The translations under genes were made by a program, and so were the position numbers. The notes below the pieces were generated by a model. It had not been told where the DNA came from. It was given only the letters and a program-made list of their open reading frames with translations, and did no database searches. A stretch of DNA of 64,000 nucleotides from positions 558,001-622,000 of the forward strand of contig NZ_CP063989.1 of NCBI RefSeq assembly GCF_014595995.2, written 5' to 3'. Positions 1 through 64,000 of the stretch are shown one piece after another (position 1 is the first letter of the stretch; every line of letters begins with the position of its first letter). This DNA comes from Actinomyces respiraculi. GTDB taxonomy: Bacteria; Actinomycetota; Actinomycetes; Actinomycetales; Actinomycetaceae.

Positions 1-795
1 TCCCACCCCCAGGCGCACTCGCGCCTCAAGCAGGTCTTCTTCACGACGGCGATCCGGCGCGCCGTGCGCGGGGCCGACGCCCTCGTCGTGCCCTCGGCCG
101 CCACCCGTGACGAGACCCTGCGCTTCGTCGGGGTCGGCGCCTCGAAGTTCCACGTCGCCTACCACGGGGTCGACACGCAGGTCTTCCACCCCGTGGACGA
201 CGCCGAACGCGAGCGTGTCGCCGCCGGCCTGGGGCTGGAGGGACGGCGCTACATCGGCTTCCTCGGCACCCTCGAGCCGCGCAAGAACGTCCCCAACCTC
301 ATCGAGGGATGGGTGCGGGCCTTCCACGACGCCGACGAGCCGCCCGCCCTCGTCCTTGCCGGGGGCAAGGGCTGGGACGAGGGGATCGAGCCGGCGCTCG
401 ACGCGGTCCCCTCCCACATGACGGTGCTGCGGCCGGGCTACCTTCCCCTGGAGGACCTGGCGGGCTTCCTCTCCGGCTGCGAGGTTCTTGCCTACCCCTC
501 GATCGCCGAGGGCTTCGGGCTGCCGGTGCTCGAGGCGATGGCCTGCGGTGCTGCGGTACTCACCACGCGTGAGACGAGCCTGCCGGAGGTCGGCGGTGAC
601 GCCGTCGCCTACTGCGGCCTGGACGCTGAGGCGATCGCCCGTGCCCTCGTGGAGCTCGACGCCGACCCGGCCCGCCGGGCGGCGCTGGGCCGGGCCGCCC
701 AGGCACGCGCGGCCGAGGAGCAGTTCACGTGGCGGGCCTCGGCCCGCGTCCATGTCGAGGCCTATGAGGCGGCCCTGGCCCTGCACCGCCGCTGA
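1..795 (+). CDS. Glycosyltransferase family 4 (GT-B), 5' end cut by window
   Basis: The reading frame is open from base 1, so the N-terminal donor/acceptor half begins outside the window. What remains is a GT-B C-terminal half: a GFLGTLEPRKNVPNLIEG segment, typical of the start of the Rossmann domain, then EGFGLPVLEAMACG with the two glutamates seven residues apart that bind the nucleotide-sugar in GT4 enzymes. It should move a sugar from an NDP-sugar onto a lipid- or polymer-linked acceptor at the cytoplasmic membrane face. The following genes encode dTDP-rhamnose synthesis and polymer-related membrane proteins, so a role in cell-wall polysaccharide assembly is inferred. Sugar specificity cannot be read. 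The family call is strong. Confidence 0.88.
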   Translation, partial: SHPQAHSRLKQVFFTTAIRRAVRGADALVVPSAATRDETLRFVGVGASKFHVAYHGVDTQVFHPVDDAERERVAAGLGLEGRRYIGFLGTLEPRKNVPNLIEGWVRAFHDADEPPALVLAGGKGWDEGIEPALDAVPSHMTVLRPGYLPLEDLAGFLSGCEVLAYPSIAEGFGLPVLEAMACGAAVLTTRETSLPEVGGDAVAYCGLDAEAIARALVELDADPARRAALGRAAQARAAEEQFTWRASARVHVEAYEAALALHRR

Positions 796-797
796 GA

Positions 798-817
798 GCC
801 GTGAGCAGTTCCACGGC
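798..817 (+). terminator. Possible hairpin terminator after glycosyltransferase
   Basis: A six-base inverted repeat (GCCGTG at 798-803, CACGGC at 812-817) with an eight-base loop begins three bases after the stop codon. There is no T-run, as is common in high-GC actinobacteria, so the call rests only on position and stem. Confidence 0.3.
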
Positions 818-837
818 GCAGGCAGGCACCCGCTCTG

Positions 838-843
838 TATGAT
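838..843 (+). promoter_or_regulatory. Possible -10 box for the choline-binding Rpf-like gene
   Basis: TATGAT matches a -10 hexamer about 80 bases before the start at 923. No convincing -35 box is seen 16-18 bases upstream. The implied leader of roughly 70-75 bases has no recognisable c-di-AMP riboswitch core, although such riboswitches precede some other rpf genes. Confidence 0.3.
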
Positions 844-922
844 CCCGTGGAGAGACCGTGGTGCGGTTGTGCTGACTGAGGTCGGCTGCTCGTGCCGTCA
901 ACCGTCCCAGAAAGGCCCTTTC

Positions 923-1879
923 ATGAGCCGTCTTCGTCGTCTTGGCGCTGCTGTCGCGTGCGCACTTCTCCTGACGCTGCCCGTCACCCAGGTGGCCGCG
1001 CAGCCCCTGTCGGCCACCGCGTCGGCCACCGCCTCCGCATCCCCCTCGGCCTCCGAGACGCCCGCTCCCGAGGCCGCTGACGCCTCCGTTCCCGTTGACG
1101 GGTGGCAGGAGGCGGACGGCCGATGGTTCTACCACGTCGAAGGCCGGGCCGTCTCGAGCCAGTGGGTGCAGGACGGTGACTTCTGGTACTACCTGCACGA
1201 CGGCGGTCAGATGGCCACCGGCTGGGTCAAGATCGGGGACTTCTGGTACTACCTGTACGACAACGGTCAGATGGCCACCGGCTGGGCGAAGATCGGTGAC
1301 TTCTGGTACTACCTGTACGACAACGGTCAGATGGCCACCGGCTGGGCGAAGATCGGTGACTTCTGGTACTACCTGCACGACAACGGCCAGATGGCCTGGA
1401 GGTGGATGGCGCAGGGCGGCACCTGGTACTACCTGCACGGTAACGGTCAGATGGCCACCGGCTGGGTCAAGGACGGCGACTTCTGGTACTACCTGTACGA
1501 CGGCGGCCACATGGCCACCGGCTGGCTGTCGCAGGGCGGCACCTGGTACTACCTGTACGGTAACGGCCAGATGGCCAGCGACCAGTGGGTCGGCTCCTAC
1601 TACCTCCAGTCAGACGGCTCGATGTCCTCGCCCTACGCGGTGACGGGGGTGTGGCTCCAGCTCGCCCAGTGCGAGTCGGGCAACAACCCCACGGCGAACA
1701 CGGGCAACGGCTACTACGGCATGTACCAGTTCTCCCTGTCCACCTGGCGTTCCGTGGGCGGTACCGGCTACCCCCACCAGGCGAGTGCCCAGGAGCAGAC
1801 CATGCGTGCCCAGATCCTTCAGGCCCGCTCTGGTTGGGGCCAGTGGGGAGCCTGCTCGGCGAGGCTCGGGCTGTACTAA
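923..1879 (+). CDS. Secreted Rpf-like transglycosylase with choline-binding-type repeats
   Basis: A 318-residue exported protein. The ATG at 923 is chosen because it follows an AGAAAGG ribosome site and opens a signal peptide (basic MSRLRRLG, hydrophobic core, Ala-x-Ala near residue 25). A Ser/Ala/Thr/Pro linker runs to about residue 58. Residues 60-222 hold eight 20-residue repeats of the type GDFWYYLYDNGQMATGW, very close to pneumococcal choline-binding modules, where the aromatic residues box the choline cation. Residues about 232-318 form a resuscitation-promoting-factor/transglycosylase-like domain: LAQCESGNN with the presumed catalytic glutamate, NTGNGYYGMYQFS, and a tryptophan-rich C-terminus. 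It would bind surface phosphocholine and cleave peptidoglycan. The phosphocholine genes lie at 9.8-14.4 kb. Binding to choline is inferred from repeat similarity. Confidence 0.85.
   Translation: MSRLRRLGAAVACALLLTLPVTQVAAQPLSATASATASASPSASETPAPEAADASVPVDGWQEADGRWFYHVEGRAVSSQWVQDGDFWYYLHDGGQMATGWVKIGDFWYYLYDNGQMATGWAKIGDFWYYLYDNGQMATGWAKIGDFWYYLHDNGQMAWRWMAQGGTWYYLHGNGQMATGWVKDGDFWYYLYDGGHMATGWLSQGGTWYYLYGNGQMASDQWVGSYYLQSDGSMSSPYAVTGVWLQLAQCESGNNPTANTGNGYYGMYQFSLSTWRSVGGTGYPHQASAQEQTMRAQILQARSGWGQWGACSARLGLY
1101..1588 (+). repeat. In-frame 60-bp tandem repeats encoding cell-wall-binding modules
   Basis: About eight 60-bp units inside the Rpf-like gene. The central copies (about 1220-1400) are almost identical at DNA level, which suggests recent duplication or ongoing copy-number change by recombination or slippage. 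Confidence 0.8.
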
Positions 1880-1885
1880 CCAGCG

Positions 1886-3181
1886 ATGGACGCTGAGGAC
1901 CAGAGCGGCCACGGTGCCGCCATGAGGACCTCCAGACGTCATCGCCTGCGCCCCCTCCCGATCCTGGCTGCCCTTCTCGCGCTGCTCGTCGGCGTCGGAT
2001 GGGCGCTGTCCTCCCCCCTGTCCCCGTCCCCCGACGACACTCTCCCGCTGGGGTACCACTGGGTCCGCCCCCTGCTCATCGGCCCCGACGCCGAGCTCGC
2101 GGCCGTGCTCATACGGATCCTCAATACCCTGCTGGGCGTCGTCCTCATCGCGTCCCTTCACACGCTGGCGCCACGGGATGAGCAGCGGGCGGTGCTGCTC
2201 GTGCCGCTGATCGCGTGGACCCCGATGGGGCTGTACCTCATCGCTTCGGACAACCCGACCTCCTGGGCGGTCGTCGGCCTCTACGCGTACAACGCCGGGA
2301 TGTACCTGGCCACCCGTGCGCAAGGACGCAGGCGCGTCGGATTGCTCGTCACCGGTGCGCTCGGCGCGCTCATGTGCATGGCCGCGCGCGACGACGTCGC
2401 CCTCTTCCTCCTCCTCGTCGGCATCGCACTGTTGCTCGCCGTGCGATGGACGCGAGGGGTGTGGCCCGAGCTCCTCATCACGGTGGCCTTCGGGGTCCTC
2501 GGGCTGCTGGAGATGCTCTCCTTTGGGGGCACGGAGACGATGCCCGGGGCAGCCCCCGACGGCACCGAGGGGGGCGTCCTCCATCGCCTCCTTATCGGCA
2601 TCATGACCATCCCGAAGTACATCGGCGGCTTCTGGGGGGTGCACTGGGGCCCTGGGAGGGGCGACGTCTCGCTGGACCCGCGCAGCCCCTACGTGCTCGT
2701 CATGCTCGCGGTTGGCGCTCTCATCCTCCTGGCCCTGCGCTCGGGCACGTGGCGCACGTGGCTGTCGACCTTGGTCCTCATCGGCACCGGAGCCCTCCTC
2801 CCCGTCGTCCTCTACGCAGGCGGGGTGTTCGAGCCGCTCGAGGCCTTCGAAGCGCGATACGTCCTGCCCCTGCTCGCTCCCGCGCTGCTCATGCTCCTGA
2901 TCGTCGACAAGGACGAGCCGGTGAGTCTCAGCCGCCCCCAGGCGATCTGGACCGGAGCCTGCGTCATCACCGCTCACGTCATCGCCCAGCAGGTGGTGCT
3001 CATGCACTACGTCAAGGGCGACCCGCAGTGGTCGGGGGACCTGCCCATCAGCCCGATGATGCTGCTGTTCATCACCTCGTGCGCCTTCGCCGTGCTGACT
3101 GCAGTCGTGCTCGTGAACGTCACGAGGCCCGCGCGTGACGGCAGGACGGCACGTGAGGGCATGGTCTCCGTCCTCACCTGA
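1886..3181 (+). CDS. DUF2142-type polytopic membrane protein, shortened paralogue
   Basis: A membrane protein of 431 residues (419 if the ATG at 1922 is used; neither start has a good ribosome site). It has roughly ten hydrophobic segments. It is clearly homologous along its length to the protein at 4688-6262: both share GVGWALSSPL/GIGWSVSSPL near the N-terminus, a LLIG segment, a GTE/GPEGGFLHRL-like loop, PKYIGGFWG, and EAFEARYVLPLLAP near the C-terminus. Right after SPDD it lacks the roughly 90-residue Cys-containing loop of its paralogue, so the first outward loop is almost gone. The DUF2142 family sits in surface-polysaccharide loci and resembles GT-C-type membrane enzymes; the reaction is unknown. 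It lies between the Rpf-like gene and rmlCD on the same strand. Confidence 0.7.
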   Translation: MDAEDQSGHGAAMRTSRRHRLRPLPILAALLALLVGVGWALSSPLSPSPDDTLPLGYHWVRPLLIGPDAELAAVLIRILNTLLGVVLIASLHTLAPRDEQRAVLLVPLIAWTPMGLYLIASDNPTSWAVVGLYAYNAGMYLATRAQGRRRVGLLVTGALGALMCMAARDDVALFLLLVGIALLLAVRWTRGVWPELLITVAFGVLGLLEMLSFGGTETMPGAAPDGTEGGVLHRLLIGIMTIPKYIGGFWGVHWGPGRGDVSLDPRSPYVLVMLAVGALILLALRSGTWRTWLSTLVLIGTGALLPVVLYAGGVFEPLEAFEARYVLPLLAPALLMLLIVDKDEPVSLSRPQAIWTGACVITAHVIAQQVVLMHYVKGDPQWSGDLPISPMMLLFITSCAFAVLTAVVLVNVTRPARDGRTAREGMVSVLT

Positions 3182-3257
3182 GTCACCGGAGCGGGCTAAA
3201 CTGCACAGTGCCGCAGCGCCCGCTCGCGGACACACAGAGCCTGAGGACGAGTACCAG

Positions 3258-4691
3258 ATGACCGAGTCCCCGAAGCCGCTAGGCGTGACGACGACCCCCA
3301 TCCCCGGGTTCCTGCGCCTCGACCTCACCGTTCACGGCGACAACCGGGGCTGGTTCAAGGAGAACTGGCAGCGCGAGAAGATGGTCGCCCTCGGTCTTCC
3401 GGACTTCGCGCCCGTGCAGAACAACATCTCCTTCAACGATGAGGTCGGTGTCACCCGCGGCATCCACGCCGAGCCCTGGGACAAGTTCGTCTCCGTCGCC
3501 ACCGGCAAGGTCTTCGGCGCCTGGGTGGACCTGCGTGAGGGCCCCTCCTTCGGGACCGTCTACACCACGGTCATCGACCCCTCCGTCGCCGTCTTCGTCC
3601 CCAAGGGCGTGGGCAACGCCTACCAGACCCTCGAGCCGGGCACCGCCTACACCTACCTCGTCAACGACCACTGGTCGCCGGACGCCCGCTACACCTTCCT
3701 CAACCTCGCCGACGAGACCGCTGCCGTGCCCTGGCCGATTCCGCTGGAGAGGGCGATCCTGTCCGACAAGGACCGCTCCCACCCCCGGGTGGCCGAGGTC
3801 ACTCCCTTCCCGGCTGCGGCGCACACCGGGCGGCGTGTACTCGTCACGGGCGCCAACGGACAGCTCGGGCGCGAGCTCATGAGGCAGCTGCCCGAGGCCG
3901 GGTTCACCGTCACCGGCGTCGACCTGCCCGATGTTGACATCGCCGACGCCACTCAGATGGCGGCCATCGACTGGTCGCGCTACGACGTCGTCGTCAACGC
4001 GGCCGCCTGGACCGCCGTCGACGCCTCCGAGACCGGCGAGGGACGCCCGGCCACCTGGCGCGCCAACGCCACCGGCCCCTCCGTCCTGGCCCGCATCGCC
4101 TCCGAGCACGGCCTGACACTCGTGCACATCTCGAGCGAGTACGTCTTCGACGGCACCATCGAGCCCCACACGGAGGACGAGCCCCCCAGCCCCCTGGGTG
4201 TCTACGGCCAGTCCAAGGCGGGGGGCGACGCCGCTGTCACCGCGGTGCCCAGGCACTACCTCGTGCGCACGAGCTGGGTGGTGGGCGACGGCAGGAACTT
4301 CGCCAAGACAATGGTGGGACTCGCCGCCAGGGGAGTGCGCCCGAGCGTCGTCGCCGACCAGACCGGTCGCCTCACCTTCACCACGGACCTGGTGGCGGGC
4401 ATCATCCACCTGCTCACCAGCGGCGCCGACTACGGCACGTACAACATCTCCGGTGAGGGCCCGCTCGTCTCCTGGTACGACGTCGCCACGCGCGTGTATG
4501 AGCTCGTCGGCCACAGCGCCGACGAGGTCACCGCCGTCACCACTTCCGAGTACTATGCCGGGCAGGCGGGCATCGCCCCGCGCCCCCTGAAGTCCGCGCT
4601 GGACCTGAGCCGGATCGCGGCGACCGGCTTCACCCCCGCCAACTCCATGGAGCGCCTGGATGCCTACGTGCGCTCCCTGACACAAGGATGA
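3258..4691 (+). CDS. rmlCD: Fused dTDP-4-dehydrorhamnose 3,5-epimerase / dTDP-4-dehydrorhamnose reductase
   Basis: One 477-residue protein joins the last two steps of dTDP-L-rhamnose synthesis. Residues 1 to about 190 are the RmlC cupin: FKENWQREKMVALGLPDF, NISFNDEVGVTRGIHAEPWDK with the catalytic histidine of the family's RGxH motif, and a VPKGVGNAYQ stretch. Residues about 193-477 are RmlD: the NAD(P)-binding VTGANGQLGREL, VVNAAAWTAVD, and the SSEYVFDG and YGQSKAGGD segments carrying the Tyr-x3-Lys pair. The ATG at 3258 follows a GAGGACGAG ribosome site and starts just before the RmlC domain. RmlA is encoded at 16.0-16.9 kb; RmlB is not in the window. The product supplies dTDP-rhamnose to the glycosyltransferases around it. 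Such fusions are known in other bacteria. Confidence 0.92.
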   Translation: MTESPKPLGVTTTPIPGFLRLDLTVHGDNRGWFKENWQREKMVALGLPDFAPVQNNISFNDEVGVTRGIHAEPWDKFVSVATGKVFGAWVDLREGPSFGTVYTTVIDPSVAVFVPKGVGNAYQTLEPGTAYTYLVNDHWSPDARYTFLNLADETAAVPWPIPLERAILSDKDRSHPRVAEVTPFPAAAHTGRRVLVTGANGQLGRELMRQLPEAGFTVTGVDLPDVDIADATQMAAIDWSRYDVVVNAAAWTAVDASETGEGRPATWRANATGPSVLARIASEHGLTLVHISSEYVFDGTIEPHTEDEPPSPLGVYGQSKAGGDAAVTAVPRHYLVRTSWVVGDGRNFAKTMVGLAARGVRPSVVADQTGRLTFTTDLVAGIIHLLTSGADYGTYNISGEGPLVSWYDVATRVYELVGHSADEVTAVTTSEYYAGQAGIAPRPLKSALDLSRIAATGFTPANSMERLDAYVRSLTQG

Positions 4692-6262
4692 GTGCAGGCT
4701 CCCCGGCTGGGGAACACGGTCCCACAAGTCGAAACGAGGAGCACGTGGAGCATGATGAGACTGGGCGCCGCAGTGTGTTAAGCGCCCGGAGGATGAGGAT
4801 CCCGACTCGGGGCTGGGTCGGCGGTCTTCTCGTCGTTCTGGCGCTGGTCGTCGGCATCGGATGGAGCGTCTCGTCGCCATTGGCCTCCTCTCCCGACGAC
4901 GACTACCACCTGGGGAGCATCTGGTGCCCGCGGCCCGTGGGACAGTCGTGCGAGACCTCGGTCGTCGACGGCGCCCCGGTGGTCAAGGTGCCCCGGGCCG
5001 TCGCCGACAGCTCGATGCGGTGCTTCGCCTTTAAGACGAACTCGGCCGGCTGCGCCATGGGCTACCGCGATGACGACCTCGTGTGGTCCACCCGCTACGA
5101 CGACGGCAACTACCCCACCGGCTTCTACCGCGTGCACCACCTGCTCATCGGTCAGGACGTCCAGACCTCCGCCCTGCTCATGCGCGGGCTCAACGTCGCC
5201 CTGTGCGTCGGCCTCGTCACCGCCCTGCTCCTCCTGGCGCGCCCCGTGCAGCGCCACCGCCTGGGCCTGGCGCTGCTGATCACCTGGAGCCCCATCGGGG
5301 TTTACTTCATCTCGTCCAACAACCCCTCCTCATGGGCCATCACCGGGGTCCTCGTTTACGCGACGGGCATGTACCTGGCGACGACATCCGAGGGGCGCCG
5401 GCGCGCCGGACTCATCGCCTGCGCCGTCGCTGGCGCTCTCATGTCCCTTGCCAGCCGCTACGACGCCTCCTTCTACCTCTTCGTCGTCGGGGTGGCGTTG
5501 CTTGTCGCGGTGAGATGGCGACGCGCCCTGTGGCCCGAGATGGTCCTCACCGCCGTCCTCGGCTTCCTCGGCGTGCGGGCCATGGTCGTCTCCGGTCACA
5601 CTGACGCCATTCCTGGGGTCGGCTCCACCGGGCCCGAGGGCGGCTTCCTGCACCGCCTCATCGTCGGTATCGAGACGGCGCCGAAGTACGTCGGCGGGTT
5701 CTGGGGCCTGGGTTGGGCACCCGGCTGGGGCGATGTGCCGCTGTGGGCGCGCGCCCCCTACATCCTCGCCATCCTCGCCGCGGGCGGCGTCATCCTGTTG
5801 GCCGTGACCTCGGGCTCGTGGCGCAAGTGGCTGGGTGTGGGCGTCATGCTCGGCGCGATCGTCGGCCTGCCGGCCGTCTTCTACGCCGCCGGCGTCTTCC
5901 GCGAGCTCGAGGCCTATCAGGCGCGTTACGTGCTGCCGCTGTTCGCCCCCCTCCTCTTCCTCCTGCTGACGGTTGACGAGGATGAGCCGCTGCGCCTCAC
6001 GCGCGCGCAGACGACCTGGCTGGGTCTGAGCGTCGTCGGGTGTCACGTGCTCTCCCACCACACGGTTCTCATGCGTTTTGTCGTCGGCGTGACGCCCGAC
6101 TGGGTCCTCAACCTCGACGCCGCACCGCAGTGGTGGTGGGACGTGCCGGTGACCCCCATGACCGTATGGGCCGTCACCTCCTGCGCCTTCCTCGCCCTCA
6201 CCGTCGCGGTGCTGCGCTCGGTCGAGGACCGCTGCGCCTGCCGCCGTGAGGAGGACGTATGA
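4688..6262 (+). CDS. DUF2142-type polytopic membrane protein, full-length paralogue
   Basis: A 524-residue membrane protein, translationally coupled to rmlCD: its ATG overlaps the preceding stop as ATGA. After a first membrane segment (GGLLVVLALVVGIGW) come SSPLASSPDDDYHLGSIW and a roughly 90-residue outward loop with four cysteines (IWCPRP, QSCETS, MRCFAF, AGCAMG), probably two disulfides outside the membrane. About nine to ten further hydrophobic segments follow. The acidic SPDD near the first loop recalls the catalytic-loop position of GT-C enzymes, so a lipid-linked sugar transferase is possible but unproven. The next gene, a polyprenyl-phosphate-type GT2, overlaps by four bases, so the two may act in sequence. 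Internal start at 4793 is possible. Confidence 0.75.
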   Translation: MSAGSPAGEHGPTSRNEEHVEHDETGRRSVLSARRMRIPTRGWVGGLLVVLALVVGIGWSVSSPLASSPDDDYHLGSIWCPRPVGQSCETSVVDGAPVVKVPRAVADSSMRCFAFKTNSAGCAMGYRDDDLVWSTRYDDGNYPTGFYRVHHLLIGQDVQTSALLMRGLNVALCVGLVTALLLLARPVQRHRLGLALLITWSPIGVYFISSNNPSSWAITGVLVYATGMYLATTSEGRRRAGLIACAVAGALMSLASRYDASFYLFVVGVALLVAVRWRRALWPEMVLTAVLGFLGVRAMVVSGHTDAIPGVGSTGPEGGFLHRLIVGIETAPKYVGGFWGLGWAPGWGDVPLWARAPYILAILAAGGVILLAVTSGSWRKWLGVGVMLGAIVGLPAVFYAAGVFRELEAYQARYVLPLFAPLLFLLLTVDEDEPLRLTRAQTTWLGLSVVGCHVLSHHTVLMRFVVGVTPDWVLNLDAAPQWWWDVPVTPMTVWAVTSCAFLALTVAVLRSVEDRCACRREEDV

Positions 6263-6999
6263 CCCCCTCTCTGCTCGTCCTCATCCCCGCCTGGAACGAG
6301 GAGCAGGTCATCTCCGGCGTGCTGGCGGAGATCATGAGCGTCGTCGGGCAGGGGGTCGACGTCGTCGTCATCTCAGACGGGTCCACCGACGCCACTGCCC
6401 GCATTGCCCGCGACGCCGGTGCCACCGTCCTCGATCTGCCCGTCAACCTCGGCGTCGGTGGTGCCATGCGGGCCGGCTACCTCTACGCGCTGCGCCACGA
6501 CTACGACTACGCCGTCCAGGTCGACGCCGACGGGCAGCACGATCCTGCCGAGATCGCCTCGCTGCTCGCCGCCGCCCGCCAGCAGGACGCCGACGTCGTC
6601 ATCGGGGCGCGCTTCGCCGGCAAGGGTGACTACGAGGTGCACGGGCCGCGTCGCTGGGCGATGGCCGTTCTGTCCGTTGTCCTGTCGCGCGTGTGCCGCA
6701 CCCGCCTGAGCGACACGACCTCGGGCTTCAAGCTCACGAGTCGGCGCGCCATCGCGCTCTTCGCACGTGAGTTCCCCGCCGAGTACCTCGGCGACACGGT
6801 CGAGGCCCTCGTCATCGCTGCCCGCGGCGGGCTGAAGGTCGTCCAGGTGCCCGTCGAGATGAGGCCCCGTGCCGGTGGCGCCCCCTCCCACAACCCGTTC
6901 AAGGCCGCGAAGTTTCTCCTGCGTGCCTTCATGGCACTGGGCATCGCGCTCACCCGCCCACGCACCGCGCCGGCCTCTTCCAGCGAGGAGATGGCATGA
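6259..6999 (+). CDS. Family 2 glycosyltransferase, polyprenyl-phosphate type
   Basis: A 246-residue soluble GT-A enzyme starting at an ATGA overlap with the upstream membrane protein and preceded by a GAGGAGG ribosome site. The N-terminus LLVLIPAWNEEQVI is the classic GT2 nucleotide-binding strand; VVISDGSTDAT and QVDADGQHDP hold the Asp residues and the D-x-D metal site; the DTTSGFKLTSRRA segment is typical of dolichyl/undecaprenyl-phosphate mannose- or glucose-transferases. There are no C-terminal membrane helices, unlike GtrB; the adjacent small membrane protein DUF2304 could anchor or partner it. Expected product: a polyprenyl-phosphate sugar used by an integral-membrane transferase. Donor sugar unknown. 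Confidence 0.88.
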   Translation: MTPSLLVLIPAWNEEQVISGVLAEIMSVVGQGVDVVVISDGSTDATARIARDAGATVLDLPVNLGVGGAMRAGYLYALRHDYDYAVQVDADGQHDPAEIASLLAAARQQDADVVIGARFAGKGDYEVHGPRRWAMAVLSVVLSRVCRTRLSDTTSGFKLTSRRAIALFAREFPAEYLGDTVEALVIAARGGLKVVQVPVEMRPRAGGAPSHNPFKAAKFLLRAFMALGIALTRPRTAPASSSEEMA

Positions 7000-7391
7000 A
7001 CTCGACCTACGTTCTTGGTCTGCTCTTCGGCCTCATCGTCCTGGTCTCGGTGTTTCTCAAGATGCGCAACTCCGGGATGAAGGAGGAGTATGCGACCTGG
7101 TGGATCGTCATCGCGATCGGCAGCGTCGTCTTCTCCGTCATCCCGGGGGCTCTCAAGGCCGTCTCGACGGTGTTGGGGGTTCAGGTGCCCCTCAACCTCG
7201 GCTTCTTCGTCGGCGCTATCATCCTGCTGCTGCTCTCGCTGCGCTTCAGCGTCGACCTGTCACGGTCCTCGGAGGACCGGCGGCGGCTCGCGGAGGAGAT
7301 CGCGCTCCTGCGCGCCGAGGTGGATGCGCTTCGCTCCGAGATGCAGGTGCTGGGGGCACAGCAGCAGCGTGAGGACCCGCCCTCCGAGTGA
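6996..7391 (+). CDS. DUF2304 small membrane protein
   Basis: A 131-residue protein with three hydrophobic segments (about residues 3-20, 32-52 and 66-84) and a charged C-terminal helix (SSEDRRRLAEEIALLRAEVDALRSE) that looks like a coiled coil. DUF2304 proteins commonly lie beside polyprenyl-phosphate GT2 genes, exactly as here, with an ATGA overlap. Inferred role: membrane partner of that transferase. It is the last gene of the plus-strand run; the next genes converge on it. Confidence 0.85.
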   Translation: MNSTYVLGLLFGLIVLVSVFLKMRNSGMKEEYATWWIVIAIGSVVFSVIPGALKAVSTVLGVQVPLNLGFFVGAIILLLLSLRFSVDLSRSSEDRRRLAEEIALLRAEVDALRSEMQVLGAQQQREDPPSE

Positions 7392-7394
7392 GGC

Positions 7395-7417
7395 GAGCCC
7401 ACGCTTGTGTAGGGCTC
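7395..7417. terminator. Possible bidirectional terminator between convergent genes
   Basis: A GAGCCC (7395-7400) and GGGCTC (7412-7417) inverted repeat fills the 29-base gap between two convergent stop codons. No T-run is present; position is the main support. Confidence 0.4.
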
Positions 7418-7420
7418 ATG

Positions 7421-8530
7421 TCAGCGCCGGTGCCAGTCGCGCACGGCCTGCTCAGCGATCTGCGCGTATTGCTGGGCACGCACCGGCCAGGTCCACGGGG
7501 TGATGAGCTCCGGCGGGGCGGCCGGGGCGGGGTGCTCCAGCACCGTGCGCAGCGAGCGCACGAGGCTTTCGGTGCTCCGCTCATCGCACACGGTGACAGG
7601 GGCACCCTGCTCCCTGAGCAACTGGGCTCCGGGGACGACGAAGGTGACGACGCGCCCCTGGACCGCGATCGACTCCAGTAGTGTCGTCTGGAAGCCCTCG
7701 GACAGCACCGTGGGGTTGACGAGGGTCGCGCCGCGCAACGCGGCCTGGACCTCGTGCTGGGGCACCCGGCCGCGAATCGCGACGACCTCGTCGAGCCTGA
7801 GCTGTGTGGCTCTCTCGCGTGCGAGCGCGAGCTCGGCCCCATCGCCCAGCACCTCGCCATCCACGGCGAGGCCGTCGGCACGCAACCGGGCCAGGGCCTC
7901 GAGGAAGGTGTCCCACCCCTTGCCCGCCACCATCCGGCCGACGAAGACGAGATGCCCCGGGCGGTCCGTTGTGGGCCCGGCAGGAGGCGGGGTGATGGCG
8001 TTGTAGAACACCTCGGCCTCGCGCGCCCCGAGCCTGGTCGCGAAGTCGGCAGCCTCGGGGGAGACTCCGAGGACCTTCTGAGCGTGTGAGAGGACGTAGC
8101 GTCCGGCCGTGAGGTCCACGATCCTCGAGCCCAGCGAGATGACGGGGGAGGGGCTTGCGACGAAACCACTGCCGTGCTCGGTGTGGATCACCGGCAGGTC
8201 GGCCCGGTGGGCGGCGAGCAGCCCGACGAGGCTCATGGGGAAGAAACGGGTGTGGGTGGACACGACGTCGATGCGCTGGCGGCGCAGATAGCGCGTGAGG
8301 GCGCGGGTGGCGCCGACGCTGGGGAAGCTGATGACATCGGCGACGGGCAGGTGGGAGCGTCCGGTGAGCACGCGCACGCCGTCGTCGTCGCGCGAGCCCG
8401 GCTCGGGGGCGATGGTGAGGACGTGGACCCGGTGACCCAGGTCGGTCAGGGAGCGGGCGAGGTTGGCGGCGTGCTGCTCGAGGCCGCCCATGCGCGGGGG
8501 GTAGTTGTTCGAGATGATCGCGATCCTCAT
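7421..8530 (-). CDS. Glycosyltransferase family 4
   Basis: A 369-residue GT-B enzyme. The ATG at 8530 is chosen because MRIAIISNNYPPRMGGLEQH is the typical GT4 start; the frame is open far upstream but only as antisense of the flippase. Visible parts: the glycine-rich PPRMGGLEQHAANL acceptor-side loop, HTEHGSGF, FVGRMVAGKGWDTFLEAL opening the second Rossmann domain, and EGFQTTLLE with the GT4 pair of glutamates seven residues apart. It probably adds a sugar to the repeat unit exported by the flippase encoded next to it on the same strand (26 bases upstream). Donor and acceptor are unknown. Confidence 0.88.
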   Translation of the reverse strand: MRIAIISNNYPPRMGGLEQHAANLARSLTDLGHRVHVLTIAPEPGSRDDDGVRVLTGRSHLPVADVISFPSVGATRALTRYLRRQRIDVVSTHTRFFPMSLVGLLAAHRADLPVIHTEHGSGFVASPSPVISLGSRIVDLTAGRYVLSHAQKVLGVSPEAADFATRLGAREAEVFYNAITPPPAGPTTDRPGHLVFVGRMVAGKGWDTFLEALARLRADGLAVDGEVLGDGAELALARERATQLRLDEVVAIRGRVPQHEVQAALRGATLVNPTVLSEGFQTTLLESIAVQGRVVTFVVPGAQLLREQGAPVTVCDERSTESLVRSLRTVLEHPAPAAPPELITPWTWPVRAQQYAQIAEQAVRDWHRR

Positions 8531-8556
8531 GGCGTGCTGCTCCTCCCGGTGGCTGC

Positions 8557-9834
8557 TCAGTGCTCGTGCGACGTCGTCGCCCGCGGGTCCCGGTCCCGGG
8601 CGGTAGCGTGCGAGACGACGATACCCGCAGCGAAGCACAGGGCGAGGACGGCCATGGACCCGGTGAAGGCCGTCGCGGCCCCCAGCAGCCCCAGCGGGGG
8701 CACGAGGATCCGGCACAGCACCCCAGCCGCGACCGCGCCGACGACGTAGCCGACGAGGACGAGCCTCTGAAGGCGCATGGTGCTCAGCGCGTAGTAGAGG
8801 ATGACCCCGCCCGCGTTGAGCGCGCCACCGGCGATGAGCACCATGAGCTCGAGCCGCAGCCCCGACACGTCCGTGGAGTACACGAGATCCAGGACGGGCG
8901 GGCCTGCGACGTAGGCGGCGGCCGCGACCACCAACGAGGCCAGGAACGTAGTCACCAGGCCTCGGCGGATCGCCGTGAGGAAACCCTCGTCGTCGCCCGC
9001 GGCCCAGCGGGTCGCCATGGGCGTCAGCAGCGGGCGGAACACCAGGAGGGACAGGAGGTTGATGGCCGACGCCGGCATGAAGATGACGGTGAAGTATCCC
9101 TGCGCCACCTCGGCGGCCTCGCCCATGGAGGTATCGATCGCCCAGCGCGGGGCGGTGAAGATGAACATGTTGAGGAAGGAAGCCAGGAACAGAGGCAGGC
9201 ACTCGGCGAGCAGCTGCAGGACTGCGCGGGCGTCCCACGACGGTCGCAGCGAGTACAGGGACCGGGCCGGTGGGACGTAGGCGAGCACCATGACCACCAG
9301 TGACGCGACCAGGGTCGTGACCGTGGAGACGAGCAGGTGGCCCGTGAGCACGACCATGAGGCAGAAGACGATCATCGTCGCCATGGTGCGCACGAAACAG
9401 GCGCGCCCACCCAGGTCGAGGCGTCCGGCCCGCTGGAACTCGCTGTAGAAGACGTCCTCGAAGGCGTCGAAGACGCGCACAGAGGCGATGAGGATCATGA
9501 GGATGGCGGCCGAGGCGCTGTTACCGGTGACGAGTGCGTGCACGACGATGGCGGCGATCATGAGCACGACGGTGACGATCCGGGCGGCCAGGTAGGTGCC
9601 GAAGGAGAAACGTCGGCGCACGTCGGTGACGTGGTACGTGCGCACCTCGTACATGCCCAGGGTCTGGAACAACTGGCCGTTGGCGATGGCCAGGGCGTAG
9701 ATCCCCACCGCCTGGATGTCGATGACGTGGCTGACGACCGCCGTCGTCAGGACGACGAAGACCGAGGCGGCCAGGGACGCGGCGGCATTCCACACGTAGT
9801 CCCGGCGCAGCTGGGAGCCCTCGCTCGAGGCCAC
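8557..9834 (-). CDS. Wzx-like polysaccharide flippase (MATE/PST superfamily)
   Basis: A 425-residue integral membrane protein with about twelve hydrophobic segments, starting at a GTG four bases after the upstream licD stop. The N-terminal DYVWNAAASLAASVFVVLTT followed by evenly spaced helices is typical of polysaccharide-unit flippases. It would move lipid-linked oligosaccharides across the membrane. It lies in a minus-strand run licCA-DMT-licD-licD-flippase-glycosyltransferase, so its cargo may be a phosphocholine-decorated repeat unit; that is inference from the order. No polymerase (Wzy) is recognised in the run. Confidence 0.82.
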   Translation of the reverse strand: MASSEGSQLRRDYVWNAAASLAASVFVVLTTAVVSHVIDIQAVGIYALAIANGQLFQTLGMYEVRTYHVTDVRRRFSFGTYLAARIVTVVLMIAAIVVHALVTGNSASAAILMILIASVRVFDAFEDVFYSEFQRAGRLDLGGRACFVRTMATMIVFCLMVVLTGHLLVSTVTTLVASLVVMVLAYVPPARSLYSLRPSWDARAVLQLLAECLPLFLASFLNMFIFTAPRWAIDTSMGEAAEVAQGYFTVIFMPASAINLLSLLVFRPLLTPMATRWAAGDDEGFLTAIRRGLVTTFLASLVVAAAAYVAGPPVLDLVYSTDVSGLRLELMVLIAGGALNAGGVILYYALSTMRLQRLVLVGYVVGAVAAGVLCRILVPPLGLLGAATAFTGSMAVLALCFAAGIVVSHATARDRDPRATTSHEH

Positions 9835-9838
9835 GCGC

Positions 9839-10705
9839 TCAGGCCCTGACGTCGTGCGGACCGAAGTCCACGTGGTGGGGCTGGTGGTTCTCCCGCTCCT
9901 CGACCGGGGGAAGGGTCATGTAGTCGCCGTACCCGCGGGTCAGGACCGCGTCGTAACGGCGGGGAATCTTCACCGTGATGTCCTCGAAGGGCCCGTCGAC
10001 GGCTGGGAAGAGCTCGTCGTAGCGCACCGACCAGCGTCGCGGGTCGCGGGTCGCGTAGTCACCCAGCAGGGGGGAGTCCTCGCCCTCGTGGCTGCGGGCG
10101 GCGCGCTCCCACCGGCTCTGGAGGGCTCGCGGGCTCACCCGGGCGGCCCGCAGCCCCCAGTGGACGGTGTGCATGACGGCGCCTGCCAGCTGACCCACGG
10201 GTGCGGGTAGGGACACCGACGGCCGCGGCGTCCCCCGCAGGAAGAGCAGGCGCCCCCACAGCCACGTGCGACGGTTCTGGCGGCGGTAGGCGCTCATCGC
10301 CGTGGGCATGACGTCCAGGGGGAAGACGTCGACGCCGATGGGCATGCGGAACGTGCGGTCCTTGGCGGCCTCGGAGATGAACTCGGTGCCCCTGAGTCCC
10401 AGCACGGCGAAGGGCGTGGGGTAGTCCGGGCTCGTACGAGGATCGAGCAGGACGAAGTCCTCGCCCAGGTGCTCGGGCGCCTCGCGCAGAAGACGCTCGT
10501 AGTCCGCGCGCGGCATGCACACGTCGGCGTCGTCGTCCCAGGGGATGAAGCCCTGGTGGCGCACCGCGCCGATGGCCGTGCCGCCGTAGACGACGTAGGA
10601 CAGCCCCAGCTGCTCGCACACCCGGTGCAGCTCCGCCAGCACGACGGTCGTGGCGCGCTGCACGGCGCGTAGAAGAGCGGGGTCCTTGTAGGGGGTGAAG
10701 GCCAT
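9839..10705 (-). CDS. licD: LicD-family phosphocholine (phosphoryl) transferase, copy 2
   Basis: A 288-residue protein with the LicD signature: CEQLGLSYVVYGGTAIGAVR then HQGFIPWDDDADVCMPR around residues 32-68, the Asp-rich metal site of this nucleotidyltransferase-fold family. LicD enzymes transfer phosphocholine from CDP-choline to a sugar of teichoic acid or other glycan. The ATG at 10705 follows GCAGGAAC. It is clearly related to the next licD (10721-11593), with the same motif block and a similar C-terminus (YGDYMTLPP versus YGSYMELPP), so they probably arose by duplication and may decorate two positions, as the two LicD proteins of pneumococcus do. Substrate is inferred from neighbours. 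Confidence 0.88.
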   Translation of the reverse strand: MAFTPYKDPALLRAVQRATTVVLAELHRVCEQLGLSYVVYGGTAIGAVRHQGFIPWDDDADVCMPRADYERLLREAPEHLGEDFVLLDPRTSPDYPTPFAVLGLRGTEFISEAAKDRTFRMPIGVDVFPLDVMPTAMSAYRRQNRRTWLWGRLLFLRGTPRPSVSLPAPVGQLAGAVMHTVHWGLRAARVSPRALQSRWERAARSHEGEDSPLLGDYATRDPRRWSVRYDELFPAVDGPFEDITVKIPRRYDAVLTRGYGDYMTLPPVEERENHQPHHVDFGPHDVRA

Positions 10706-10720
10706 GGCAAGTTCCTGCGG

Positions 10721-11593
10721 TCAGGGGAGCGTGGTCTCGTAGGGGCCGAAGTCCACGAGGAAGGGCTTGTGGTTGCGGCGCTTGTCCGGCGGCGGCAGCT
10801 CCATGTAGCTGCCGTAGCCGCGCGTGAGCAGCACGTCGTACTCGCGCGGCAGCATGACCGTGATGTCCTCGAAGGGGACGTCGCGGGTGGGGAAGAGCTC
10901 GCTGCGGGTGACCACCCAGTTGTGGGGGTCGCGCATGGTGAAGTCGGCCATCCGCTCCGCCCGGGGGTCCTCGTAGCGGCGCACGGTGCGCTCCCAGCGG
11001 GATTGGAGGAAGCGCGGCGTGACGTGGGCCAGGCGCATCGCCCAGTGGGCGGCCGTCGTCGCCGTGTAGATCGCCGCGCGGGCGACCCCGTCGATCCCCA
11101 CGAGGTAGGGGCGGGGGGTGCCCTGGAGGAACAGGAGACGGCCCCACAGCCACGAGCGGCGGCTCATCGAGCGGAAGGCGGCCTCGTCGTCGGGGATCGC
11201 ATCGACGGGCAGGATGTCGAGGAACATCGGCATCCGGTAGCGCGAGCCCTTGGCGAACTCCGGCACGAGGAGCGTGCCCTTGAGAACCATCTTGGTAAAC
11301 ATGAAGGGGAAGTGCGCCACCGTGCGGGTGTTGTGCAGGTCGTACTCCTCGCCCAGCAGCGCCGGTGCCTCGAGCAGGAAGCGCTCGTAGTCGGTGCGCG
11401 TCAGAAGGACGTCGGCGTCGTCGTCCCAGGGGATGAAGCCCTGGTGGCGCACCGCGCCGATGGCCGTGCCGCCGTAGACGGCGTACTCGATGCCCAGCTC
11501 GCGGCACACCCGGTCGAACTCGGCCAGGATGCGGGTGAGCAGGACGTGTATCCGGTCGAGCATCTGCTGGTCGGCAGTGGCGTCAGGCGTCAT
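10721..11593 (-). CDS. licD: LicD-family phosphocholine (phosphoryl) transferase, copy 1
   Basis: A 290-residue protein with CRELGIEYAVYGGTAIGAVR and HQGFIPWDDDADVLLTR, identical in most core positions to its downstream neighbour. The family uses these acidic residues to bind the metal and the CDP-alcohol donor. No signal peptide or membrane helix, so it acts in the cytoplasm on a lipid-linked precursor. It sits 15 bases upstream of the second licD and 57 bases downstream of the LicB-like permease; licCA, encoded first, would make its donor CDP-choline. The LicD fold is also used with other CDP-alcohols (ribitol, glycerol), so choline specificity is inferred from the LicA-like kinase. Confidence 0.9.
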   Translation of the reverse strand: MTPDATADQQMLDRIHVLLTRILAEFDRVCRELGIEYAVYGGTAIGAVRHQGFIPWDDDADVLLTRTDYERFLLEAPALLGEEYDLHNTRTVAHFPFMFTKMVLKGTLLVPEFAKGSRYRMPMFLDILPVDAIPDDEAAFRSMSRRSWLWGRLLFLQGTPRPYLVGIDGVARAAIYTATTAAHWAMRLAHVTPRFLQSRWERTVRRYEDPRAERMADFTMRDPHNWVVTRSELFPTRDVPFEDITVMLPREYDVLLTRGYGSYMELPPPDKRRNHKPFLVDFGPYETTLP

Positions 11594-11650
11594 TCGTCGT
11601 TCCCCTCGGCAGGCGGCTGCGCCGGCCTCGCCGACGCAGCCGCCATCGTC

Positions 11651-12634
11651 TCACAGCGCGTCGGCGGTTCCGACCGAGGTTGGCTGCGCCCCCGCCCCGT
11701 CGGGCGGCGTGCGGCGCAGCAGTACGAGGTCGCTCCAGTCGGCGGTCGCCGCCAGGATGGTGCCGACCAGGACGACGAGGCAGCCCACGACCTGCAGGGG
11801 GGTGGGGACCGTGCCCTGCAGGACGAGGGCGAAGAGCACCGCCCAGGCCGAGTAGGAGATGTTGAGGGCCATGCCGCGCGAGGCGCCGATCGTGCTGATC
11901 GCCTTGTAGTAGAAGAGGTAGGAGGCGGTGCCCGCCAGGGCGGCCAGTACCACGAGCCCGGTGGCGGGCGTCAGCACCGCCCTCCCGGTGAAGCCGAGGA
12001 CGCCGGCGAGCGGGGCCACGACGAGCAGGTAGGCGGTGGCGGAGGTGGTCTGCCGGATGTGCAGGGCGGTCTCGTTGTCGACCGTGTCCTCGCGCATGCC
12101 CCAGGCGAGGATGACGGCCTCCGAGCCCCAGCCGATGACGCAGGCCAGGGCCGCGAGCACGCCGACCACCGCGGAGCCGCCCTCAACGGCGCCGGTCGTC
12201 CCCCAGCCGATCATGATGATGGCCCCCAGAGCCCCGAGCAGGGCGAGGACCTGGCGTGGGCGCATCCGCTCACCCAGCAGCACGAAGGCCAGGAGCGTGC
12301 CGACGGCCGGGTAGAAGGTGGAGATGATCGCCGTGTAGCCCGGGCCGATGTTGTTGATGGCGATGAGGTAGCCGGTCATCCCCACGGGACCGCCCAGCAG
12401 TGCGGCTCCCATGACGGCGCGGCCCGAGCGGGTGCGCAGCGCGGCGAGCGTGTCACCCAGGCGGCCACGGATGCCCATGTAGATGAGCAGGACGAGGGCA
12501 CATGCGAGGTCGTGCAGGAGGGCGGAGGCGAGCGGAGCCTCGGAGGCGCCCAGGTAGGGCGCCAGGAGGACGGCGATGCCCAGGATGACGGTGTCAAGGC
12601 CCCACAGGGCCCCGGAGAAGATGCCGTAGCGCAT
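11651..12634 (-). CDS. DMT/EamA-family permease, LicB-like (choline uptake)
   Basis: A 327-residue membrane protein with about ten hydrophobic segments arranged as two EamA repeats. It starts MRYGIFSGALWGLDTVILG, six bases after the stop of the licCA-type gene, so the two are surely co-transcribed. LicB choline permeases of Haemophilus and pneumococcus belong to this superfamily and lie beside licA and licC. The placement makes a choline (or precursor) importer likely; sequence alone only shows a drug/metabolite-type transporter. The C-terminal tail is soluble and lacks features. Confidence 0.8.
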   Translation of the reverse strand: MRYGIFSGALWGLDTVILGIAVLLAPYLGASEAPLASALLHDLACALVLLIYMGIRGRLGDTLAALRTRSGRAVMGAALLGGPVGMTGYLIAINNIGPGYTAIISTFYPAVGTLLAFVLLGERMRPRQVLALLGALGAIIMIGWGTTGAVEGGSAVVGVLAALACVIGWGSEAVILAWGMREDTVDNETALHIRQTTSATAYLLVVAPLAGVLGFTGRAVLTPATGLVVLAALAGTASYLFYYKAISTIGASRGMALNISYSAWAVLFALVLQGTVPTPLQVVGCLVVLVGTILAATADWSDLVLLRRTPPDGAGAQPTSVGTADAL

Positions 12635-12640
12635 GGGGGT

Positions 12641-14425
12641 TCAGTCCTCGTTCTCGTACTGTGCAAGCAGGGTGTCGATGTCGTCGACGGCGTAGCGGTA
12701 GTAGGTGAGAAGCCACTCGCCGACGTCGTCGCCCTCGGCCTCCTTGAGCAGGGCCCACACGTACCAGCACCAGCCGGCGAGGACGACGTAAGCCCAGAAG
12801 TGGCGGCGCTCGACGGCGGTCGGCACGCGCTTGAAGTAGTACTCCAGCGCCTGCTCGGCGAGCGCCTCGTCCATTTCGGCGGTGCACACGACCATCGTGC
12901 CGAAGTCGGCGGCGACGTCGGACATGCCGGCGTACTCCCAGTCGATGAGGTCGATGTGTCCGTCCTGGGCGACGAGGAAGTTCGGGGGGAAGAAGTCGTT
13001 GTGGCTGGGGACCCGGGGGAAGCCGTCGGCGTCGGCGTGTGCCTTCAGACGCAGGACCTTCTCGCGCAGCTCGTGGTATCCGGGCACTTCGATCGGGCCG
13101 TGGTCGGAGAGCAGGGCCTCGTAGCGCAGCCCCTCCTCGACGAAGTCGAAGGACCGGGTCATCTCGGCCCCGGCGTCGTGCAGGTGACGGCTCAGGCGCA
13201 TCGCCTTGCGCAGCTCGTCGGGGATCGTGACGTCAAGGTTGCGCGAGCCCGGCACGAAGCGGGAGATCTTCCACCCCTTGTCGACGTCGCCGTCGACGAA
13301 CGTGCGGTCCACGCCCGCGTCACGGGCCAGGGTCAGTGCCTCGAACTCGGCGTGGCGGTCCACCATCTTCTCCGTGCCTGCGCCCGGGTGGCGGTAGACG
13401 TACTCGTCGTCGCCGACGCTGAAGTGGCAGGACAGGTTGGTGATGCCCTGCTTGAGCGGGTAGAAGTCGCTGACGTCGTTCGGGTCGCAGCCGAGGGTCA
13501 GGGCGATGTGCGTGAAGACCTCCGAGTCGAGGTTCTCCATGAAGCCGGGGTCGAAGGCGCGCAGCTCGTCGAGGGAGTCGAACTCGTTGATGACGCCCTC
13601 GGGGTAGGGGCGCACCACCATGTCGAGCTCCTTGACGTGGTCGAGGTAGATCGACTCCCACAGCAGCGGGATGGTCTCGGGACGGTGATAGACCTTTTCG
13701 AGCACCTGGTTGAAGCGGGTGGAGAAGGCGCGGTCGAAGTAGACGTGGCCGAGCATGACCAAGGTGTCGGCGCCGCCGACGGTGGCACCGGTGATGCGGC
13801 CTGCGGGGCCGGTCTGGATGCACCACTCCTCGGTGGGGCCGGCGATGTACTGGGCCGAGTAGTAGGCCTGGTACACGTAGGGCTCAAAGGGGTTGGTGGT
13901 GAAGTAGTCGTCCGAGGAGCACACGTAGGTGTTGGCGAGCCGGTCGCGCACGAGCCACAGGGAGCCGTTGTTGTTACGCGAGGCGTACTCGCGGTTGACG
14001 ACGATGTCCACCCCGTACTTCTCGATGAGGTAGAAGAAGTACTCCTTCTTGTATCCGACGACGACGGTGACGTCGGTGATACCCGCGGCGTGCAGCTGCT
14101 CGATCTGGCGTTCGATGAGGACCTCGCCGCGCACGCGCAGGGTCCCCTTGGGGCGCTCGTAGGAGATCGGGGCGAAGCGGCTGGACAGGCCGGCGGCCAT
14201 GATGACCGCGTTGTCGACCTTGTAGGGGGTCAGGGCCTCCAGGCCGGCGGGGGTCAGGGAGCGGTCGGCGATCAGTCCCGTGGTCTCGATCCTGCGCACG
14301 TGGGTGTTGACCGTACCCAGGGACAGGCCGGTGGCCTGAGCGAGATCGCGCTGGGTCAGCGGTCCGGTCGCGGCGCGCATCGCGTTGAGGATGTGGAACT
14401 GGGGCTCGGTGAGGGGGGCTGCCAT
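12641..14425 (-). CDS. licCA: Three-module winged-helix / LicC-type cytidylyltransferase / LicA-type choline kinase
   Basis: A 594-residue fusion. Residues 1-68 are a MarR-like winged helix (LTEPQFHILNAMRAA, then TQRDLAQATGLSLGTVNTHV as recognition helix). Residues about 71-300 are a nucleotidyltransferase: AVIMAAGLSSRFAPIS with the glycine loop, RPKGTL, and a CSSDDYF metal site, matching LicC-type CTP:phosphocholine cytidylyltransferases. Residues about 320-594 are a LicA/choline-kinase fold with the catalytic SHNDFFPPNF at about 474 and the metal-binding LIDWEYAG at about 493. One protein would thus phosphorylate choline and activate it to CDP-choline, feeding the two LicD enzymes. The ATG at 14425 is preferred: it has GGAG eight bases upstream and begins the helix domain; the frame runs on to 14518 without any domain. 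The regulatory module may sense pathway state or repress its own operon. Confidence 0.88.
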   Translation of the reverse strand: MAAPLTEPQFHILNAMRAATGPLTQRDLAQATGLSLGTVNTHVRRIETTGLIADRSLTPAGLEALTPYKVDNAVIMAAGLSSRFAPISYERPKGTLRVRGEVLIERQIEQLHAAGITDVTVVVGYKKEYFFYLIEKYGVDIVVNREYASRNNNGSLWLVRDRLANTYVCSSDDYFTTNPFEPYVYQAYYSAQYIAGPTEEWCIQTGPAGRITGATVGGADTLVMLGHVYFDRAFSTRFNQVLEKVYHRPETIPLLWESIYLDHVKELDMVVRPYPEGVINEFDSLDELRAFDPGFMENLDSEVFTHIALTLGCDPNDVSDFYPLKQGITNLSCHFSVGDDEYVYRHPGAGTEKMVDRHAEFEALTLARDAGVDRTFVDGDVDKGWKISRFVPGSRNLDVTIPDELRKAMRLSRHLHDAGAEMTRSFDFVEEGLRYEALLSDHGPIEVPGYHELREKVLRLKAHADADGFPRVPSHNDFFPPNFLVAQDGHIDLIDWEYAGMSDVAADFGTMVVCTAEMDEALAEQALEYYFKRVPTAVERRHFWAYVVLAGWCWYVWALLKEAEGDDVGEWLLTYYRYAVDDIDTLLAQYENED

Positions 14426-14546
14426 GCGGACTCCGTTCGGGTGGGCAGAACCACGTAGTGTTCGAAAACAGCCTGAGGTTACACCAAGTTGAACACGCGG
14501 TGCCCTCACGTGTCGCACCGCACAACGACGGCGGGGCGCGCGAGCG
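14426..14546 (-). promoter_or_regulatory. Upstream region of the lic operon with an inverted repeat
   Basis: The 121-base gap before licCA is locally AT-rich around 14459-14496. GTGTTC (14458-14463) and GAACAC (14491-14496) form an inverted repeat 39 bases from end to end, a candidate operator for the winged-helix module of LicCA. Promoter hexamers are not clear. Inference only. Confidence 0.3.
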
Positions 14547-15839
14547 CTACGCCAGCATGCCCAGGGGGATGACGGCCACCCCGTCCGGGCGCCGGTAGGC
14601 GCCGGGGCCCGGCGTGATCACCACCCGATCGACGAGGCGGTCGCCGAGTTCCTCCTTGAGCCAGTTCAGGTGGCGGACATCGCGGTCGTCGACCGTGTGT
14701 GCGAGCTTCACCTCGCAGGCGATGACCTGACCGTCGTAGCGCTCCACGATGAGGTCGACCTCGTGCTCGCCGCCGCGCGTGCGCAGGTGGAACACCTGCG
14801 CCTCACAGGACGGGGCCGCGGCGCGAAGGCTCAACGTGGCGAGAGACTCGAAGAGCCGACCGAACACCTCTGCGGTCCCCGCCCTGCCGCTGAGGAGGAC
14901 GTCCTCGCTCGCTCCGACCAGGTACGCCGCTAGACCGGGATCGCACAGCTGGTGCTTGTCGCCCTTCGTGAGCCTGGTGAGGGGTGTGAAGGCCGGGAGC
15001 CACGCTGGGACGGGGTCGAGGACCCACAGCGCGGAGAGCAGCTCGCGGTAGGCGTTGGTCGTGGAGCGGCTCGGCTTGTCCGTCTGTGAGGGGGTCGCGG
15101 CGTCAAGGATCGTCGAGTAGGTCGCCGTTGTCGACGAGGCGGCGGCGTAGGCGCGCATCCACGACCTCATGGCCGCGGGATGGCGCACGGTCGTCCCCAG
15201 CTCGGGTATGTCGTGGTCGATGATCCGCATGACGTACCCCTCGAGGGCGGTGCGCCGCCACCGCGGCGCCAGCGAGGTGATCGCCGGAAAACCGCTTGCG
15301 CAGATGTGTCGGGCGTAGTCGGCGGCGCTCAGCGAGCAGGTGCCGGAGATCGTGGCGGTTCCGGTGAAGAGGTCCGCGAGGCTGATCGACGGCGAGGTGT
15401 CGGCGCGCTCGGCCAGGCTGAGCGGGCGCATGCGCAAGGAGATGATCCTGCCCGCGCCCGAGTGGGTGTCTGAGGACGTCGTCGGACTGGCGCTGCCCGT
15501 GAGGACGAACCGGGTGGGGGTGTGCTCGTCAACGAGGCGGCGTACGGCGTCCCATACCGGTGGGTACTTCTGCCACTCGTCGACGCACAGGCGTGAGGCG
15601 CTGAGCAGCTGGGATCGCGTGTCCATGGCGACGATGTCGTGCGTGTCGGGGGCGTCGAGGCGCAGGACGCGGTCGACGTGACGTGAGGCCGTCTCCGTCT
15701 TGCCGACCCCTTTCGCGCCGTCGATCGCCGCCGCGGGCAGGTGAGTGAGGATCTCCTTGAGCTCGATGTCGACGTAGCGCGTGAGGTAGCCGCTCGACTT
15801 GTCCGCTGGCTTACGGCTGGACGGGGGGTCTGTCAGCAC
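14547..15839 (-). CDS. AAA ATPase with C-terminal DUF4143 (ATP-binding protein)
   Basis: A 430-residue protein from the GTG at 15839. The N-terminal ATPase has a Walker A loop AAIDGAKGVGKTETA, a Walker B-like RLCVDEWQ and FVLTGSAS (sensor-like). The C-terminal DUF4143 part ends in GGEHEVDLIVERYDGQVIAC then EVKLA, a pattern like the PD-(D/E)xK nuclease core (E-x-D ... E-x-K). Function of this widespread family is unknown; members are often isolated accessory genes. An ATG at 15902 would add 21 residues, but that stretch is a 23-bp tandem repeat whose period is not a multiple of three, so it is probably non-coding; the GTG has GAGAGG nine bases upstream. It is flanked by lic and rml genes but seems unrelated to them. 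Confidence 0.85.
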   Translation of the reverse strand: MLTDPPSSRKPADKSSGYLTRYVDIELKEILTHLPAAAIDGAKGVGKTETASRHVDRVLRLDAPDTHDIVAMDTRSQLLSASRLCVDEWQKYPPVWDAVRRLVDEHTPTRFVLTGSASPTTSSDTHSGAGRIISLRMRPLSLAERADTSPSISLADLFTGTATISGTCSLSAADYARHICASGFPAITSLAPRWRRTALEGYVMRIIDHDIPELGTTVRHPAAMRSWMRAYAAASSTTATYSTILDAATPSQTDKPSRSTTNAYRELLSALWVLDPVPAWLPAFTPLTRLTKGDKHQLCDPGLAAYLVGASEDVLLSGRAGTAEVFGRLFESLATLSLRAAAPSCEAQVFHLRTRGGEHEVDLIVERYDGQVIACEVKLAHTVDDRDVRHLNWLKEELGDRLVDRVVITPGPGAYRRPDGVAVIPLGMLA

Positions 15840-15863
15840 GGATGTTCGCCTCTCGCTCGCGAC

Positions 15864-15932
15864 ACCTTCTACCGGTCGTCCTGCCGAGACTCTACTGTAC
15901 ATCCTGCCGAACTTCTGCCGGTCATCCTGCCG
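15864..15932. repeat. Three tandem copies of a 23-bp repeat
   Basis: Units 15864-15886, 15887-15909 and 15910-15932 abut exactly. On the minus strand each begins CGGCAGGA and continues with a variable half. They lie directly upstream of the DUF4143 ATPase, so they could be regulatory sites or slippage products. Thirteen bases of the last unit (15920-15932) recur at 16994-17006, and the join 15901-15916 recurs with one mismatch at 39462-39477. Confidence 0.85.
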
Positions 15933-16020
15933 GAAGCCGGTCCGCTCGAGTCCGGTGCTCCGCGTCGGCGACGGCGGGGCGTGCGAGGGCGCGGTCCGCC
16001 GTCGTCCGGACGCCGTGCCC

Positions 16021-16893
16021 TCAGCGCCGCTCGCGCGCGAGGATGTCGAGCAGGTACTGGCCGTAGCCGGACTTCACCAGCGGTTCGGCCCGCTCGCGCA
16101 GGCCGTCGTCGTCGATGAAGCCCATGCGCCAGGCGATCTCCTCGGGGCAGCCGATGTTGAGACCCTGACGGTGCTGGATGGTGCGGATGAAGGCCGTGGC
16201 GTCCGCCAGCGAGTCGAAGGTGCCGGTGTCGAGCCAGGCGGTGCCGCGGGGCAGGACCTCGACGGTCAGGCGTCCGGCCTCGAGGTAGGTGCGGTTGACG
16301 TCCGTGATTTCGTACTCCCCGCGCGCCGAGGGCCGGAGGCTGCGCGCGATCTCCACGACGTCGTTGTCGTAGAAGTACAGGCCGGGCACGGCGTAGTCGG
16401 ACTTCGGGTGCGCGGGCTTCTCCTCGATGGACACGGCCTTGCGGTCGGCGTCGAACTCGACAACGCCGTAAGCGGTCGGGTCCGCCACCTGGTAGGCGTA
16501 GACCACGCCGCCGTCGGGGTTGGTGTGGCGGCGCAGCTGGGTGCCCATGCCGGGGCCGTAGAAGATGTTGTCACCCAGCACCAGGGCGGCGGGCTCATTG
16601 CCCACGAAGTCCGCGCCTAGCACGAAAGCCTGCGCCAGGCCGTTGGGGACCTCCTGGACCGTGTAGGACAGGTTGACGCCCAGCTGCGAGCCGTCGCCCA
16701 GCAGGCGGTGGAAGCTCGCCGCGTCGTGAGGGGTCGTGATGACCAGGACGTCCTGGATGCCCGCGAGCATGAGCGTGCTCAGCGGGTAGTAGACCATCGG
16801 CTTGTCGTACACGGGCACGAGCTGCTTGGAGGTGCCCAGGGTGATCGGGTTCAGACGGGTGCCGGAGCCTCCGGCCAGGATGATGCCACGCAT
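16021..16893 (-). CDS. rmlA: Glucose-1-phosphate thymidylyltransferase
   Basis: A 290-residue enzyme, normal RmlA length, making dTDP-glucose from dTTP and glucose-1-phosphate, the first step to dTDP-rhamnose. The ATG at 16893 opens [18 protein letters not shown], the nucleotide-binding loop. Also visible: [33 protein letters not shown] with the metal-binding aspartate, and [11 protein letters not shown]. It is on the minus strand, alone, divergent from manA, while rmlCD is 12 kb away; rmlB is not in the window. A hairpin lies 13 bases before the start. Confidence 0.95.
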
Positions 16894-16905
16894 GAGCACA
16901 GTGTC

Positions 16906-16923
16906 CCCGAAGAGCCCTTCGGG
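16906..16923 (-). promoter_or_regulatory. Perfect hairpin just upstream of rmlA start
   Basis: CCCGAAG (16906-16912) pairs with CTTCGGG (16917-16923) around a four-base loop. In the rmlA transcript this stem would end about 12 bases before the start codon, close enough to affect ribosome access. It could equally be a remnant without function. Confidence 0.35.
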
Positions 16924-17072
16924 TGTGGGAGGAATCGGGCGCGTGGCGCGCTCACGACGACGGCGGTTCACGAGCAGGTGCCGGGCGTCCACTGGTCATC
17001 CTGCCGCCAGCCCCGCCGTCCCCACGCCCCCGGCGCCCGGGCGAGGGCCACAGGCAGGCTACGGTTCGGCGT

Positions 17073-18263
17073 ATGGAACGCCTCGTACCCGCGCGACAGA
17101 CCTACGACTGGGGCTCCACCACGGCCGTGCCCGAGTTCCTCGGCATCGATCCCGACGGCGAGCCCTGGGCGGAGCTGTGGTACGGCGCCCACCCGGCCGG
17201 CCCCACCCGCCTCGCTTCCGGCCCGACCCTCGCCTCACTCGTCGACTCCGCCCCCGGCCGGGTCCTGGGCGAGGACGTCGTGCGCCGCTTCGGCACCCAC
17301 CTGCCCTTCCTGCTCAAAGTCATCGCCCCCGCCAAGGTCCTGTCCCTCCAGGTCCACCCCTCGCTCGCACAGGCCGCAGAGGGCTTCGAGCTCGAGAGCG
17401 AGCGCGGCGTCCCCCTCGCCTCCCCGGCACGTTCCTACAAGGACTCCAACCACAAGCCCGAGATGGTCCTGGCCCTCACCCGCTTCGAGGCGGTCACGGG
17501 ATTCAGGGCCCCGCGCCGCGCCTGGGAGGTCCTGGCGGGCCTGGAGTCCCCGGTCGCCCGCCGCATGCGCCGCACCCTGCGCCTGAACCCCACCCGCTAC
17601 GGCATCCGCCAGGCCTTCAGCGACATCGTCTCCGCCGACACGCGCCCCACCCCCGAGGAGCTCGGCGAGCTCGTCAAGGAGATCGCCGCCCGGCACGCGG
17701 CCGGGCTGTCGCCCTCGCCCCGCGTGGACGCCAACGCCCTGGAGATGGCCCGCTCCTTCCCCGCCGACCCGGGCATCGCCGCCTCCCTCCTGCTCAACCC
17801 GGTGACCCTCCAGCCCGGTGAGGCCCTGTTCGTCCCCGCGGGCTCGGTCCACGCCTACATCAGCGGCCTGGGCGTGGAGGTCATGGCCTCCTCGGACAAC
17901 GTCCTGCGCGCGGGCCTGACGAACAAGCACATCGACGTCCCCCAGATGCTCGCCTGCGTCGACTACGTCGCCGCACCGCCGGTGCGTCCGGCACCCGAGT
18001 ACCTCTCACGCGCCACGCGCGCCTACTACGCCCCCGTGGATGACTTCGAGCTGCTGGTGACCACGGTCGTCCCCGAGGACGGGCGCCTGGCCGTCGTCGG
18101 CCACGGCCCGCGCATCCTGCTGGCCACCGACGGCGACGTGGTCATCACGACGCCTGAGGGCAGTGAGACCCTGCGTCGCGGCGAAGCCGTCTTCGTCGGG
18201 GCTCACGAGCGCACGCTCACCGTCGCGGGCGCCGGGACCGTCATCCAGGCCGACGTGCCGTGA
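17073..18263 (+). CDS. manA: Mannose-6-phosphate isomerase, class I
   Basis: A 396-residue type I phosphomannose isomerase interconverting mannose-6-phosphate and fructose-6-phosphate, the entry to GDP-mannose for glycan synthesis or the exit for mannose catabolism. Zinc-site motifs are present: LQVHPS with the Gln-x-His pair around residue 94, and YKDSNHKPEM with the glutamate about 40 residues later. VPAGSVHAYISGLGVEVM is the second histidine segment. The ATG at 17073 begins MERLVPARQTYDWGS, typical for the family. Its 3' end overlaps the convergent TIGR03089 gene by 23 bases. Confidence 0.94.
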   Translation: MERLVPARQTYDWGSTTAVPEFLGIDPDGEPWAELWYGAHPAGPTRLASGPTLASLVDSAPGRVLGEDVVRRFGTHLPFLLKVIAPAKVLSLQVHPSLAQAAEGFELESERGVPLASPARSYKDSNHKPEMVLALTRFEAVTGFRAPRRAWEVLAGLESPVARRMRRTLRLNPTRYGIRQAFSDIVSADTRPTPEELGELVKEIAARHAAGLSPSPRVDANALEMARSFPADPGIAASLLLNPVTLQPGEALFVPAGSVHAYISGLGVEVMASSDNVLRAGLTNKHIDVPQMLACVDYVAAPPVRPAPEYLSRATRAYYAPVDDFELLVTTVVPEDGRLAVVGHGPRILLATDGDVVITTPEGSETLRRGEAVFVGAHERTLTVAGAGTVIQADVP

Positions 18264-18981
18264 TCCCCTCCTGACGCACGGCCAGCGCCGTACGATCCGC
18301 CGGGCAGGCGGCGTCGACCAACACCGCCGTCGCCCCGCCCGCCCAGGCGGACAGAATTCCGACGACGCTGCGGGCCACCGCTCCCGGCCCCGTGTCGCCG
18401 TGCACGAGCACGGCTCCGCCCGCCGCGGCTGTGGCCTGTTGCGCCGCCGCGGCCAGGGAGCCTCGCCCCAGCCGGGTGCCGTCGTCGGCCACGAGCGCCG
18501 GAGCATCCGGGCCGACGGGAAGGGCGGCGAAATGGTCCGCGTAGGTCATGACGTCGGCGACGCCGTCGAGCACGAGCGGCGGCAGCTCGCCGTCGTAACG
18601 GATCGCCAGGGAGGCGCCGGGCACGAGCACCTGCACCTCGGTGTCGGGGGACAGCAACGACGGTGCCGACGCGACCGAGACCTGCGCGGCCGGCAGGGCG
18701 TGCGCCTCGCCGACCAGCGCGGTGCCACCCGCCAGCCACGTCCCCAGGCACCAGGTGAGCGCCCGCCAGCCCACGGGCAGGGCGATGTGGACCTGCGGGC
18801 CGACGTCGGCCTCGGCGCTGAGCAGTCCGGCGCACTTGGCCGCCCACATGCCGAGCACATGCCCGGTGAGCTCGACGCGCTCATCAGGGGAGTACCACAC
18901 GAGCCAGGGCCGGTCGGAGTCGCCGGGGCCGGGAAGGATCCCGAGCAACGGGTCGGGTGAGGAGGGACGCGCACCGGTCAT
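18241..18981 (-). CDS. TIGR03089 family protein (AMP-binding-like)
   Basis: A 246-residue protein of the actinobacterial TIGR03089 family (start at 18981, MTGARPSSPDPLLG; an ATG at 18993 would add four residues). It resembles the first part of acyl-adenylating enzymes (WLVWYSPDERVELTGHVLGM, VHIALPVGWRALTWCLGTWL) but is far shorter than a real AMP ligase and lacks the usual adenylation motifs, so it is probably not a complete enzyme. Function unknown. Divergent from whiB. Its last 23 bases overlap manA on the other strand. Confidence 0.8.
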   Translation of the reverse strand: MTGARPSSPDPLLGILPGPGDSDRPWLVWYSPDERVELTGHVLGMWAAKCAGLLSAEADVGPQVHIALPVGWRALTWCLGTWLAGGTALVGEAHALPAAQVSVASAPSLLSPDTEVQVLVPGASLAIRYDGELPPLVLDGVADVMTYADHFAALPVGPDAPALVADDGTRLGRGSLAAAAQQATAAAGGAVLVHGDTGPGAVARSVVGILSAWAGGATAVLVDAACPADRTALAVRQEGITARRPG

Positions 18982-19186
18982 GCGGGGATTCAACCAGAGG
19001 GCGTGCCCGCGGGGTCCTTGCGCCGACGACGCGAGCCCGTATGCTCTCTCCCGCAGGCCCGTCGGGCCAGCCGAGGCACGAGCGGCTGGTCACAAACAGG
19101 TGAGTAATCGTGCCTCCGCTTGACGCACCCGAGTGACACCCGTGTAACTTTGACTAGTAGTACCTGTCAGACGAAGGGACGCCATC

Positions 19187-19504
19187 GTGTGGAACATCCT
19201 CGGAGACGGTCCGCTCCAGCGGACCGACGAGGCCGACGACGAGGCGCTCATCCTCCTCTTCGGCGGTGACGACGCCGACGACGGCCCCCTGGCATGGCAG
19301 GAGCGCGCGCTGTGCGCCCAGACCGACCCCGAGGCCTTCTTCCCCGAGAAGGGCGGATCGACCCGCGAGGCCAAGCGCGTGTGCTCCACTTGCGAGGTCC
19401 GCGAAGAGTGTCTCGAGTACGCCCTCGCCCACGACGAGCGCTTCGGCATCTGGGGCGGCCTGTCCGAACGCGAGCGCCGCAAGCTCAAGCGCCGCGCCGT
19501 CTGA
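19187..19504 (+). CDS. whiB: WhiB-family iron-sulfur transcriptional regulator
   Basis: A 105-residue WhiB-like protein: the four cluster cysteines are in ALCAQTDPEAFF, VCSTCEVREEC, followed by the GIWGG turn and the basic ERERRKLKRRA tail that contacts DNA. The GTG start follows GAAGGGA. Such proteins bind a 4Fe-4S cluster and usually act with the principal sigma factor. Position next to DUF5719, the metallopeptidase-family gene and DUF3499 matches the whiB2/whmD neighbourhood of mycobacteria, whose product controls septation, so orthology to WhiB2 is likely but not proven. Confidence 0.93.
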   Translation: MWNILGDGPLQRTDEADDEALILLFGGDDADDGPLAWQERALCAQTDPEAFFPEKGGSTREAKRVCSTCEVREECLEYALAHDERFGIWGGLSERERRKLKRRAV

Positions 19505-19530
19505 CCCGCACCGCCCTGAGCGCAGGAGCA

Positions 19531-22500
19531 GTGACCACTCTGTCAGCGGGGGCCGCCCGCAGCGCAGCCGACCCTGGCACACGGACCCTGGCCGTCATCG
19601 TCTCAGCGGGGGTCACGCCATACCTGGGCCGGACCCTCACAGCCGTCGCCTCCCAGAGTCGCATCCCCGACGTCGTCCTCGTCATCGACGTCGCCTCACG
19701 AGCCAACGGCCTGGGCGACGGCACCCCCATCGAGGACGCCGTCGACCTGTCCGGTCTCGACGCCGTCAGCGACGTGCGCATCGTGCGCGCCGCCGAGGCC
19801 CCCACCTTCCTCGCCGCCGTGCGCGCCGGGCTGGCCCGCTACGGCGAGCTCATCGCCGTCGGCAACCGCCGCCGCTCCACCTCCTCCCCCACCGGGTCCC
19901 TGTCCGTCACCCGCTCGACCTCCAGCCTCGCCGCCGGCCGCTCGCGCGCGCTGACCGACGCCCTCGGCGAGGACGCCCCCCTCACCGGCCCCGACGGCGC
20001 CCGCTCACCCATCACCCGCGACGAGGCCGCCGCCACCGGCCGTGACGAGTGGCTCTGGCTCCTCCACGACGACTCCGCCCCCGCCCCCCACTGCCTGGCC
20101 GAGCTCCTGTCCGCCGCCCAGGACGCCCGCTCCGTCGCCCTCGCCGGCCCCAAGCAGGTCGGCTGGGAGGACCCGGACACCCTCCTCGAGGTCGGGCTGC
20201 GCACCACCGCCTCCGCCCGCCGCGCCAACGACATCGTCGACGGCGAGGTGGACCAGGGCCAGCACGACGACCGCAGTGACGTCCTCGCCGTCGGCACCGC
20301 CGGCGCCCTCGTGGCACGCACCGCCTGGGACACCGTCGCCGCCTGCGGCAGCGGTGTGACCGCCGACGTCGACGCCTTCGGCGACTCCCTGGCCCTGTCG
20401 CGCGCCCTGCGCCTGCAAGGCCACCGGGTCATCGTCGTCCCGACGGCGCGCCTGAGCCACCGCCGGGCCGCCTACCTCGGGCTGCGCGGCCCAGGCGTCC
20501 CCGCCCAGAGCGCGCGCACCGCCTCCCCGCGCGAGCGCCCCGCCGCCTCGGCGCCTCCTGCCGACGAGCCCCGGCCGGACACCGATCGCTCCTTCCGTGC
20601 CCGCCGCGCCGCCCAGCTGCGCTCCTGGGCCACCGCCTCGCCCGCACCGCTGCCCCTCCTGCTCGCCTGGTTCTGCGTCCTGGCCGGCGCGCGCGCCCTG
20701 TGGCGTCTGGTGGCCAAGTCCCCGGCCCTGGCCCGCGACGAGCTGGCCGCCGCCGGCCGCTGCCTGCGAGACGCCGCACGGGTGCGCCGGGACCGCCGGC
20801 GCCTCGCCGCCCTGACCACCGCGCGCCGCGACGTCCTCGCCCAGCTCTACCTGCCGGCCTCCGAGATCCGCGCCGCCCGCCGTGACCTGCGTCGCCAGGA
20901 GCGCGAGCGCGAGGCCCGCGCCGCCGCCCCCTCAGAGCTCGAGCTGCGCGAGCTCGCCGCCCTCGCCCGCCGCCGGCGCCACGCCCTGGGGCTGAGCCTG
21001 CTCCTCGTCACCGCCCTCGCCCTCGTGGGCACCTCGGGCGTGCTCGTCACCCGCGCCGTCACCGGCGGGGCGCTGGCCTCCCTCGGCGGGTGGCAGCAGA
21101 CCTGGGAGGCGGCCTGGAGCACCTGGGCCGCCGCCGGCGACGGCTACCGCACCGGGGCCTCGCCCTTCCTCGCCGTCCTCGTCCCGCCCCTGCTGGCCGG
21201 CTCCTGGGTGGGCCTCGACGGCGACGCCCTCGTCCACGTCCTGCTCGTCCTGGCGCCGCCCCTGGCCGCCGCGGGTGCCTGGTTCGCGGCCGGCACCGTC
21301 ACCCGGCGCACGAGCCTGCGGGCCTGGGCGGCGCTCGCGTGGGCGCTCGCCCCCGCCCTCCTGCTCGCCGTCGGGCAGGGGCGCCTCGGCCCGGTCCTCG
21401 TGCACCTGGTCCTGCCCTGGGCACTGACCGCCCTGTCGCGCGCGGTCGGGGCCGACCGCCGCGACGTCGTCCTGTCCGGCCTCGTCGGTGCCCACCACGT
21501 CTCCGAGCAGGAGAAGGCCGAGCTCGACCGCTTCGCCTCCGAGACCGTCGGCTCCCTCGCCGAGCTCGCCGACCTCGAGCACACCGCACCAAACGGGCCG
21601 GAGAACGGGGCACAGGAGGATCTCGCAGCTCAGGCCGACGATGAGGACTCGCCGGCCGCGCCCGAGCCGCAGGACGCCCCCGTACCCCCCGCCCCCGTGC
21701 GAGGCGCCCGCGCCGCGGCCGCCCGAGCCGCCGCCACCGAGGCCTACGGGCCCGGATCGCCCGCCGCCGCCGCGGCCGCGGGCCTCCTGCTCAGCCTCGT
21801 CGTGGCCGCCGTCCCCTCCACGGCCCTCGTCGTCCTGCCGGGCCTCGTCCTGCTGACCGCCTTGAGCCGGGGCTCACGCGCCCGCCTGCTGCTCACCCTC
21901 CTGCCCGTCACGGCGACCGCCGCACCCCTCCTGTGGCGCGCCGCGGAGCTCGCCCTACAGGACGGCGGCCCGGAGGCCTGGCGCGAGGGCCTGCGCTACC
22001 TGCTCACCGACTGGGGACAGCCCGTCGCCGTCCCCGCCGCCGGCGGCCTCGAGATGCTCCTCGGCGTCCCGGTGCGCCTGAGCCCCCTCCTCGCCACCCT
22101 CACCGGGTTCCCGGTCCACGACACTGTCACCGCGATCGTCGTCGCCGCACTCGCCCTCCTCCCGCTGGGCGCGCTGCTGGGGACGCTCGCCGGCGGTGCC
22201 CGCGGGCACCGGGCGCGGGCGGGCCTGCTCGCCTCCGCCGCGGGCCTCGCCCTCGCCCTCGTCGCCGCCCGCACCGTCACCGCCGTGGGCACCCAGGTGG
22301 ACGCCACCGGCTCCGTCCTCGTCGCAGGCTGGGCAGGCACCGGCCTGAGCCTCATGACCGCGGGCCTGCTCGCCTCCGCCCTGGCCGGGGCCGACGCCGT
22401 CCGCACCCGGCTCCTCCACCACGCCTTCGGGTGGCACCACCTCGCCCTGGCGACCGCGAGCGCCGCCGCGCTCCTCGTCCCGGTCATCGTCGGCGGCTCC

Positions 22501-23406
22501 TGGGCCCTGGCCGCCCAACAGGCCTCCGCCGCCGGGCGGGCCGAGCTCGTCATGGCGCTGACGCCCTCCTGGCGGCAGGTGCCCGTCATCGCCGCCGAGA
22601 TCACCGCCTCCGACACCGCCGGCCGCGTCCTGGTCCTGACCTCCACCGACGAGGGCCTGCGTGCGAGCCTGTGGCACGGCGACGGCACCGCCTACACCGA
22701 CACCGCCCCCGACGTCCTCCTGGCACAGCTGCACGCACGCGCCGACGGTTGGGCGCAGCTCGAGACCCGCCCGGTCGCCCCTGCGGAGGACCTGCCCGAG
22801 GCGACGATCACCGGCAGCCACACCGACACCGCCGACGCCGACCTCCTCGCAGCCGTCGCCCGCGCCGTCTCCGGACAGGACCGTGAGGTCGCCGACGTCC
22901 TGGCCTCGCACGGCATCGCCGTCGTCCTGCTCACCGACATGCCGGGGGACGAGACGACCGCCACCGCCCGCGCCGGCCTCGACGCCACCCCCGGCCTCGA
23001 GCCCCTGGCCACGACGGCTGTCGGCACCTCCTGGAGGGTCGGCCCCACGGGCGCCGCCCAGGTCGGGGCCGTGTTCCTGCGCAGCGCCGATGGCACGAAC
23101 GAGGTCCTGCCCTCCGCGGCCGGCACCGTGCGCACCCAGGTCTCCGCCGCCACCAGCGAGCGCACCCTCGTCCTGGCCGAGCGCTCGGACACCGGCTGGA
23201 GCGCCACGCTCAACGGCGCGCCCCTGGCCGCCACCGACGACACCGGCTGGAACCAGGCCTTCACCCTGCCCGCCGGCGCCTCCGGCGAGCTCGTCGTCCG
23301 GCACGCCTCCGGCCCCGCCCGCGTCCTCAGACCCGCTCTGCTCGCCGTGTGGGCGCTCACCGCGCTCGCGGCCCTACCCGTGCGCCGCAGGAGGATCCCC
23401 ACATGA
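19531..23406 (+). CDS. Large family 2 glycosyltransferase with multi-pass membrane C-terminus
   Basis: A 1291-residue protein. The GTG at 19531 follows CAGGAG; the frame is open upstream only as antisense-free overlap with whiB. Residues 1 to about 310 are a GT2 domain: TLAVIVSAGVTPYLGRTLTA, WLWLLHDDSAPAP with the acidic metal site at 179-181, then LAGPKQVGWED and a late histidine segment RLSHRRAAYLG. Residues about 350-530 include one hydrophobic segment and long arginine-rich helices; the rest has about a dozen membrane segments and a final outward domain (about 1000-1260), ending with a last helix and RRRRIP. This giant GT2 is conserved beside whiB2 in actinobacteria and probably acts in cell-envelope glycan synthesis; substrate unknown. 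It overlaps the DUF5719 gene by ATGA, which suggests one complex. Confidence 0.85.
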   Translation: MTTLSAGAARSAADPGTRTLAVIVSAGVTPYLGRTLTAVASQSRIPDVVLVIDVASRANGLGDGTPIEDAVDLSGLDAVSDVRIVRAAEAPTFLAAVRAGLARYGELIAVGNRRRSTSSPTGSLSVTRSTSSLAAGRSRALTDALGEDAPLTGPDGARSPITRDEAAATGRDEWLWLLHDDSAPAPHCLAELLSAAQDARSVALAGPKQVGWEDPDTLLEVGLRTTASARRANDIVDGEVDQGQHDDRSDVLAVGTAGALVARTAWDTVAACGSGVTADVDAFGDSLALSRALRLQGHRVIVVPTARLSHRRAAYLGLRGPGVPAQSARTASPRERPAASAPPADEPRPDTDRSFRARRAAQLRSWATASPAPLPLLLAWFCVLAGARALWRLVAKSPALARDELAAAGRCLRDAARVRRDRRRLAALTTARRDVLAQLYLPASEIRAARRDLRRQEREREARAAAPSELELRELAALARRRRHALGLSLLLVTALALVGTSGVLVTRAVTGGALASLGGWQQTWEAAWSTWAAAGDGYRTGASPFLAVLVPPLLAGSWVGLDGDALVHVLLVLAPPLAAAGAWFAAGTVTRRTSLRAWAALAWALAPALLLAVGQGRLGPVLVHLVLPWALTALSRAVGADRRDVVLSGLVGAHHVSEQEKAELDRFASETVGSLAELADLEHTAPNGPENGAQEDLAAQADDEDSPAAPEPQDAPVPPAPVRGARAAAARAAATEAYGPGSPAAAAAAGLLLSLVVAAVPSTALVVLPGLVLLTALSRGSRARLLLTLLPVTATAAPLLWRAAELALQDGGPEAWREGLRYLLTDWGQPVAVPAAGGLEMLLGVPVRLSPLLATLTGFPVHDTVTAIVVAALALLPLGALLGTLAGGARGHRARAGLLASAAGLALALVAARTVTAVGTQVDATGSVLVAGWAGTGLSLMTAGLLASALAGADAVRTRLLHHAFGWHHLALATASAAALLVPVIVGGSWALAAQQASAAGRAELVMALTPSWRQVPVIAAEITASDTAGRVLVLTSTDEGLRASLWHGDGTAYTDTAPDVLLAQLHARADGWAQLETRPVAPAEDLPEATITGSHTDTADADLLAAVARAVSGQDREVADVLASHGIAVVLLTDMPGDETTATARAGLDATPGLEPLATTAVGTSWRVGPTGAAQVGAVFLRSADGTNEVLPSAAGTVRTQVSAATSERTLVLAERSDTGWSATLNGAPLAATDDTGWNQAFTLPAGASGELVVRHASGPARVLRPALLAVWALTALAALPVRRRRIPT

Positions 23407-24917
23407 GCACCACCGCCCGCGCCCTGCTGCGCCGCACCGCTGCCCTCACCCTGGGACTCGCTCTCGCCGCAGCCACCGGCGCGCTCGCCTGGTGGGGCAC
23501 CGTCACCCCGACCCTGCCCATGAGCCAGGTCCTGGCGGACTCCCAGGCCGCCCCGGCCGCCGACACCGTCTACGTCTGCCCCGCCGCTCCCGCGGACACC
23601 ATCGGCGCCGTCGAGCTCGGGCGGACGACCTCGACGACCGCACTCACCCCCCTCGACCCCGCGGCCACCGTCACCTGGAACGGCGAGCGCCTCGCGCCCT
23701 CGACCACCGTGCTGGACGCCGCCGACGGCGGCGTCCTCATCGCCCGGCCGCGCGGCCAGGACGCCGTGTCCGTTGCCGGTGCCGTCACCACCCTCACCGC
23801 CGACGGCGACCTGCGCGGCCTGACCACCGCCGCCTGCGTGCCACCCCAGGCCACCGCCTGGATCGTCGGCGGCTCGGGCGCCCCCGGCACCTCCAGCGAG
23901 CTGCGCCTGACCAACCCCGGCACGACGACCGTCACCGCCGCCATCTCCCTGTACGGGCCGACCGGTCCGGTCGCCACCACCACCGCCAACCATGTGGCCG
24001 TGCCCGCGGGCGAGACCGTCAGCGTCCTGCTCGAGGCGGCCGCCCCGGGGCAGGGGCGCTTGGCCGTGTTCGTCGAGGCCGACGGCGGCCTCCTCGTGCC
24101 CGTGCTCGTGACCGAGACCCTGGACGGAGAGACCGCCGGCGGGGTCGATGTCCTGACCTCCGGCGCCGCCCCCGCCACCGACCTCACCATCCCGGGCGTG
24201 GCCCTCGTCGCCCCGGCAGAGCAGGGGCAGGTGGCCGACGAGAGCACGGGTGCCACCGCCTCCGACGCCCCCGTCCTGCGCATCGTCAACCCCGGCGAGA
24301 GCCCCGCGACCGTCTCCGTCAGCACCCTGGGCGCCGACGGTGAGGAGCCCCTGCGCGGTGCCACGGCCCTCGTCGTCGACCCCGGGGCCGTGTTCGACGT
24401 CGCCCTCACGGGCCTGGCGCCCGGCGACTACGGGGTGAGGATGCGCTCCGATGCCCCCGTGACCGGGGCGGTGCGCCTCGTGCGCAGCGCCGGTGAGTAC
24501 CCCGCCCGCTCCGGATCCCTGGTCCACGACGTCGCCTGGATCCAGGCGCAGACCGGGGCCGCCACGCGCGCCGGCACCCTCGCCCTGCCCCATGGGCAGG
24601 CGCTGACCAGCCAGCTCGTGCTCACCAACACCGCGCCCGCCCCCGCCACCGTCACCCTGACCTCCGACGACGGCACCATCCTGCGCGAGGTGAGCATCCC
24701 CGGCTCCTCGACGCTCTCGCTGCCCGTCTCCGAGCTCGGTGAGACGGCGGACGCCCTGAGCGTCATCGGCCTGAGCGCCCCGGAGGGCACCGAGGTCGTC
24801 ACCGCCCTCGTCACCACCACCCAGGTCGAGGGCGAGGCCGCGGGCACGCTCATCGGGGTGCTCACCCCGGTGACCGAGGCCTCACGTGCCTCCGCCCGGC
24901 AGGTGCTCCTGCGGTGA
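23403..24917 (+). CDS. DUF5719 family exported protein
   Basis: A 504-residue protein beginning at the ATGA overlap with the giant glycosyltransferase. One N-terminal hydrophobic segment (LTLGLALAAATGALAWWG, residues about 15-32) anchors or exports it; the rest is a long Thr/Ala/Val-rich beta-type extracellular part with repeated SELRLTNPGTTTVTAAISLY and QLVLTNTAPAPATVTLTSDD blocks that look like Ig-like or similar beta sandwiches. No catalytic motif seen. The family is actinobacterial and always seems to accompany the GT2 gene; a role as its outside-facing partner is inferred. Confidence 0.82.
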   Translation: MSTTARALLRRTAALTLGLALAAATGALAWWGTVTPTLPMSQVLADSQAAPAADTVYVCPAAPADTIGAVELGRTTSTTALTPLDPAATVTWNGERLAPSTTVLDAADGGVLIARPRGQDAVSVAGAVTTLTADGDLRGLTTAACVPPQATAWIVGGSGAPGTSSELRLTNPGTTTVTAAISLYGPTGPVATTTANHVAVPAGETVSVLLEAAAPGQGRLAVFVEADGGLLVPVLVTETLDGETAGGVDVLTSGAAPATDLTIPGVALVAPAEQGQVADESTGATASDAPVLRIVNPGESPATVSVSTLGADGEEPLRGATALVVDPGAVFDVALTGLAPGDYGVRMRSDAPVTGAVRLVRSAGEYPARSGSLVHDVAWIQAQTGAATRAGTLALPHGQALTSQLVLTNTAPAPATVTLTSDDGTILREVSIPGSSTLSLPVSELGETADALSVIGLSAPEGTEVVTALVTTTQVEGEAAGTLIGVLTPVTEASRASARQVLLR

Positions 24918-24954
24918 GCGCGTGGCGCCGGGCCTGATCGGCTCCGGCCCGGTC

Positions 24955-25410
24955 CTACAGGAGGTCGGGGTCGATCTCCTCGGGGCGGCGTCCCAGCATG
25001 AGGGCGAGCTGCTCGACGACGACCCGGTGCACCAGCTCGGCCAGCTCCTCATCGCCGTCGGCCCTCGAGACCACCGGCCTGCGGTAGACGACCACCCGGG
25101 CGGGCAGCCCCGCGCGCGGCTCGGCCGCGAAACCGCGGCCGAGCACGATCCCGGGCTCCCACGGCGCCGGGTCCGAGGGTGGGACATCCTCCACGGCGAA
25201 CTGAACGTCCCTCACCTGCGGCACCCGGCGGGCCAGTGCGTCCGCCGTCGAGGCCACCAGCTCGTCGAAGCGCTCGGCGCGCGTGCGCCAGGCGGGCAGG
25301 TACGGGGGCAGCATCGGGCCCCTCAGCCCGCGCCCGTGACGGTCACGACGGCGCGCGGGTGCCGGCACCGGGGCGGGGGAGCGGTGCGAGGGGGAGGAGA
25401 ATGTCACCAT
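24955..25410 (-). CDS. Metallopeptidase-family (Rv3259-like) protein without HExxH
   Basis: A 151-residue protein converging on DUF5719. Order and size match the small zincin-like family between whiB2 and DUF3499 in mycobacteria. The segment RDVQFAVEDVPP and RVVVYRRPV fit the family, but where homologues have a VVHExxHHFG-type zinc motif this protein reads LVHRVVVEQLALMLGRRPEE. Only the Glu survives, and both histidines that would bind zinc are absent, so it cannot be an ordinary HExxH peptidase. The N-terminal 30 residues are Arg/Pro-rich; the ATG near residue 33 (MLPPYLPAWRTRAERF) is an alternative start. Confidence 0.7.
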   Translation of the reverse strand: MVTFSSPSHRSPAPVPAPARRRDRHGRGLRGPMLPPYLPAWRTRAERFDELVASTADALARRVPQVRDVQFAVEDVPPSDPAPWEPGIVLGRGFAAEPRAGLPARVVVYRRPVVSRADGDEELAELVHRVVVEQLALMLGRRPEEIDPDLL

Positions 25411-25474
25411 CCCAGCCTACGCAGGAGCGGGTGGCGTTGACGGCGGCACGGGGCGGCAGCGGTAGCCTGCTCGG

Positions 25475-25915
25475 GTGAGACGAGTCCGAAGCTGCCGCCG
25501 ACCCGGGTGCGAGAACCCCGCCGTCGCCACCCTCACGAGCGTGTACGCGGACTCCACCATCGTCATCGGCCCCCTGGCCACCGAGCGGCAGCCGGAGGCC
25601 TATGACCTGTGCGCCAGGCACGTGGAGTCCTTCACGGCGCCTCGCGGCTGGCAGGTCATCCGCCTGGCGACAAGCTTCGAGCCGGCCCCGCCCAGCGATG
25701 ACGACCTCACGGCCCTGGCCGACGCCGTCCGCGATGCCTCGCGCAGCCCCCGCCCGCGCCCCCAACCGGCTGAGCGTGCCGGGCGCCCCGGCGGCATCGT
25801 GCCGGCCTCGCTCACGGCCCCACAACCCCTGCCTGACCACCTCGCCGGGCTTGGCGACGGCGAGATCCTGCGGCGCGGGCACCTGCGGGTGCTGCGCGGC
25901 GAGAAGGAGGACTGA
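25475..25915 (+). CDS. DUF3499 family protein
   Basis: A 146-residue actinobacterial protein starting at GTG 25475. The N-terminal CRRPGCENPAVATLTSVYAD and later YDLCARHVESFTAPRGWQV contain paired cysteines and a histidine that look like a small zinc-binding site. Function is unknown; the family is found next to whiB2 and a Trm112-like gene, as here. The next gene starts one base after its stop. Confidence 0.85.
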   Translation: MRRVRSCRRPGCENPAVATLTSVYADSTIVIGPLATERQPEAYDLCARHVESFTAPRGWQVIRLATSFEPAPPSDDDLTALADAVRDASRSPRPRPQPAERAGRPGGIVPASLTAPQPLPDHLAGLGDGEILRRGHLRVLRGEKED

Positions 25916-25916
25916 C

Positions 25917-26156
25917 ATGACCCAGACCTGCGAGACGGGTGCCTGCAACGCTTCCGACGACAGCGCGAACAACAGCGGCCTCGCCCCGGTTGTGCGCGCC
26001 CTGCTGCGCTGCCCCGTGACCGGTGAGGCGCTTGTTGACGCCGTCGGCCCCGATGGTGCTCCCGCCCTGCTGTCCCTGGGGGCCGGCCTGGCCTACCCGA
26101 TGCGTGACGGCGTGCCCGTCCTGCTCTCCCACGAGGCTGAGCCCTTCACGCCCTGA
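25917..26156 (+). CDS. Trm112 family protein
   Basis: A 79-residue protein with the Trm112 core LLRCPVTGEALVD and LAYPMRDGVPVLL. In eukaryotes Trm112 is a zinc-binding activator of methyltransferases; the bacterial versions often keep only part of the cysteines, and here only one remains in the core. About 25 N-terminal residues precede the domain. Ribosome site AAGGAGG lies nine bases before the ATG, inside the end of DUF3499. Partner methyltransferase unknown. Confidence 0.85.
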   Translation: MTQTCETGACNASDDSANNSGLAPVVRALLRCPVTGEALVDAVGPDGAPALLSLGAGLAYPMRDGVPVLLSHEAEPFTP

Positions 26157-26266
26157 CAGTTCTCGTGGGCAACAACCCCAGTTCTCGTGGGCAACAACCC
26201 CAGTTCTCGCGGCGAGAACTGGGGTTAGACGCGGCGAGAACTGGGGTTAAACGCGATGAGAACTGC
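26157..26266. repeat. Palindromic repeat cluster filling a convergent gap
   Basis: The whole space between two convergent stop codons is repeats. Two direct 22-base units (CAGTTCTCGTGGGCAACAAC plus CC) lead into a 27-base near-perfect palindrome at 26198-26224 (13-base arms CCCCAGTTCTCGC), followed by two reverse copies of CGAGAACTGGGGTT and a final GAGAACTG. Three forward and three reverse arms could pair in many ways. Likely a bidirectional terminator and a member of a dispersed repeat family. Confidence 0.85.
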
Positions 26267-27139
26267 TCAGGAAGGGCCGGGGGCGCCGATCCCGTGGGGC
26301 AGCCGGTCCAGGGAGAGGACGCTGCGCTCCTCCGCCTGCCGGTCGCGCAGAGACAGGGCGAGCTCGCGGTCACGCCGCTCGCACAGCACCGCCGCCAGGA
26401 AGCGCTCCGGGTGCGTGCCCGCTGGAGGCTCCGGCGCCACGCGGGGCAGGACCTGCTCGACCAGCTGTGAGCCCAGGCGTGCCCTGGCCGCCGGCTGCAT
26501 CGACGAGGCCCGCTGCAGGAAGGTCCGTGACGCGAGCGCCAGGTCCCCCGGCAGCGACCGGATATCCGCCTCCTGCGCCCACTGGGCCAGCTCCGGCGGC
26601 ATGAGCAGCGGCGGCGCGTCCACCGACCCCGCCCGCTCGTTGACCACGTACGTGCCCGCCAGCAGATCCCCCAGCCGCTTGCCCCGGCGCGTGATGATGC
26701 ACGCCGCCAGTGCCGGCAGCGCCCCGGTCAACCAGATCTCTACGACGCCCACGAGCGTGCGCACGAGGCTGTGGCGCAGGCGGATCGCACCGCCGTCGTC
26801 ACGCACCACCCGGCAGCCCGTCACCAGGCGACCGGCGCTGCGTCCGCGTGAGAGAACCTCCACGGTCAACGGCACCGCCACCGTCCACAGCACGAGCAGG
26901 AGCGAGATCTGCGTGATGGCGGCGGCCGTGCTCGTCTCATCCGAGGCCCCGGGTCCCAGCGTCGCCCAGGTGATGAAGGACATGAGCAGTCCCACGGCGT
27001 AGATCGCGTAGTCGATGACGGCGCTCAGCAGGCGCACGCCCACCGTCGCCGGGACGATGTCGACGACGACGGCCTCGCCGGTCACGAGCCTGTCCGGCGT
27101 CATCATCCGCTCGGACGATGAAGCGGTCGCACTCACCAT
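26267..27139 (-). CDS. RDD family membrane protein
   Basis: A 290-residue protein with an RDD domain: LLSAVIDYAIYAVGLLMSFI with the family Asp in the first membrane helix, two further helices (SLLLVLWTVAVPLTVEV, and around LTGALPALAACII), and GRSAGRLVTGCRVVRDDG. The C-terminal 100 residues are soluble and Arg-rich. RDD proteins are small membrane proteins of mostly unknown role; some act in ion transport. It is divergent from the SpoIIM-family gene, a pairing common in actinobacteria next to DUF58/MoxR. The ATG at 27103 is an alternative start. Confidence 0.87.
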   Translation of the reverse strand: MVSATASSSERMMTPDRLVTGEAVVVDIVPATVGVRLLSAVIDYAIYAVGLLMSFITWATLGPGASDETSTAAAITQISLLLVLWTVAVPLTVEVLSRGRSAGRLVTGCRVVRDDGGAIRLRHSLVRTLVGVVEIWLTGALPALAACIITRRGKRLGDLLAGTYVVNERAGSVDAPPLLMPPELAQWAQEADIRSLPGDLALASRTFLQRASSMQPAARARLGSQLVEQVLPRVAPEPPAGTHPERFLAAVLCERRDRELALSLRDRQAEERSVLSLDRLPHGIGAPGPS

Positions 27140-27153
27140 GTCACACTCCCTGT

Positions 27154-28149
27154 GTGGATATCGATGCCTTCAGCGCTGCTCGCCGCGACCAGTGGGACCG
27201 GCTCGACGAGCTGACCCGCAGACGCCAGCTCACCGGGTCGCAGGCGGACGAGCTCGTCGCCCTCTATCGGGGTGCGGCCCGGGACCTGTCGCGTGCACGC
27301 ACCCAGGCGCCGGACCCGCAGGTGCTCGCCGAGCTCTCGCGACTCGTTGTTGCCGCCCGTGCCCGGGTGACCGGCACGCGGGAGGTGCGTGCCTCGGACC
27401 TGCGCCGCTACCTCGCCCAGACGGTGCCGGCGGCCCTGTACCGCCTGCGCTGGTGGACCCTCGGGGTGACCCTGGCCGAGCTCGCCATCGCCGTCGTCGT
27501 GGCCGTCTGGACCCTGCACAGCCCCCAGGCCATGAGCGCCCTGGGCAGCCCCAGCGAGTTGAGCGCCTACGCCAATGACGCCTTCGAGTCCTACTACTCC
27601 ACCTACGCGCCCAGCGAGTTCGCCAGCCAGGTGTGGACCAACAATGCGCGCATCGCGGTGCTCTGCGTCGCCGGCGGCATCACCGGGGTCCTGCCCGCCT
27701 ACGTGATGTGGGCCAACGCCGTCTCCCTGGGACAGGCGGCGGCGATCATGGTCGACCACGACCTCCTGGGGCTGTTCTTCGCCCTCATCAGCCCGCACGG
27801 TCTGCTCGAGCTGACCTGCGTGTTCATTGCCGGGGCCGCGGGCCTCAAGCTCTTCTGGACGATGCTGGTGCCCGGCCCCAGGCCGCGCGCCGTCGCCCTG
27901 GCAGAGGAGGGCCGGGCGCTGATCGCCGTCGCCGTCGGCATGACCGGGGCGCTGGCGGTTGCGGGTGTCATCGAGGCCTTCGTGACCCCGGCGCCGGTGC
28001 CCTGGAGCCTGAAGATCACCGTGGGTGTGCTCGCCCTCGTGGTCCTGTGGACCTACACGCTCGTGGTCGGCGGGCGCGCGGTGCGTTCGGGCGTCACGGG
28101 GGACCTTGACGAGGAGGAGGCCGGTGCCGTCGCCGTCGCGGTCGGCTGA
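27154..28149 (+). CDS. Stage II sporulation protein M (SpoIIM) family membrane protein
   Basis: A 331-residue protein. GTG 27154 is chosen (VDIDAFSAARRDQWDRLDEL); an ATG at 27118 would run into the divergent RDD gene. An N-terminal helical soluble part (residues 1-95) precedes about five to six membrane segments, including GITGVLPAYVMWANAVSLGQ and FALISPHGLLELTCVFIAGA, where the P-H-G-x-x-E pattern typical of SpoIIM is visible. In Bacillus the protein is part of an engulfment complex, but this organism is not expected to sporulate; here a general membrane role is likely. Divergent from RDD and upstream of the DUF58 operon on the opposite strand. Confidence 0.88.
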   Translation: MDIDAFSAARRDQWDRLDELTRRRQLTGSQADELVALYRGAARDLSRARTQAPDPQVLAELSRLVVAARARVTGTREVRASDLRRYLAQTVPAALYRLRWWTLGVTLAELAIAVVVAVWTLHSPQAMSALGSPSELSAYANDAFESYYSTYAPSEFASQVWTNNARIAVLCVAGGITGVLPAYVMWANAVSLGQAAAIMVDHDLLGLFFALISPHGLLELTCVFIAGAAGLKLFWTMLVPGPRPRAVALAEEGRALIAVAVGMTGALAVAGVIEAFVTPAPVPWSLKITVGVLALVVLWTYTLVVGGRAVRSGVTGDLDEEEAGAVAVAVG

Positions 28150-28180
28150 ACGGCCTGTGCTTCCCGACGACGCGGGGTCC

Positions 28181-28246
28181 GTGCCGCCTGTGCCGCCCGT
28201 CGGCGTGGGGCCCGTGCCGCCTGTGCCGCCCGTCGGCGTGGGGCCC
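28181..28246. repeat. Two exact tandem copies of a 33-bp repeat
   Basis: 28181-28213 and 28214-28246 are identical 33-base units in the 125-base gap between the convergent SpoIIM and DUF58 genes. Each begins GTGCCGCCTGTGCCGCC and ends GTGGGGCCC. Because 33 is a multiple of three the units could be translated, but no supported gene covers them. Confidence 0.8.
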
Positions 28247-28274
28247 GCCGACGCCGGTCCCATCTGGCACCCGG

Positions 28275-29567
28275 TCACAGGCGCCCCGCCCGCTTGAGCT
28301 CGAGGTAGGTGTCCGCCACGCGCGGCGCCAGGCGACCCGGCACCGCCTCGACGACCTCCACGCCCGCCCTCCGCAGCCGCTCGCGCACCGCCGCCAGCTC
28401 GAGCAGGTCACGCTCGGCGGCCGCGGCCGTGTAGACGCTGTCGGCGTCGGCACGCGCACGGCGCAGGGCCTCGACGTCGGGATCCGTCACCGAGGCGAGC
28501 AGCACGGTGTGCTCACGCGCCAGGGTGGTGATCGCCCGCGTCATCACGGCGTCCGCCGAGGAGCCGTCCAGCCCCGTGAGGATGACGACGAGCGCCCGCT
28601 GGCTCAGGCGCTGCTCCACCACCCGCCCCACCAGGGCCCAGTCGGTCTCCGTCACGGCAGCCTCCACCGGCGCCAACGCGTCCGCCAGGGCGCTGATGAG
28701 CCCGGGCCCGGCCACACCGCTGACCTGCGCCCGCAGGCGCTCATCGACGGCGACCGCATCCACCCGGTCCCCGGCGTGCGAGGCGAGCGCGGCCAGCAGC
28801 AGGGCCGCCTCAACCTCGGTGTCCAGGCGCGGTGCACCCCCCACCCGGGCTGCCGACATGCGGCCGGTGTCCACCACGAGCAGCACGCGCCGGTCCCGCT
28901 CGGGCCTCCAGGTGCGCACGACGACGTCGCCGCGCCTGGCCGTTGAGCGCCAGTCGATGGAGCGCACGTCATCACCGACGACGTACTCGCGCAGCGAGTC
29001 GAACTCCGTGCCCGCGCCGCGCACCATGACGGCACTGCGCCCGTCCATCTCACGCAGGCGGGCCAGGCGGCTGGGCAGGTGGCGCCGGGAGGTGAAGGGC
29101 GGCAGGACCCTCAGACGTGCGGGCACCGCCATGCTCATCTGGCGGCCGGCCAGGCCCAGGGGCCCGCTGGAACGCACGGTGACGAGGTCCGCCACACGCT
29201 CACCGCGACGGGTGGGGCGCAGCGTGGTCTGGGTGCGCTTGCGCTGTCCGGGGCGCAGTGTGAACGCCGAGCGCTCCCCGCCGGCGCCGGCGGACGGGGG
29301 CCATGCGTCGCGCACGAGCAGCCTCATGGTGCGCGAGGAGGTGGAGGTCACGGACAGGCGCGTCGTCGTCTCCTCGCCCAGGCGGACGGTGCGCGGGGTC
29401 AGACGCTCCAGGTGCAGGGCGCGGGGGGAGGGCGCGGCCAGGACGTCGATGGCGATGAGGATCGCGACGATGGCGCCCCAGGTCAGGACGGTCAGGGGCC
29501 TGGGGACGAGCAGGACGAGGAGGAGGCCGACACCGGTCAGCCAGGCGCTGCGGCTTGTGAGGTACAC
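28275..29567 (-). CDS. DUF58 domain-containing protein
   Basis: A 430-residue protein with two N-terminal hydrophobic segments (WLTGVGLLLVLLVPRPLTVL and WGAIVAILIAIDVLAA), a beta domain, then DUF58 with EFDSLREYVVGDDVRSIDWR, the family hallmark, leading to a VWA-like fold (RRVLLVVDTGRMSAARVGG). DUF58 proteins work with MoxR ATPases, possibly in protein maturation or envelope assembly. The moxR gene is 78 bases upstream in the same operon. Confidence 0.9.
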   Translation of the reverse strand: MYLTSRSAWLTGVGLLLVLLVPRPLTVLTWGAIVAILIAIDVLAAPSPRALHLERLTPRTVRLGEETTTRLSVTSTSSRTMRLLVRDAWPPSAGAGGERSAFTLRPGQRKRTQTTLRPTRRGERVADLVTVRSSGPLGLAGRQMSMAVPARLRVLPPFTSRRHLPSRLARLREMDGRSAVMVRGAGTEFDSLREYVVGDDVRSIDWRSTARRGDVVVRTWRPERDRRVLLVVDTGRMSAARVGGAPRLDTEVEAALLLAALASHAGDRVDAVAVDERLRAQVSGVAGPGLISALADALAPVEAAVTETDWALVGRVVEQRLSQRALVVILTGLDGSSADAVMTRAITTLAREHTVLLASVTDPDVEALRRARADADSVYTAAAAERDLLELAAVRERLRRAGVEVVEAVPGRLAPRVADTYLELKRAGRL

Positions 29568-29645
29568 CGGGTCTCTCCTTTCCGGGCTCAGGGGCGGCGA
29601 GGGGCGGCGAGTAGGTGGGGGCGGGCCGCCGGGGGCGGGCTGTGC

Positions 29646-30619
<974 letters not shown>

Positions 30620-30623
<4 letters not shown>

Positions 30624-31792
30624 CGTGAGGTGACCTCGCTCTCGAGATGGTCGAGTTGGACGGCCAGGTCCGCCAGGGACCGGTCGTCGGAAGGGACGGG
30701 GCCGTACAGGAGCTCCTGGACGGCCGGGGCTGATTGGGAGGTGGCGCGTGCGAGCGCGTCGGTGAGCAGCGCGCCGTCGGCGGACGGAGACAGGCCCAGG
30801 CGCCGACCCAGGCGCAGGGCGGTGCCCGCGCGCAGGGCGGTGGCGGCACGCTGGCGGTCACCGGCCCGGCGGTACAGGCGCCCGCGGCCCCGAGTGGTCT
30901 CGGTGGCCCGCACGAGGACGGGCAGGTCCTCCTGGGCGAGGCGGCCCATGCGGCGTCCGCGCACGACGGCCAGGACGGCGACGATGATGATGGCCTGGAA
31001 GAGGAGGGGCGCCAGCCAGGGAGGCAGGGCGACACTGTTCCACACGGTGGTGTGAGTCGTCAGCCGGGAGCCGTCGACCCACAGGAGCTGCTCGTGGTGG
31101 CCCAGGGCGCGTATGGCCAGGGCGGCGTGCCCGGCGGTGGCGATCCGGCCGTTGGTGAGCAGGGTCGTGTCAGAGATCAGGCGCAGGGTGGCGCCGCCAG
31201 GGCGCTCGATGACCGCGTAGGCGTAATCGGATCCCCCCTCGGAGACGGGGAAGCACCCGATGGCCTCAGTCCCCGTCGGAAGGACGAGTGTGCCCCGGGT
31301 GCCGTCGATGCTGCCGGCGGCCGCCGCGTCCGCATCCGCGCACCGGGCCTGAAGCACCGTGCCCTTGGGGGCGCTAATGCCGGCGGGCACCGGTAGCTCG
31401 CCCTCGTCGTCGAGCAGACCGGACAGATCCTGGTAGAGGGTGCCGACGACGGTGATGTCCGCCCCCAGCGAGGCCAGCGTGCGGCGCTCCTCCTTGCTGA
31501 GGTGGGAGGCGTTGAGCAGGGCGATGGTGGTGCCCGGCCCGGCCTGGCTGACGACCTCGGCCATGGACGTGGGCGAGGCGGTGCCCACACCCTCGTCGCG
31601 CAGGAGTGCGCCCAGGGCCATGGCGCCGTCGCCCTTGGGGTTGTCCAGCGCGTAGGGGGTGGTGGAGGTCTGGGGGGAGGTCAGCAGGCTCGTGGCGACG
31701 GCGACCGCGGCCAGCAGCGCCAGGGACAGCAGCAGCGGCCGCCAGGAGCGCAGGCGCCGGGCCCATGAGGGGGCCTCGACCGGGGCGCTCAC
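30620..31792 (-). CDS. DUF4350 domain-containing membrane protein
   Basis: A 390-residue protein. GTG 31792 is chosen because it overlaps the upstream stop (GTGA) and follows GGAG; the frame extends to 31882 without a domain. One N-terminal membrane helix (PLLLSLALLAAVAVATSLLT), an extracytoplasmic DUF4350 domain (residues about 45-250, with YALDNPKGDGAMALGALLRD), a second helix (WLAPLLFQAIIIVAVLAVVR) and a cytoplasmic tail rich in Arg. The family always lies in the DUF58/MoxR operon of actinobacteria. It may be the membrane sensor or substrate of the MoxR system; the function is unknown. Confidence 0.87.
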
Positions 31793-32484
31793 AGGAACTC
31801 CCCCCGGCCACCCACGGTGGCCTGCGGTGCCGACGAGCGGGGCGCGGCCGAGGCGACGCGCTCGGCCAGCAGACGCATCCACTCATCCTGCTGCCCGGTG
31901 GACAGCACGCGCCCGTACCTGACCGCGTCGAAGAGGACGGCGGCCTGGTGGAGGCTGGCGTGCAGTCCCTGGTCGTCCACCAGGGCATGGGACGCGAGGG
32001 TGCCCGCCTCCTGCGCGGTCATGCCGGGATAGTCCTCGACGAGGGCGCGCTCGTCCAGGGATCGGATGATGGCACGGAAGCGGTCGACGACGGCGGCGGC
32101 CCAGTCCTGGCGGGCGGCAGCGGCGTCGGCGTCACGGGTGAGCGCGTCGGCGTCGCGGTCATCGCCCTCGAAGAGGACCTGGCTGCTCACGCGGGCGCGC
32201 CGTCCGAGCGTCACGCGCCTGAGCAGCAGGAGCGCGACGGCCAGCAGGACGACGGCCGCGACGACGACGATGAGCACGGACAGCCAGGCCGGTGCCCCAG
32301 GGACCACCCGGGAGGGGTCGATGTGCTCCTGGATCCATGTCCATAGCCGTGCCCACAGGCTCAGCCGCTCCTGGTAGACCGGTCGGCTGAGCTCGCGCTG
32401 CGCCGACTCACGCGCCTCCTCGGCGTCGGGGGTGGCGGGCACACCCGCGCCCAGGAGGGCGGTCAGGACGATGGGCGTCAGCAT
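31789..32484 (-). CDS. DUF4129 domain-containing protein
   Basis: A 231-residue protein. N-terminal hydrophobic stretch (MLTPIVLTALLGAGVPAT) looks like a signal or anchor, then a membrane helix at about residues 68-90 (WLSVLIVVVAAVVLLAVALL), and a cytoplasmic DUF4129 domain with WAAAVVDRFRAIIRSLDERA and PGMTAQEAGTLASHA plus FDAVRYGRV. DUF4129 is often fused to transglutaminase-like proteins but is free-standing in this actinobacterial operon. First of the chain DUF4129-DUF4350-MoxR-DUF58. Confidence 0.85.
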   Translation of the reverse strand: MLTPIVLTALLGAGVPATPDAEEARESAQRELSRPVYQERLSLWARLWTWIQEHIDPSRVVPGAPAWLSVLIVVVAAVVLLAVALLLLRRVTLGRRARVSSQVLFEGDDRDADALTRDADAAAARQDWAAAVVDRFRAIIRSLDERALVEDYPGMTAQEAGTLASHALVDDQGLHASLHQAAVLFDAVRYGRVLSTGQQDEWMRLLAERVASAAPRSSAPQATVGGRGEFL

Positions 32485-32503
32485 GCGAGGAGGTCGACCG
32501 GGG

Positions 32504-33700
32504 TCACAGGGTGTCTGCGGCCTGGCGGAGCTCGACGTCGAGGCCCTCCTGGCGCATGCGCAGGTCGATGTAGATCAGGGCCGTCACCGCTGCGGAGAAG
32601 GGCAGGATGAGTGCGCCCAGGAGGGAGCCGATGAAGGTGGACACGGCATCGAGGGCGGGCATGATGCCCCCCGATGTGACGGACAGGACGCCGGCCACGG
32701 CACCGGTGACGCCCGACAGGACTCCGGTGACGAGCACGGTGATGATGCCGGCCAGGAGCAAGGCGCCGAGCACGTGCCAGAAGTAGCTGCGGGTCAGGAC
32801 CCAGGAGCGCTTGATGCCCTCGATGACGCCGACGTTCTCCAGGACGAGGGTGGCCGACGACAGAGACAGGCGCACACTCAGGAAAGTGCCCAGGATGATG
32901 CCGATGACGGCGAGGACGAGGATACCGATGACTGCGATTGCCACCATGGCCCCCGAGGGCTCGTCGCCGTTGAGCACGGGCACGAGGGTGATGCCGAAGA
33001 GGACCAGCCCCACGAGCGCGATGACGACCGAGGCCGCACCGACGATGAGGCTCACGAGGATGCTCTGGCCGATGAGGGCCCACACCCGTCCCTTCGTGCG
33101 CTGCCACACCTCGCCGGGGCTGGCCACACGACCCAGCACTGAGCGCGAGACCGCGACGATGAGCAGTCCCGTGAGGATGGTCGAGGCGAGAGCCGTCAGC
33201 GCCGCTGTCAGCATTGAGGAGCCCAAGGTGCTCAGACTGTCGAGCGCGAGCGACATGGCCTGGTCCTCAGTAAGGAAGGCGCTGTCACCTGTGGACTCGA
33301 GGGAGGAGTACAAGCCCCGAGTGGTGAAGAAGGTGGGGATCGCTGAGATCAGGCCGATGATCGACATCACCACGATCGAGGGCACGAACATTGCCTTGGG
33401 GTTGGCGCGCAGGGACTCGAAGGCGCCGCCGATGATCTCGGTGATGCTCAGGGGCCGCAGGGGGATGATGCCGGGCTTGGGGGCCACGAAGAAGCTGGGC
33501 GGCGCCTGGTGCGCGGCGCCCGGGTACGCAGGGTAGGTGGGGGGGACGCCGACCTGCGGGTCGGCGGGCCCGTAGGAGGGGGAGGAGGTGGAGGGCTGCC
33601 CGGCGGGGGGTGTGCCATAGGCACCGAAGCGCGGCTCGGCCGGAGCGGTGCCCGAGTCCTCAGGACCGGAGGGGGACTGCCAAGGGGTGTCGCTGCTCAT
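32504..33700 (-). CDS. Membrane protein with glycerophosphoryl diester phosphodiesterase membrane domain
   Basis: A 398-residue protein; ATG 33700 (MSSDTPWQSPSGPEDSG) is chosen over an open extension to 33736. The N-terminal 75 residues are Pro/Gly/Ser/Tyr-rich and disordered. Then comes IIPLRPLSITEIIGGAFESL, the usual entry of this domain, and about six hydrophobic segments. In some proteins the domain sits beside GdpD, but no phosphodiesterase catalytic domain is present here. Probably first gene of the minus-strand operon with DUF4129 (20 bases apart). Role unknown. Confidence 0.82.
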   Translation of the reverse strand: MSSDTPWQSPSGPEDSGTAPAEPRFGAYGTPPAGQPSTSSPSYGPADPQVGVPPTYPAYPGAAHQAPPSFFVAPKPGIIPLRPLSITEIIGGAFESLRANPKAMFVPSIVVMSIIGLISAIPTFFTTRGLYSSLESTGDSAFLTEDQAMSLALDSLSTLGSSMLTAALTALASTILTGLLIVAVSRSVLGRVASPGEVWQRTKGRVWALIGQSILVSLIVGAASVVIALVGLVLFGITLVPVLNGDEPSGAMVAIAVIGILVLAVIGIILGTFLSVRLSLSSATLVLENVGVIEGIKRSWVLTRSYFWHVLGALLLAGIITVLVTGVLSGVTGAVAGVLSVTSGGIMPALDAVSTFIGSLLGALILPFSAAVTALIYIDLRMRQEGLDVELRQAADTL

Positions 33701-33867
33701 GGCTTCATGCTGGCACGCCCGCCTCGGGCGCGGCATCCGCCTTCAGGAGGATCGGCGCGGGGCGGGCGTCGTCGGAGCGCAAGAGCCTGCGGGGTGGTGG
33801 CCCTGGCGGTGACCTGGGCGGTGCCCGGGATCTGAGACATGAGACGACGGTGTGTCAAAATAGAGGC

Positions 33868-34548
33868 ATGAGCGCTGTCGTCCTGGTCATAGATGACGAC
33901 ATCGCCCTGACCGAGATAATCGGCCAGATGGTTGAGCGCGAGGGCTACACGCTGTGCTCCTGCGCTGACGGCTCTCGCGCCCTGGACGTCCTGCGCTCCG
34001 TCCAGCCGGACCTCGTGTTACTCGACGTCGCGCTGCCCGGGATCGACGGGCTGGAGCTGTGCCGACGTCTGCGCCTGGAGTCGGACGTGCCCATCATCGT
34101 GGTCTCCGACCGGGGACAGACCCACGACGTCGTCGCGGCTCTCGAGGCCGGGGCCGACGACTACGTGACCAAGCCCTTCAAGCCCAAGGAGCTGCTCGCC
34201 CGGATCCGGGTGCGTCTGCGCCGCCACCGGGCCGTTGAGGCGCAGCACGTGCACGTCGGCGACCTTGACATCGACGTCACTGGTCACGAGGTGCGTCGCG
34301 GCGACCACCTCATCACCCTCACGCCCCTCGAGTTCTCCCTCCTGGCGACCCTGGCCCGCGCCCCCTGGAAGGTCTTCACCCGCGACGAGCTCCTGGAGCG
34401 GGTCTGGGGCTACCAGCACGCCGTCGACACTCGCCTGGTCAACGTCCACGTCCAGCGCCTGCGCGCCAAGATCGAGCGCGATCCCGAGCACCCCGCGATC
34501 GTGCTCACCGTGCGCGGCGTCGGCTACCGGGCGGGCGGGGCCCGCTGA
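33868..34548 (+). CDS. mtrA: OmpR-family response regulator, MtrA-like
   Basis: A 226-residue two-domain regulator. The receiver (1-115) has the acidic pocket VLVIDDDIALTEI, the phospho-acceptor in VLLDVALPGIDGLELC and the lysine in ADDYVTKPFKPKEL. The C-terminal winged helix (about 130-224) reads LTPLEFSLLATLARAPWKVF and RLVNVHVQRLRAKIERDPEH. This matches MtrA, the essential regulator of cell division and wall turnover in actinobacteria, which also controls rpf genes in some species. The partner kinase mtrB and lpqB, normally next, are missing; hpf follows on the other strand. AGAGG is close to the ATG. Confidence 0.88.
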   Translation: MSAVVLVIDDDIALTEIIGQMVEREGYTLCSCADGSRALDVLRSVQPDLVLLDVALPGIDGLELCRRLRLESDVPIIVVSDRGQTHDVVAALEAGADDYVTKPFKPKELLARIRVRLRRHRAVEAQHVHVGDLDIDVTGHEVRRGDHLITLTPLEFSLLATLARAPWKVFTRDELLERVWGYQHAVDTRLVNVHVQRLRAKIERDPEHPAIVLTVRGVGYRAGGAR

Positions 34549-34553
34549 GTGCC

Positions 34554-34632
34554 ACTCACCCGGGTTCTGCCCGACGACGACGTGTCCCGGCCCCGCCCTG
34601 GTGGGCAGGACCGGGACACGTACCGGGTGAGT
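34554..34632. terminator. Nested inverted repeats between convergent mtrA and hpf
   Basis: Outer arms ACTCACCCGG (34554-34563) and CCGGGTGAGT (34623-34632) are perfect complements; inner arms CGTGTCCCGG (34581-34590) and CCGGGACACG (34611-34620) are also perfect. Placed five bases after the mtrA stop and 20 bases from the hpf stop, this is probably a bidirectional terminator despite lacking a T-run. Confidence 0.65.
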
Positions 34633-34652
34633 CGGTCAGTGAGGGGCCGGCG

Positions 34653-35294
34653 TCACAGGACCTGGGCGTCGAGGCGGATGACACCGTAGGTCCAGCCGTG
34701 ACGGTGGTAGACCGCGCACGGCTGCTTCGTCGACTTCTCGATGAAGAGGTAGAACGGGTGGCCGACGAGTTCCATCTGGTACAGGGCCTCGTCCACGGTC
34801 ATCGGCACGGCCTCGTGCAGCTTCTGGCGCACGATCACGGGGGAGTCGCCGAGCTGGGACTCGACGGCGACGCCGTGCTGCGTGGGTGCTGAGGGGGAGT
34901 CCTCGATGGGGGCGTCGCCGGTGTCCGGCAGGAGCACCTCCTCCTCCACGACGGCCTCGACCGGCTCGTTGACCTCCACGCTGTAGCGGCGGTGGTCCTT
35001 CTTGCGGTCGCGTGCGCGGCGAAGGCGCTCGGTGAGTTTGCCCATGGCGATGTCGAAGGCGGCGAAGCGATCGGAGGAGGAGGCCTCGGCCCGGATGATC
35101 GGGCCCTTGGAGACGACTGTGATCTCGACGCGCTCGGCGGTGTCCGCCTGGCGCGGGTTGCGCTCGTGGGTCACCTCGACCTCGATGCGCTGGACACGGG
35201 GGTCGAATTGCTCGACCTTGGTGGCCTTCTCCTCAACGTAGTCCCGCAGACGCGAGCTGATCTCAGCGTTTCGGCCGACGACGGTGATGTCCAT
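34653..35294 (-). CDS. hpf: Ribosome hibernation-promoting factor, long form
   Basis: A 213-residue long HPF. ATG 35294 follows AGAAAGAGG. The N-terminal S30AE domain (MDITVVGRNAEISSRLRDYV to about 105) binds the small subunit's decoding site; the C-terminal dimerisation domain (about 155-213: TVDEALYQMELVGHPFYLFI, YGVIRLDA) joins two ribosomes into 100S dimers. An acidic linker separates them. It is needed for survival in stationary phase. In related genomes hpf lies between comF and secA, as here, though secA is now divergent from comF. Confidence 0.94.
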   Translation of the reverse strand: MDITVVGRNAEISSRLRDYVEEKATKVEQFDPRVQRIEVEVTHERNPRQADTAERVEITVVSKGPIIRAEASSSDRFAAFDIAMGKLTERLRRARDRKKDHRRYSVEVNEPVEAVVEEEVLLPDTGDAPIEDSPSAPTQHGVAVESQLGDSPVIVRQKLHEAVPMTVDEALYQMELVGHPFYLFIEKSTKQPCAVYHRHGWTYGVIRLDAQVL

Positions 35295-35415
35295 GGTGGA
35301 ACCTCTTTCTAGGCTCAGGGCGGCCCCTGGGGGCCGGGCTGGAAGGCACCCGCCGCACCTCACGGCGGGCTCTGGTTGGTCAGTGACCACCTCCGTCCGT
35401 CCGGGGCCTGGGGCC

Positions 35416-35437
35416 GGGGGCTCGTCTCTGAGCCCCC
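35416..35437 (-). terminator. Strong hairpin between comF and hpf
   Basis: GGGGGCTC (35416-35423) pairs with GAGCCCCC (35430-35437) around six bases, downstream of comF and upstream of hpf on the minus strand. It probably ends comF transcription, giving hpf its own promoter in the remaining leader. A second repeat, TGTGTG...CACACA, lies at 35444-35461. Confidence 0.5.
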
Positions 35438-35474
35438 ACACCGTGTGTGCTGTGACACACAACTTACACCATCG

Positions 35475-36287
35475 TCAGGGCCCCGGTGGACGCTGTGGGG
35501 GCGCGTCAGCCGAGGGCGAGATCGGGGCCGGCGCAGCCGCGACGGCAAGGGCCCCGATCACCAGCGCGCCGGCCTCGCGCAGTGCGCGTGCACAGGCACC
35601 CAGCGTCGTTCCGGTTGTCACGACGTCGTCGACGAGGAGCACCGCCCAGCCGGACACGGGAGAGAGCACCAGCGGTGCGGCGCTGCGGTTGAGCCGTCGG
35701 GCGCGCGACGACAGACCCACCTGGTGCGCCCGCCCGCCGCGTCGGCGCAGCACGTCCGCCGAGGCCACCAGGGCGACCTGCTCGCCCGGGGTTGAGGACA
35801 GGCCGTGGGCGATGCCTGTGGCGACGGCGTCGGCCAGGTCGGCCGCGACCAGCCGTCCCCGCAGCCGACGTGCCCGCCCCGAGGGCGCCGGCACGACGAG
35901 CAGCCCCCGTCGCCCCGCCAGCGCCTGACGAGCCTCCTGGCTCAGACCCGCGGCCCAGTCGGCCCCGGCCTGGCGACCCGCCCGTGCCATCACCGCGCGC
36001 ACGTCCTCGCGCGCACCGTTCTTCCACGCCAGGACCAGGGCCCGCACCGGGCCCGCGTAGGGGCTCAGCGCGTGAGCCTCCAGGTCCTGGGCGCCGGGCA
36101 GGTGGTTCACGAGGACGGGTGGGCCGTTGAGCAGGGCGAGGCACTGCGGGCACAGCGTGGTCTCCCAGCGCCCGCAGCCGGCGCAGCGCGCTGGCAGGAG
36201 CGCTGACCCGAGCAGGCCCAGGAGGGACAGGGCACGGCAGGCACGGGGCTCCGACGGCGGGGACGGTGGCAGGCAGGCGGCAGGCAC
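35475..36287 (-). CDS. ComF-family phosphoribosyltransferase-like protein
   Basis: A ComF-like protein of 270 residues from the GTG at 36287 (VPAACLPPSPPSEPRACRAL). A zinc-ribbon CAGCGRWETTLCPQC precedes a PRTase fold with RGLLVVPAPSGRARRLRGRL, and VLLVDDVVTTGTTLGACA, the PRPP-binding loop. ComF in Gram-positives supports DNA uptake; in actinobacteria the gene is fixed near mtrA/lpqB and hpf, and its role is not established. The frame continues open upstream to 36674, opposite the secA start, with low-complexity Pro/Arg sequence; starts up to about 36486 cannot be excluded. Confidence 0.82.
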   Translation of the reverse strand: MPAACLPPSPPSEPRACRALSLLGLLGSALLPARCAGCGRWETTLCPQCLALLNGPPVLVNHLPGAQDLEAHALSPYAGPVRALVLAWKNGAREDVRAVMARAGRQAGADWAAGLSQEARQALAGRRGLLVVPAPSGRARRLRGRLVAADLADAVATGIAHGLSSTPGEQVALVASADVLRRRGGRAHQVGLSSRARRLNRSAAPLVLSPVSGWAVLLVDDVVTTGTTLGACARALREAGALVIGALAVAAAPAPISPSADAPPQRPPGP

Positions 36288-36624
36288 GAGATCCAGGGTG
36301 CCGACCTGGCCCGGTCGGGTGCACCCGGGCGGTCGCGGCCTGTGGACAGAGGACGACGGTGTCGCCGGGGCCCGCCCCTGTGGAGCCCGGGGCGGGCCGG
36401 GTGCTGTGGGCGGGCCGGGCGCTGCGGGATCGACGTCGGACTGCTCACGCTGAGCGCGTAAACCGGGCGACGTCGCCCGTAGCACAGGACTGCGGGTGCT
36501 GCCCGCTCGCGCTGCCGCATACGATGGTGCCCGTATGTGCCCGGGACCGTGTGCCCGGGCGGGGTCCCTCACCCGGCGGCGTCGTCCGCCCCGGGGCCCG
36601 CCGTCGAACAGGGGAGAAGCCAGC

Positions 36625-39438
<2,814 letters not shown>

Positions 39439-39527
39439 GCCGCGCCGGGCCCGGCCCGACCACCCTGCCGAACTTCTCGGTTTGCGCTCGGGGGTGCGGT
39501 GTTGTGTCGTTGTGGTGTCGTGGGGCA

Positions 39528-39600
39528 TTGGTGGCAGTTCTGTCCCAGGGCTTCGGTGGTAGTTCTGTCTCAAGGGCGTTGGTGGCAGTTCCGGGGATTT
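39528..39600 (+). repeat. Three imperfect units of a GGTGGCAGTTCTGTC repeat
   Basis: Units at about 39528, 39553 and 39577 share TTGGTGGCAGTTCTGTC or a close variant, with a period near 25 bases. Further copies occur at 40458-40490 in the same direction and, inverted, at about 41488-41590, so the family brackets the gap. Confidence 0.7.
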
Positions 39601-39939
39601 GTGGGGGTGGGGTTTCTGGCTGGTCGTGGTGGTGGTCTCCCCCAGCACACCCTGCCGTGCTGAGCCCGTGACGGCTCGAGCCCGGCGCCGGCATCCGTCG
39701 GCGGTCGGCCTGCGGGGCTCGGGGCGTGCCCCGCAGGGTGGCGGCAGGGGGGCTCGCACGCTCATGTGACGGTTGTTAACGGTTGCACTGGGGTTTGCGG
39801 TGGTGGCCCGGGCTCCCATGTGCGTGGGCGGCCTTCGTGCACATGGGAGTCGGCGTGCTGGAGGGCACCGGTCGACAAACCCTAGGAATGGCGCCGTTGT
39901 CGACGAGTGTCGAAAAGTGTGAGCGTGCAAGCCCCACCC

Positions 39940-40008
39940 CCGGGCCCCGCGGCGCCCGCGTGCACCGTGCTGGTGTGATCACCGGGATTCTCCTCCAGGG
40001 CGCTCTGA
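39940..40008. repeat. 65-base dispersed repeat, copy 1
   Basis: Nearly the same sequence occurs at 40316-40382, about 375 bases away in direct orientation: GGGCCCCG, GGCGCCCGC, GCTGGTGTGATCACC, and CCAGGGCGCTCT are shared with a few substitutions and one small gap. Confidence 0.8.
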
Positions 40009-40315
40009 CTGCGTCGCCCGCCTGCGCCGTGCTGGTGTGCGTGCGGCGGGCGCCAGCCGTGGCCGGTGCCGGTCGCCGACGTCCGGGCTCCCGCGATCAT
40101 GCCGTGTTCCTCCTGGCGGGATGAGCGTCGAGGTCGGCCGTGTGCGTCGTGTGGGGCACGTGCCTGCCTGGCACCCGGCCCCGCCAGGGGGTGGGGCGCC
40201 TGACGCACCTCTTGGCCACAGCCCGCCCCGACCCGTCTGGGCGCCGCAGAAACCACGGAACCCCAACGACCTGAGAAGTCGCGACACTCTCTGACCAGGG
40301 ATCAGTGACAGGTGC

Positions 40316-40382
40316 CGGGCCCCGTGGCGCCCGCCTGCACCACGCTGGTGTGATCACCAGGATCTCCCCCAGGGCGCTCTCA
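40316..40382. repeat. 65-base dispersed repeat, copy 2
   Basis: Second copy of the repeat at 39940-40008; contains the palindromic TGATCA core of the shared CTGGTGTGATCACC segment. Confidence 0.8.
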
Positions 40383-40413
40383 CCGCAGCGGATCTGGGCA
40401 CACACAGTAACAA

Positions 40414-40500
40414 CCCCCAAGCGCCACCGACGTCCTGAGACTGTTATGTCTCAGGTCATCGGTGGCAGTTCTGTGTCAGGGCATCGGTGACGCTTGGGGG
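40414..40500. repeat. Large imperfect hairpin
   Basis: 18-base arms at 40424-40441 and 40448-40465 pair at 16 positions around a six-base loop (TGTTAT). Outer arms 40414-40428 and 40486-40500 (CCCCCAAGCG...) pair at 14 of 15 positions. The arms contain the GTCTCAGG repeat core in opposite directions, so this is two repeat units head to head. Confidence 0.75.
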
Positions 40501-40955
40501 GTTGGGGGTGTGGGTGGACATGTATGTGGTGACGGGTTCGGGTTGGGTGTGTGTTCGGTCAGGGCCTTGGCCGTCTGAGCGGAGTCTCGACGCTTCTGGG
40601 GTGCCGGTGGCCGTGTGGACACCGCGGTGCGCGAGTGGCGGCCCGGGCCCGTGCGCACCTGCGCGGCGACGAGCTGGTGGCAGCGCGGGGGCCTTCAGGC
40701 CGGCGACTGCCACGGGCGCGGTGGGCCGGAAGCCGGGGGACACCGCCCCCGAGGCCACCCGGACGTGTCACCTACGCAGATACCCCAGGTGTCACCGACG
40801 TCCTGAGACACAACAACGGCGATTCACCGTGCTTTCGAGAGCAGACCGAGGAGTTGGAGGGTGGAGGCGCGGCGTGCGCCTGCCGAGGGGTCTCGAGCGC
40901 GCGCCAGGATGGGCGTGTCTGGTCGCGGCGCCCGGAGGACCCGACGAGGACTGGC

Positions 40956-41238
40956 GTCGATCTCGTTGCCCAGGTCTTGCTCTCGTTCCTCGCACGTCGA
41001 TCTCGTTCCGCACACGTTGATCTCGTTGCGTGAACGAACGAGATGGAAGACCGACGAACGAGATGGAAGGTAGAGGGACGAGATGGAGGGCTGAGGCTCG
41101 TTCCTGGCACGTCGATCTCGTTGTCCGGGTCTTGATCTCGCTTCTCGTACGTCGATCTCGTTCCGCACACGTTGATCTCGTTGCGTGAACGAACGAGATG
41201 GAGGGCCGAGGGACGAGATGGAAGGTAGAGGGACGAGG
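40956..41238. repeat. GATCTCGTT / AACGAGATG array with a 54-bp direct duplication
   Basis: The nine-base word GATCTCGTT recurs at least six times here, and its complement-like AACGAGATG or GACGAGATG at least five. A 54-base segment is perfectly repeated at 40994-41047 and 41149-41202 (155 bases apart). Within each, ATCTCGTT and AACGAGAT are spaced nine bases apart and can form hairpins. Confidence 0.85.
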
Positions 41239-41633
41239 TGGACGGGCTTGGCGTGCGCCGTCCAGGCCCCTGCCCTGAAGACCATGACGTCGGGCCATGA
41301 CCTGTGGGTGTCGTCGGGGAGCTGACGCCCGTGTTCGCAGTGTGGTCACCAGCGGCGTGCCACCGGCGGCCGGGCCCGTCCACACCCGTGGGACAACGAA
41401 CTGGCGGCAGCACCAGGGCCTGAAGGCCGACGACGGCCACGGGCCCGGTGGGCGGGCGGCCGGAGGAGACCATCCCCGACACCAACCCGAAGTGTCACCC
41501 CCACAAACACCCGAACTGTCACCAATGCCCTGAGACAGAACTATCACCGGTGCCTTGAGACACCACACCGACGTCCTGAGACATCACAACGACCAAACAC
41601 CGCGCGTTTGAGAGCAAACCGAGGAGTTGGGAC

Positions 41634-42377
41634 TCAGGCGATCTCGAGGCCTGTAAGGAGCCAGCGGCCCCGGTGGGACTCGAGCCGTGCCCCGGCCCCG
41701 CGCACGCGTCCGCCGTCGTCCAGCACCGCGCAGACCTCGCAGGCTCCGCTTGCTGTGAGCTGGACCCGCAGCGTGCGCAGCCGCGGACGCGGGTCCGGGG
41801 TCTCGCCGAGGATCCTGCGGGCCAGGCCGGCACGGCGCGCGAGGGCATCATAGAGCTCCGGTGAGGCCCACCGTCCCATGTGCTCGGCCGGCCGCCAGCC
41901 GGCAAGGACCTCGGCCGCTGCCGTGACGACCACCTGCGCGGTGCGTACCGGGTCCGGCAGGACCTGGTTCTGGGCGTGTGCGCGGGCCTCGCGGATGGCG
42001 CTCAGGGTCAGCGCATCGCGCTCCGCCGGGGCGGGTTCCGCAGGCAGCGCGGGTAGGAAGCGCATGCGGTCCCATGACGTGTGCGGGCGCTCGGCGTTGC
42101 GCAGCACCTGCCGCCGCAGGACCTGACCGGCCGGTGCGGGCGCCGTCGCGGTGGTGCCCTGCCGTGGGCGGTGCGGCCTTGACCGTGGGGGAGTTGCCCG
42201 GCGAGCGGTCGCGACCGCGTGCACGCCGCCCGAGAGCCTGCGGTCGGCGCGATCGAGCGCGGCTGAGGCGGTGGACGGGTGCACGTCGGTGGGCGGGTGC
42301 ATGTCGTGAGGCAGAGAGCAGGGACCCCGCTGGGCGTGGAGGTCAGTGGCGCGTGCCGGGAGGGCGGTGGTCGTCAT
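41634..42377 (-). CDS. Rv3235 family protein
   Basis: A 247-residue protein. The first 90 residues are Arg/Pro/Ala-rich and probably disordered. The C-terminal half carries the conserved Rv3235-type domain: VRTAQVVVTAAAEVLAGWRP, RWASPELYDALARRA and LRVQLTASGACEVCAVLDDG, RGRWLLTGLEIA. This small alpha-beta domain of the SecA/Rv3235 neighbourhood has no known function; some homologues were thought to be SecA-linked. It ends directly at the repeat field and is followed upstream by the LysM gene (37 bases apart). Confidence 0.85.
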   Translation of the reverse strand: MTTTALPARATDLHAQRGPCSLPHDMHPPTDVHPSTASAALDRADRRLSGGVHAVATARRATPPRSRPHRPRQGTTATAPAPAGQVLRRQVLRNAERPHTSWDRMRFLPALPAEPAPAERDALTLSAIREARAHAQNQVLPDPVRTAQVVVTAAAEVLAGWRPAEHMGRWASPELYDALARRAGLARRILGETPDPRPRLRTLRVQLTASGACEVCAVLDDGGRVRGAGARLESHRGRWLLTGLEIA

Positions 42378-42414
42378 GGCATGGTCCTTCGTGTGGGCTC
42401 GGGCGCTTCGAGGC

Positions 42415-43308
42415 TCACGCCCGGTCGGTGAGTGGGGCGGGCAGGGTCAGGACCGTGCCCGGGTGGATGAGGTCCGGGTCCTGACCGATGACGCCGTCGT
42501 TGGCGCGGTACAGCTCGGGCCAGGCAGCGGCGACCGCATCGGGCGTGACGCGCTGCAGGAAGGAGGAGGTGATCGTCCACAGGCTGTCGCCGTCCTGTAC
42601 GACGTAGGTCGCGGCTGTCCCTGGAACGGTCCCAGTCGCGCGGCCCGTGTGCGGGGCTGCTCCTGGGGCCGGCGTGCTGGGGGCTGTCGCCAGGGCCGAC
42701 GTGTCCGGGGCCGCCTCCTGGGCTGTGTCCTGGATGGCCTCGGCGGGAGCCGCTGCCGGGGTAGCAGGGGGAGCCCCTGTGCCTGGGGCTGCCTCCGGCA
42801 CTGACGCGCCCGCGGCCGCCTCGTCCGGGACAATCTCGGCCGCGGGAACCTCAGGAGGAACCGCGGTGGGGGCCACGCTGTGCCCGGGCTCCGCGGTGGC
42901 CGAGACCGTCGGAACCCAGCCGAGGTCGTCGGGCGGGAGAGGGAGATCCTGCGCGATGGCGGTGGCCGGCAGGACGAGGGCGGTCGCCAGCGCCCCGGCG
43001 GCGACGCGCCTGACGTAGGGGGCGCCCCAACGCGACAGGAGGCGAGCCGCAGCGCCGCCACCACGACGTCGGAACCCCGATCCTAGGGAGATCAGCGCGA
43101 GCAACCCGGAAAGCGCGTGCCACAGGGCACCCACAGTCCCGGCCGAGCCGAGCAGGAGGACCAGCAGCGCGTTCACATGGCCGACGCTCCACTGGTGCGG
43201 GGGCAGGGCCAGGACGGAGTGGGCGGCCGCGGCTGCGCTGGAGCCGAGGGCTGCCGCCACGAGGGCGGACAGGGCCGTGACCAGGCTGAGTCGTGTCGTC
43301 GTTGACAT
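42415..43308 (-). CDS. LysM peptidoglycan-binding membrane protein
   Basis: A 297-residue protein. ATG 43308 has an excellent ribosome site GGAGGTGATC. Three hydrophobic segments lie in the first 120 residues (LVTALSALVAAALGSSAAAA, NALLVLLLGSAGTVGALW, and about 95-115), then a long Ala/Pro linker, and a C-terminal LysM domain (TYVVQDGDSLWTITSSFL ... RANDGVIGQDPDLIHPGTVL) that binds glycan strands outside. The same gene order (LysM protein next to Rv3235) is common in actinobacteria. Upstream sequence at 43309-43390 is AT-richer and may hold the promoter. Confidence 0.87.
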   Translation of the reverse strand: MSTTTRLSLVTALSALVAAALGSSAAAAAHSVLALPPHQWSVGHVNALLVLLLGSAGTVGALWHALSGLLALISLGSGFRRRGGGAAARLLSRWGAPYVRRVAAGALATALVLPATAIAQDLPLPPDDLGWVPTVSATAEPGHSVAPTAVPPEVPAAEIVPDEAAAGASVPEAAPGTGAPPATPAAAPAEAIQDTAQEAAPDTSALATAPSTPAPGAAPHTGRATGTVPGTAATYVVQDGDSLWTITSSFLQRVTPDAVAAAWPELYRANDGVIGQDPDLIHPGTVLTLPAPLTDRA

Positions 43309-43443
43309 GCGATCACCTCCAAGATGATGTTTGAGGTGATTTGAGAATGTCAGACTCGCCGTGAAGATGTCAAGAGGTATCTGATCGCGGATCGGGTGCT
43401 CCTGTGTCTTGCGACACCCATGGTCCTGTGCTCCCATGTGCTC

Positions 43444-43962
43444 ATGGAATGGGACAGTCTCATCGCGGACCTGGAGAGTCGCTTCGATGCCGAGCGGCGC
43501 GCCGGGATTGCCGCGCAGAGTGCCGACCTCGCCGAGGCCGAGATCGCCTCCGTCCGCCTCGTCGACAGGCTCCGCGCCGCCGTCGGGCACCAGGTCCACC
43601 TGCTCACCACCGCCGGGCACCGGGTTGACGGTCGGCTCATGAGCGTGATGGAGGACGCCGTCATCGTCGACGAGGGGGAGGCGCTGCAAGCGCTCGTCCC
43701 CATCGCCCGCCTCGCCGCCGCCCACCCGCTGCCCGGCCCCGCGCCCTCACGCGGCAGTGGTCGGGCCGGGCTCGCCGCCGCCCTGCGAGCGCTCGCCCGC
43801 CAGGGCGCACGGGTGCGTCTGCTCCTGGGGATGACGGAGGTGACGGGGCGGATCGTGCGCGTCGCGGCCGACCATGTCGACGTCGTGACCGACGCCGAGG
43901 TTGTGGGCGTTCAGCGCGTGAGCGTCGCGCTCAGCGCCGTCGAGGCTGTGCGCAGCCGTTGA
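43444..43962 (+). CDS. Hypothetical protein, conserved-type
   Basis: Not recognised with certainty. ATG 43444 opens MEWDSLIADLESRFDAERRA, a probable coiled helix; the open frame extends to 43396 but that part reads as hydrophobic noise. The 172-residue protein has an acidic helical N-terminus, then two similar beta-rich blocks: VGHQVHLLTTAGHRVDGRLM and ARVRLLLGMTEVTGRIVRVA, each followed by DAVIVDEG or DHVDVVTD. These look like a tandem pair of small beta-barrel (Sm- or PRC-like) units. No membrane segment or signal. Same strand as nothing nearby; divergent from the LysM gene. Confidence 0.65.
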   Translation: MEWDSLIADLESRFDAERRAGIAAQSADLAEAEIASVRLVDRLRAAVGHQVHLLTTAGHRVDGRLMSVMEDAVIVDEGEALQALVPIARLAAAHPLPGPAPSRGSGRAGLAAALRALARQGARVRLLLGMTEVTGRIVRVAADHVDVVTDAEVVGVQRVSVALSAVEAVRSR

Positions 43963-44064
43963 GAACGGCTGACGTGGGCAGCTGCCGGGACCGGTCGGCG
44001 TGCGCGGCCCTTGTGAGACCGGTCGGCGTGTGCAGCCGTTGAGACCGGCCGAGGTGTGCCGGTC
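43963..44064. repeat. Four imperfect tandem units of 26-28 bases
   Basis: Units start at 43963, 43989, 44017 and 44043, each opening GACCGG (GAACGG in the first) followed by T/C-CGGCGTG-like sequence. They fill the gap between the convergent hypothetical and HTH genes and may act as a terminator. Confidence 0.65.
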
Positions 44065-44284
44065 AGCTCTCGTTGTCGAGGTTGCCGGCCGCCACCAGTG
44101 AGCGGGTACGCGCCAGCTGCGCCTCGACATAGGCGTCGAAGGCGTCCTCCGGGATGCGCCACAGGTGGCGGGCACCGACCTGGATCGCCGGCAGATCGCC
44201 GGACAAGATGAGTGCCCGGACACCCTGGGCGGAAAGCTGGAGCCGCTCGGCGACGTCTGCGATGGTCAGGAAGGTGGTGCTCAT
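44063..44284 (-). CDS. Small helix-turn-helix (BldC/excisionase-type) DNA-binding protein
   Basis: A 73-residue MerR-like single-domain protein: FLTIADVAERLQLSAQGVRA as the helix-turn-helix, LILSGDLPAIQVGARHLWRI as the wing, and EDAFDAYVEAQL as the last helix. This excisionase/BldC-type fold binds direct repeats. In actinobacteria such a gene is regularly found near secA, the SAF/CpaE-like pair and DUF6912, so it is a chromosomal regulator rather than a prophage excisionase. It is divergent from the SAF gene. Confidence 0.88.
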   Translation of the reverse strand: MSTTFLTIADVAERLQLSAQGVRALILSGDLPAIQVGARHLWRIPEDAFDAYVEAQLARTRSLVAAGNLDNES

Positions 44285-44377
44285 GGCACCATGGTGTCAT
44301 CGCCAAGCGATACACGCCATCCCTAAAACGTCCTGTGGATAACTGACCATCACGAAAAGCGTCCATACCGTTCCCGC

Positions 44378-45058
44378 ATGAGGAGGGCCATGAGCCCGAC
44401 ACCGCGACCCCCACACCGCAGCGCCCCCCGCATCCTTCCCCGACCCGCCCTGCGACGTGCCTCCTGGAAGGACCCGCGCCTGGCCGCCGGAGTCGCCCTC
44501 GTCGGCGCCTCGGTGGTCCTTGGGGGTTGGGCGGTCTCCCTCGCTGCCGACACCCAGCCCCTCTACGTCCTCGCCCAGGACGTTGTTCCCGGGGACGACC
44601 TCACCGCTGAGGGCGTCCTCACCGTCGTCGACTCCCACCCCGGCACCGGCTCCTACGTGGGCGTGGGGAATCTGCCCGACGACGCCGTCGCCGCCCAGGC
44701 CCTCAGAGCCGGCGACCTGCTGCCCGCGTCCGCCGTCGCCAACGGCCAGGACCTCGCGCTGCGGGCCGTCGTCCTCAACGTCGCCTCCAGCCTGCCCGCC
44801 GGGACAAGCACCGGGGACATCGTCGACCTGTGGGCGCTGCCCGCGGCCCGCACCTCCACCGAGGCCGGTTCCGACGAGGCCGCCGTCGTCGCCCAGGGCC
44901 TCATCGTCTCGCGGGTCGGTGAGACCGACGGTGCGATCCTCGGGGGCACGACCACCAGTGTCGAGGTCCTGGTGCCCGAAGACCTGGTGGGTGCGGTGCT
45001 CACCGCCGTCGGCCAGGGCGGCTCCCTCGTCCTCGTGCCCACCGGACAGCTGGCATGA
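44378..45058 (+). CDS. SAF-domain membrane-anchored protein (CpaB/FlgA-like)
   Basis: A 226-residue protein (222 if the ATG at 44390, just after AGGAGG, is used). One N-terminal membrane helix (LAAGVALVGASVVLGGWAVS) is followed by an outward SAF domain: PLYVLAQDVVPGDDLTAEGV and ALRAGDLLPASAV, then VLNVASSLPAGTSTGDIVDL as in RcpC/CpaB. In Flp pilus systems CpaB forms part of the assembly channel, but here only this gene and the CpaE-like ATPase are present. Stop and next start overlap as ATGA. Confidence 0.82.
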   Translation: MRRAMSPTPRPPHRSAPRILPRPALRRASWKDPRLAAGVALVGASVVLGGWAVSLAADTQPLYVLAQDVVPGDDLTAEGVLTVVDSHPGTGSYVGVGNLPDDAVAAQALRAGDLLPASAVANGQDLALRAVVLNVASSLPAGTSTGDIVDLWALPAARTSTEAGSDEAAVVAQGLIVSRVGETDGAILGGTTTSVEVLVPEDLVGAVLTAVGQGGSLVLVPTGQLA

Positions 45059-46656
45059 GCGCCGCCCGCGCGGACACCGGCGTCCTGCTCGCCCTCACGG
45101 GGGATGACGCCGCCCACGTGCGCGCCATCGATGCCGCCGGTACCGGGCTGGTCGTTGTGCGCCGCTGCGGTGACGTCGCCGAGCTGCTGAGCGCCGCCAT
45201 GGCAGGGCTCGCCGGGCTCGCCGTCGTCAGCGTCGAGCTCGAGGACGTCGACCTCACCGTCCTCGAGCGCCTGGACCACGCCGGCACGCGCGGCATCCTG
45301 CTCGTCGGCCCCGAGGAGGCTGGGCGGTGGTCCTTCCCCGGATGGCAGGTGCTCGATGCCGACGCCGAGCCGGACCGGGTGCGCACCCTCCTGCAGGTGA
45401 TCGATCGGCAGGGGCCCGGCGCCATCGCGACGCCCGTTGCCGCCGAGGCCGAGGACGGCCAGGGGGTGTGGAGCGCATCGGGCACCATGGCGGAGGAGAC
45501 GGTCGGCGGTTGGCCAGGCTCGGAAGAGGCCGACCCGACCTGGGGTGTGTCGACCTGGAGTGCTCCGACCCCGGCCGACGCCGCCTGGCCGGGCGAGGTG
45601 GGCGCCGGTGCCCGACTCGCCGGCGCGGACACGGACGGACACCATCCACCCGCGCCGCCCCCGCCGCCCACACCCGAGGACCTCGCTGCCGCCCACGAGG
45701 TGGTCCCCGGCCGCCTGCTCGTCGTCTGGGGGCCTCACGGCGCGCCCGGGCGCAGCATGGTCGCGACCTCGCTCGCCACGGGCCTGTCCCGCCTTGGGCC
45801 CACCATCCTCGTGGACGCTGACACCGAGGCGCCGAGCCTCGCCCAGGCGCTGTCCCTGCCGGACGGTTCATCCGCCCTGGCGACGGCCGCCCGCCTGGCC
45901 TCCCGCTCACGCCTGGATGCTGAGACCTTCGCCGGTCTCCTCCTGCCAACTGGAGGCGAGGTCGAGGTCCTTCCCGGGCTGGGGCGTTCGGGCCGGTGGC
46001 GCGAGCTGCCACCTGCGGCCATGAGCCGGGTGTGGGAACGCTGCCGTGAGCGGGCCGTCTGGACGGTGGCGGACATCTCGGGTGGGGCACCTGAGGACGA
46101 GGTGGACTCCTACACCCTGGAGCCGGGCCACGGCGCCCTCAGGGCCGCGCTGCTGCGCGAGGCCGACGTCGTCGTGGTCGTGGGTGGTGCCGACCCGGTG
46201 GGGGTCCGGCGCCTGCTGCAGCTGCTCGGGGATGTCGCTGAGGACGCGACCGTGACCGGGCGGCTCGAGGTTGTCGTCAACCGGGTGCGGGCCTCGGCGG
46301 CCGGTCCCTCCCCTGAGCGGGCGGTGAGGGAGGCGCTGTTCCGCTTCGGGTCTCTGAAGCAGGTCACGCTGCTGCCCCAGGATGAAGCCGCTGACGCCTG
46401 CCTCCTGGCGGGCGTCAGCGTGCTCGATGGTGCGCCGGCCACGCCTCTGGGCCGGGCCCTGGCTGTGCTCGTGGACCGTGTGGACCCGGCGGCCGGGGCG
46501 CGCTCGCACGCCGCCTCGGCCCGTCGGGCCGGCTGGTGGTCGCGGCTGCGCTCGGCTCGCGCGACGCCCGGCTCCGTCCCGGAAGGATCCCCGAGCCGGG
46601 CGGCCGAACCCACGCGACGGGAACGCGGGCGACGAGGCGGTCGGCACCGGCACTGA
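45055..46656 (+). CDS. CpaE/MinD-like P-loop protein with altered Walker A
   Basis: A 533-residue protein coupled to the SAF gene. Residues 1-120 look like a receiver-type domain without a clear phospho-site; residues 150-215 are a Pro/Ala linker; residues about 220-490 are MinD/ParA-like: LLVVWGPHGAPGRSMVATSL, ILVDADTEAPSLAQAL (Walker A' aspartate), WTVADISGG (Walker B), VVVVGGADPVGVRRLLQLL. The Walker A lysine is replaced by arginine (GRS instead of GKS or GKT) and the signature lysine at the start of the loop is missing, so ATP turnover may be weak or lost. CpaE homologues place pilus machinery at the pole; no pilus genes are near. The Arg-rich tail could bind membrane or nucleic acid. Confidence 0.8.
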   Translation: MSAARADTGVLLALTGDDAAHVRAIDAAGTGLVVVRRCGDVAELLSAAMAGLAGLAVVSVELEDVDLTVLERLDHAGTRGILLVGPEEAGRWSFPGWQVLDADAEPDRVRTLLQVIDRQGPGAIATPVAAEAEDGQGVWSASGTMAEETVGGWPGSEEADPTWGVSTWSAPTPADAAWPGEVGAGARLAGADTDGHHPPAPPPPPTPEDLAAAHEVVPGRLLVVWGPHGAPGRSMVATSLATGLSRLGPTILVDADTEAPSLAQALSLPDGSSALATAARLASRSRLDAETFAGLLLPTGGEVEVLPGLGRSGRWRELPPAAMSRVWERCRERAVWTVADISGGAPEDEVDSYTLEPGHGALRAALLREADVVVVVGGADPVGVRRLLQLLGDVAEDATVTGRLEVVVNRVRASAAGPSPERAVREALFRFGSLKQVTLLPQDEAADACLLAGVSVLDGAPATPLGRALAVLVDRVDPAAGARSHAASARRAGWWSRLRSARATPGSVPEGSPSRAAEPTRRERGRRGGRHRH

Positions 46657-46665
46657 GCGCGGATC

Positions 46666-46856
46666 CGGGCCAACGGCGGGGCCCAACGTGGGCGGTGCTA
46701 GGCCGACGGTGGGGCCAACGTGGGTGGGGCTGGGCCGACGGTGGGGCCAACGTGGGTGGGGCTGGGCCGACGGCGGGGCCCAACGTGGGCGGTGCTAGGC
46801 CGATGGTGGGGCTCAACGTGGGCGGGTCCGGGCCGACGGCGGGGCCCAAGTAGGCC
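46666..46856. repeat. Six tandem copies of a 32-33-bp repeat
   Basis: Each unit reads roughly GGGCCGACGGTGGGGCC then AACGTGGGTGGGGCT, with C/T variants; units two and three are nearly identical. They occupy most of the gap between the CpaE-like gene and DUF6912, just before the latter's start at 46888, so they could influence its expression; copy number is likely variable. Confidence 0.85.
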
Positions 46857-46887
46857 GGTTGGGGTGGCCCTGGGGCACACTGGCCCC

Positions 46888-47355
46888 ATGCGCATCTACC
46901 TGCCGGCGACGGCCGCCGATCTATCCGCCCCCGAGATCTCCCCGCGCCTGGCGCACGCCGCCACCCAGGCCCTCGCCCGGGCACTGCCCGAGGAGGACGA
47001 GGAGGGCCTGGAGGTCTCCGCGAGCCTGTGCGCGGCTGACTCCTCCCTCGTGCTCCTGGCCGAGCCGGGCAATGAGGCGGTTTCGAGCCGACGCGTCGTC
47101 ATCGCCGCCGACGTCGAGCACGGGGATGTGCGCGAGCTCGAGGCCGGTGACGAGGTATTGCCTGGGACGGTGGAGCTCCTGGTCCCGGTGACGTGGGAGA
47201 ACGTCGCTGCGCTGTTCGTGGACGAGCCTGAGGCGCAGGCGGATGTCGCGGCTGCCCGCGCGGGTGACGAGGAGGCTTTCGAGCGGGCGGCGGAGGCGGA
47301 CCTGCTGTGGTTCGACGCCTCCGAGAGGCGGGCTGTGGCAGCCGACATCAGCTGA
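46888..47355 (+). CDS. DUF6912 family protein
   Basis: A 155-residue actinobacterial protein beginning MRIYLPATAADLSAPEISPR, the family hallmark. The rest is acidic, with VSASLCAADSSLVLLAEPG, RRVVIAADVEHGDVRELEAG and a final DLLWFDASERRAVAADIS. No catalytic motif or membrane segment. Function unknown; position near the SAF/CpaE pair and the HTH gene is conserved in the group. It converges on sbcC. Confidence 0.82.
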   Translation: MRIYLPATAADLSAPEISPRLAHAATQALARALPEEDEEGLEVSASLCAADSSLVLLAEPGNEAVSSRRVVIAADVEHGDVRELEAGDEVLPGTVELLVPVTWENVAALFVDEPEAQADVAAARAGDEEAFERAAEADLLWFDASERRAVAADIS

Positions 47356-47378
47356 GCGGGCACTGCCGGCCCGGGATG

Positions 47379-50300
47379 CTATCCGGCTCGGATGGTGAGC
47401 GTGGAGCCGACGGCAGTGCGGTGCACCTCGACGCGGTCGGGGACCTGGCGCCCCAGTTCCTCGACGTGGGAGACGATACCGACGGTCCGTCCGCCGGCCT
47501 GGAGCCGGGAGAGCTCCGCCATGACGTTGTCGAGGGTCTCCGGGTCGAGGGAGCCGAAGCCTTCGTCGATGAACAGGGTTTCCATGCTGATGCCGCCGGC
47601 CTCCGCCGTGACGACGTCGGCGAGGGCGAGGGCAAGGGCGAGTGAAACGTAGAAGGTCTCCCCGCCGGACAGGGTTCTCGGGTCGCGCTGGCCTCCGCCG
47701 GCGTGGTGGTCGATGACGGCGAGCCCGAGTCCCCGGTCCTTGCGCCGCGCGGAGCCGGCCTCCTCGGTGGTGCTGGTCAGCGCGAAGCGCCCGCCGGACA
47801 TCTCAGCCAGCCGCTGGTTGGCGAAGACCAGGACCTCACGGAAGCGCTCGACGAGAACCCATGTCGCCAGCGGGGTGGCCTGGTCGTTGGACCCGGAGGC
47901 GAGCTCGGCGACGCGCAGGAGGGACCGCTGGTCCTCACCCGTGCGCACGAGGTCGGCGGCGGCGTCGCGCACGCCCTGGGCTGCTTCCTCCAGGGCCCGG
48001 TGGGCGCCGCGGGCCTGCTCGGTGGCCCGCACGGCCTCGGTGTGCGCGGCGTCCGCGTCGGCGTAGGCGGCCTCGGCGGCCGCGACGTCGGCGGTCTCCT
48101 GACCGGTGAGCGCGGCGACCGGGGCCTCCGCCAGCCCCTGCCTCACCCGTTCACGGGCAGCGGCCACCGCGGTGACCTGGTCCCGGAGGGCGTTGAGCTC
48201 TACCGTGGTGAGGGTCGCGTTGCGGGCTGCGGCGAGTGAGTCGAAGCCCGCGCTGTCGAGAGCCGTGTGGAGGTCGGCCCCTGCCTGCACGGTGGCCTGC
48301 ACGGCATCGACGGCACCGCGTAGGGCGCGGGCGGCCGCAGCGAGCGCATCAGCGCGCGCCGTCATCGTGCTTAAGCGAGCGCTGACGGAGGCTTCACTCC
48401 CGCGCGCCCGCGCCAGGCGTTCGGCCTCGGCGGTCAGCCGGCGCTCGGTCTCGGCGAGGTGCTGGGCCTGGGTGGTGGCGGCGGCCTGGCGCGCGGCCAG
48501 GGCCTCGGTGAGTGCGGAGGTCTCCTGGGCAAAGCCCTCGACGGCGGCCGCCAGGGCCTCGACGTCTCCGGCCAGCGTCTGGCGCTGTGAGAGCTCGGCC
48601 TCGGTGGTGGCGAGGGCGTCGGCTGCGGCGCGGACGTCGAGCCCGCCGGCCTCCTCCTTGGCGGTGGCGCGCTGCCGGTTGAGGGAGTCCAGGTCGCCGG
48701 CCCGGTCGGCCAGAACGGCGGCGGCCTGCTTCTCGGCGGCTTCGGCGGACTCGACGTCGGCGCGGCTGACGGTGCCCTCCTCGACCGGGGCGGGGTGGGG
48801 GTGCTCGGTCGAGCCGCACACGGGGCAGGGCTCACCGGCGTGCAGGTCAGCGGAGAGGCTGCCCGCGGTCAGGGCGATCCAGGCCCACCGTCGGGTGTGG
48901 AGGTCGTCCGCTGCCTGCTCCGCTGCGCGCCGTGCGGCGGTGACCGCCTCCTGGGCGGAGAGGGCCTGCTCGTTGAGCCGGGCGACGCGCAGGGCGGCCT
49001 CGTGCCGGGCGTGGGCGGCGTCGCGCGAGGCGACGAGTGCCGGGACGAGTGACTCGGCGGCACGGGCGGCGGCGAGCGACTCCTGGAGCCGGGTGTAGTG
49101 GGCGGGCCGCTCGGCCAGGGCGTCTCGGTCCCGAGCGATCGCGTCGAGCTCGGCGGTGTGAGCCGTGCGGGCCCGGGCGAGGTCGTCTCGGCGGGAGGGC
49201 AGGGAGCTCTCGGACTCGACCAGGGCCTGCAGGGCTCCGGCGGCGAGCCTCTCTGAGTCGGCCGCTGCGTCCAGGTCCTCGGCGCCGGCCCTGGACGCAG
49301 CGGTGAGGACGTCGAGGTCTGAGGGGGCCATCGCCCTGGAAGCGTGGCCGTCCGCCGGGGCGTCGGCGCTGCCATCCGCGGCGGTGTCGGCGCACTGGAG
49401 GAGCAGGGGCCGTAGCGTCTTCAGTGAGCGTGCGCCGCGCAGGGTTGTGCGGGGCAGCGGTGTCCCGGCCGCCCCCGGTGCCTCCGGATCCGCGGGTGCC
49501 CCGGGCGATGCCGGCGCCCCCGGCTCCGCAGGGGCGGGCGGGATGTCCGACGCCGCCTTGGGAAGCGCGCTCAGTGCCGGCTCCAACGCGTCGAGCGCGT
49601 CGAGGGCCCTGCGGGCGTGACGCTGCGCCACGGCTGCGGGGGAGGAGACGCGCGCGGCCCTCTCGGCCAGGGCGAGGCGCTCGGCGTCGGCGTCGTCGGC
49701 CTCGGCGGAATCCTCCAGCCGGGCCTGCTCAGCGAGGAGCCTCGCGCGAGTGTCGATGAGGGCGGCGAGTTCCCGGGTGGCCTGGAGGTCTCGGGCGGCA
49801 ACGTCCCGCCGCCCGGCGGCCTGCTCCTGGACGGCCTCCTGGGCTCTCACGCGGGTCTGCGAGACGGCGACCGCCTCATCGAGGAGGCGGGAGAGGACCA
49901 CCTCGTCCGGGACCGGTCCGCTGACGGCGGCCTCCAGTTGCTCAGCACGACTGCCCCCGGGATCGGACCCGGATGTCACGCCGTCCTGCGCGCCGGGCCC
50001 TTCACCCGCGTCGGCCCCGCCGTCGGCACTGCCCACACCGGCCCCGCCGTCGGACTTCTCCGGGGGCAGCAGCGGGAGCAGGCGCGTGACCGCACCGACG
50101 AGGGCGGAGCGGGCGGCCTCGGCCCGGCGGCGGGCCTCGCGTGAGCGTTCGGCGAGCTCGTCCTGGATCCGGTCATAGACGTTCGTGCCGAACACGTCGC
50201 GCAGCAGCACATGGCGTTCCTGGGAGGAGGCGCGCAGGAAGCGCGCGAACTTGCCCTGCGGCAGCACGACCGTCTGGGTCATCTGCTCGCGGGTGAGCCC

Positions 50301-50756
50301 CACGATCCGCGACACCTCCGGGCCGACCTCGCGCGGCCCCACCGCGACGGGCTCCTCCTCGGGTTTGTCGATCGCCTGCTCCTCCAGGCTCGACAACCGC
50401 CACAGGTGAGCGGTCGCGTTCTGCGTGGTGGTGCCCGTGCCGCGCTTCTTGGGCCGCTCGTACTCGGGCGTGCGCCGCACCTTGAACAGGCCGGAGCCGA
50501 CGGAGAACACCAACTCGACGACGCTCTCCTGACCCGGGTGGGCGTGGCGGGAGCGGAGGCGGTCCTTCGAGGAGTCGGTGGAGTCGGCGACCTCCCCGTA
50601 CAGGGCGAAGACGATGGCGTCGATGATCGTCGTCTTGCCCGAGCCCGTCGGGCCGGTCAGGAGGAAGCGGCCCGATGAGGTGAAGCGGTCGAAGTCGATG
50701 ACCTCGGTGCCCGCGTAAGGGCCGACGGCGGTCATCGTCAGGCGGTGCAGGCGCAT
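47379..50756 (-). CDS. sbcC: Exonuclease subunit SbcC (SMC-type ATPase)
   Basis: A 1125-residue SMC-like ATPase, partner of SbcD. ATG 50756 overlaps the sbcD stop (TGATG) with AAGGAG upstream. Walker A is FLLTGPTGSGKTTIIDAIVF at the N-terminus; long coiled coils flank a zinc hook HAGEPCPVCGSTEH near the middle; the C-terminus has TLSGGETFYVSLALALALAD (signature) and METLFIDEGFGSLDPETLD (Walker B). SbcCD cleaves hairpins and protein-blocked ends. Given the many palindromic repeats in this window, its hairpin nuclease activity is relevant. An extra Pro/Ala/Gly-rich stretch lies around residues 235-265 and 395-470. Confidence 0.95.
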   Translation of the reverse strand: MRLHRLTMTAVGPYAGTEVIDFDRFTSSGRFLLTGPTGSGKTTIIDAIVFALYGEVADSTDSSKDRLRSRHAHPGQESVVELVFSVGSGLFKVRRTPEYERPKKRGTGTTTQNATAHLWRLSSLEEQAIDKPEEEPVAVGPREVGPEVSRIVGLTREQMTQTVVLPQGKFARFLRASSQERHVLLRDVFGTNVYDRIQDELAERSREARRRAEAARSALVGAVTRLLPLLPPEKSDGGAGVGSADGGADAGEGPGAQDGVTSGSDPGGSRAEQLEAAVSGPVPDEVVLSRLLDEAVAVSQTRVRAQEAVQEQAAGRRDVAARDLQATRELAALIDTRARLLAEQARLEDSAEADDADAERLALAERAARVSSPAAVAQRHARRALDALDALEPALSALPKAASDIPPAPAEPGAPASPGAPADPEAPGAAGTPLPRTTLRGARSLKTLRPLLLQCADTAADGSADAPADGHASRAMAPSDLDVLTAASRAGAEDLDAAADSERLAAGALQALVESESSLPSRRDDLARARTAHTAELDAIARDRDALAERPAHYTRLQESLAAARAAESLVPALVASRDAAHARHEAALRVARLNEQALSAQEAVTAARRAAEQAADDLHTRRWAWIALTAGSLSADLHAGEPCPVCGSTEHPHPAPVEEGTVSRADVESAEAAEKQAAAVLADRAGDLDSLNRQRATAKEEAGGLDVRAAADALATTEAELSQRQTLAGDVEALAAAVEGFAQETSALTEALAARQAAATTQAQHLAETERRLTAEAERLARARGSEASVSARLSTMTARADALAAAARALRGAVDAVQATVQAGADLHTALDSAGFDSLAAARNATLTTVELNALRDQVTAVAAARERVRQGLAEAPVAALTGQETADVAAAEAAYADADAAHTEAVRATEQARGAHRALEEAAQGVRDAAADLVRTGEDQRSLLRVAELASGSNDQATPLATWVLVERFREVLVFANQRLAEMSGGRFALTSTTEEAGSARRKDRGLGLAVIDHHAGGGQRDPRTLSGGETFYVSLALALALADVVTAEAGGISMETLFIDEGFGSLDPETLDNVMAELSRLQAGGRTVGIVSHVEELGRQVPDRVEVHRTAVGSTLTIRAG

Positions 50757-52069
50757 CACTGGCTCCTTTCAGCTGCGCGAACGGCCTCGTAGGCCTCACG
50801 CAGGAGGGACGTCTCGGCCTCGCTGGGCTCGCGACCGCCCACCGCGGCAAGGAAACGTCCACCGACCTCCACCGGGTCCGCCTGACGGGTGATGACCGCG
50901 TGCTCGCGCGGCCGCTCGGACGGGGCGACCCTGCTGAAGGCGAGCATCTGGGGAAAGCGCTGCTTGAGGCGGGCCACCGCGCTGACGGGCAGCTCCCCGG
51001 TGAGCTCCACGCGCAACCAGGCGTCGGTCAGGGCGTCGTAGTGGGGGGACAGCAGCTCCTGCATGGTTCCGCGCACCGTCTCGATCCGGTGGGGCACGGG
51101 CGTGTCGATGAGCTCGGTGCTGCTCACGCCGTCGGAACCGACCTCGATGATGACGGAGGACTTGGTGAAGGGCGCCTCGGAGAAGGAGAAGGGCAGGGGC
51201 GAGCCCGAGTAGCGCAGCACGGGGAGGGGGAGGCCGTCCGCTGCCGCCTGCCCACGCACGTGCTCGGGCAGGTTGACGACCTGGGGGCGATGGAGGTGAC
51301 CGAGGGCGACGTAGTCGAGAGCACCCGCCTGCCCGGCGAGTGGGGAGCCGCCGAGGGAGGCGAAGACCTGTGAGGGGACGAGGTCCACGCCACCGACCCT
51401 GATGTCCCTCTCGGACTCCGTCGTCTGCACTGTCTGCACTGCCTCCCCGGCGCCTGCGGGAGAGACGAAGGCATGGGCCATGACCACCGCGGGCACGCGC
51501 ACTGACGCACCCGTGCGCCGCGCGGCGAGGTCCTTGGCGATAAGTCGCAGGGCGCCGGAGACGACCGCCTCGTGCGAGCGCGCCACAGTCGGCGCCTGCC
51601 CGGGCTCCTCACCGTGCTCGCCCAGGTACTCGGCGAGCAGCCGGGGCAATCCCGCGCGCGCCGTGTCCGGATCCAGGTAGGGCAGGGCGTAGACGAGGGC
51701 CCCGGGGCCGCCGTCGGCCTCCGGCAGTGCCACGGCGCGACCCACGGAGTCGGTGCGGGCCTGGATGACCAGGCCCTCGCGCAGCAGCCCGGAGGCGAAG
51801 CCCAGGCGTCGGGCGGAGTCGTGGTTGCCGGGGGTGAGGACCACGCGCGTGCACTCGGTCAGACGCCGCAGCGTGTCATCAAGTAGCCGCACCGAGTCTG
51901 TGGGTGGGACGGCGCGGTCGTACACGTCACCGGACACGAGCACGGCGTCGATCTTCTCGCTGTGGACGAGCTCGACGAGGTGGTCCATGAAGACGGCGTG
52001 CGCATCCTCGAGTGGACGGCCATGGAAGGTCCGCCCCAGGTGCCAGTCGGAGGTGTGGAGGATGCGCAT
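50756..52069 (-). CDS. sbcD: Exonuclease subunit SbcD (Mre11-type)
   Basis: A 437-residue manganese nuclease. Phosphoesterase motifs in order: MRILHTSDWHLGRTFHG, VSGDVYDRAVPP, LTPGNHDSARR, VVMAHAFV, and VALGHLHRPQV. Forms the heterotetramer with SbcC encoded immediately downstream. ATG 52069 is the natural start. The C-terminal capping region has VARLKQRFPQMLAFSRV, which contacts SbcC. Confidence 0.95.
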   Translation of the reverse strand: MRILHTSDWHLGRTFHGRPLEDAHAVFMDHLVELVHSEKIDAVLVSGDVYDRAVPPTDSVRLLDDTLRRLTECTRVVLTPGNHDSARRLGFASGLLREGLVIQARTDSVGRAVALPEADGGPGALVYALPYLDPDTARAGLPRLLAEYLGEHGEEPGQAPTVARSHEAVVSGALRLIAKDLAARRTGASVRVPAVVMAHAFVSPAGAGEAVQTVQTTESERDIRVGGVDLVPSQVFASLGGSPLAGQAGALDYVALGHLHRPQVVNLPEHVRGQAAADGLPLPVLRYSGSPLPFSFSEAPFTKSSVIIEVGSDGVSSTELIDTPVPHRIETVRGTMQELLSPHYDALTDAWLRVELTGELPVSAVARLKQRFPQMLAFSRVAPSERPREHAVITRQADPVEVGGRFLAAVGGREPSEAETSLLREAYEAVRAAERSQ

Positions 52070-52169
52070 GGGAAGACGATCTCATGCGGCACTGACATGA
52101 ATCCTCGCACGAGTCGTCACGGAGGGCTCATCACCCCCAGTGGGCGAGGGAGATGTCCCTGGGACTGAC

Positions 52170-52228
52170 GGCCGACGACGGTGCACCAGCGGGCTGGTGA
52201 CCGCCCCACACGTCCCGTGCCGTCGGCC
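52170..52228 (-). terminator. Possible terminator after uppP
   Basis: GGCCGACG (52170-52177) and CGTCGGCC (52221-52228) are complementary arms; an inner CACCAG/CTGGTG hairpin lies at 52184-52199. Located in the 182-base gap between uppP and sbcD on the minus strand. Confidence 0.4.
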
Positions 52229-52251
52229 CACCCCTCGCGCCGCCGCTGCTC

Positions 52252-53088
52252 TCAGGCCGTCACCAGGCCGGAGGCGACGAGCGCCATGATGGCCGCGCCC
52301 AGGCCCACGCGGTAGACGAGGAAGCCCGTGAATGTGTTGGAGGAGACGAACCTCAGCAGCCACGCGATGGTCGCGTAGGCGACCAGGCCGGACACCACGG
52401 TCGCGATGAGCGTGGCCCCCCACCCGACCGTGGCCGCGATGTGGTCGGCCTCGCCCACCGCCTCGAGCAGGCCCGCGGCCACGAGCGCGGGGATGCCCAT
52501 GAAGAAGGACAGGCGCGTGGCCGTCACGCGGTCGAAGCGCAGGAACAGTCCCGCGGAGATCGTCGCCCCTGAGCGGGAGATGCCCGGCAGGACCGGTGCG
52601 AGCGCCTGGAAGCAGCCGATGATGAGCGCGTCCTTGACCGTCACGTCCCGCATGCCCTTGCTCAGGTCCGTCCGGCGGTCCGCCAACCACATGACGGCCG
52701 ACCAGACGATGAGGGCGCCCGCGATGACCCACAGGGAACGGGCCGTGACCTCGATGAAGTCCTTGAGCGCCAGGCCGACGACGGCCACCGGCACCGAGCC
52801 CAGGATGATGCCCCAGCCGAGCGTGTAGTCGGGGTTCTCGCGGGCCTCGCGGCGCACCAGCCCCTGGCCCCAGGCGGCGACGATGCGCACGATGTCGGAC
52901 CAGAAATAGACGACGGCGGCCAGGATCGCGCCGACCTGGATGACGGCGGTGAAGGCCGTCATCCCGACCGTGTTGATGTCGTAGCCGAGGAGCTTCTCGA
53001 CGATGTTGAGGTGCCCGGTGGAGGACACGGGCAGGAACTCGGTGATGCCCTCGACGATGCCGAGGATGACAGCGTGCAGCCAGTTCAT
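52252..53088 (-). CDS. uppP: Undecaprenyl-diphosphatase
   Basis: A 278-residue integral membrane enzyme with about eight hydrophobic segments. It recycles undecaprenyl pyrophosphate to the phosphate used as carrier for peptidoglycan and surface glycans. Signature motifs: LGIVEGITEFLPVSSTGHLN near the start and PGISRSGATISAGLFLRFDR in the middle, both with the catalytic residues of the BacA/UppP family. Overexpression of this family gives bacitracin resistance. Monocistronic position between sbcD and hisN. Confidence 0.95.
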   Translation of the reverse strand: MNWLHAVILGIVEGITEFLPVSSTGHLNIVEKLLGYDINTVGMTAFTAVIQVGAILAAVVYFWSDIVRIVAAWGQGLVRREARENPDYTLGWGIILGSVPVAVVGLALKDFIEVTARSLWVIAGALIVWSAVMWLADRRTDLSKGMRDVTVKDALIIGCFQALAPVLPGISRSGATISAGLFLRFDRVTATRLSFFMGIPALVAAGLLEAVGEADHIAATVGWGATLIATVVSGLVAYATIAWLLRFVSSNTFTGFLVYRVGLGAAIMALVASGLVTA

Positions 53089-53244
53089 GGCGCTCCAGTG
53101 CTAGCGCGGACGGTTCTTCCGGCAGGCTACCGCCAGCGCGGCGCATGGGCGGGTGCCGGGCCCTGTGGCCCCGCCCTCAGTGGGGCTGCGCGCGGTGGGC
53201 CGCCGTCGGCCCCTCAGCGGTCCCGGGCCCCGGACCGACAGGCC

Positions 53245-54057
53245 TCAGTCGGTCTCGTGATCGAGCAGGGCCAGGGCGGCCTCGTGCAGGAGCGTGTTGG
53301 TGGCCAGCGCGTCACCCCCGAAGGGACCGGGCTCACCGGCCAGCGAGGTGAAGGTGCCGCCCGCTTCGGCGACGATGGGCACGAGGGCGCTCATGTCGTA
53401 CAGCTCGAGCTCGGGCTCGGCGGCCAGGTCGACGGCGCCCTCGGCCAGCAGCATGTAGGACCAGAAGTCGCCGTAGGCGCGCGTGCGCCAGCAGGACTGC
53501 ATGAGCGAGAGCATCCCGCGCAGGCGACGGCGCTCGGCCCAGCCGGACAGGGACGAGTAGGACAGGGAGGCGTCCTCCATCCCGGCGACGCTTGAGACGT
53601 GCAGCTGCCGGGCGGCGGACAGGGAGCGTCCGCTCCAGGCCCCGCCGCCCGCGACCGCCCACCACCTGCGGCCCAGCGCGGGTGCGGAGACGAGGCCGAC
53701 GACGACCTCGCCGTCCTCGACGAGGCTGATGAGCGTGGCCCACACGGGCACGCCCCGCACGAAGTTCTTCGTGCCGTCGATCGGGTCGATGACCCACTGG
53801 CGCGGGGAGTGGCCCGAGGTGCCGTACTCCTCGCCGAGCACGGAGTCGCGGGTGCGGGCCCGCCCGAGGTAGTCGCGGATGAGCCGCTCGGCCTCACGGT
53901 CCGCGTCCGTCACGGGGGTGAGGTCCGGCTTGGTCTCGACGGCGAAGTCCTGGTGGTCGAAGTGTGCCAGGGTCTGCGGGTCCACCTGGTCCGCGATGGT
54001 GTGCGCCAGGTGCAGGTCGTCGCGCCAGCGGCGCTCCGGGGGCGGGGTGTCAGCCAT
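53245..54057 (-). CDS. hisN: Histidinol-phosphatase, inositol monophosphatase type
   Basis: A 270-residue enzyme of the IMPase superfamily. Metal-site motifs: SVLGEEYGTSGH, WVIDPIDGTKNFVRGVPVWA, and the C-terminal ELYDMSALVPIVAEAGG. The sequence features (PVTDADREAERLIRDYL, YGDFWSYMLLAEGAVDLAAE) match HisN, the actinobacterial histidinol-phosphatase, better than SuhB, so it probably makes histidinol for histidine synthesis. Other his genes are not in the window, so inositol-phosphatase activity remains possible. Divergent from the ABC transporter genes. Confidence 0.88.
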   Translation of the reverse strand: MADTPPPERRWRDDLHLAHTIADQVDPQTLAHFDHQDFAVETKPDLTPVTDADREAERLIRDYLGRARTRDSVLGEEYGTSGHSPRQWVIDPIDGTKNFVRGVPVWATLISLVEDGEVVVGLVSAPALGRRWWAVAGGGAWSGRSLSAARQLHVSSVAGMEDASLSYSSLSGWAERRRLRGMLSLMQSCWRTRAYGDFWSYMLLAEGAVDLAAEPELELYDMSALVPIVAEAGGTFTSLAGEPGPFGGDALATNTLLHEAALALLDHETD

Positions 54058-54401
54058 GGCTCGACCGTATCGTGCGCAGGAGCGCGGATCGGGGATTCCG
54101 GCCGGTGACGCGTGCGGACGGTTCTGGTGCGAGGACCCCTGACCGGGGCCGTCGTGCGTCCGGTCGCGCAGCCGGTGCCCTGCTCAGTGAGTGGTGGTGG
54201 TGCGAAGGCTCAGGGGCCGTGCGGTTGTGACCGCGGTCTCGCCCGGGGGAACGAGGCGGGATGGTACGGAGGTAGTAGAGGGTCTGCCATATATGTGCCC
54301 AGCGGCTGAAGAGTTCCGTCCTCAGGCGTATTCCCGGTGATTTCCCAGGCTTCTACTGTGGAACACGTTTGCTGGTACGAGCTGTGATGGAGGAACCCTT
54401 G
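54058..54401. other. 344-base divergent intergenic region
   Basis: No gene is seen. It contains the start regions of hisN (minus) and the ABC ATPase (plus). Around 54285-54375 the sequence becomes AT-richer (CCATATATGTG, TTTCCCAGGCTTCTACTGTG), the likeliest promoter area for the ABC operon; TACTGT near 54354 could be a -10 box but the -35 is weak. This is also where composition begins to change toward the accessory region. Confidence 0.5.
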
Positions 54402-55190
54402 ATGCCGACTTCCACCGAATCCGCCTATCCGGGACTGTCGGGGGCCGATGCGGCTTCGCCGACCGTGGTCGAGGCGCGCATGCTGTGCAAGGTCTACGGC
54501 ACCGGCGGCGCGCGGGTCACGGCCCTGGACCATGTCTCCCTGGCCGTCAGTCGCGGCCAGTTCGTGGCGGTGATGGGTCCGTCCGGCTCGGGCAAGTCCA
54601 CCCTGCTGCACTGCCTGGCGGGCCTGGACACCCCGGACGCAGGCAGCGTGTTCATCGCTGGGGAGGACCTGGCCGGGATGAGTGACCGCCAACTGACGGC
54701 GGTGCGCCGTGACCGGCTCGGCTTCGTGTTCCAGGCCTTCAACCTGCTGCCCCAGCTGACGGCGGAGGAGAACATCCTGCTGCCGCTGCGGCTGGCGCAC
54801 CGCAAGCCCGAGCAGGACTGGTACGACGCCGTCATCGACTCCCTGGGGATCGGGGACCGGCTCGGGCACCGGCCCAGTGAGCTGTCCGGCGGGCAGCAGC
54901 AGCGGGTGGCGGTGGCACGCGCCCTGGTGGGACGTCCGGAGGTCGTCTTCGCCGACGAGCCCACCGGAGCCCTGGACAGCGCCTCGGCCGCCTCCCTGCT
55001 GGAGACGCTGGCCCGCATGTGCGAGGTGCTGGGGCAGACGGTGGTCATGGTCACCCACGATGAGAACGCGGCCGAGGCAACCAACCGGATCGTCCGGCTG
55101 CGGGACGGGCGGATCGTCGGCGACGACGTGCTCGCCCGCCCCACCGGCCAGCACGCCGCCCCGGCAGCCGCCGTGCAGGGGGTGCGCTGA
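54402..55190 (+). CDS. ABC transporter ATP-binding protein, MacB/LolD type
   Basis: A 262-residue ATPase. ATG 54402 follows GGAGGA; earlier in-frame codons lack support. Walker A AVMGPSGSGKSTLLHCLAGL, Q-loop VFQAFNLLPQ, signature SELSGGQQQRVAVARAL, Walker B VVFADEPTGALDS and switch VTHDENAAEATNRI are all intact. The VTALDHVSLAV start and the Q-loop are typical of MacB/LolD/FtsE ATPases, which drive mechanotransmission through FtsX-type permeases, here the next gene (TGATG overlap). Likely role: antimicrobial-peptide defence or lipoprotein/envelope handling. Confidence 0.93.
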   Translation: MPTSTESAYPGLSGADAASPTVVEARMLCKVYGTGGARVTALDHVSLAVSRGQFVAVMGPSGSGKSTLLHCLAGLDTPDAGSVFIAGEDLAGMSDRQLTAVRRDRLGFVFQAFNLLPQLTAEENILLPLRLAHRKPEQDWYDAVIDSLGIGDRLGHRPSELSGGQQQRVAVARALVGRPEVVFADEPTGALDSASAASLLETLARMCEVLGQTVVMVTHDENAAEATNRIVRLRDGRIVGDDVLARPTGQHAAPAAAVQGVR

Positions 55191-57682
55191 TGCCCGCCAT
55201 GCTCGACCTGCGCCGCACCGCGGCCGCCCTGGTGGCGATCGCCATGAGCGCCGCACTCATAGTTGTCAGCCTTATCATCTCCGATTCTTCGACCGCCCAG
55301 ATGACGGCGGCGGCTCGCGCCTCGGTCGGCGACGCCGACGTGGTCGTCATCGCCGACAGCCATGACGACGCCACGGACGGGACCCTGCCCGAACAGGCGG
55401 TCCGGGATGTCGCCGCCGCCGACGGCGTGGCCAGCGTGCGTCCCTACATTGAGGGCTCGACTTGGATTGTGCACCCGGCGGGTTCCGCATATAGCACACA
55501 TCCCTTCGTGCTCGAGGTACCCGAAATAGGTGGTGGGACACGCTTGATGTCGGGACGTCTGCCGGAGAAGGAGGGAGAGGTAGCCCTTTCCCCGGCCGCT
55601 GCGCAGGCCCAGGACCTTGAAGTTGGAAGTACCGTATCCTTCAAAAAAGCGTTCACTGAAGCTGAGAATAGTTCGACCGCAACGGTTGTGGGCATAATTC
55701 AAGCCGGTGCTGAGATAACCCGACGCGGTGCGGCTAGCGAGTATGTCTTTGCGACTGCGGAAGAACGTGCGGTACTCGGGGTGCCGGAGACTCCTGTTGT
55801 TCTATATGTGACGGGCTCTGTGGGCGCAAATTCCGCTACGCTCATGAATTCGGTCGAGCAGGCTGCTAAGTATTCTCAGCCGGGCGCGGGTGTTTACACC
55901 GCTTCCGATATCGCGGTAATGCGGACCTCTGAACAGAGTGCGGTGGATTCGCTGACGATGACACTGTTCCAGTTGCTGGGACCGGCGTGTGCTGTGGTTG
56001 CGGGAATAGTGATTGCGACTACGTTCAGCACTCTGGTAGCTCGGCAGGCGCGACAGACCGGTCTGTTGCGTTGCATCGGAGCCACCCGGCGCCAGGTGCT
56101 CGGATCGGTGCTGCGCACCGGGCTGATCACCGGGCTGGTGGGCTCGGTGCTGGGTACCGGGCTTGGCATTGGATTGGCCGCGCTGGTGTCACGCGCAGGC
56201 CTGGTTGAGGGCCTGGAATGGCGGTACTTCACAGTCTCATCACGGTCGCTTCTCCTAGGGGTCTTCCTCGGCACCGTAGTGACGCTGGTGGCGGTGCTGC
56301 GTCCGGCCCGTCGCGCCACCCGGGTCTCCCCCTTGGTGGCCCTGACAGGACAGGTGAGCGATGAGCGCTCGCTCAGCCGTCGGCGCGTGATCGGCGCGAT
56401 CGTGGGACTGGTGGTAGTAGTGATCGGTTTGGTCATTACTGGATTGAGCATTCAAGTGCGGGCCGTTGAGTACACGGCTGTCGGCGCGGTCATTCTGGTG
56501 CTGGGTGTACTGGCAGGGCTGCCGCTGCTGGTTATTGGTGCCTCCCGTGCCACGGAGCGACTCGTCGGCGGAGCGCGTCGGCCAGTGTTGCAACTCGCCA
56601 CCCGTAACCTGGCCCGTAACCCGGGGCGCGCAGCCGCTACTACCGCCTCGCTGCTGGTTTCTGTGGCCGTGGCCTCCACTCTGGTCACCGGTCTTGCCAG
56701 CGTACGGGCATCAATGGATGGCTATGTCAATAGCGGCAGTCCCATAGACATCCGGGTCAACGCAATTCCCGCCGATGCCGATACGTCAGCACTGACCGCC
56801 CGGGTAGAGAACGTGGACGACGTTGACCGGACGGTGCTGGTATCCATGCTGGATGTGAGGATTTCTCCGGAGACGATTGGAGGAAATGAGATTACCGTTT
56901 CCGCGGTGGATGTGGCTGAGGTCTCTCCGGTCATTCGTTCCCACACGGGGTTGGAGGGACTTGATGACAACACACTGATCGTTGGAGGGATCTATCACCT
57001 TCCGGAGGGTACGCCCGTGACGCTCACGGGGCCTGCGGGCAGTGCCGAGCTGACCGTGCATGTGGAGGAGGGCGGCTTCGGGCCGGTCATTACGCCCGCG
57101 GTCGCAAAGAAACTGGTCGGAGACAACCTAACGAGTTCATCCCTGTGGGTGCGTACCGTCGGCGACGGCAGTAACGCCGCGACGGGTTCGCAGGTGCGTC
57201 AACTCCTACAGGGGGAAGGCTACGTCATCACGACCGCTGCAGCCAGCCGCACCACATTCACTAACTACATCAACTGGATCATCGCGGTTATCGTCGTGGT
57301 ACTGGCCTTCGCGCTCCTGATCACCCTGTCCGGCATGGCCAATACCACGGACGTGAGCGTGCTGGAACGGGTCCGAGAGATCGGTGTGCTGCGGGCCACC
57401 GGCGTGCAACGGCGTCAGGTAGGAGGACTCTTCATCACCGAGGCGGCACTGACCTCGCTGCTGGGCGGCGTGATTGGAGTCCTCTTGGGCACGGTTTTGG
57501 GTCTGGCGGGCGTAGCCGCTGCCATGGGCGCCGACACCGGGTCGGACCTGGTACTGCGGGTGCCCTGGCTATGGCTGGTGGCGATCCTGCTCGTAGCCGC
57601 GGCGGTCGGCGTGCTCGCCGCACTGCGCCCCAGCAACCGTGCCGCATCGGTAGTTGCAGTCACGGCGATTGCTCAGGAGTGA
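55190..57682 (+). CDS. FtsX-like ABC transporter permease (two FtsX domains)
   Basis: An 830-residue permease: an N-terminal helix (AAALVAIAMSAALIVVSLII), a large outward domain (about 35-240), three helices with FtsX domain 1 (VVAGIVIATTFSTLVARQAR, QTGLLRCIGATRRQVLGSVL), another helix pair, a second outward domain (about 490-670) and FtsX domain 2 (NTTDVSVLERVREIGVLRAT), ending LRPSNRAASVVAVTAIAQE. This ten-helix layout is typical of actinobacterial MacB-like exporters. Codon choice and GC of much of the gene (about 55440-57670) are clearly lower than in neighbours, with A/T third positions common, while its first 240 bases and the ATPase look like the core genome. It may be partly acquired DNA. 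Confidence 0.9.
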   Translation: MPAMLDLRRTAAALVAIAMSAALIVVSLIISDSSTAQMTAAARASVGDADVVVIADSHDDATDGTLPEQAVRDVAAADGVASVRPYIEGSTWIVHPAGSAYSTHPFVLEVPEIGGGTRLMSGRLPEKEGEVALSPAAAQAQDLEVGSTVSFKKAFTEAENSSTATVVGIIQAGAEITRRGAASEYVFATAEERAVLGVPETPVVLYVTGSVGANSATLMNSVEQAAKYSQPGAGVYTASDIAVMRTSEQSAVDSLTMTLFQLLGPACAVVAGIVIATTFSTLVARQARQTGLLRCIGATRRQVLGSVLRTGLITGLVGSVLGTGLGIGLAALVSRAGLVEGLEWRYFTVSSRSLLLGVFLGTVVTLVAVLRPARRATRVSPLVALTGQVSDERSLSRRRVIGAIVGLVVVVIGLVITGLSIQVRAVEYTAVGAVILVLGVLAGLPLLVIGASRATERLVGGARRPVLQLATRNLARNPGRAAATTASLLVSVAVASTLVTGLASVRASMDGYVNSGSPIDIRVNAIPADADTSALTARVENVDDVDRTVLVSMLDVRISPETIGGNEITVSAVDVAEVSPVIRSHTGLEGLDDNTLIVGGIYHLPEGTPVTLTGPAGSAELTVHVEEGGFGPVITPAVAKKLVGDNLTSSSLWVRTVGDGSNAATGSQVRQLLQGEGYVITTAAASRTTFTNYINWIIAVIVVVLAFALLITLSGMANTTDVSVLERVREIGVLRATGVQRRQVGGLFITEAALTSLLGGVIGVLLGTVLGLAGVAAAMGADTGSDLVLRVPWLWLVAILLVAAAVGVLAALRPSNRAASVVAVTAIAQE

Positions 57683-57718
57683 AGCAGGCTCGTCTGCCCT
57701 ACTCCTTCCCACTGTCCA

Positions 57719-58751
57719 CTACATCGAACACACAGACTTCTCCAGACCGTACTGATCGGGGAGGTTGGTCAAGCGTGTGATGGGTGGTTTGCCGTTGCAG
57801 GCTTGGTGGGGTCGGTGGTGATTGTAGTGGTGGATCCGTCCGGGCAGGGCGTCGCGGCGCTCTTGCTCGCTGGTGTGGCAGCGGGCGTAGGCCCAGCCGT
57901 CGGCCAGGGTGCGGTGGAAGCGCTCGATCTTGCCGCCCTGTGTGGCCGGTAGGGCCGTGTCTTGCTCACCGTGATGGGGTGCTGGCGGCACAGCGCGTGC
58001 CACCGGCGTGACCTGTAGGCCGGCCCGTTGTCGGACAGGACCCGCTCGATGCGCACGCCCCGGGCGGCGAGGCATGCCACGGCCCGCTCCAGCACGGCTG
58101 TGGCGGTGGCTGCCATCTCGTCGTCGTGGACCTCGCTGTAGACCACGCGTGAGTGGTCGTCGATGAGCCGGTGCACGCACGCGTAGCCCAGGCCTGTCCC
58201 GCGGCGTTTGCCGTTGGGGCTGCTGGTGGTGGCGGCGCGGTTGCGTGTGCCCCGTTGGCGCCCGACGTAGCGCCAGCCGCCGCCGTCGGGGATGTTGCCG
58301 ATCTTCTTGACGTCGACGTGGATCAGTGAGCCGGTGGTCGTGCTCGTAGCGGCGCACAGGCTGGCCGGTGGCCCTCTCGCAGGCCGACAGGCGGTTGTCC
58401 ACGTGGGCCAGCCGGTTGAGCCCGCAGGAGGTCAGGATCCGTGTGACGGTCGACGGGGCGATACCCAGGCGGGCAGCGAGCTGGACGGGTCCTTCGCGCA
58501 GCCGCAGGCGCAGGCTCACGCAGCGTCGCACAACGCGCTGCGGGGTCCTGGTAGGGCTGCGGTGGGGCCGCGAGGAGCGGTCCTGCATCGACTGGCCCGC
58601 CGGCCCGGTAGCGCTCGGCCCACCGCTTGACGGTAGGCCACGAGACCTGGAACCTGGCGGCGACCTCACAGACAGGCACACCGTTGTCGACAACCAGACG
58701 GGCCACCTTCAGACGGTGACGTGGGGTCAGGGCTGCGTCAGCGTGGGACAC
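57719..58751 (-). pseudogene. IS481-family transposase, frameshifted
   Basis: Starts at GTG 58751 (VSHADAALTPRHRLKVARLV, a helix-turn-helix typical of IS481 transposases). The protein then continues in other frames: DRSSRPHRSPTRTPQRVVRR and RLAHVDN in a second, VHRLIDDHSRVVYSEVHDDE and RVLSDNGPAYRSRRWHALC (catalytic Asp) in a third, and GGKIERFHRTLADGWAYARC (catalytic Glu) with YNHHRPHQACNGKPPITRLT back in the second. Breaks are near 58590, 58350 and 57950. The final frame reads out through the element's end to 57719. Inactive unless the breaks are sequencing errors. Confidence 0.88.
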
Positions 58752-58869
58752 AAGGAGGGCCTTCCTGGCTTGACGTGGCGCTGATGCGAGTCCCACTCAA
58801 CCAGCAAGGCCCTCCCCTCGTCACACGTCTGGATCACAGTCCTTCAACCAACATCCCCGGTCAGTACAG
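57747..58869 (-). mobile_element. IS481-type insertion sequence, degenerate
   Basis: Terminal inverted repeats 57747-57768 and 58848-58869 match at 19 of 22 positions (GTACTGA, CGGGGA, GTTGG shared). It sits between the permease (stop at 57682) and the response regulator (stop at 58891) and contains only the broken transposase. No clear target-site duplication is visible, so it is old or rearranged. Confidence 0.85.
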
Positions 58870-58890
58870 CTAGGTGATGACGGTCTCAGG

Positions 58891-59571
58891 CTACGGATGT
58901 TGAGCCTTGGTGGCTTCAATTACGAGCCGCAGGCGTGAATCGACGCCGTACTTGTGCATCAGACTCGACACGTGGCGTTTGACGGTGCTCTCGGCGATGA
59001 ACAGCTTCTCCGCGATCTCTGCGTTGGACATGCCCTCACACAGCAGGCCCAGGACGTTCTGCTCGGCCGGGGTGACGCCGTCGGGAGCCCTCCTTCGCTG
59101 CACCGGGCGCAGGTGGTCGGCGACCAGTCTGGAGGCAGCGTCCGGGGAGATGCTGGTGCCGCCGTGGTGCGCGGCGACGATGGCACGGACGACTTCATTC
59201 GGCTCATCGGTCTTGTACAGGAAGCCGTTGGCGTGCTGAGTCAACGCAGTCAACATGGCGGTGTCATCGTCGAAGCCGGTCAGGAGTACCACGGCTATTT
59301 CTGGAGACTCCTGCTTGATGCGCGACAGCAGCTCGAGGCCGTCCATGCCGGGCATGCGTACATCGGTGAGCACGACGTCGACGTTCCTGCCGCGCAGGAA
59401 GGCCAGTGCGTCCGTGGCGGACTTGAAGGCGCGCAACAGCTCGATCTGGGGCGCGCTCTCCAAGTAGGTGCGCAGCGCGTGCAGGACGTACACGTCGTTG
59501 TCCACGGCGACCACCCGGATGGGGGCATCGCTGGCTCCGCCTGCCGAGGGGAGGACGTCAGGAGTAGGCAT
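58891..59571 (-). CDS. NarL/LuxR-family response regulator
   Basis: A 226-residue regulator. Receiver residues 17-130: VVAVDNDVYVLHAL (acidic pocket reads DND), VVLTDVRMPGMDGLEL with the phospho-acceptor, LLTGFDD and FLYKTDEPNEV with the lysine. The C-terminal LuxR helix-turn-helix spans about 160-222: TPAEQNVLGLLCEGMSNAEI, STVKRHVSSLMHKYGV. It pairs with the divergent histidine kinase 46 bases away; the pair probably controls the FtsX-type ABC exporters on either side. The IS481 element ends 21 bases beyond its stop. Confidence 0.93.
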   Translation of the reverse strand: MPTPDVLPSAGGASDAPIRVVAVDNDVYVLHALRTYLESAPQIELLRAFKSATDALAFLRGRNVDVVLTDVRMPGMDGLELLSRIKQESPEIAVVLLTGFDDDTAMLTALTQHANGFLYKTDEPNEVVRAIVAAHHGGTSISPDAASRLVADHLRPVQRRRAPDGVTPAEQNVLGLLCEGMSNAEIAEKLFIAESTVKRHVSSLMHKYGVDSRLRLVIEATKAQHP

Positions 59572-59616
59572 GGCCTAAGGTTAGGCGCGAACCCGTTCCC
59601 GTCGGGAGCTGTCACC
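59572..59616. promoter_or_regulatory. Short divergent promoter gap of the two-component system
   Basis: Only 45 bases separate the two start codons, so overlapping divergent promoters or promoters inside the coding ends are required. GGGAG before the kinase GTG is its ribosome site. No clear hexamers. Confidence 0.35.
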
Positions 59617-60828
59617 GTGTCCGTGTTTTCTTCGCTACGTTCGTCCCTCGTCTCGTTGCACTCATCCCTCCTGCCCGCGCAGGAGGAGCCGGGTCTGTGG
59701 CGACCAACCCGCCGGACACACCTGCTGCACCTGGGTGTGGCCGTGTTCCTTTTGGTCTTCGCATACCTCTTCACGGGACTGCCTCACGAACCGGTGCCAG
59801 TTGGGCTGACGGTGCTCTCCTGCATTGCGCTCCCTGTGTTCTCTGCGATGCCGGTAGTCGGCATGTTGCTGGGCGTCGCGGCGACGTGGGCTGCTTCATC
59901 TGTTGAACAGGACACCGGTATCGTTGCGACTCTGGCGGTATGGAGTGTCATTAGCGTATTGATCGCTCGCGGTTGCCCCAGGTGGATAGTCTATTGCTTC
60001 GCGTATCTGGTTGCTGTTCCAGTAGTTTGGGTCGCGGCACGTCAAGGGCAATGGGTTAATGGTTTTATTTGGATAGTGCTTGTTGGGATTCCCTGTGTGG
60101 TGCTGGGTGAACTATTGCGCCGTCAGCGCGACCGTGCCAACGAAAACGTTCGTGACAGGCGTCAGGCGCTGGTGCGGCAGCGTCGGCTTATCGCCTCCGA
60201 GCTACATGACACGGTCGCGCGTGACCTCGCCTACGCGGTAATGACTGCCGAGCAATTGAAACTCGCTCACCCAGAAGACGATGATCTTGTGCGTGGACTT
60301 GATGCTGTGATCGAACCCGTGCGCATGGCCGTAGGCCAACTACGGCGCAGCCTGCAGAATATAACCGCGACGGACAATGATGACGCTGTGCTGCTTTCGT
60401 CTGTCACATCGCCGCGGCCTATTACATCAGTGCTCGCGGATGCGCGGCGCGTGCTAGAGGCACGTGGAGTTTCGTTGGAGGTTGAAGGGACAGAACTATT
60501 TCAGAGTGAGGGAGTCCTCACTCCGGGTATGCAGCAACAGGTGTTGCGGGTGGTCAACGAACTTATTGATAACGCTACTAAGTATACATCCGCCGATGGT
60601 CGAGTCCGAATAACGGTTGAGACCAATGGCCATGCACTCGAATGTATGGTAACGAACCCCGTTGATGTGAACCCCTCGAAGGATGTCGCGCTCTCGTCGG
60701 GAATCGGTCTGGAGGGTGCCCGCCGACGGGTAGAGACTCTGGGCGGAGAGCTTGTCACTAACCAGGGTGGAGGGCGCTGGGCGGTGACTTTTACTGTACC
60801 TGTGCGAGGTGCGTGGCAGAACGCGTAG
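59617..60828 (+). CDS. Sensor histidine kinase (NarL-type partner)
   Basis: A 403-residue kinase from GTG 59617 (VSVFSSLRSSLVSLHSSLLP; ribosome site GGGAG). About five membrane segments occupy residues 35-165 with very short loops, so it is an intramembrane-type sensor. The HisKA_3 helix has RRLIASELHDTVARDLAYAV with the phospho-accepting histidine; the ATPase domain has NELIDNATKYTS (N box) and SGIGLEGARRRVETLGGEL (G box). GC is clearly lower than in the core genes, especially 59900-60800. Such kinases often sense cell-envelope stress or their own ABC transporter. An ISL3-type element begins three bases after its stop. Confidence 0.92.
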   Translation: MSVFSSLRSSLVSLHSSLLPAQEEPGLWRPTRRTHLLHLGVAVFLLVFAYLFTGLPHEPVPVGLTVLSCIALPVFSAMPVVGMLLGVAATWAASSVEQDTGIVATLAVWSVISVLIARGCPRWIVYCFAYLVAVPVVWVAARQGQWVNGFIWIVLVGIPCVVLGELLRRQRDRANENVRDRRQALVRQRRLIASELHDTVARDLAYAVMTAEQLKLAHPEDDDLVRGLDAVIEPVRMAVGQLRRSLQNITATDNDDAVLLSSVTSPRPITSVLADARRVLEARGVSLEVEGTELFQSEGVLTPGMQQQVLRVVNELIDNATKYTSADGRVRITVETNGHALECMVTNPVDVNPSKDVALSSGIGLEGARRRVETLGGELVTNQGGGRWAVTFTVPVRGAWQNA

Positions 60829-62175
60829 AAGGGCTCTTCACGATCCAGGGTGTAGCAGGGGGCGGAACCCGCCGGCTTCTAGCAGTGCTCGGGTGGTGTG
60901 GTTGGTGAGGTTGCGAAAGCCGAGCGCGGCGGGGCGTAGGTGCTCCAGGCGGCCGTTGACGGCTTGGGTGGGTCCGTTGGAGGTGCGGGGGTGGTCGAAG
61001 CAGGCCAGTACGTCGGTGGCGCGTGTGTGCAGCGTGCGCCCCAGGACGGTGACCTCGCTCAGCTCGGGTGGCACGCCGTGCGAGATGCTGGTGATCAGCT
61101 TGTGCATGAGGGTCTTGCCCTGGGCCCTGTCACGATGGCGGTAGGCGGCCACCATCCTCTGGTAGATCCACCAGGTGACCTCGACCGCGGTGTGCTCATC
61201 GTGGGCGAACAGCTCCTCCAGGCGGGCGCGCTGCTTGCCGGTGAGCAGGTCCTCACCGGTGTGCAGCATCCGGCGCGCCGGTGTGCAGCAGGTCACCAGC
61301 GCGCCCCTGGCCGGCCGTGCAGCTGCTGCTGGACACGCCGGCGCCAGGAGTCGAGCGCGTCACCGGCCAGGCGCACCACGTGGAAGGGGGCCGCGCACCG
61401 CCCTGGCCTCAGCCAGCTCCTCGCTGGCGGCGGTCCTGGCACCCCGGTCAAGCCGTCCATGGCGACCGGCTCGATGCCCTGCCTCCAGGCCTGGGGGCGC
61501 GCAGCCAGCCAGGCCTTGAGCACCTGCTTGGAGCGTCCGGAAACCATGTCAAGCAGACGAGCCGGGCCCGTGCCGTCCCTGAGAGGGGTCAGGTCGACGA
61601 CCGATGGTGACGCACCTTGCCGCCCCCCTTGAGCGTGTGGCGCCACACAACAGGGGGCACCTCCCGCTAGAGAGCGTAGCGCGCGGGGCAATCATCGACC
61701 CCGATGACCCTCACCCCGTCGAACCGGCCCGGCCTGTCGATCAGCACACGCCTGCCCTCGGCCAGCACCGCGTCATTGACCGTGTGCCACGACACCCCCA
61801 GACCTGCGGCAATGCGCGAGACGGTCAGGTGGTCGATCACCAGCGCCTCCAACGCCCAGCGCATCGCGCGACACGACAGCCTCGCCCGCTGCGCTGCTGC
61901 ACAGGTCAGGTCCTCACGCCAGGCGCGCCCGCACCCACCACACGTGCAGCGCCGCACACGCACCAGCAGCGCGGTCGGGCGGTGACCCAACGGCTCGTGC
62001 ACGAACCATCGCGTGTCGGTTCCACGCGACAGCGCCCTGCCGCCGCAGCCCCGGCACCAAGGATCTGGTTGAGCAACCCGGCACTCGCTTCCCCGCCCGG
62101 TCCGCCTCCAGACGCCGGCCCACGGCCACCAGACCGAGCTCGTCGAGACGGCAGAAGGCGGAGTGCCTCATGTCA

Positions 62176-62223
62176 AGGTGCCCGCGAAAGTGGTTCGGTG
62201 CCTCATCTGGAAGTGCCCGCGAG
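62176..62223 (+). repeat. Left terminal inverted repeat of nested IS
   Basis: 48 bases, matching the reverse complement of 63518-63565 at 47 positions. Confidence 0.9.
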
Positions 62224-62234
62224 GCTGTGGGGGT

Positions 62235-63497
62235 CTAGGAGGTGGCTTTCTTGATGCGGGTGCCCTTGTGGGCGTCGGGCGGGACGCTGGGGAGCTGGGC
62301 GAGGTGGAGCTGGTCGGTCTTGTCCTTGGCCAGAGCGATGAGCAGGTCCTGGGGCTGGCCGGTGCGACGGGTGGTGGCGGCCGGGTTCAGCTGGTTGCGG
62401 TAGGCGGTCAGCTCCTGCTTGTGCTTGTCGGTCAGTACGTCGGTGTCCAGCAGCCGGTCCAGCGGGACACGGGGGCGTCGTACAGGCGCTTGCGCTTGCC
62501 GGCCTTGTCGGTGCCCCCATCCGATGGGCTTCTTGGTAGGGGTCAGGTAGCTGGCCTGCGCGTCCACCAGTACCCACAACCGGTTCAGAACCTCCCGCTC
62601 GGCGTCGGTGTCGTAGCGGTGGTAATAGCATAGTGGCGTACCAGGTGGTTGTTCTTGGACTCGATGGTGGCCTGGTCGTTCTTCGTGTGTGGACGGCCTC
62701 GGGTGAGATAGATGTCCAGGTCCGCTGCCCACTTGACCACCTCGTGGTTGATGAGCTCGCTGCCGTTGTCGACGTCCATTCCCGTGGTGAGGAAGGGGAT
62801 ATCGTCCACGGCCTGGTCCAGGGCTGCCTTGATGTGCGTCTCGGCGTTGTTGCGGATGGATCGGGTGAAGGTCCAGCCGGTGAGATGCCGGTCATGCTCA
62901 GGGTGCGGCGAGCTCGCCCTTGAGCAGCGGGCCGCAGTGGGCGACGGTATCGACCTCGAAGAACCCCGGGGACCGCTCGACCTCGTCGTCGGCCTTGCGG
63001 GTCCTGATGGGGCTGCGCAGCAGCGGTCCGGTCTTCGTGGTGCTCTTGGCGCGCAGCCGGTCCTTGGCCCTGGCAGGGGCGGGACAACGGTCGATGGTCG
63101 CCGCGCTCATCTGCTCCAGCTCACGGCGCACGGCCTGGCTGTGCCGGCCCTGACCGTCTACGAGCTCGCCCGCGGCCTCCGGCAGGTCCAGGAGCAGCGG
63201 CATTGATACCTTCAAGTACTTGCCGCACTGTCCGCCGCTGGCCGCCCACACGCGCTGTAAGACCTTTAAGGCGTCGTAGGAGTACTTGCGCACCCTGGTC
63301 CTCTAACCTGCCAGTTCCTGGAAGGGCGCCTGGCCACCGCCCTCAGGCGCCTCCTGGCGTTATCCCGGCTCCAACCGGTCACCGCGCACACCTCATCCAG
63401 CATCCTCCCCTTGTCCTTCTTCGACGCCTTGGCACACGCCCCTGCGTACTTCCTAGTGATCTCCGCCCTGACCTGCATTGACAACCCACTCCCCATG
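62235..63497 (-). pseudogene. Integrase-catalytic-domain transposase, frameshifted
   Basis: Begins MGSGLSMQVRAEITRKYAGA (ATG 63497) with VCAVTGWSRDNARRRLRAVA as helix-turn-helix. The next frame gives YSYDALKVLQRVWAASGGQC, LEQMSAATIDRCPAPARAKD and GFFEVDTVAHCGPLLKGELA (catalytic Asp); another gives GMDVDNGSELINHEVVKWAA (second Asp) and NDQATIESKNNHLVRHYA (catalytic Glu); the last ends DKTDQLHLAQLPSVPPDAHK at 62235. At least three frame changes, so inactive despite near-perfect ends. Confidence 0.87.
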
Positions 63498-63517
63498 CCC
63501 ACCACGATCCGCGACAC

Positions 63518-63565
63518 TCGCGGGCAGTTCCAGATGAGGCACCGAACCACTTTCGCGGGCACCTG
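63518..63565 (-). repeat. Right terminal inverted repeat of nested IS
   Basis: 48 bases, partner of 62176-62223. Confidence 0.9.
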
Positions 63566-63806
63566 AGATGAACCTCGTCGAAGGCTGTCAGGTCAGGGGT
63601 CGCGAAGGTAGCATCAAGCACGTCGAGGTCTTCCCGGTGGGTGTGTCAGAGCTCCCATCATCGGAAGACCTCGCCCCCTACCCCGCCACCGACACGCTCA
63701 GCCACCCACCCCCTCAACCGCGAAGAGCCGGAAGTCTGTCATGCTCTGCGTGGTGGACGACGGTGTACGAAGGGCTGGCAGTCCTCCTTCTTCCCGACCG
63801 CCAACG

Positions 63807-64000
63807 TCACTCTTGCGCGAGGGCAATGACCGGAGGAACGGCAGCCGCGCGGCCGGCAGGTCGCAGGGATGCACCAATTCCGATGAGTGCCGTGATCGCC
63901 AGTAGGCCGAGCAGTGGGAACCAAGGCAGGCTCACGCGGAGGCCGAAGTTGCCCATGGCGGCAAGCGATCCGACCGCTCCGAGCAGCGCTCCGGCGATGA
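63807..64000 (-). CDS. FtsX-like ABC permease C-terminus, cut by window edge
   Basis: Reading the minus strand from the window end gives about 64 residues: AGALLGAVGSLAAMGNFGLR, VSLPWFPLLGLLAITALIGI, ending LRPAGRAAAVPPVIALAQE and stop at 63807. The last helix and tail closely match the end of the permease at 55190-57682 (LRPSNRAASVVAVTAIAQE), so a second FtsX-type exporter gene runs into the window from the right. No start is in the window. GC here is again moderate. The 77 bases between the ISL3 end and this stop contain nothing recognised. Confidence 0.85.
   Translation of the reverse strand, partial: IAGALLGAVGSLAAMGNFGLRVSLPWFPLLGLLAITALIGIGASLRPAGRAAAVPPVIALAQE

Follow-up and report, generated by a model that had tools for sequence, protein, structure and literature searches.

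Choline-dependent anchoring of cell wall enzymes is best known in the pneumococcus and its kin, and in Streptococcus pneumoniae the lic1/lic2 pathway is accompanied by the choline-binding proteins LytA, LytB and Pce. A surface locus of Actinomyces respiraculi, in which lic homologues lie close to a protein with choline-binding repeats (CBR), raises the question of whether an actinobacterium might likewise write phosphocholine onto its wall and read this mark with enzymes of its own. We analysed the locus within a stretch of 64,000 nucleotides, hereafter the window, and across related genomes (Table 1).

Table 1. Features of the lic and rhamnose locus (positions within the window).
Feature	Position	Strand	Basis or remark
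Secreted CBR-Rpf protein, proposed phosphocholine reader	923..1879	+	318 residues; Pfam
Eight CBR and a degenerate ninth	1103..1612	+	residues 61-230
Rpf (Transglycosylas) domain with CESG motif	1646..1855	+	Pfam
DUF2142 membrane protein	1886..3181	+	Pfam
RmlC-RmlD fusion (dTDP-rhamnose synthesis)	3135..4691	+	open reading frame limits as listed; start putative
DUF2142 membrane protein	4688..6262	+	Pfam
GT2 glycosyltransferase	6259..6999	+	Pfam
DUF2304 membrane protein	6996..7391	+	domain match
GT4 glycosyltransferase	7421..8518	-	Pfam
MOP-fold flippase	8557..9834	-	TacF-like only by gene neighbourhood and fold
LicD phosphocholine transferase (predicted)	9839..10705	-	Pfam LicD 1.4e-35
LicD phosphocholine transferase (predicted)	10721..11593	-	Pfam LicD 4.6e-36
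LicB-type choline permease (predicted; EamA/LicB)	11651..12634	-	solved LicB 7b0k, E 3.6e-33
Winged helix-LicC-LicA fusion (predicted CTP:phosphocholine cytidylyltransferase and choline kinase)	12641..14425	-	1jyk, 4r77
AAA_14/DUF4143 ATPase, between licCA and rmlA	14547..15902	-	domain match
RmlA-like nucleotidyl transferase (dTDP-rhamnose synthesis)	16021..16992	-	Pfam NTP_transferase

Pfam and structure matches bear out the minus-strand content that the earlier note had listed, with two LicD proteins, a LicB-like permease, a LicC-LicA fusion, a flippase and a GT4 glycosyltransferase. Both LicD proteins exceed the curated Pfam cut-off, and the LicC and LicA parts of the fusion, whose N-terminus is a winged-helix domain, match the solved structures 1jyk (1.3e-38) and 4r77 (4.2e-28), which together with the LicB match upholds the view of the writer enzymes as true Lic homologues. 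The model of the flippase (pLDDT 86) has a MOP fold, with WzxE as the best fold match (TM 0.72) and MurJ at TM 0.73, and its sequence finds no match at E values up to 1 in a copy of the PDB that may not include TacF. Judged by homology, the window encodes counterparts of the entire Lic phosphocholine route. LicCA and LicD could instead make a phosphocholine lipid or other membrane product and leave no mark on the wall, a reading to which the weak NCBIfam match of both LicD proteins to diacylglycerol cholinephosphotransferase lends some weight (64 and 60 bits, with a cut-off of 225). We consider it extremely unlikely, given that lic adjoins flippase, glycosyltransferase and rhamnose genes and that an RmlA or RmlC-RmlD match lies within about 1.5 kb of licCA in 17 of 30 loci of the genus, one of them partial. 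RgpF and ABC-export genes also belong to this neighbourhood; the RmlA name is one that we infer from the Pfam NTP_transferase match and the locus, and the ATPase between licCA and rmlA is probably outside the system.

The proposed reader likewise proved to be as first described, a secreted protein with eight repeats and an Rpf domain, encoded 8.0 kb from licD. It runs from a signal-peptide-like start through seven WYYL units and one WFYH unit to the Rpf domain, and matches Pfam Choline_bind_3 at 3.6e-29 (100.9 bits, against a cut-off of 27), Choline_bind_1 at 2.9e-23 and Transglycosylas at 3.1e-23. The AlphaFold model places a hairpin about every 20 residues of the repeats, at low confidence (mean pLDDT 55). 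The Rpf domain keeps the conserved Cys-Glu pair, of which the Glu is catalytic in Rpf proteins, within the CESG motif that it shares with the catalytic domains of RpfB, RpfC and RpfE. Its eight repeat units lie above the minimum of three given for choline-binding proteins in a passage of PMC5817068. The Pfam matches of both this protein and the lic run are too strong for chance, and a merely fortuitous proximity of reader and writer genes was rejected.

We propose, with a probability of roughly 0.8, that the Lic route and the CBR-Rpf protein are writer and reader of phosphocholine on a wall glycan, and that an amidase encoded outside the window is the likely core reader. LicB would import choline, LicA and LicC would activate it to CDP-choline, and the two LicD proteins are predicted to place phosphocholine on a glycan that is probably a rhamnose-containing wall polysaccharide, lipid-linked inside the cell and then flipped by the MOP-fold protein. 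The CBR would bind choline and dock the enzyme on the marked glycan, where the Rpf domain may cut peptidoglycan. Such an arrangement shares with S. pneumoniae the LicA, LicB and LicC homologues, two LicD proteins, an adjacent MOP-fold flippase and hydrolases on CBR; it differs in the winged helix that precedes fused LicC and LicA, in the rhamnose, RgpF and ABC-export genes that flank lic on its two sides, and in the actinobacterial Rpf domain of one reader.

The concern, raised in the earlier note, that such repeats might be widespread in species without lic genes was run as a test and found no support. Among 49 Actinomyces genomes, LicD is present in 31 and licCA in the identical 31; CBR occur in 27 genomes, all of them within these 31, and in none of the 18 that lack lic. 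Across 200 genomes of the family Actinomycetaceae, 50 have both CBR and LicD, four CBR alone, 23 LicD alone and 123 neither, such that LicD is found in 50 of the 54 genomes with CBR. An rpoB tree of 48 genomes, with rows chosen by RpoB motifs, provides seven independent lic contrasts on supported branches; under most random pairings CBR follow lic in six and oppose it in none (median p of 0.031), and p ranges over the pairings up to 0.125 in one version and 0.0625 in the careful version. Collectively, these comparisons establish, at the level of gene content, a dependence of CBR on lic across genomes. The 23 LicD genomes without CBR, at least 14 of which have a near full-length LicCA, indicate that writers often occur without this kind of reader.

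The repeats could nonetheless bind another ligand, such as a glucan or a host or dental glycan, with lic serving only immune mimicry or some other set of proteins. The repeat superfamily is also present in toxins and glucansucrases, both of which are among the solved matches of the CBR-Rpf repeats from rank 6 on, and four genomes of the family with neither LicD nor LicCA carry CBR on a sialidase, their amidase bearing LGFP-type repeats. Against this, the five best solved matches (2bib, 6jyx, 7pl2, 2vyu and 2v04) are pneumococcal choline-binding proteins, and LicD-less genomes of the family seldom have repeats (4 of 127), leaving a different ligand very unlikely in our estimation.

The strongest evidence that the repeats are linked to lic lies outside the window, in the anchors of an amidase-glucosaminidase autolysin whose gene is located 13.5 kb upstream of that for the CBR-Rpf protein and about 22 kb from lic. 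Orthologues are found in 46 of the 49 Actinomyces genomes, and their anchor consists of CBR in 23 of 28 lic genomes versus 0 of 18 lic-less ones, in which it bears LGFP, FG-GAP-like or no repeats. Outside the genus, where 39 of 88 genomes were fetched, the CBR anchor is present in 11 of 17 genomes with LicD versus 0 of 22 without, which brings the overall count to 34 of 45 versus 0 of 40, with 7 of the 40 lic-less anchors cut by contig ends. Amidases with a non-CBR anchor occur in 5 of the 28 lic Actinomyces genomes and in 6 of the 17 LicD genomes outside the genus. Because these anchors are CBR in most genomes with lic and in none of those without it, it is very likely that the repeats recognise phosphocholine made by the cell itself. 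This amidase is probably the family's core reader, with an anchor that alternates between CBR and repeats of LGFP or FG-GAP-like type depending on the presence of lic.

Writer and reader could also be mere neighbours on an exchangeable surface-polysaccharide island, gained and lost jointly by linkage with no reading of phosphocholine. About 30 kb holds the autolysin, the Rpf reader and lic together here, and many relatives also have the amidase close to lic, so that a single recombination could move both. Linkage would not, however, account for the loss of unlinked repeats: CBR genes far from lic, including one more than 1 Mb away in the window's genome, are absent without lic as well, and no CBR match of any kind occurs in the 18 lic-less Actinomyces genomes. 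In addition, two sister species, one with lic and CBR (G026) and the other with no lic and LGFP repeats (G011), keep the catalytic half of the amidase at 81% identity and differ in the anchor alone. We therefore regard joint inheritance by linkage as unlikely. Contrasts in amidase anchor within the genus are few in number: the rpoB tree gives four in the same direction, none opposite and two without change (p of 0.125), and the amidase tree three, none and one (p of 0.25).

If the CBR do read self-made phosphocholine, the anchor exchange amounts to a natural experiment, repeated in several genera, that connects CBR with lic and from which the species bearing the mark can be predicted, and the unassigned phosphocholine epitopes of oral actinomycetes become directly testable. 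More speculatively, and in our view doubtful as a whole, phosphocholine might be an exchangeable wall address in Actinomycetaceae: lineages that write it would refit with CBR their autolysin and, in the present case, even an Rpf growth factor, loss of the mark would lead to LGFP or FG-GAP-like anchors, and neighbouring cells from a different phylum could offer the enzymes a docking site as well. Such docking is conceivable because oral streptococci bear the same phosphocholine mark. The pneumococcal phage lysozymes Cpl-1 and Cpl-7 are likewise related enzymes whose wall-binding repeats may or may not be of the choline-binding kind; they are phage lysins, whereas the enzyme here is a chromosomal autolysin with an anchor that tracks lic.

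Earlier work had already described Lic-1 genes in Actinomyces, as well as choline-binding proteins in a relative. Actinomyces viscosus and A. gerencseriae share the Lic-1 enzymes with the window's organism and have ChoP epitopes seen by antibody only, in an account whose main text has no occurrence of "choline-binding" (PMC10434233). Actinomyces odontolyticus XH001 has choline-binding proteins whose expression rises with the epibiont TM7x, and the passage of PMC6166536 that describes them mentions neither lic genes nor anchor exchange; choline and licD are likewise absent from the main text of a paper on essential genes of S. odontolytica (PMC12369343). We found no earlier account of lic-linked anchor exchange or of a CBR-Rpf fusion in the literature searched.

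The fusion itself is real, but the idea that it is the organism's reader held only in part: it was found in 2 of 49 Actinomyces genomes, those of the window's organism and a sister species, and the amidase-glucosaminidase would be the widely shared reader. The Rpf fusion was on this count rejected as the core reader. In a scan of named genomes that covered close relatives only, and whose first repeat pattern missed some repeats (as in L198), CBR were joined to Rpf at one of 43 loci (L157, Actinomyces sp. AC-20-1), as judged from a repeat pattern and visual inspection; for L198 and L199 the match came from the repeats only, and the matched frame of the other 40 loci had no CBR. Two further Actinomyces genomes with weak matches to the fusion query (G008 and G037) have CBR and lack the Rpf domain. 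Unlike the window's protein, the actinobacterial Rpf relatives among the 120 matches listed of 1648 carry PF07501, PF03990, PF01476 or no second domain, and never a choline-binding one; the 120 matches listed in each of the two reader protein searches include neither the window's protein nor that of the sister species, and further CBR-Rpf proteins may thus exist. The CBR-Rpf protein is a putative lineage-specific reader that looks like a recent addition in the window's lineage, and through it an Rpf growth factor would fall under a surface mark common to oral streptococci.

All the genes on which the earlier note built its phosphocholine proposal, namely the lic run, a flippase, glycosyltransferases and a secreted protein joining choline-binding repeats (CBR) to an Rpf domain, were found in the window, which spans positions 558001-622000 of a genome assembled as a single contig of 2.91 Mb. 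Among solved structures, the LicC and LicA parts of the licCA fusion match 1jyk (1.3e-38) and 4r77 (4.2e-28) and the LicB permease matches 7b0k (3.6e-33), all of them pneumococcal structures, and both LicD proteins score above the Pfam cut-off. The flippase has no sequence match in Pfam or PDB; its predicted model (pLDDT 86) adopts a MOP fold with the lipid III flippase WzxE as top structural match, and among the best 120 of its 452 homologues, the minority with NCBI names are each a 'lipopolysaccharide biosynthesis protein' of Actinomyces. TacF is covered in the excerpt of PMC13385700. An RmlC-RmlD fusion and an RmlA-like gene flank lic, whose surroundings also hold two DUF2142 proteins, GT2 and GT4, and upstream of the window lie two RgpF-type proteins, an ABC2/Wzt_C transporter and further glycosyltransferases, with two export routes at the locus. 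Across the genus, an RmlA or RmlC-RmlD match falls within about 1.5 kb of licCA at 17 of 30 loci (one of the 17 partial). Given these rhamnose and polysaccharide genes, the likely phosphocholine acceptor is therefore a rhamnose-containing wall glycan. An AAA_14/DUF4143 ATPase gene separates licCA from rmlA in A. respiraculi, and in the sister genome, Actinomyces sp. AC-20-1 (G036), an RmlA match directly follows licCA (locus L045). A MarR-type winged helix, fused N-terminal to LicC-LicA and covered by the alignment in most copies across the genus, possibly makes the fusion a self-regulating choline enzyme.

Three CBR proteins were found in the A. respiraculi genome (Table). When the repeats are compared to solved structures, the best five are choline-binding proteins, followed by toxins and lysozymes, with glucansucrases last. 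The Rpf part of the CBR-Rpf protein (the Rpf reader) matches RpfB (1xsf, 2.6e-16), and a second Rpf protein in the genome is without CBR. Excerpts of earlier work describe choline-binding repeats in some Actinobacteria (PMC5817068), raised choline-binding proteins in A. odontolyticus XH001 with TM7x (PMC6166536), and, in A. viscosus and A. gerencseriae, Lic-1 genes together with ChoP detected by antibody (PMC10434233).

Table. Positions of CBR proteins, lic genes and neighboring features
Feature	Location	Strand	Remarks
CBR protein 1, Rpf reader	window 923-1879	+	inside window
CBR protein 2, autolysin	13.5 kb upstream of Rpf reader		1,101-codon ORF; Amidase_2, CBR and glucosaminidase domains
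CBR protein 3	L152 4774-5736, at 2.29 Mb	-	321-codon frame; CBR and N-terminal part without Pfam assignment
licCA	window 12641-14425	-	winged helix-LicC-LicA fusion
AAA_14/DUF4143 ATPase	window 14547-15902		
licCA fragments	G005 C3 61804-62772		
BNR sialidase with CBR	L200 3268-5703	-	genome without LicD/LicCA match
BNR sialidase with CBR	L201 1210-3636	+	genome without LicD/LicCA match
BNR sialidase with CBR	L202 1183-3597	+	genome without LicD/LicCA match
BNR sialidase with CBR	L203 1179-3569	+	genome without LicD/LicCA match

We found LicD in 31 of 49 Actinomyces genomes and licCA in the same 31 (fragmented in G005), and each of the 27 genomes with CBR is among them; G009, G010, G041 and G047 have LicD and no CBR. 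On an rpoB tree of 48 genomes (G037, which has no rpoB match, was left out), we count 8 changes of lic and 9 of CBR, and across seven independent lic contrasts on supported branches CBR differs in the same direction in six and the opposite direction in none in 187 of 200 pairings, and in five and none in the remainder (median p 0.031, range 0.031-0.0625; up to 0.125 on a quicker tree). Across 200 Actinomycetaceae genomes, 37 of them Actinomyces, 50 have both CBR and LicD, 4 CBR alone, 23 LicD alone and 123 neither; in the 21 non-Actinomyces genomes with LicD and without CBR, licCA is near full-length in 12, weak or partial in 7 and without a match in 2. The four CBR-only genomes, all from one genus (G172, G187, G206 and G210), are without a licCA match and carry their repeats on one orthologous BNR sialidase, the sole CBR observed without writers. 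The co-occurrence that the earlier note proposed to check is thus borne out, with nearly all CBR-bearing genomes being LicD-positive (27/27 in the genus, 50/54 in the family), and from these counts it follows that readers rarely occur without writers and that writers often occur without these readers. G005 has one LicD, few CBR and an amidase without anchor, and its sister G032 is without lic; the system is possibly in the process of being lost there.

Orthologues of the autolysin's amidase part occur in 46 of the 49 Actinomyces genomes, with none found in G009, G013 or G017. With repeat classes assigned by simple patterns and by eye, and by profiles on some proteins only, CBR form the C-terminal anchor in 23 of 28 lic genomes versus 0 of 18 lic-less ones, where the anchor consists of FG-GAP-like GDWDGNG repeats in nine (interrupted by a frame change in G015 and G034), of LGFP repeats in six, and is absent (G032) or unreadable at a contig edge (G001, G018) in three. 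The lic genomes without a CBR amidase bear LGFP (G002, G047), FG-GAP-like (G010, G041) or no (G005) anchors; on example anchors, Pfam is firm for LGFP (6e-49, 1.3e-52) and under its cut-off for FG-GAP. The association gives a Fisher p of 2.4e-8 uncorrected for kinship, and corrections by single-gene trees give mostly four contrasts in the same direction, none opposite and two without difference on the rpoB tree (six contrasts, p 0.125) and mostly three, none and one on the amidase-part tree (four contrasts, p 0.25). On the latter tree, G011 (no lic, LGFP) pairs with G026 (lic, CBR) as its sister; the two are 81% identical and differ in their anchors. Judging from these sequences, the anchor was exchanged while the enzyme was kept. 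In G008, the amidase is without a glucosaminidase domain, and in a separate secreted protein (L293, contig C19) the CBR are followed by a part that by eye resembles the glucosaminidase of the autolysin.

At E-values up to 1e-20 the amidase was detected in 124 of 200 family genomes, 88 of them outside Actinomyces. Among the 39 of these 88 examined (all 19 hits in genus g9, plus LicD genomes and lic-less congeners), the anchor, classed by the same kind of patterns and by eye, is CBR in 11/11 genomes with LicD and CBR (G198, cut at a contig end, and G205, with one pattern hit, scored by eye), 0/6 with LicD only and 0/22 without LicD, five of the latter being cut at a contig end (G170, G194, G195, G203, G209). 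The amidases of the four sialidase genomes bear LGFP-type repeats. Genera g9, g18, g24 and g32 each contain both anchor states, in the direction expected from lic, which together with the four Actinomyces contrasts (four same, none opposite) makes eight agreeing comparisons against none (p 0.008 by sign test, taking genera as separate clades). Physical linkage of the amidase to lic could explain such a joint pattern and is a real confounder, though a weakened one, since CBR genes unlinked to lic are absent without lic too. We found no report of lic-linked anchor exchange in the open-licence literature, judged by titles and abstract openings.

Based on gene content, homology and the dependence of CBR on lic, we infer each biochemical step of the following model. 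Choline would be taken up and then activated by the LicC-LicA fusion enzyme, LicD would add phosphocholine to a lipid-linked wall glycan that is exported afterwards, and the repeats of secreted hydrolases would grip this mark, with the amidase-glucosaminidase acting as a general autolysin and the Rpf enzyme providing muralytic activity locally.

The repeat-plus-Rpf architecture, for which the earlier note had suggested a search across genomes, was found among the 49 Actinomyces only in A. respiraculi and its sister, the only genomes with a full-length match when a single repeat joined to the Rpf domain served as query; the sister's orthologous gene lies on contig NZ_JACJVC010000002.1. Weaker matches in G008 and G037 that reach the Rpf half proved to be CBR proteins without Rpf. 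In another 28 genomes the Rpf frames contain no CBR, nor was a third case found in a scan of named genomes (84,980 species), which reaches close relatives only, and we found no report of a CBR-Rpf protein in open-licence literature, judged by titles and abstract openings. Among the matches listed, the best protein relative of the Rpf reader is P0121, a metagenomic protein of 367 aa with an identical PYAVTGVW linker, an Rpf part of 82% identity and FG-GAP-like repeats where the Rpf reader has CBR. Thus, from the likeness of linker and Rpf part and the swapped repeats, the same anchor exchange seems to have struck a second enzyme. Three Macrococcoides loci (L192, L193 and L197) encode an Rpf-like domain 67-69% identical to that of Actinomyces, accompanied in L192 and L193 by N-termini that appear LysM-like by eye, and transfer of this domain between phyla is possible.
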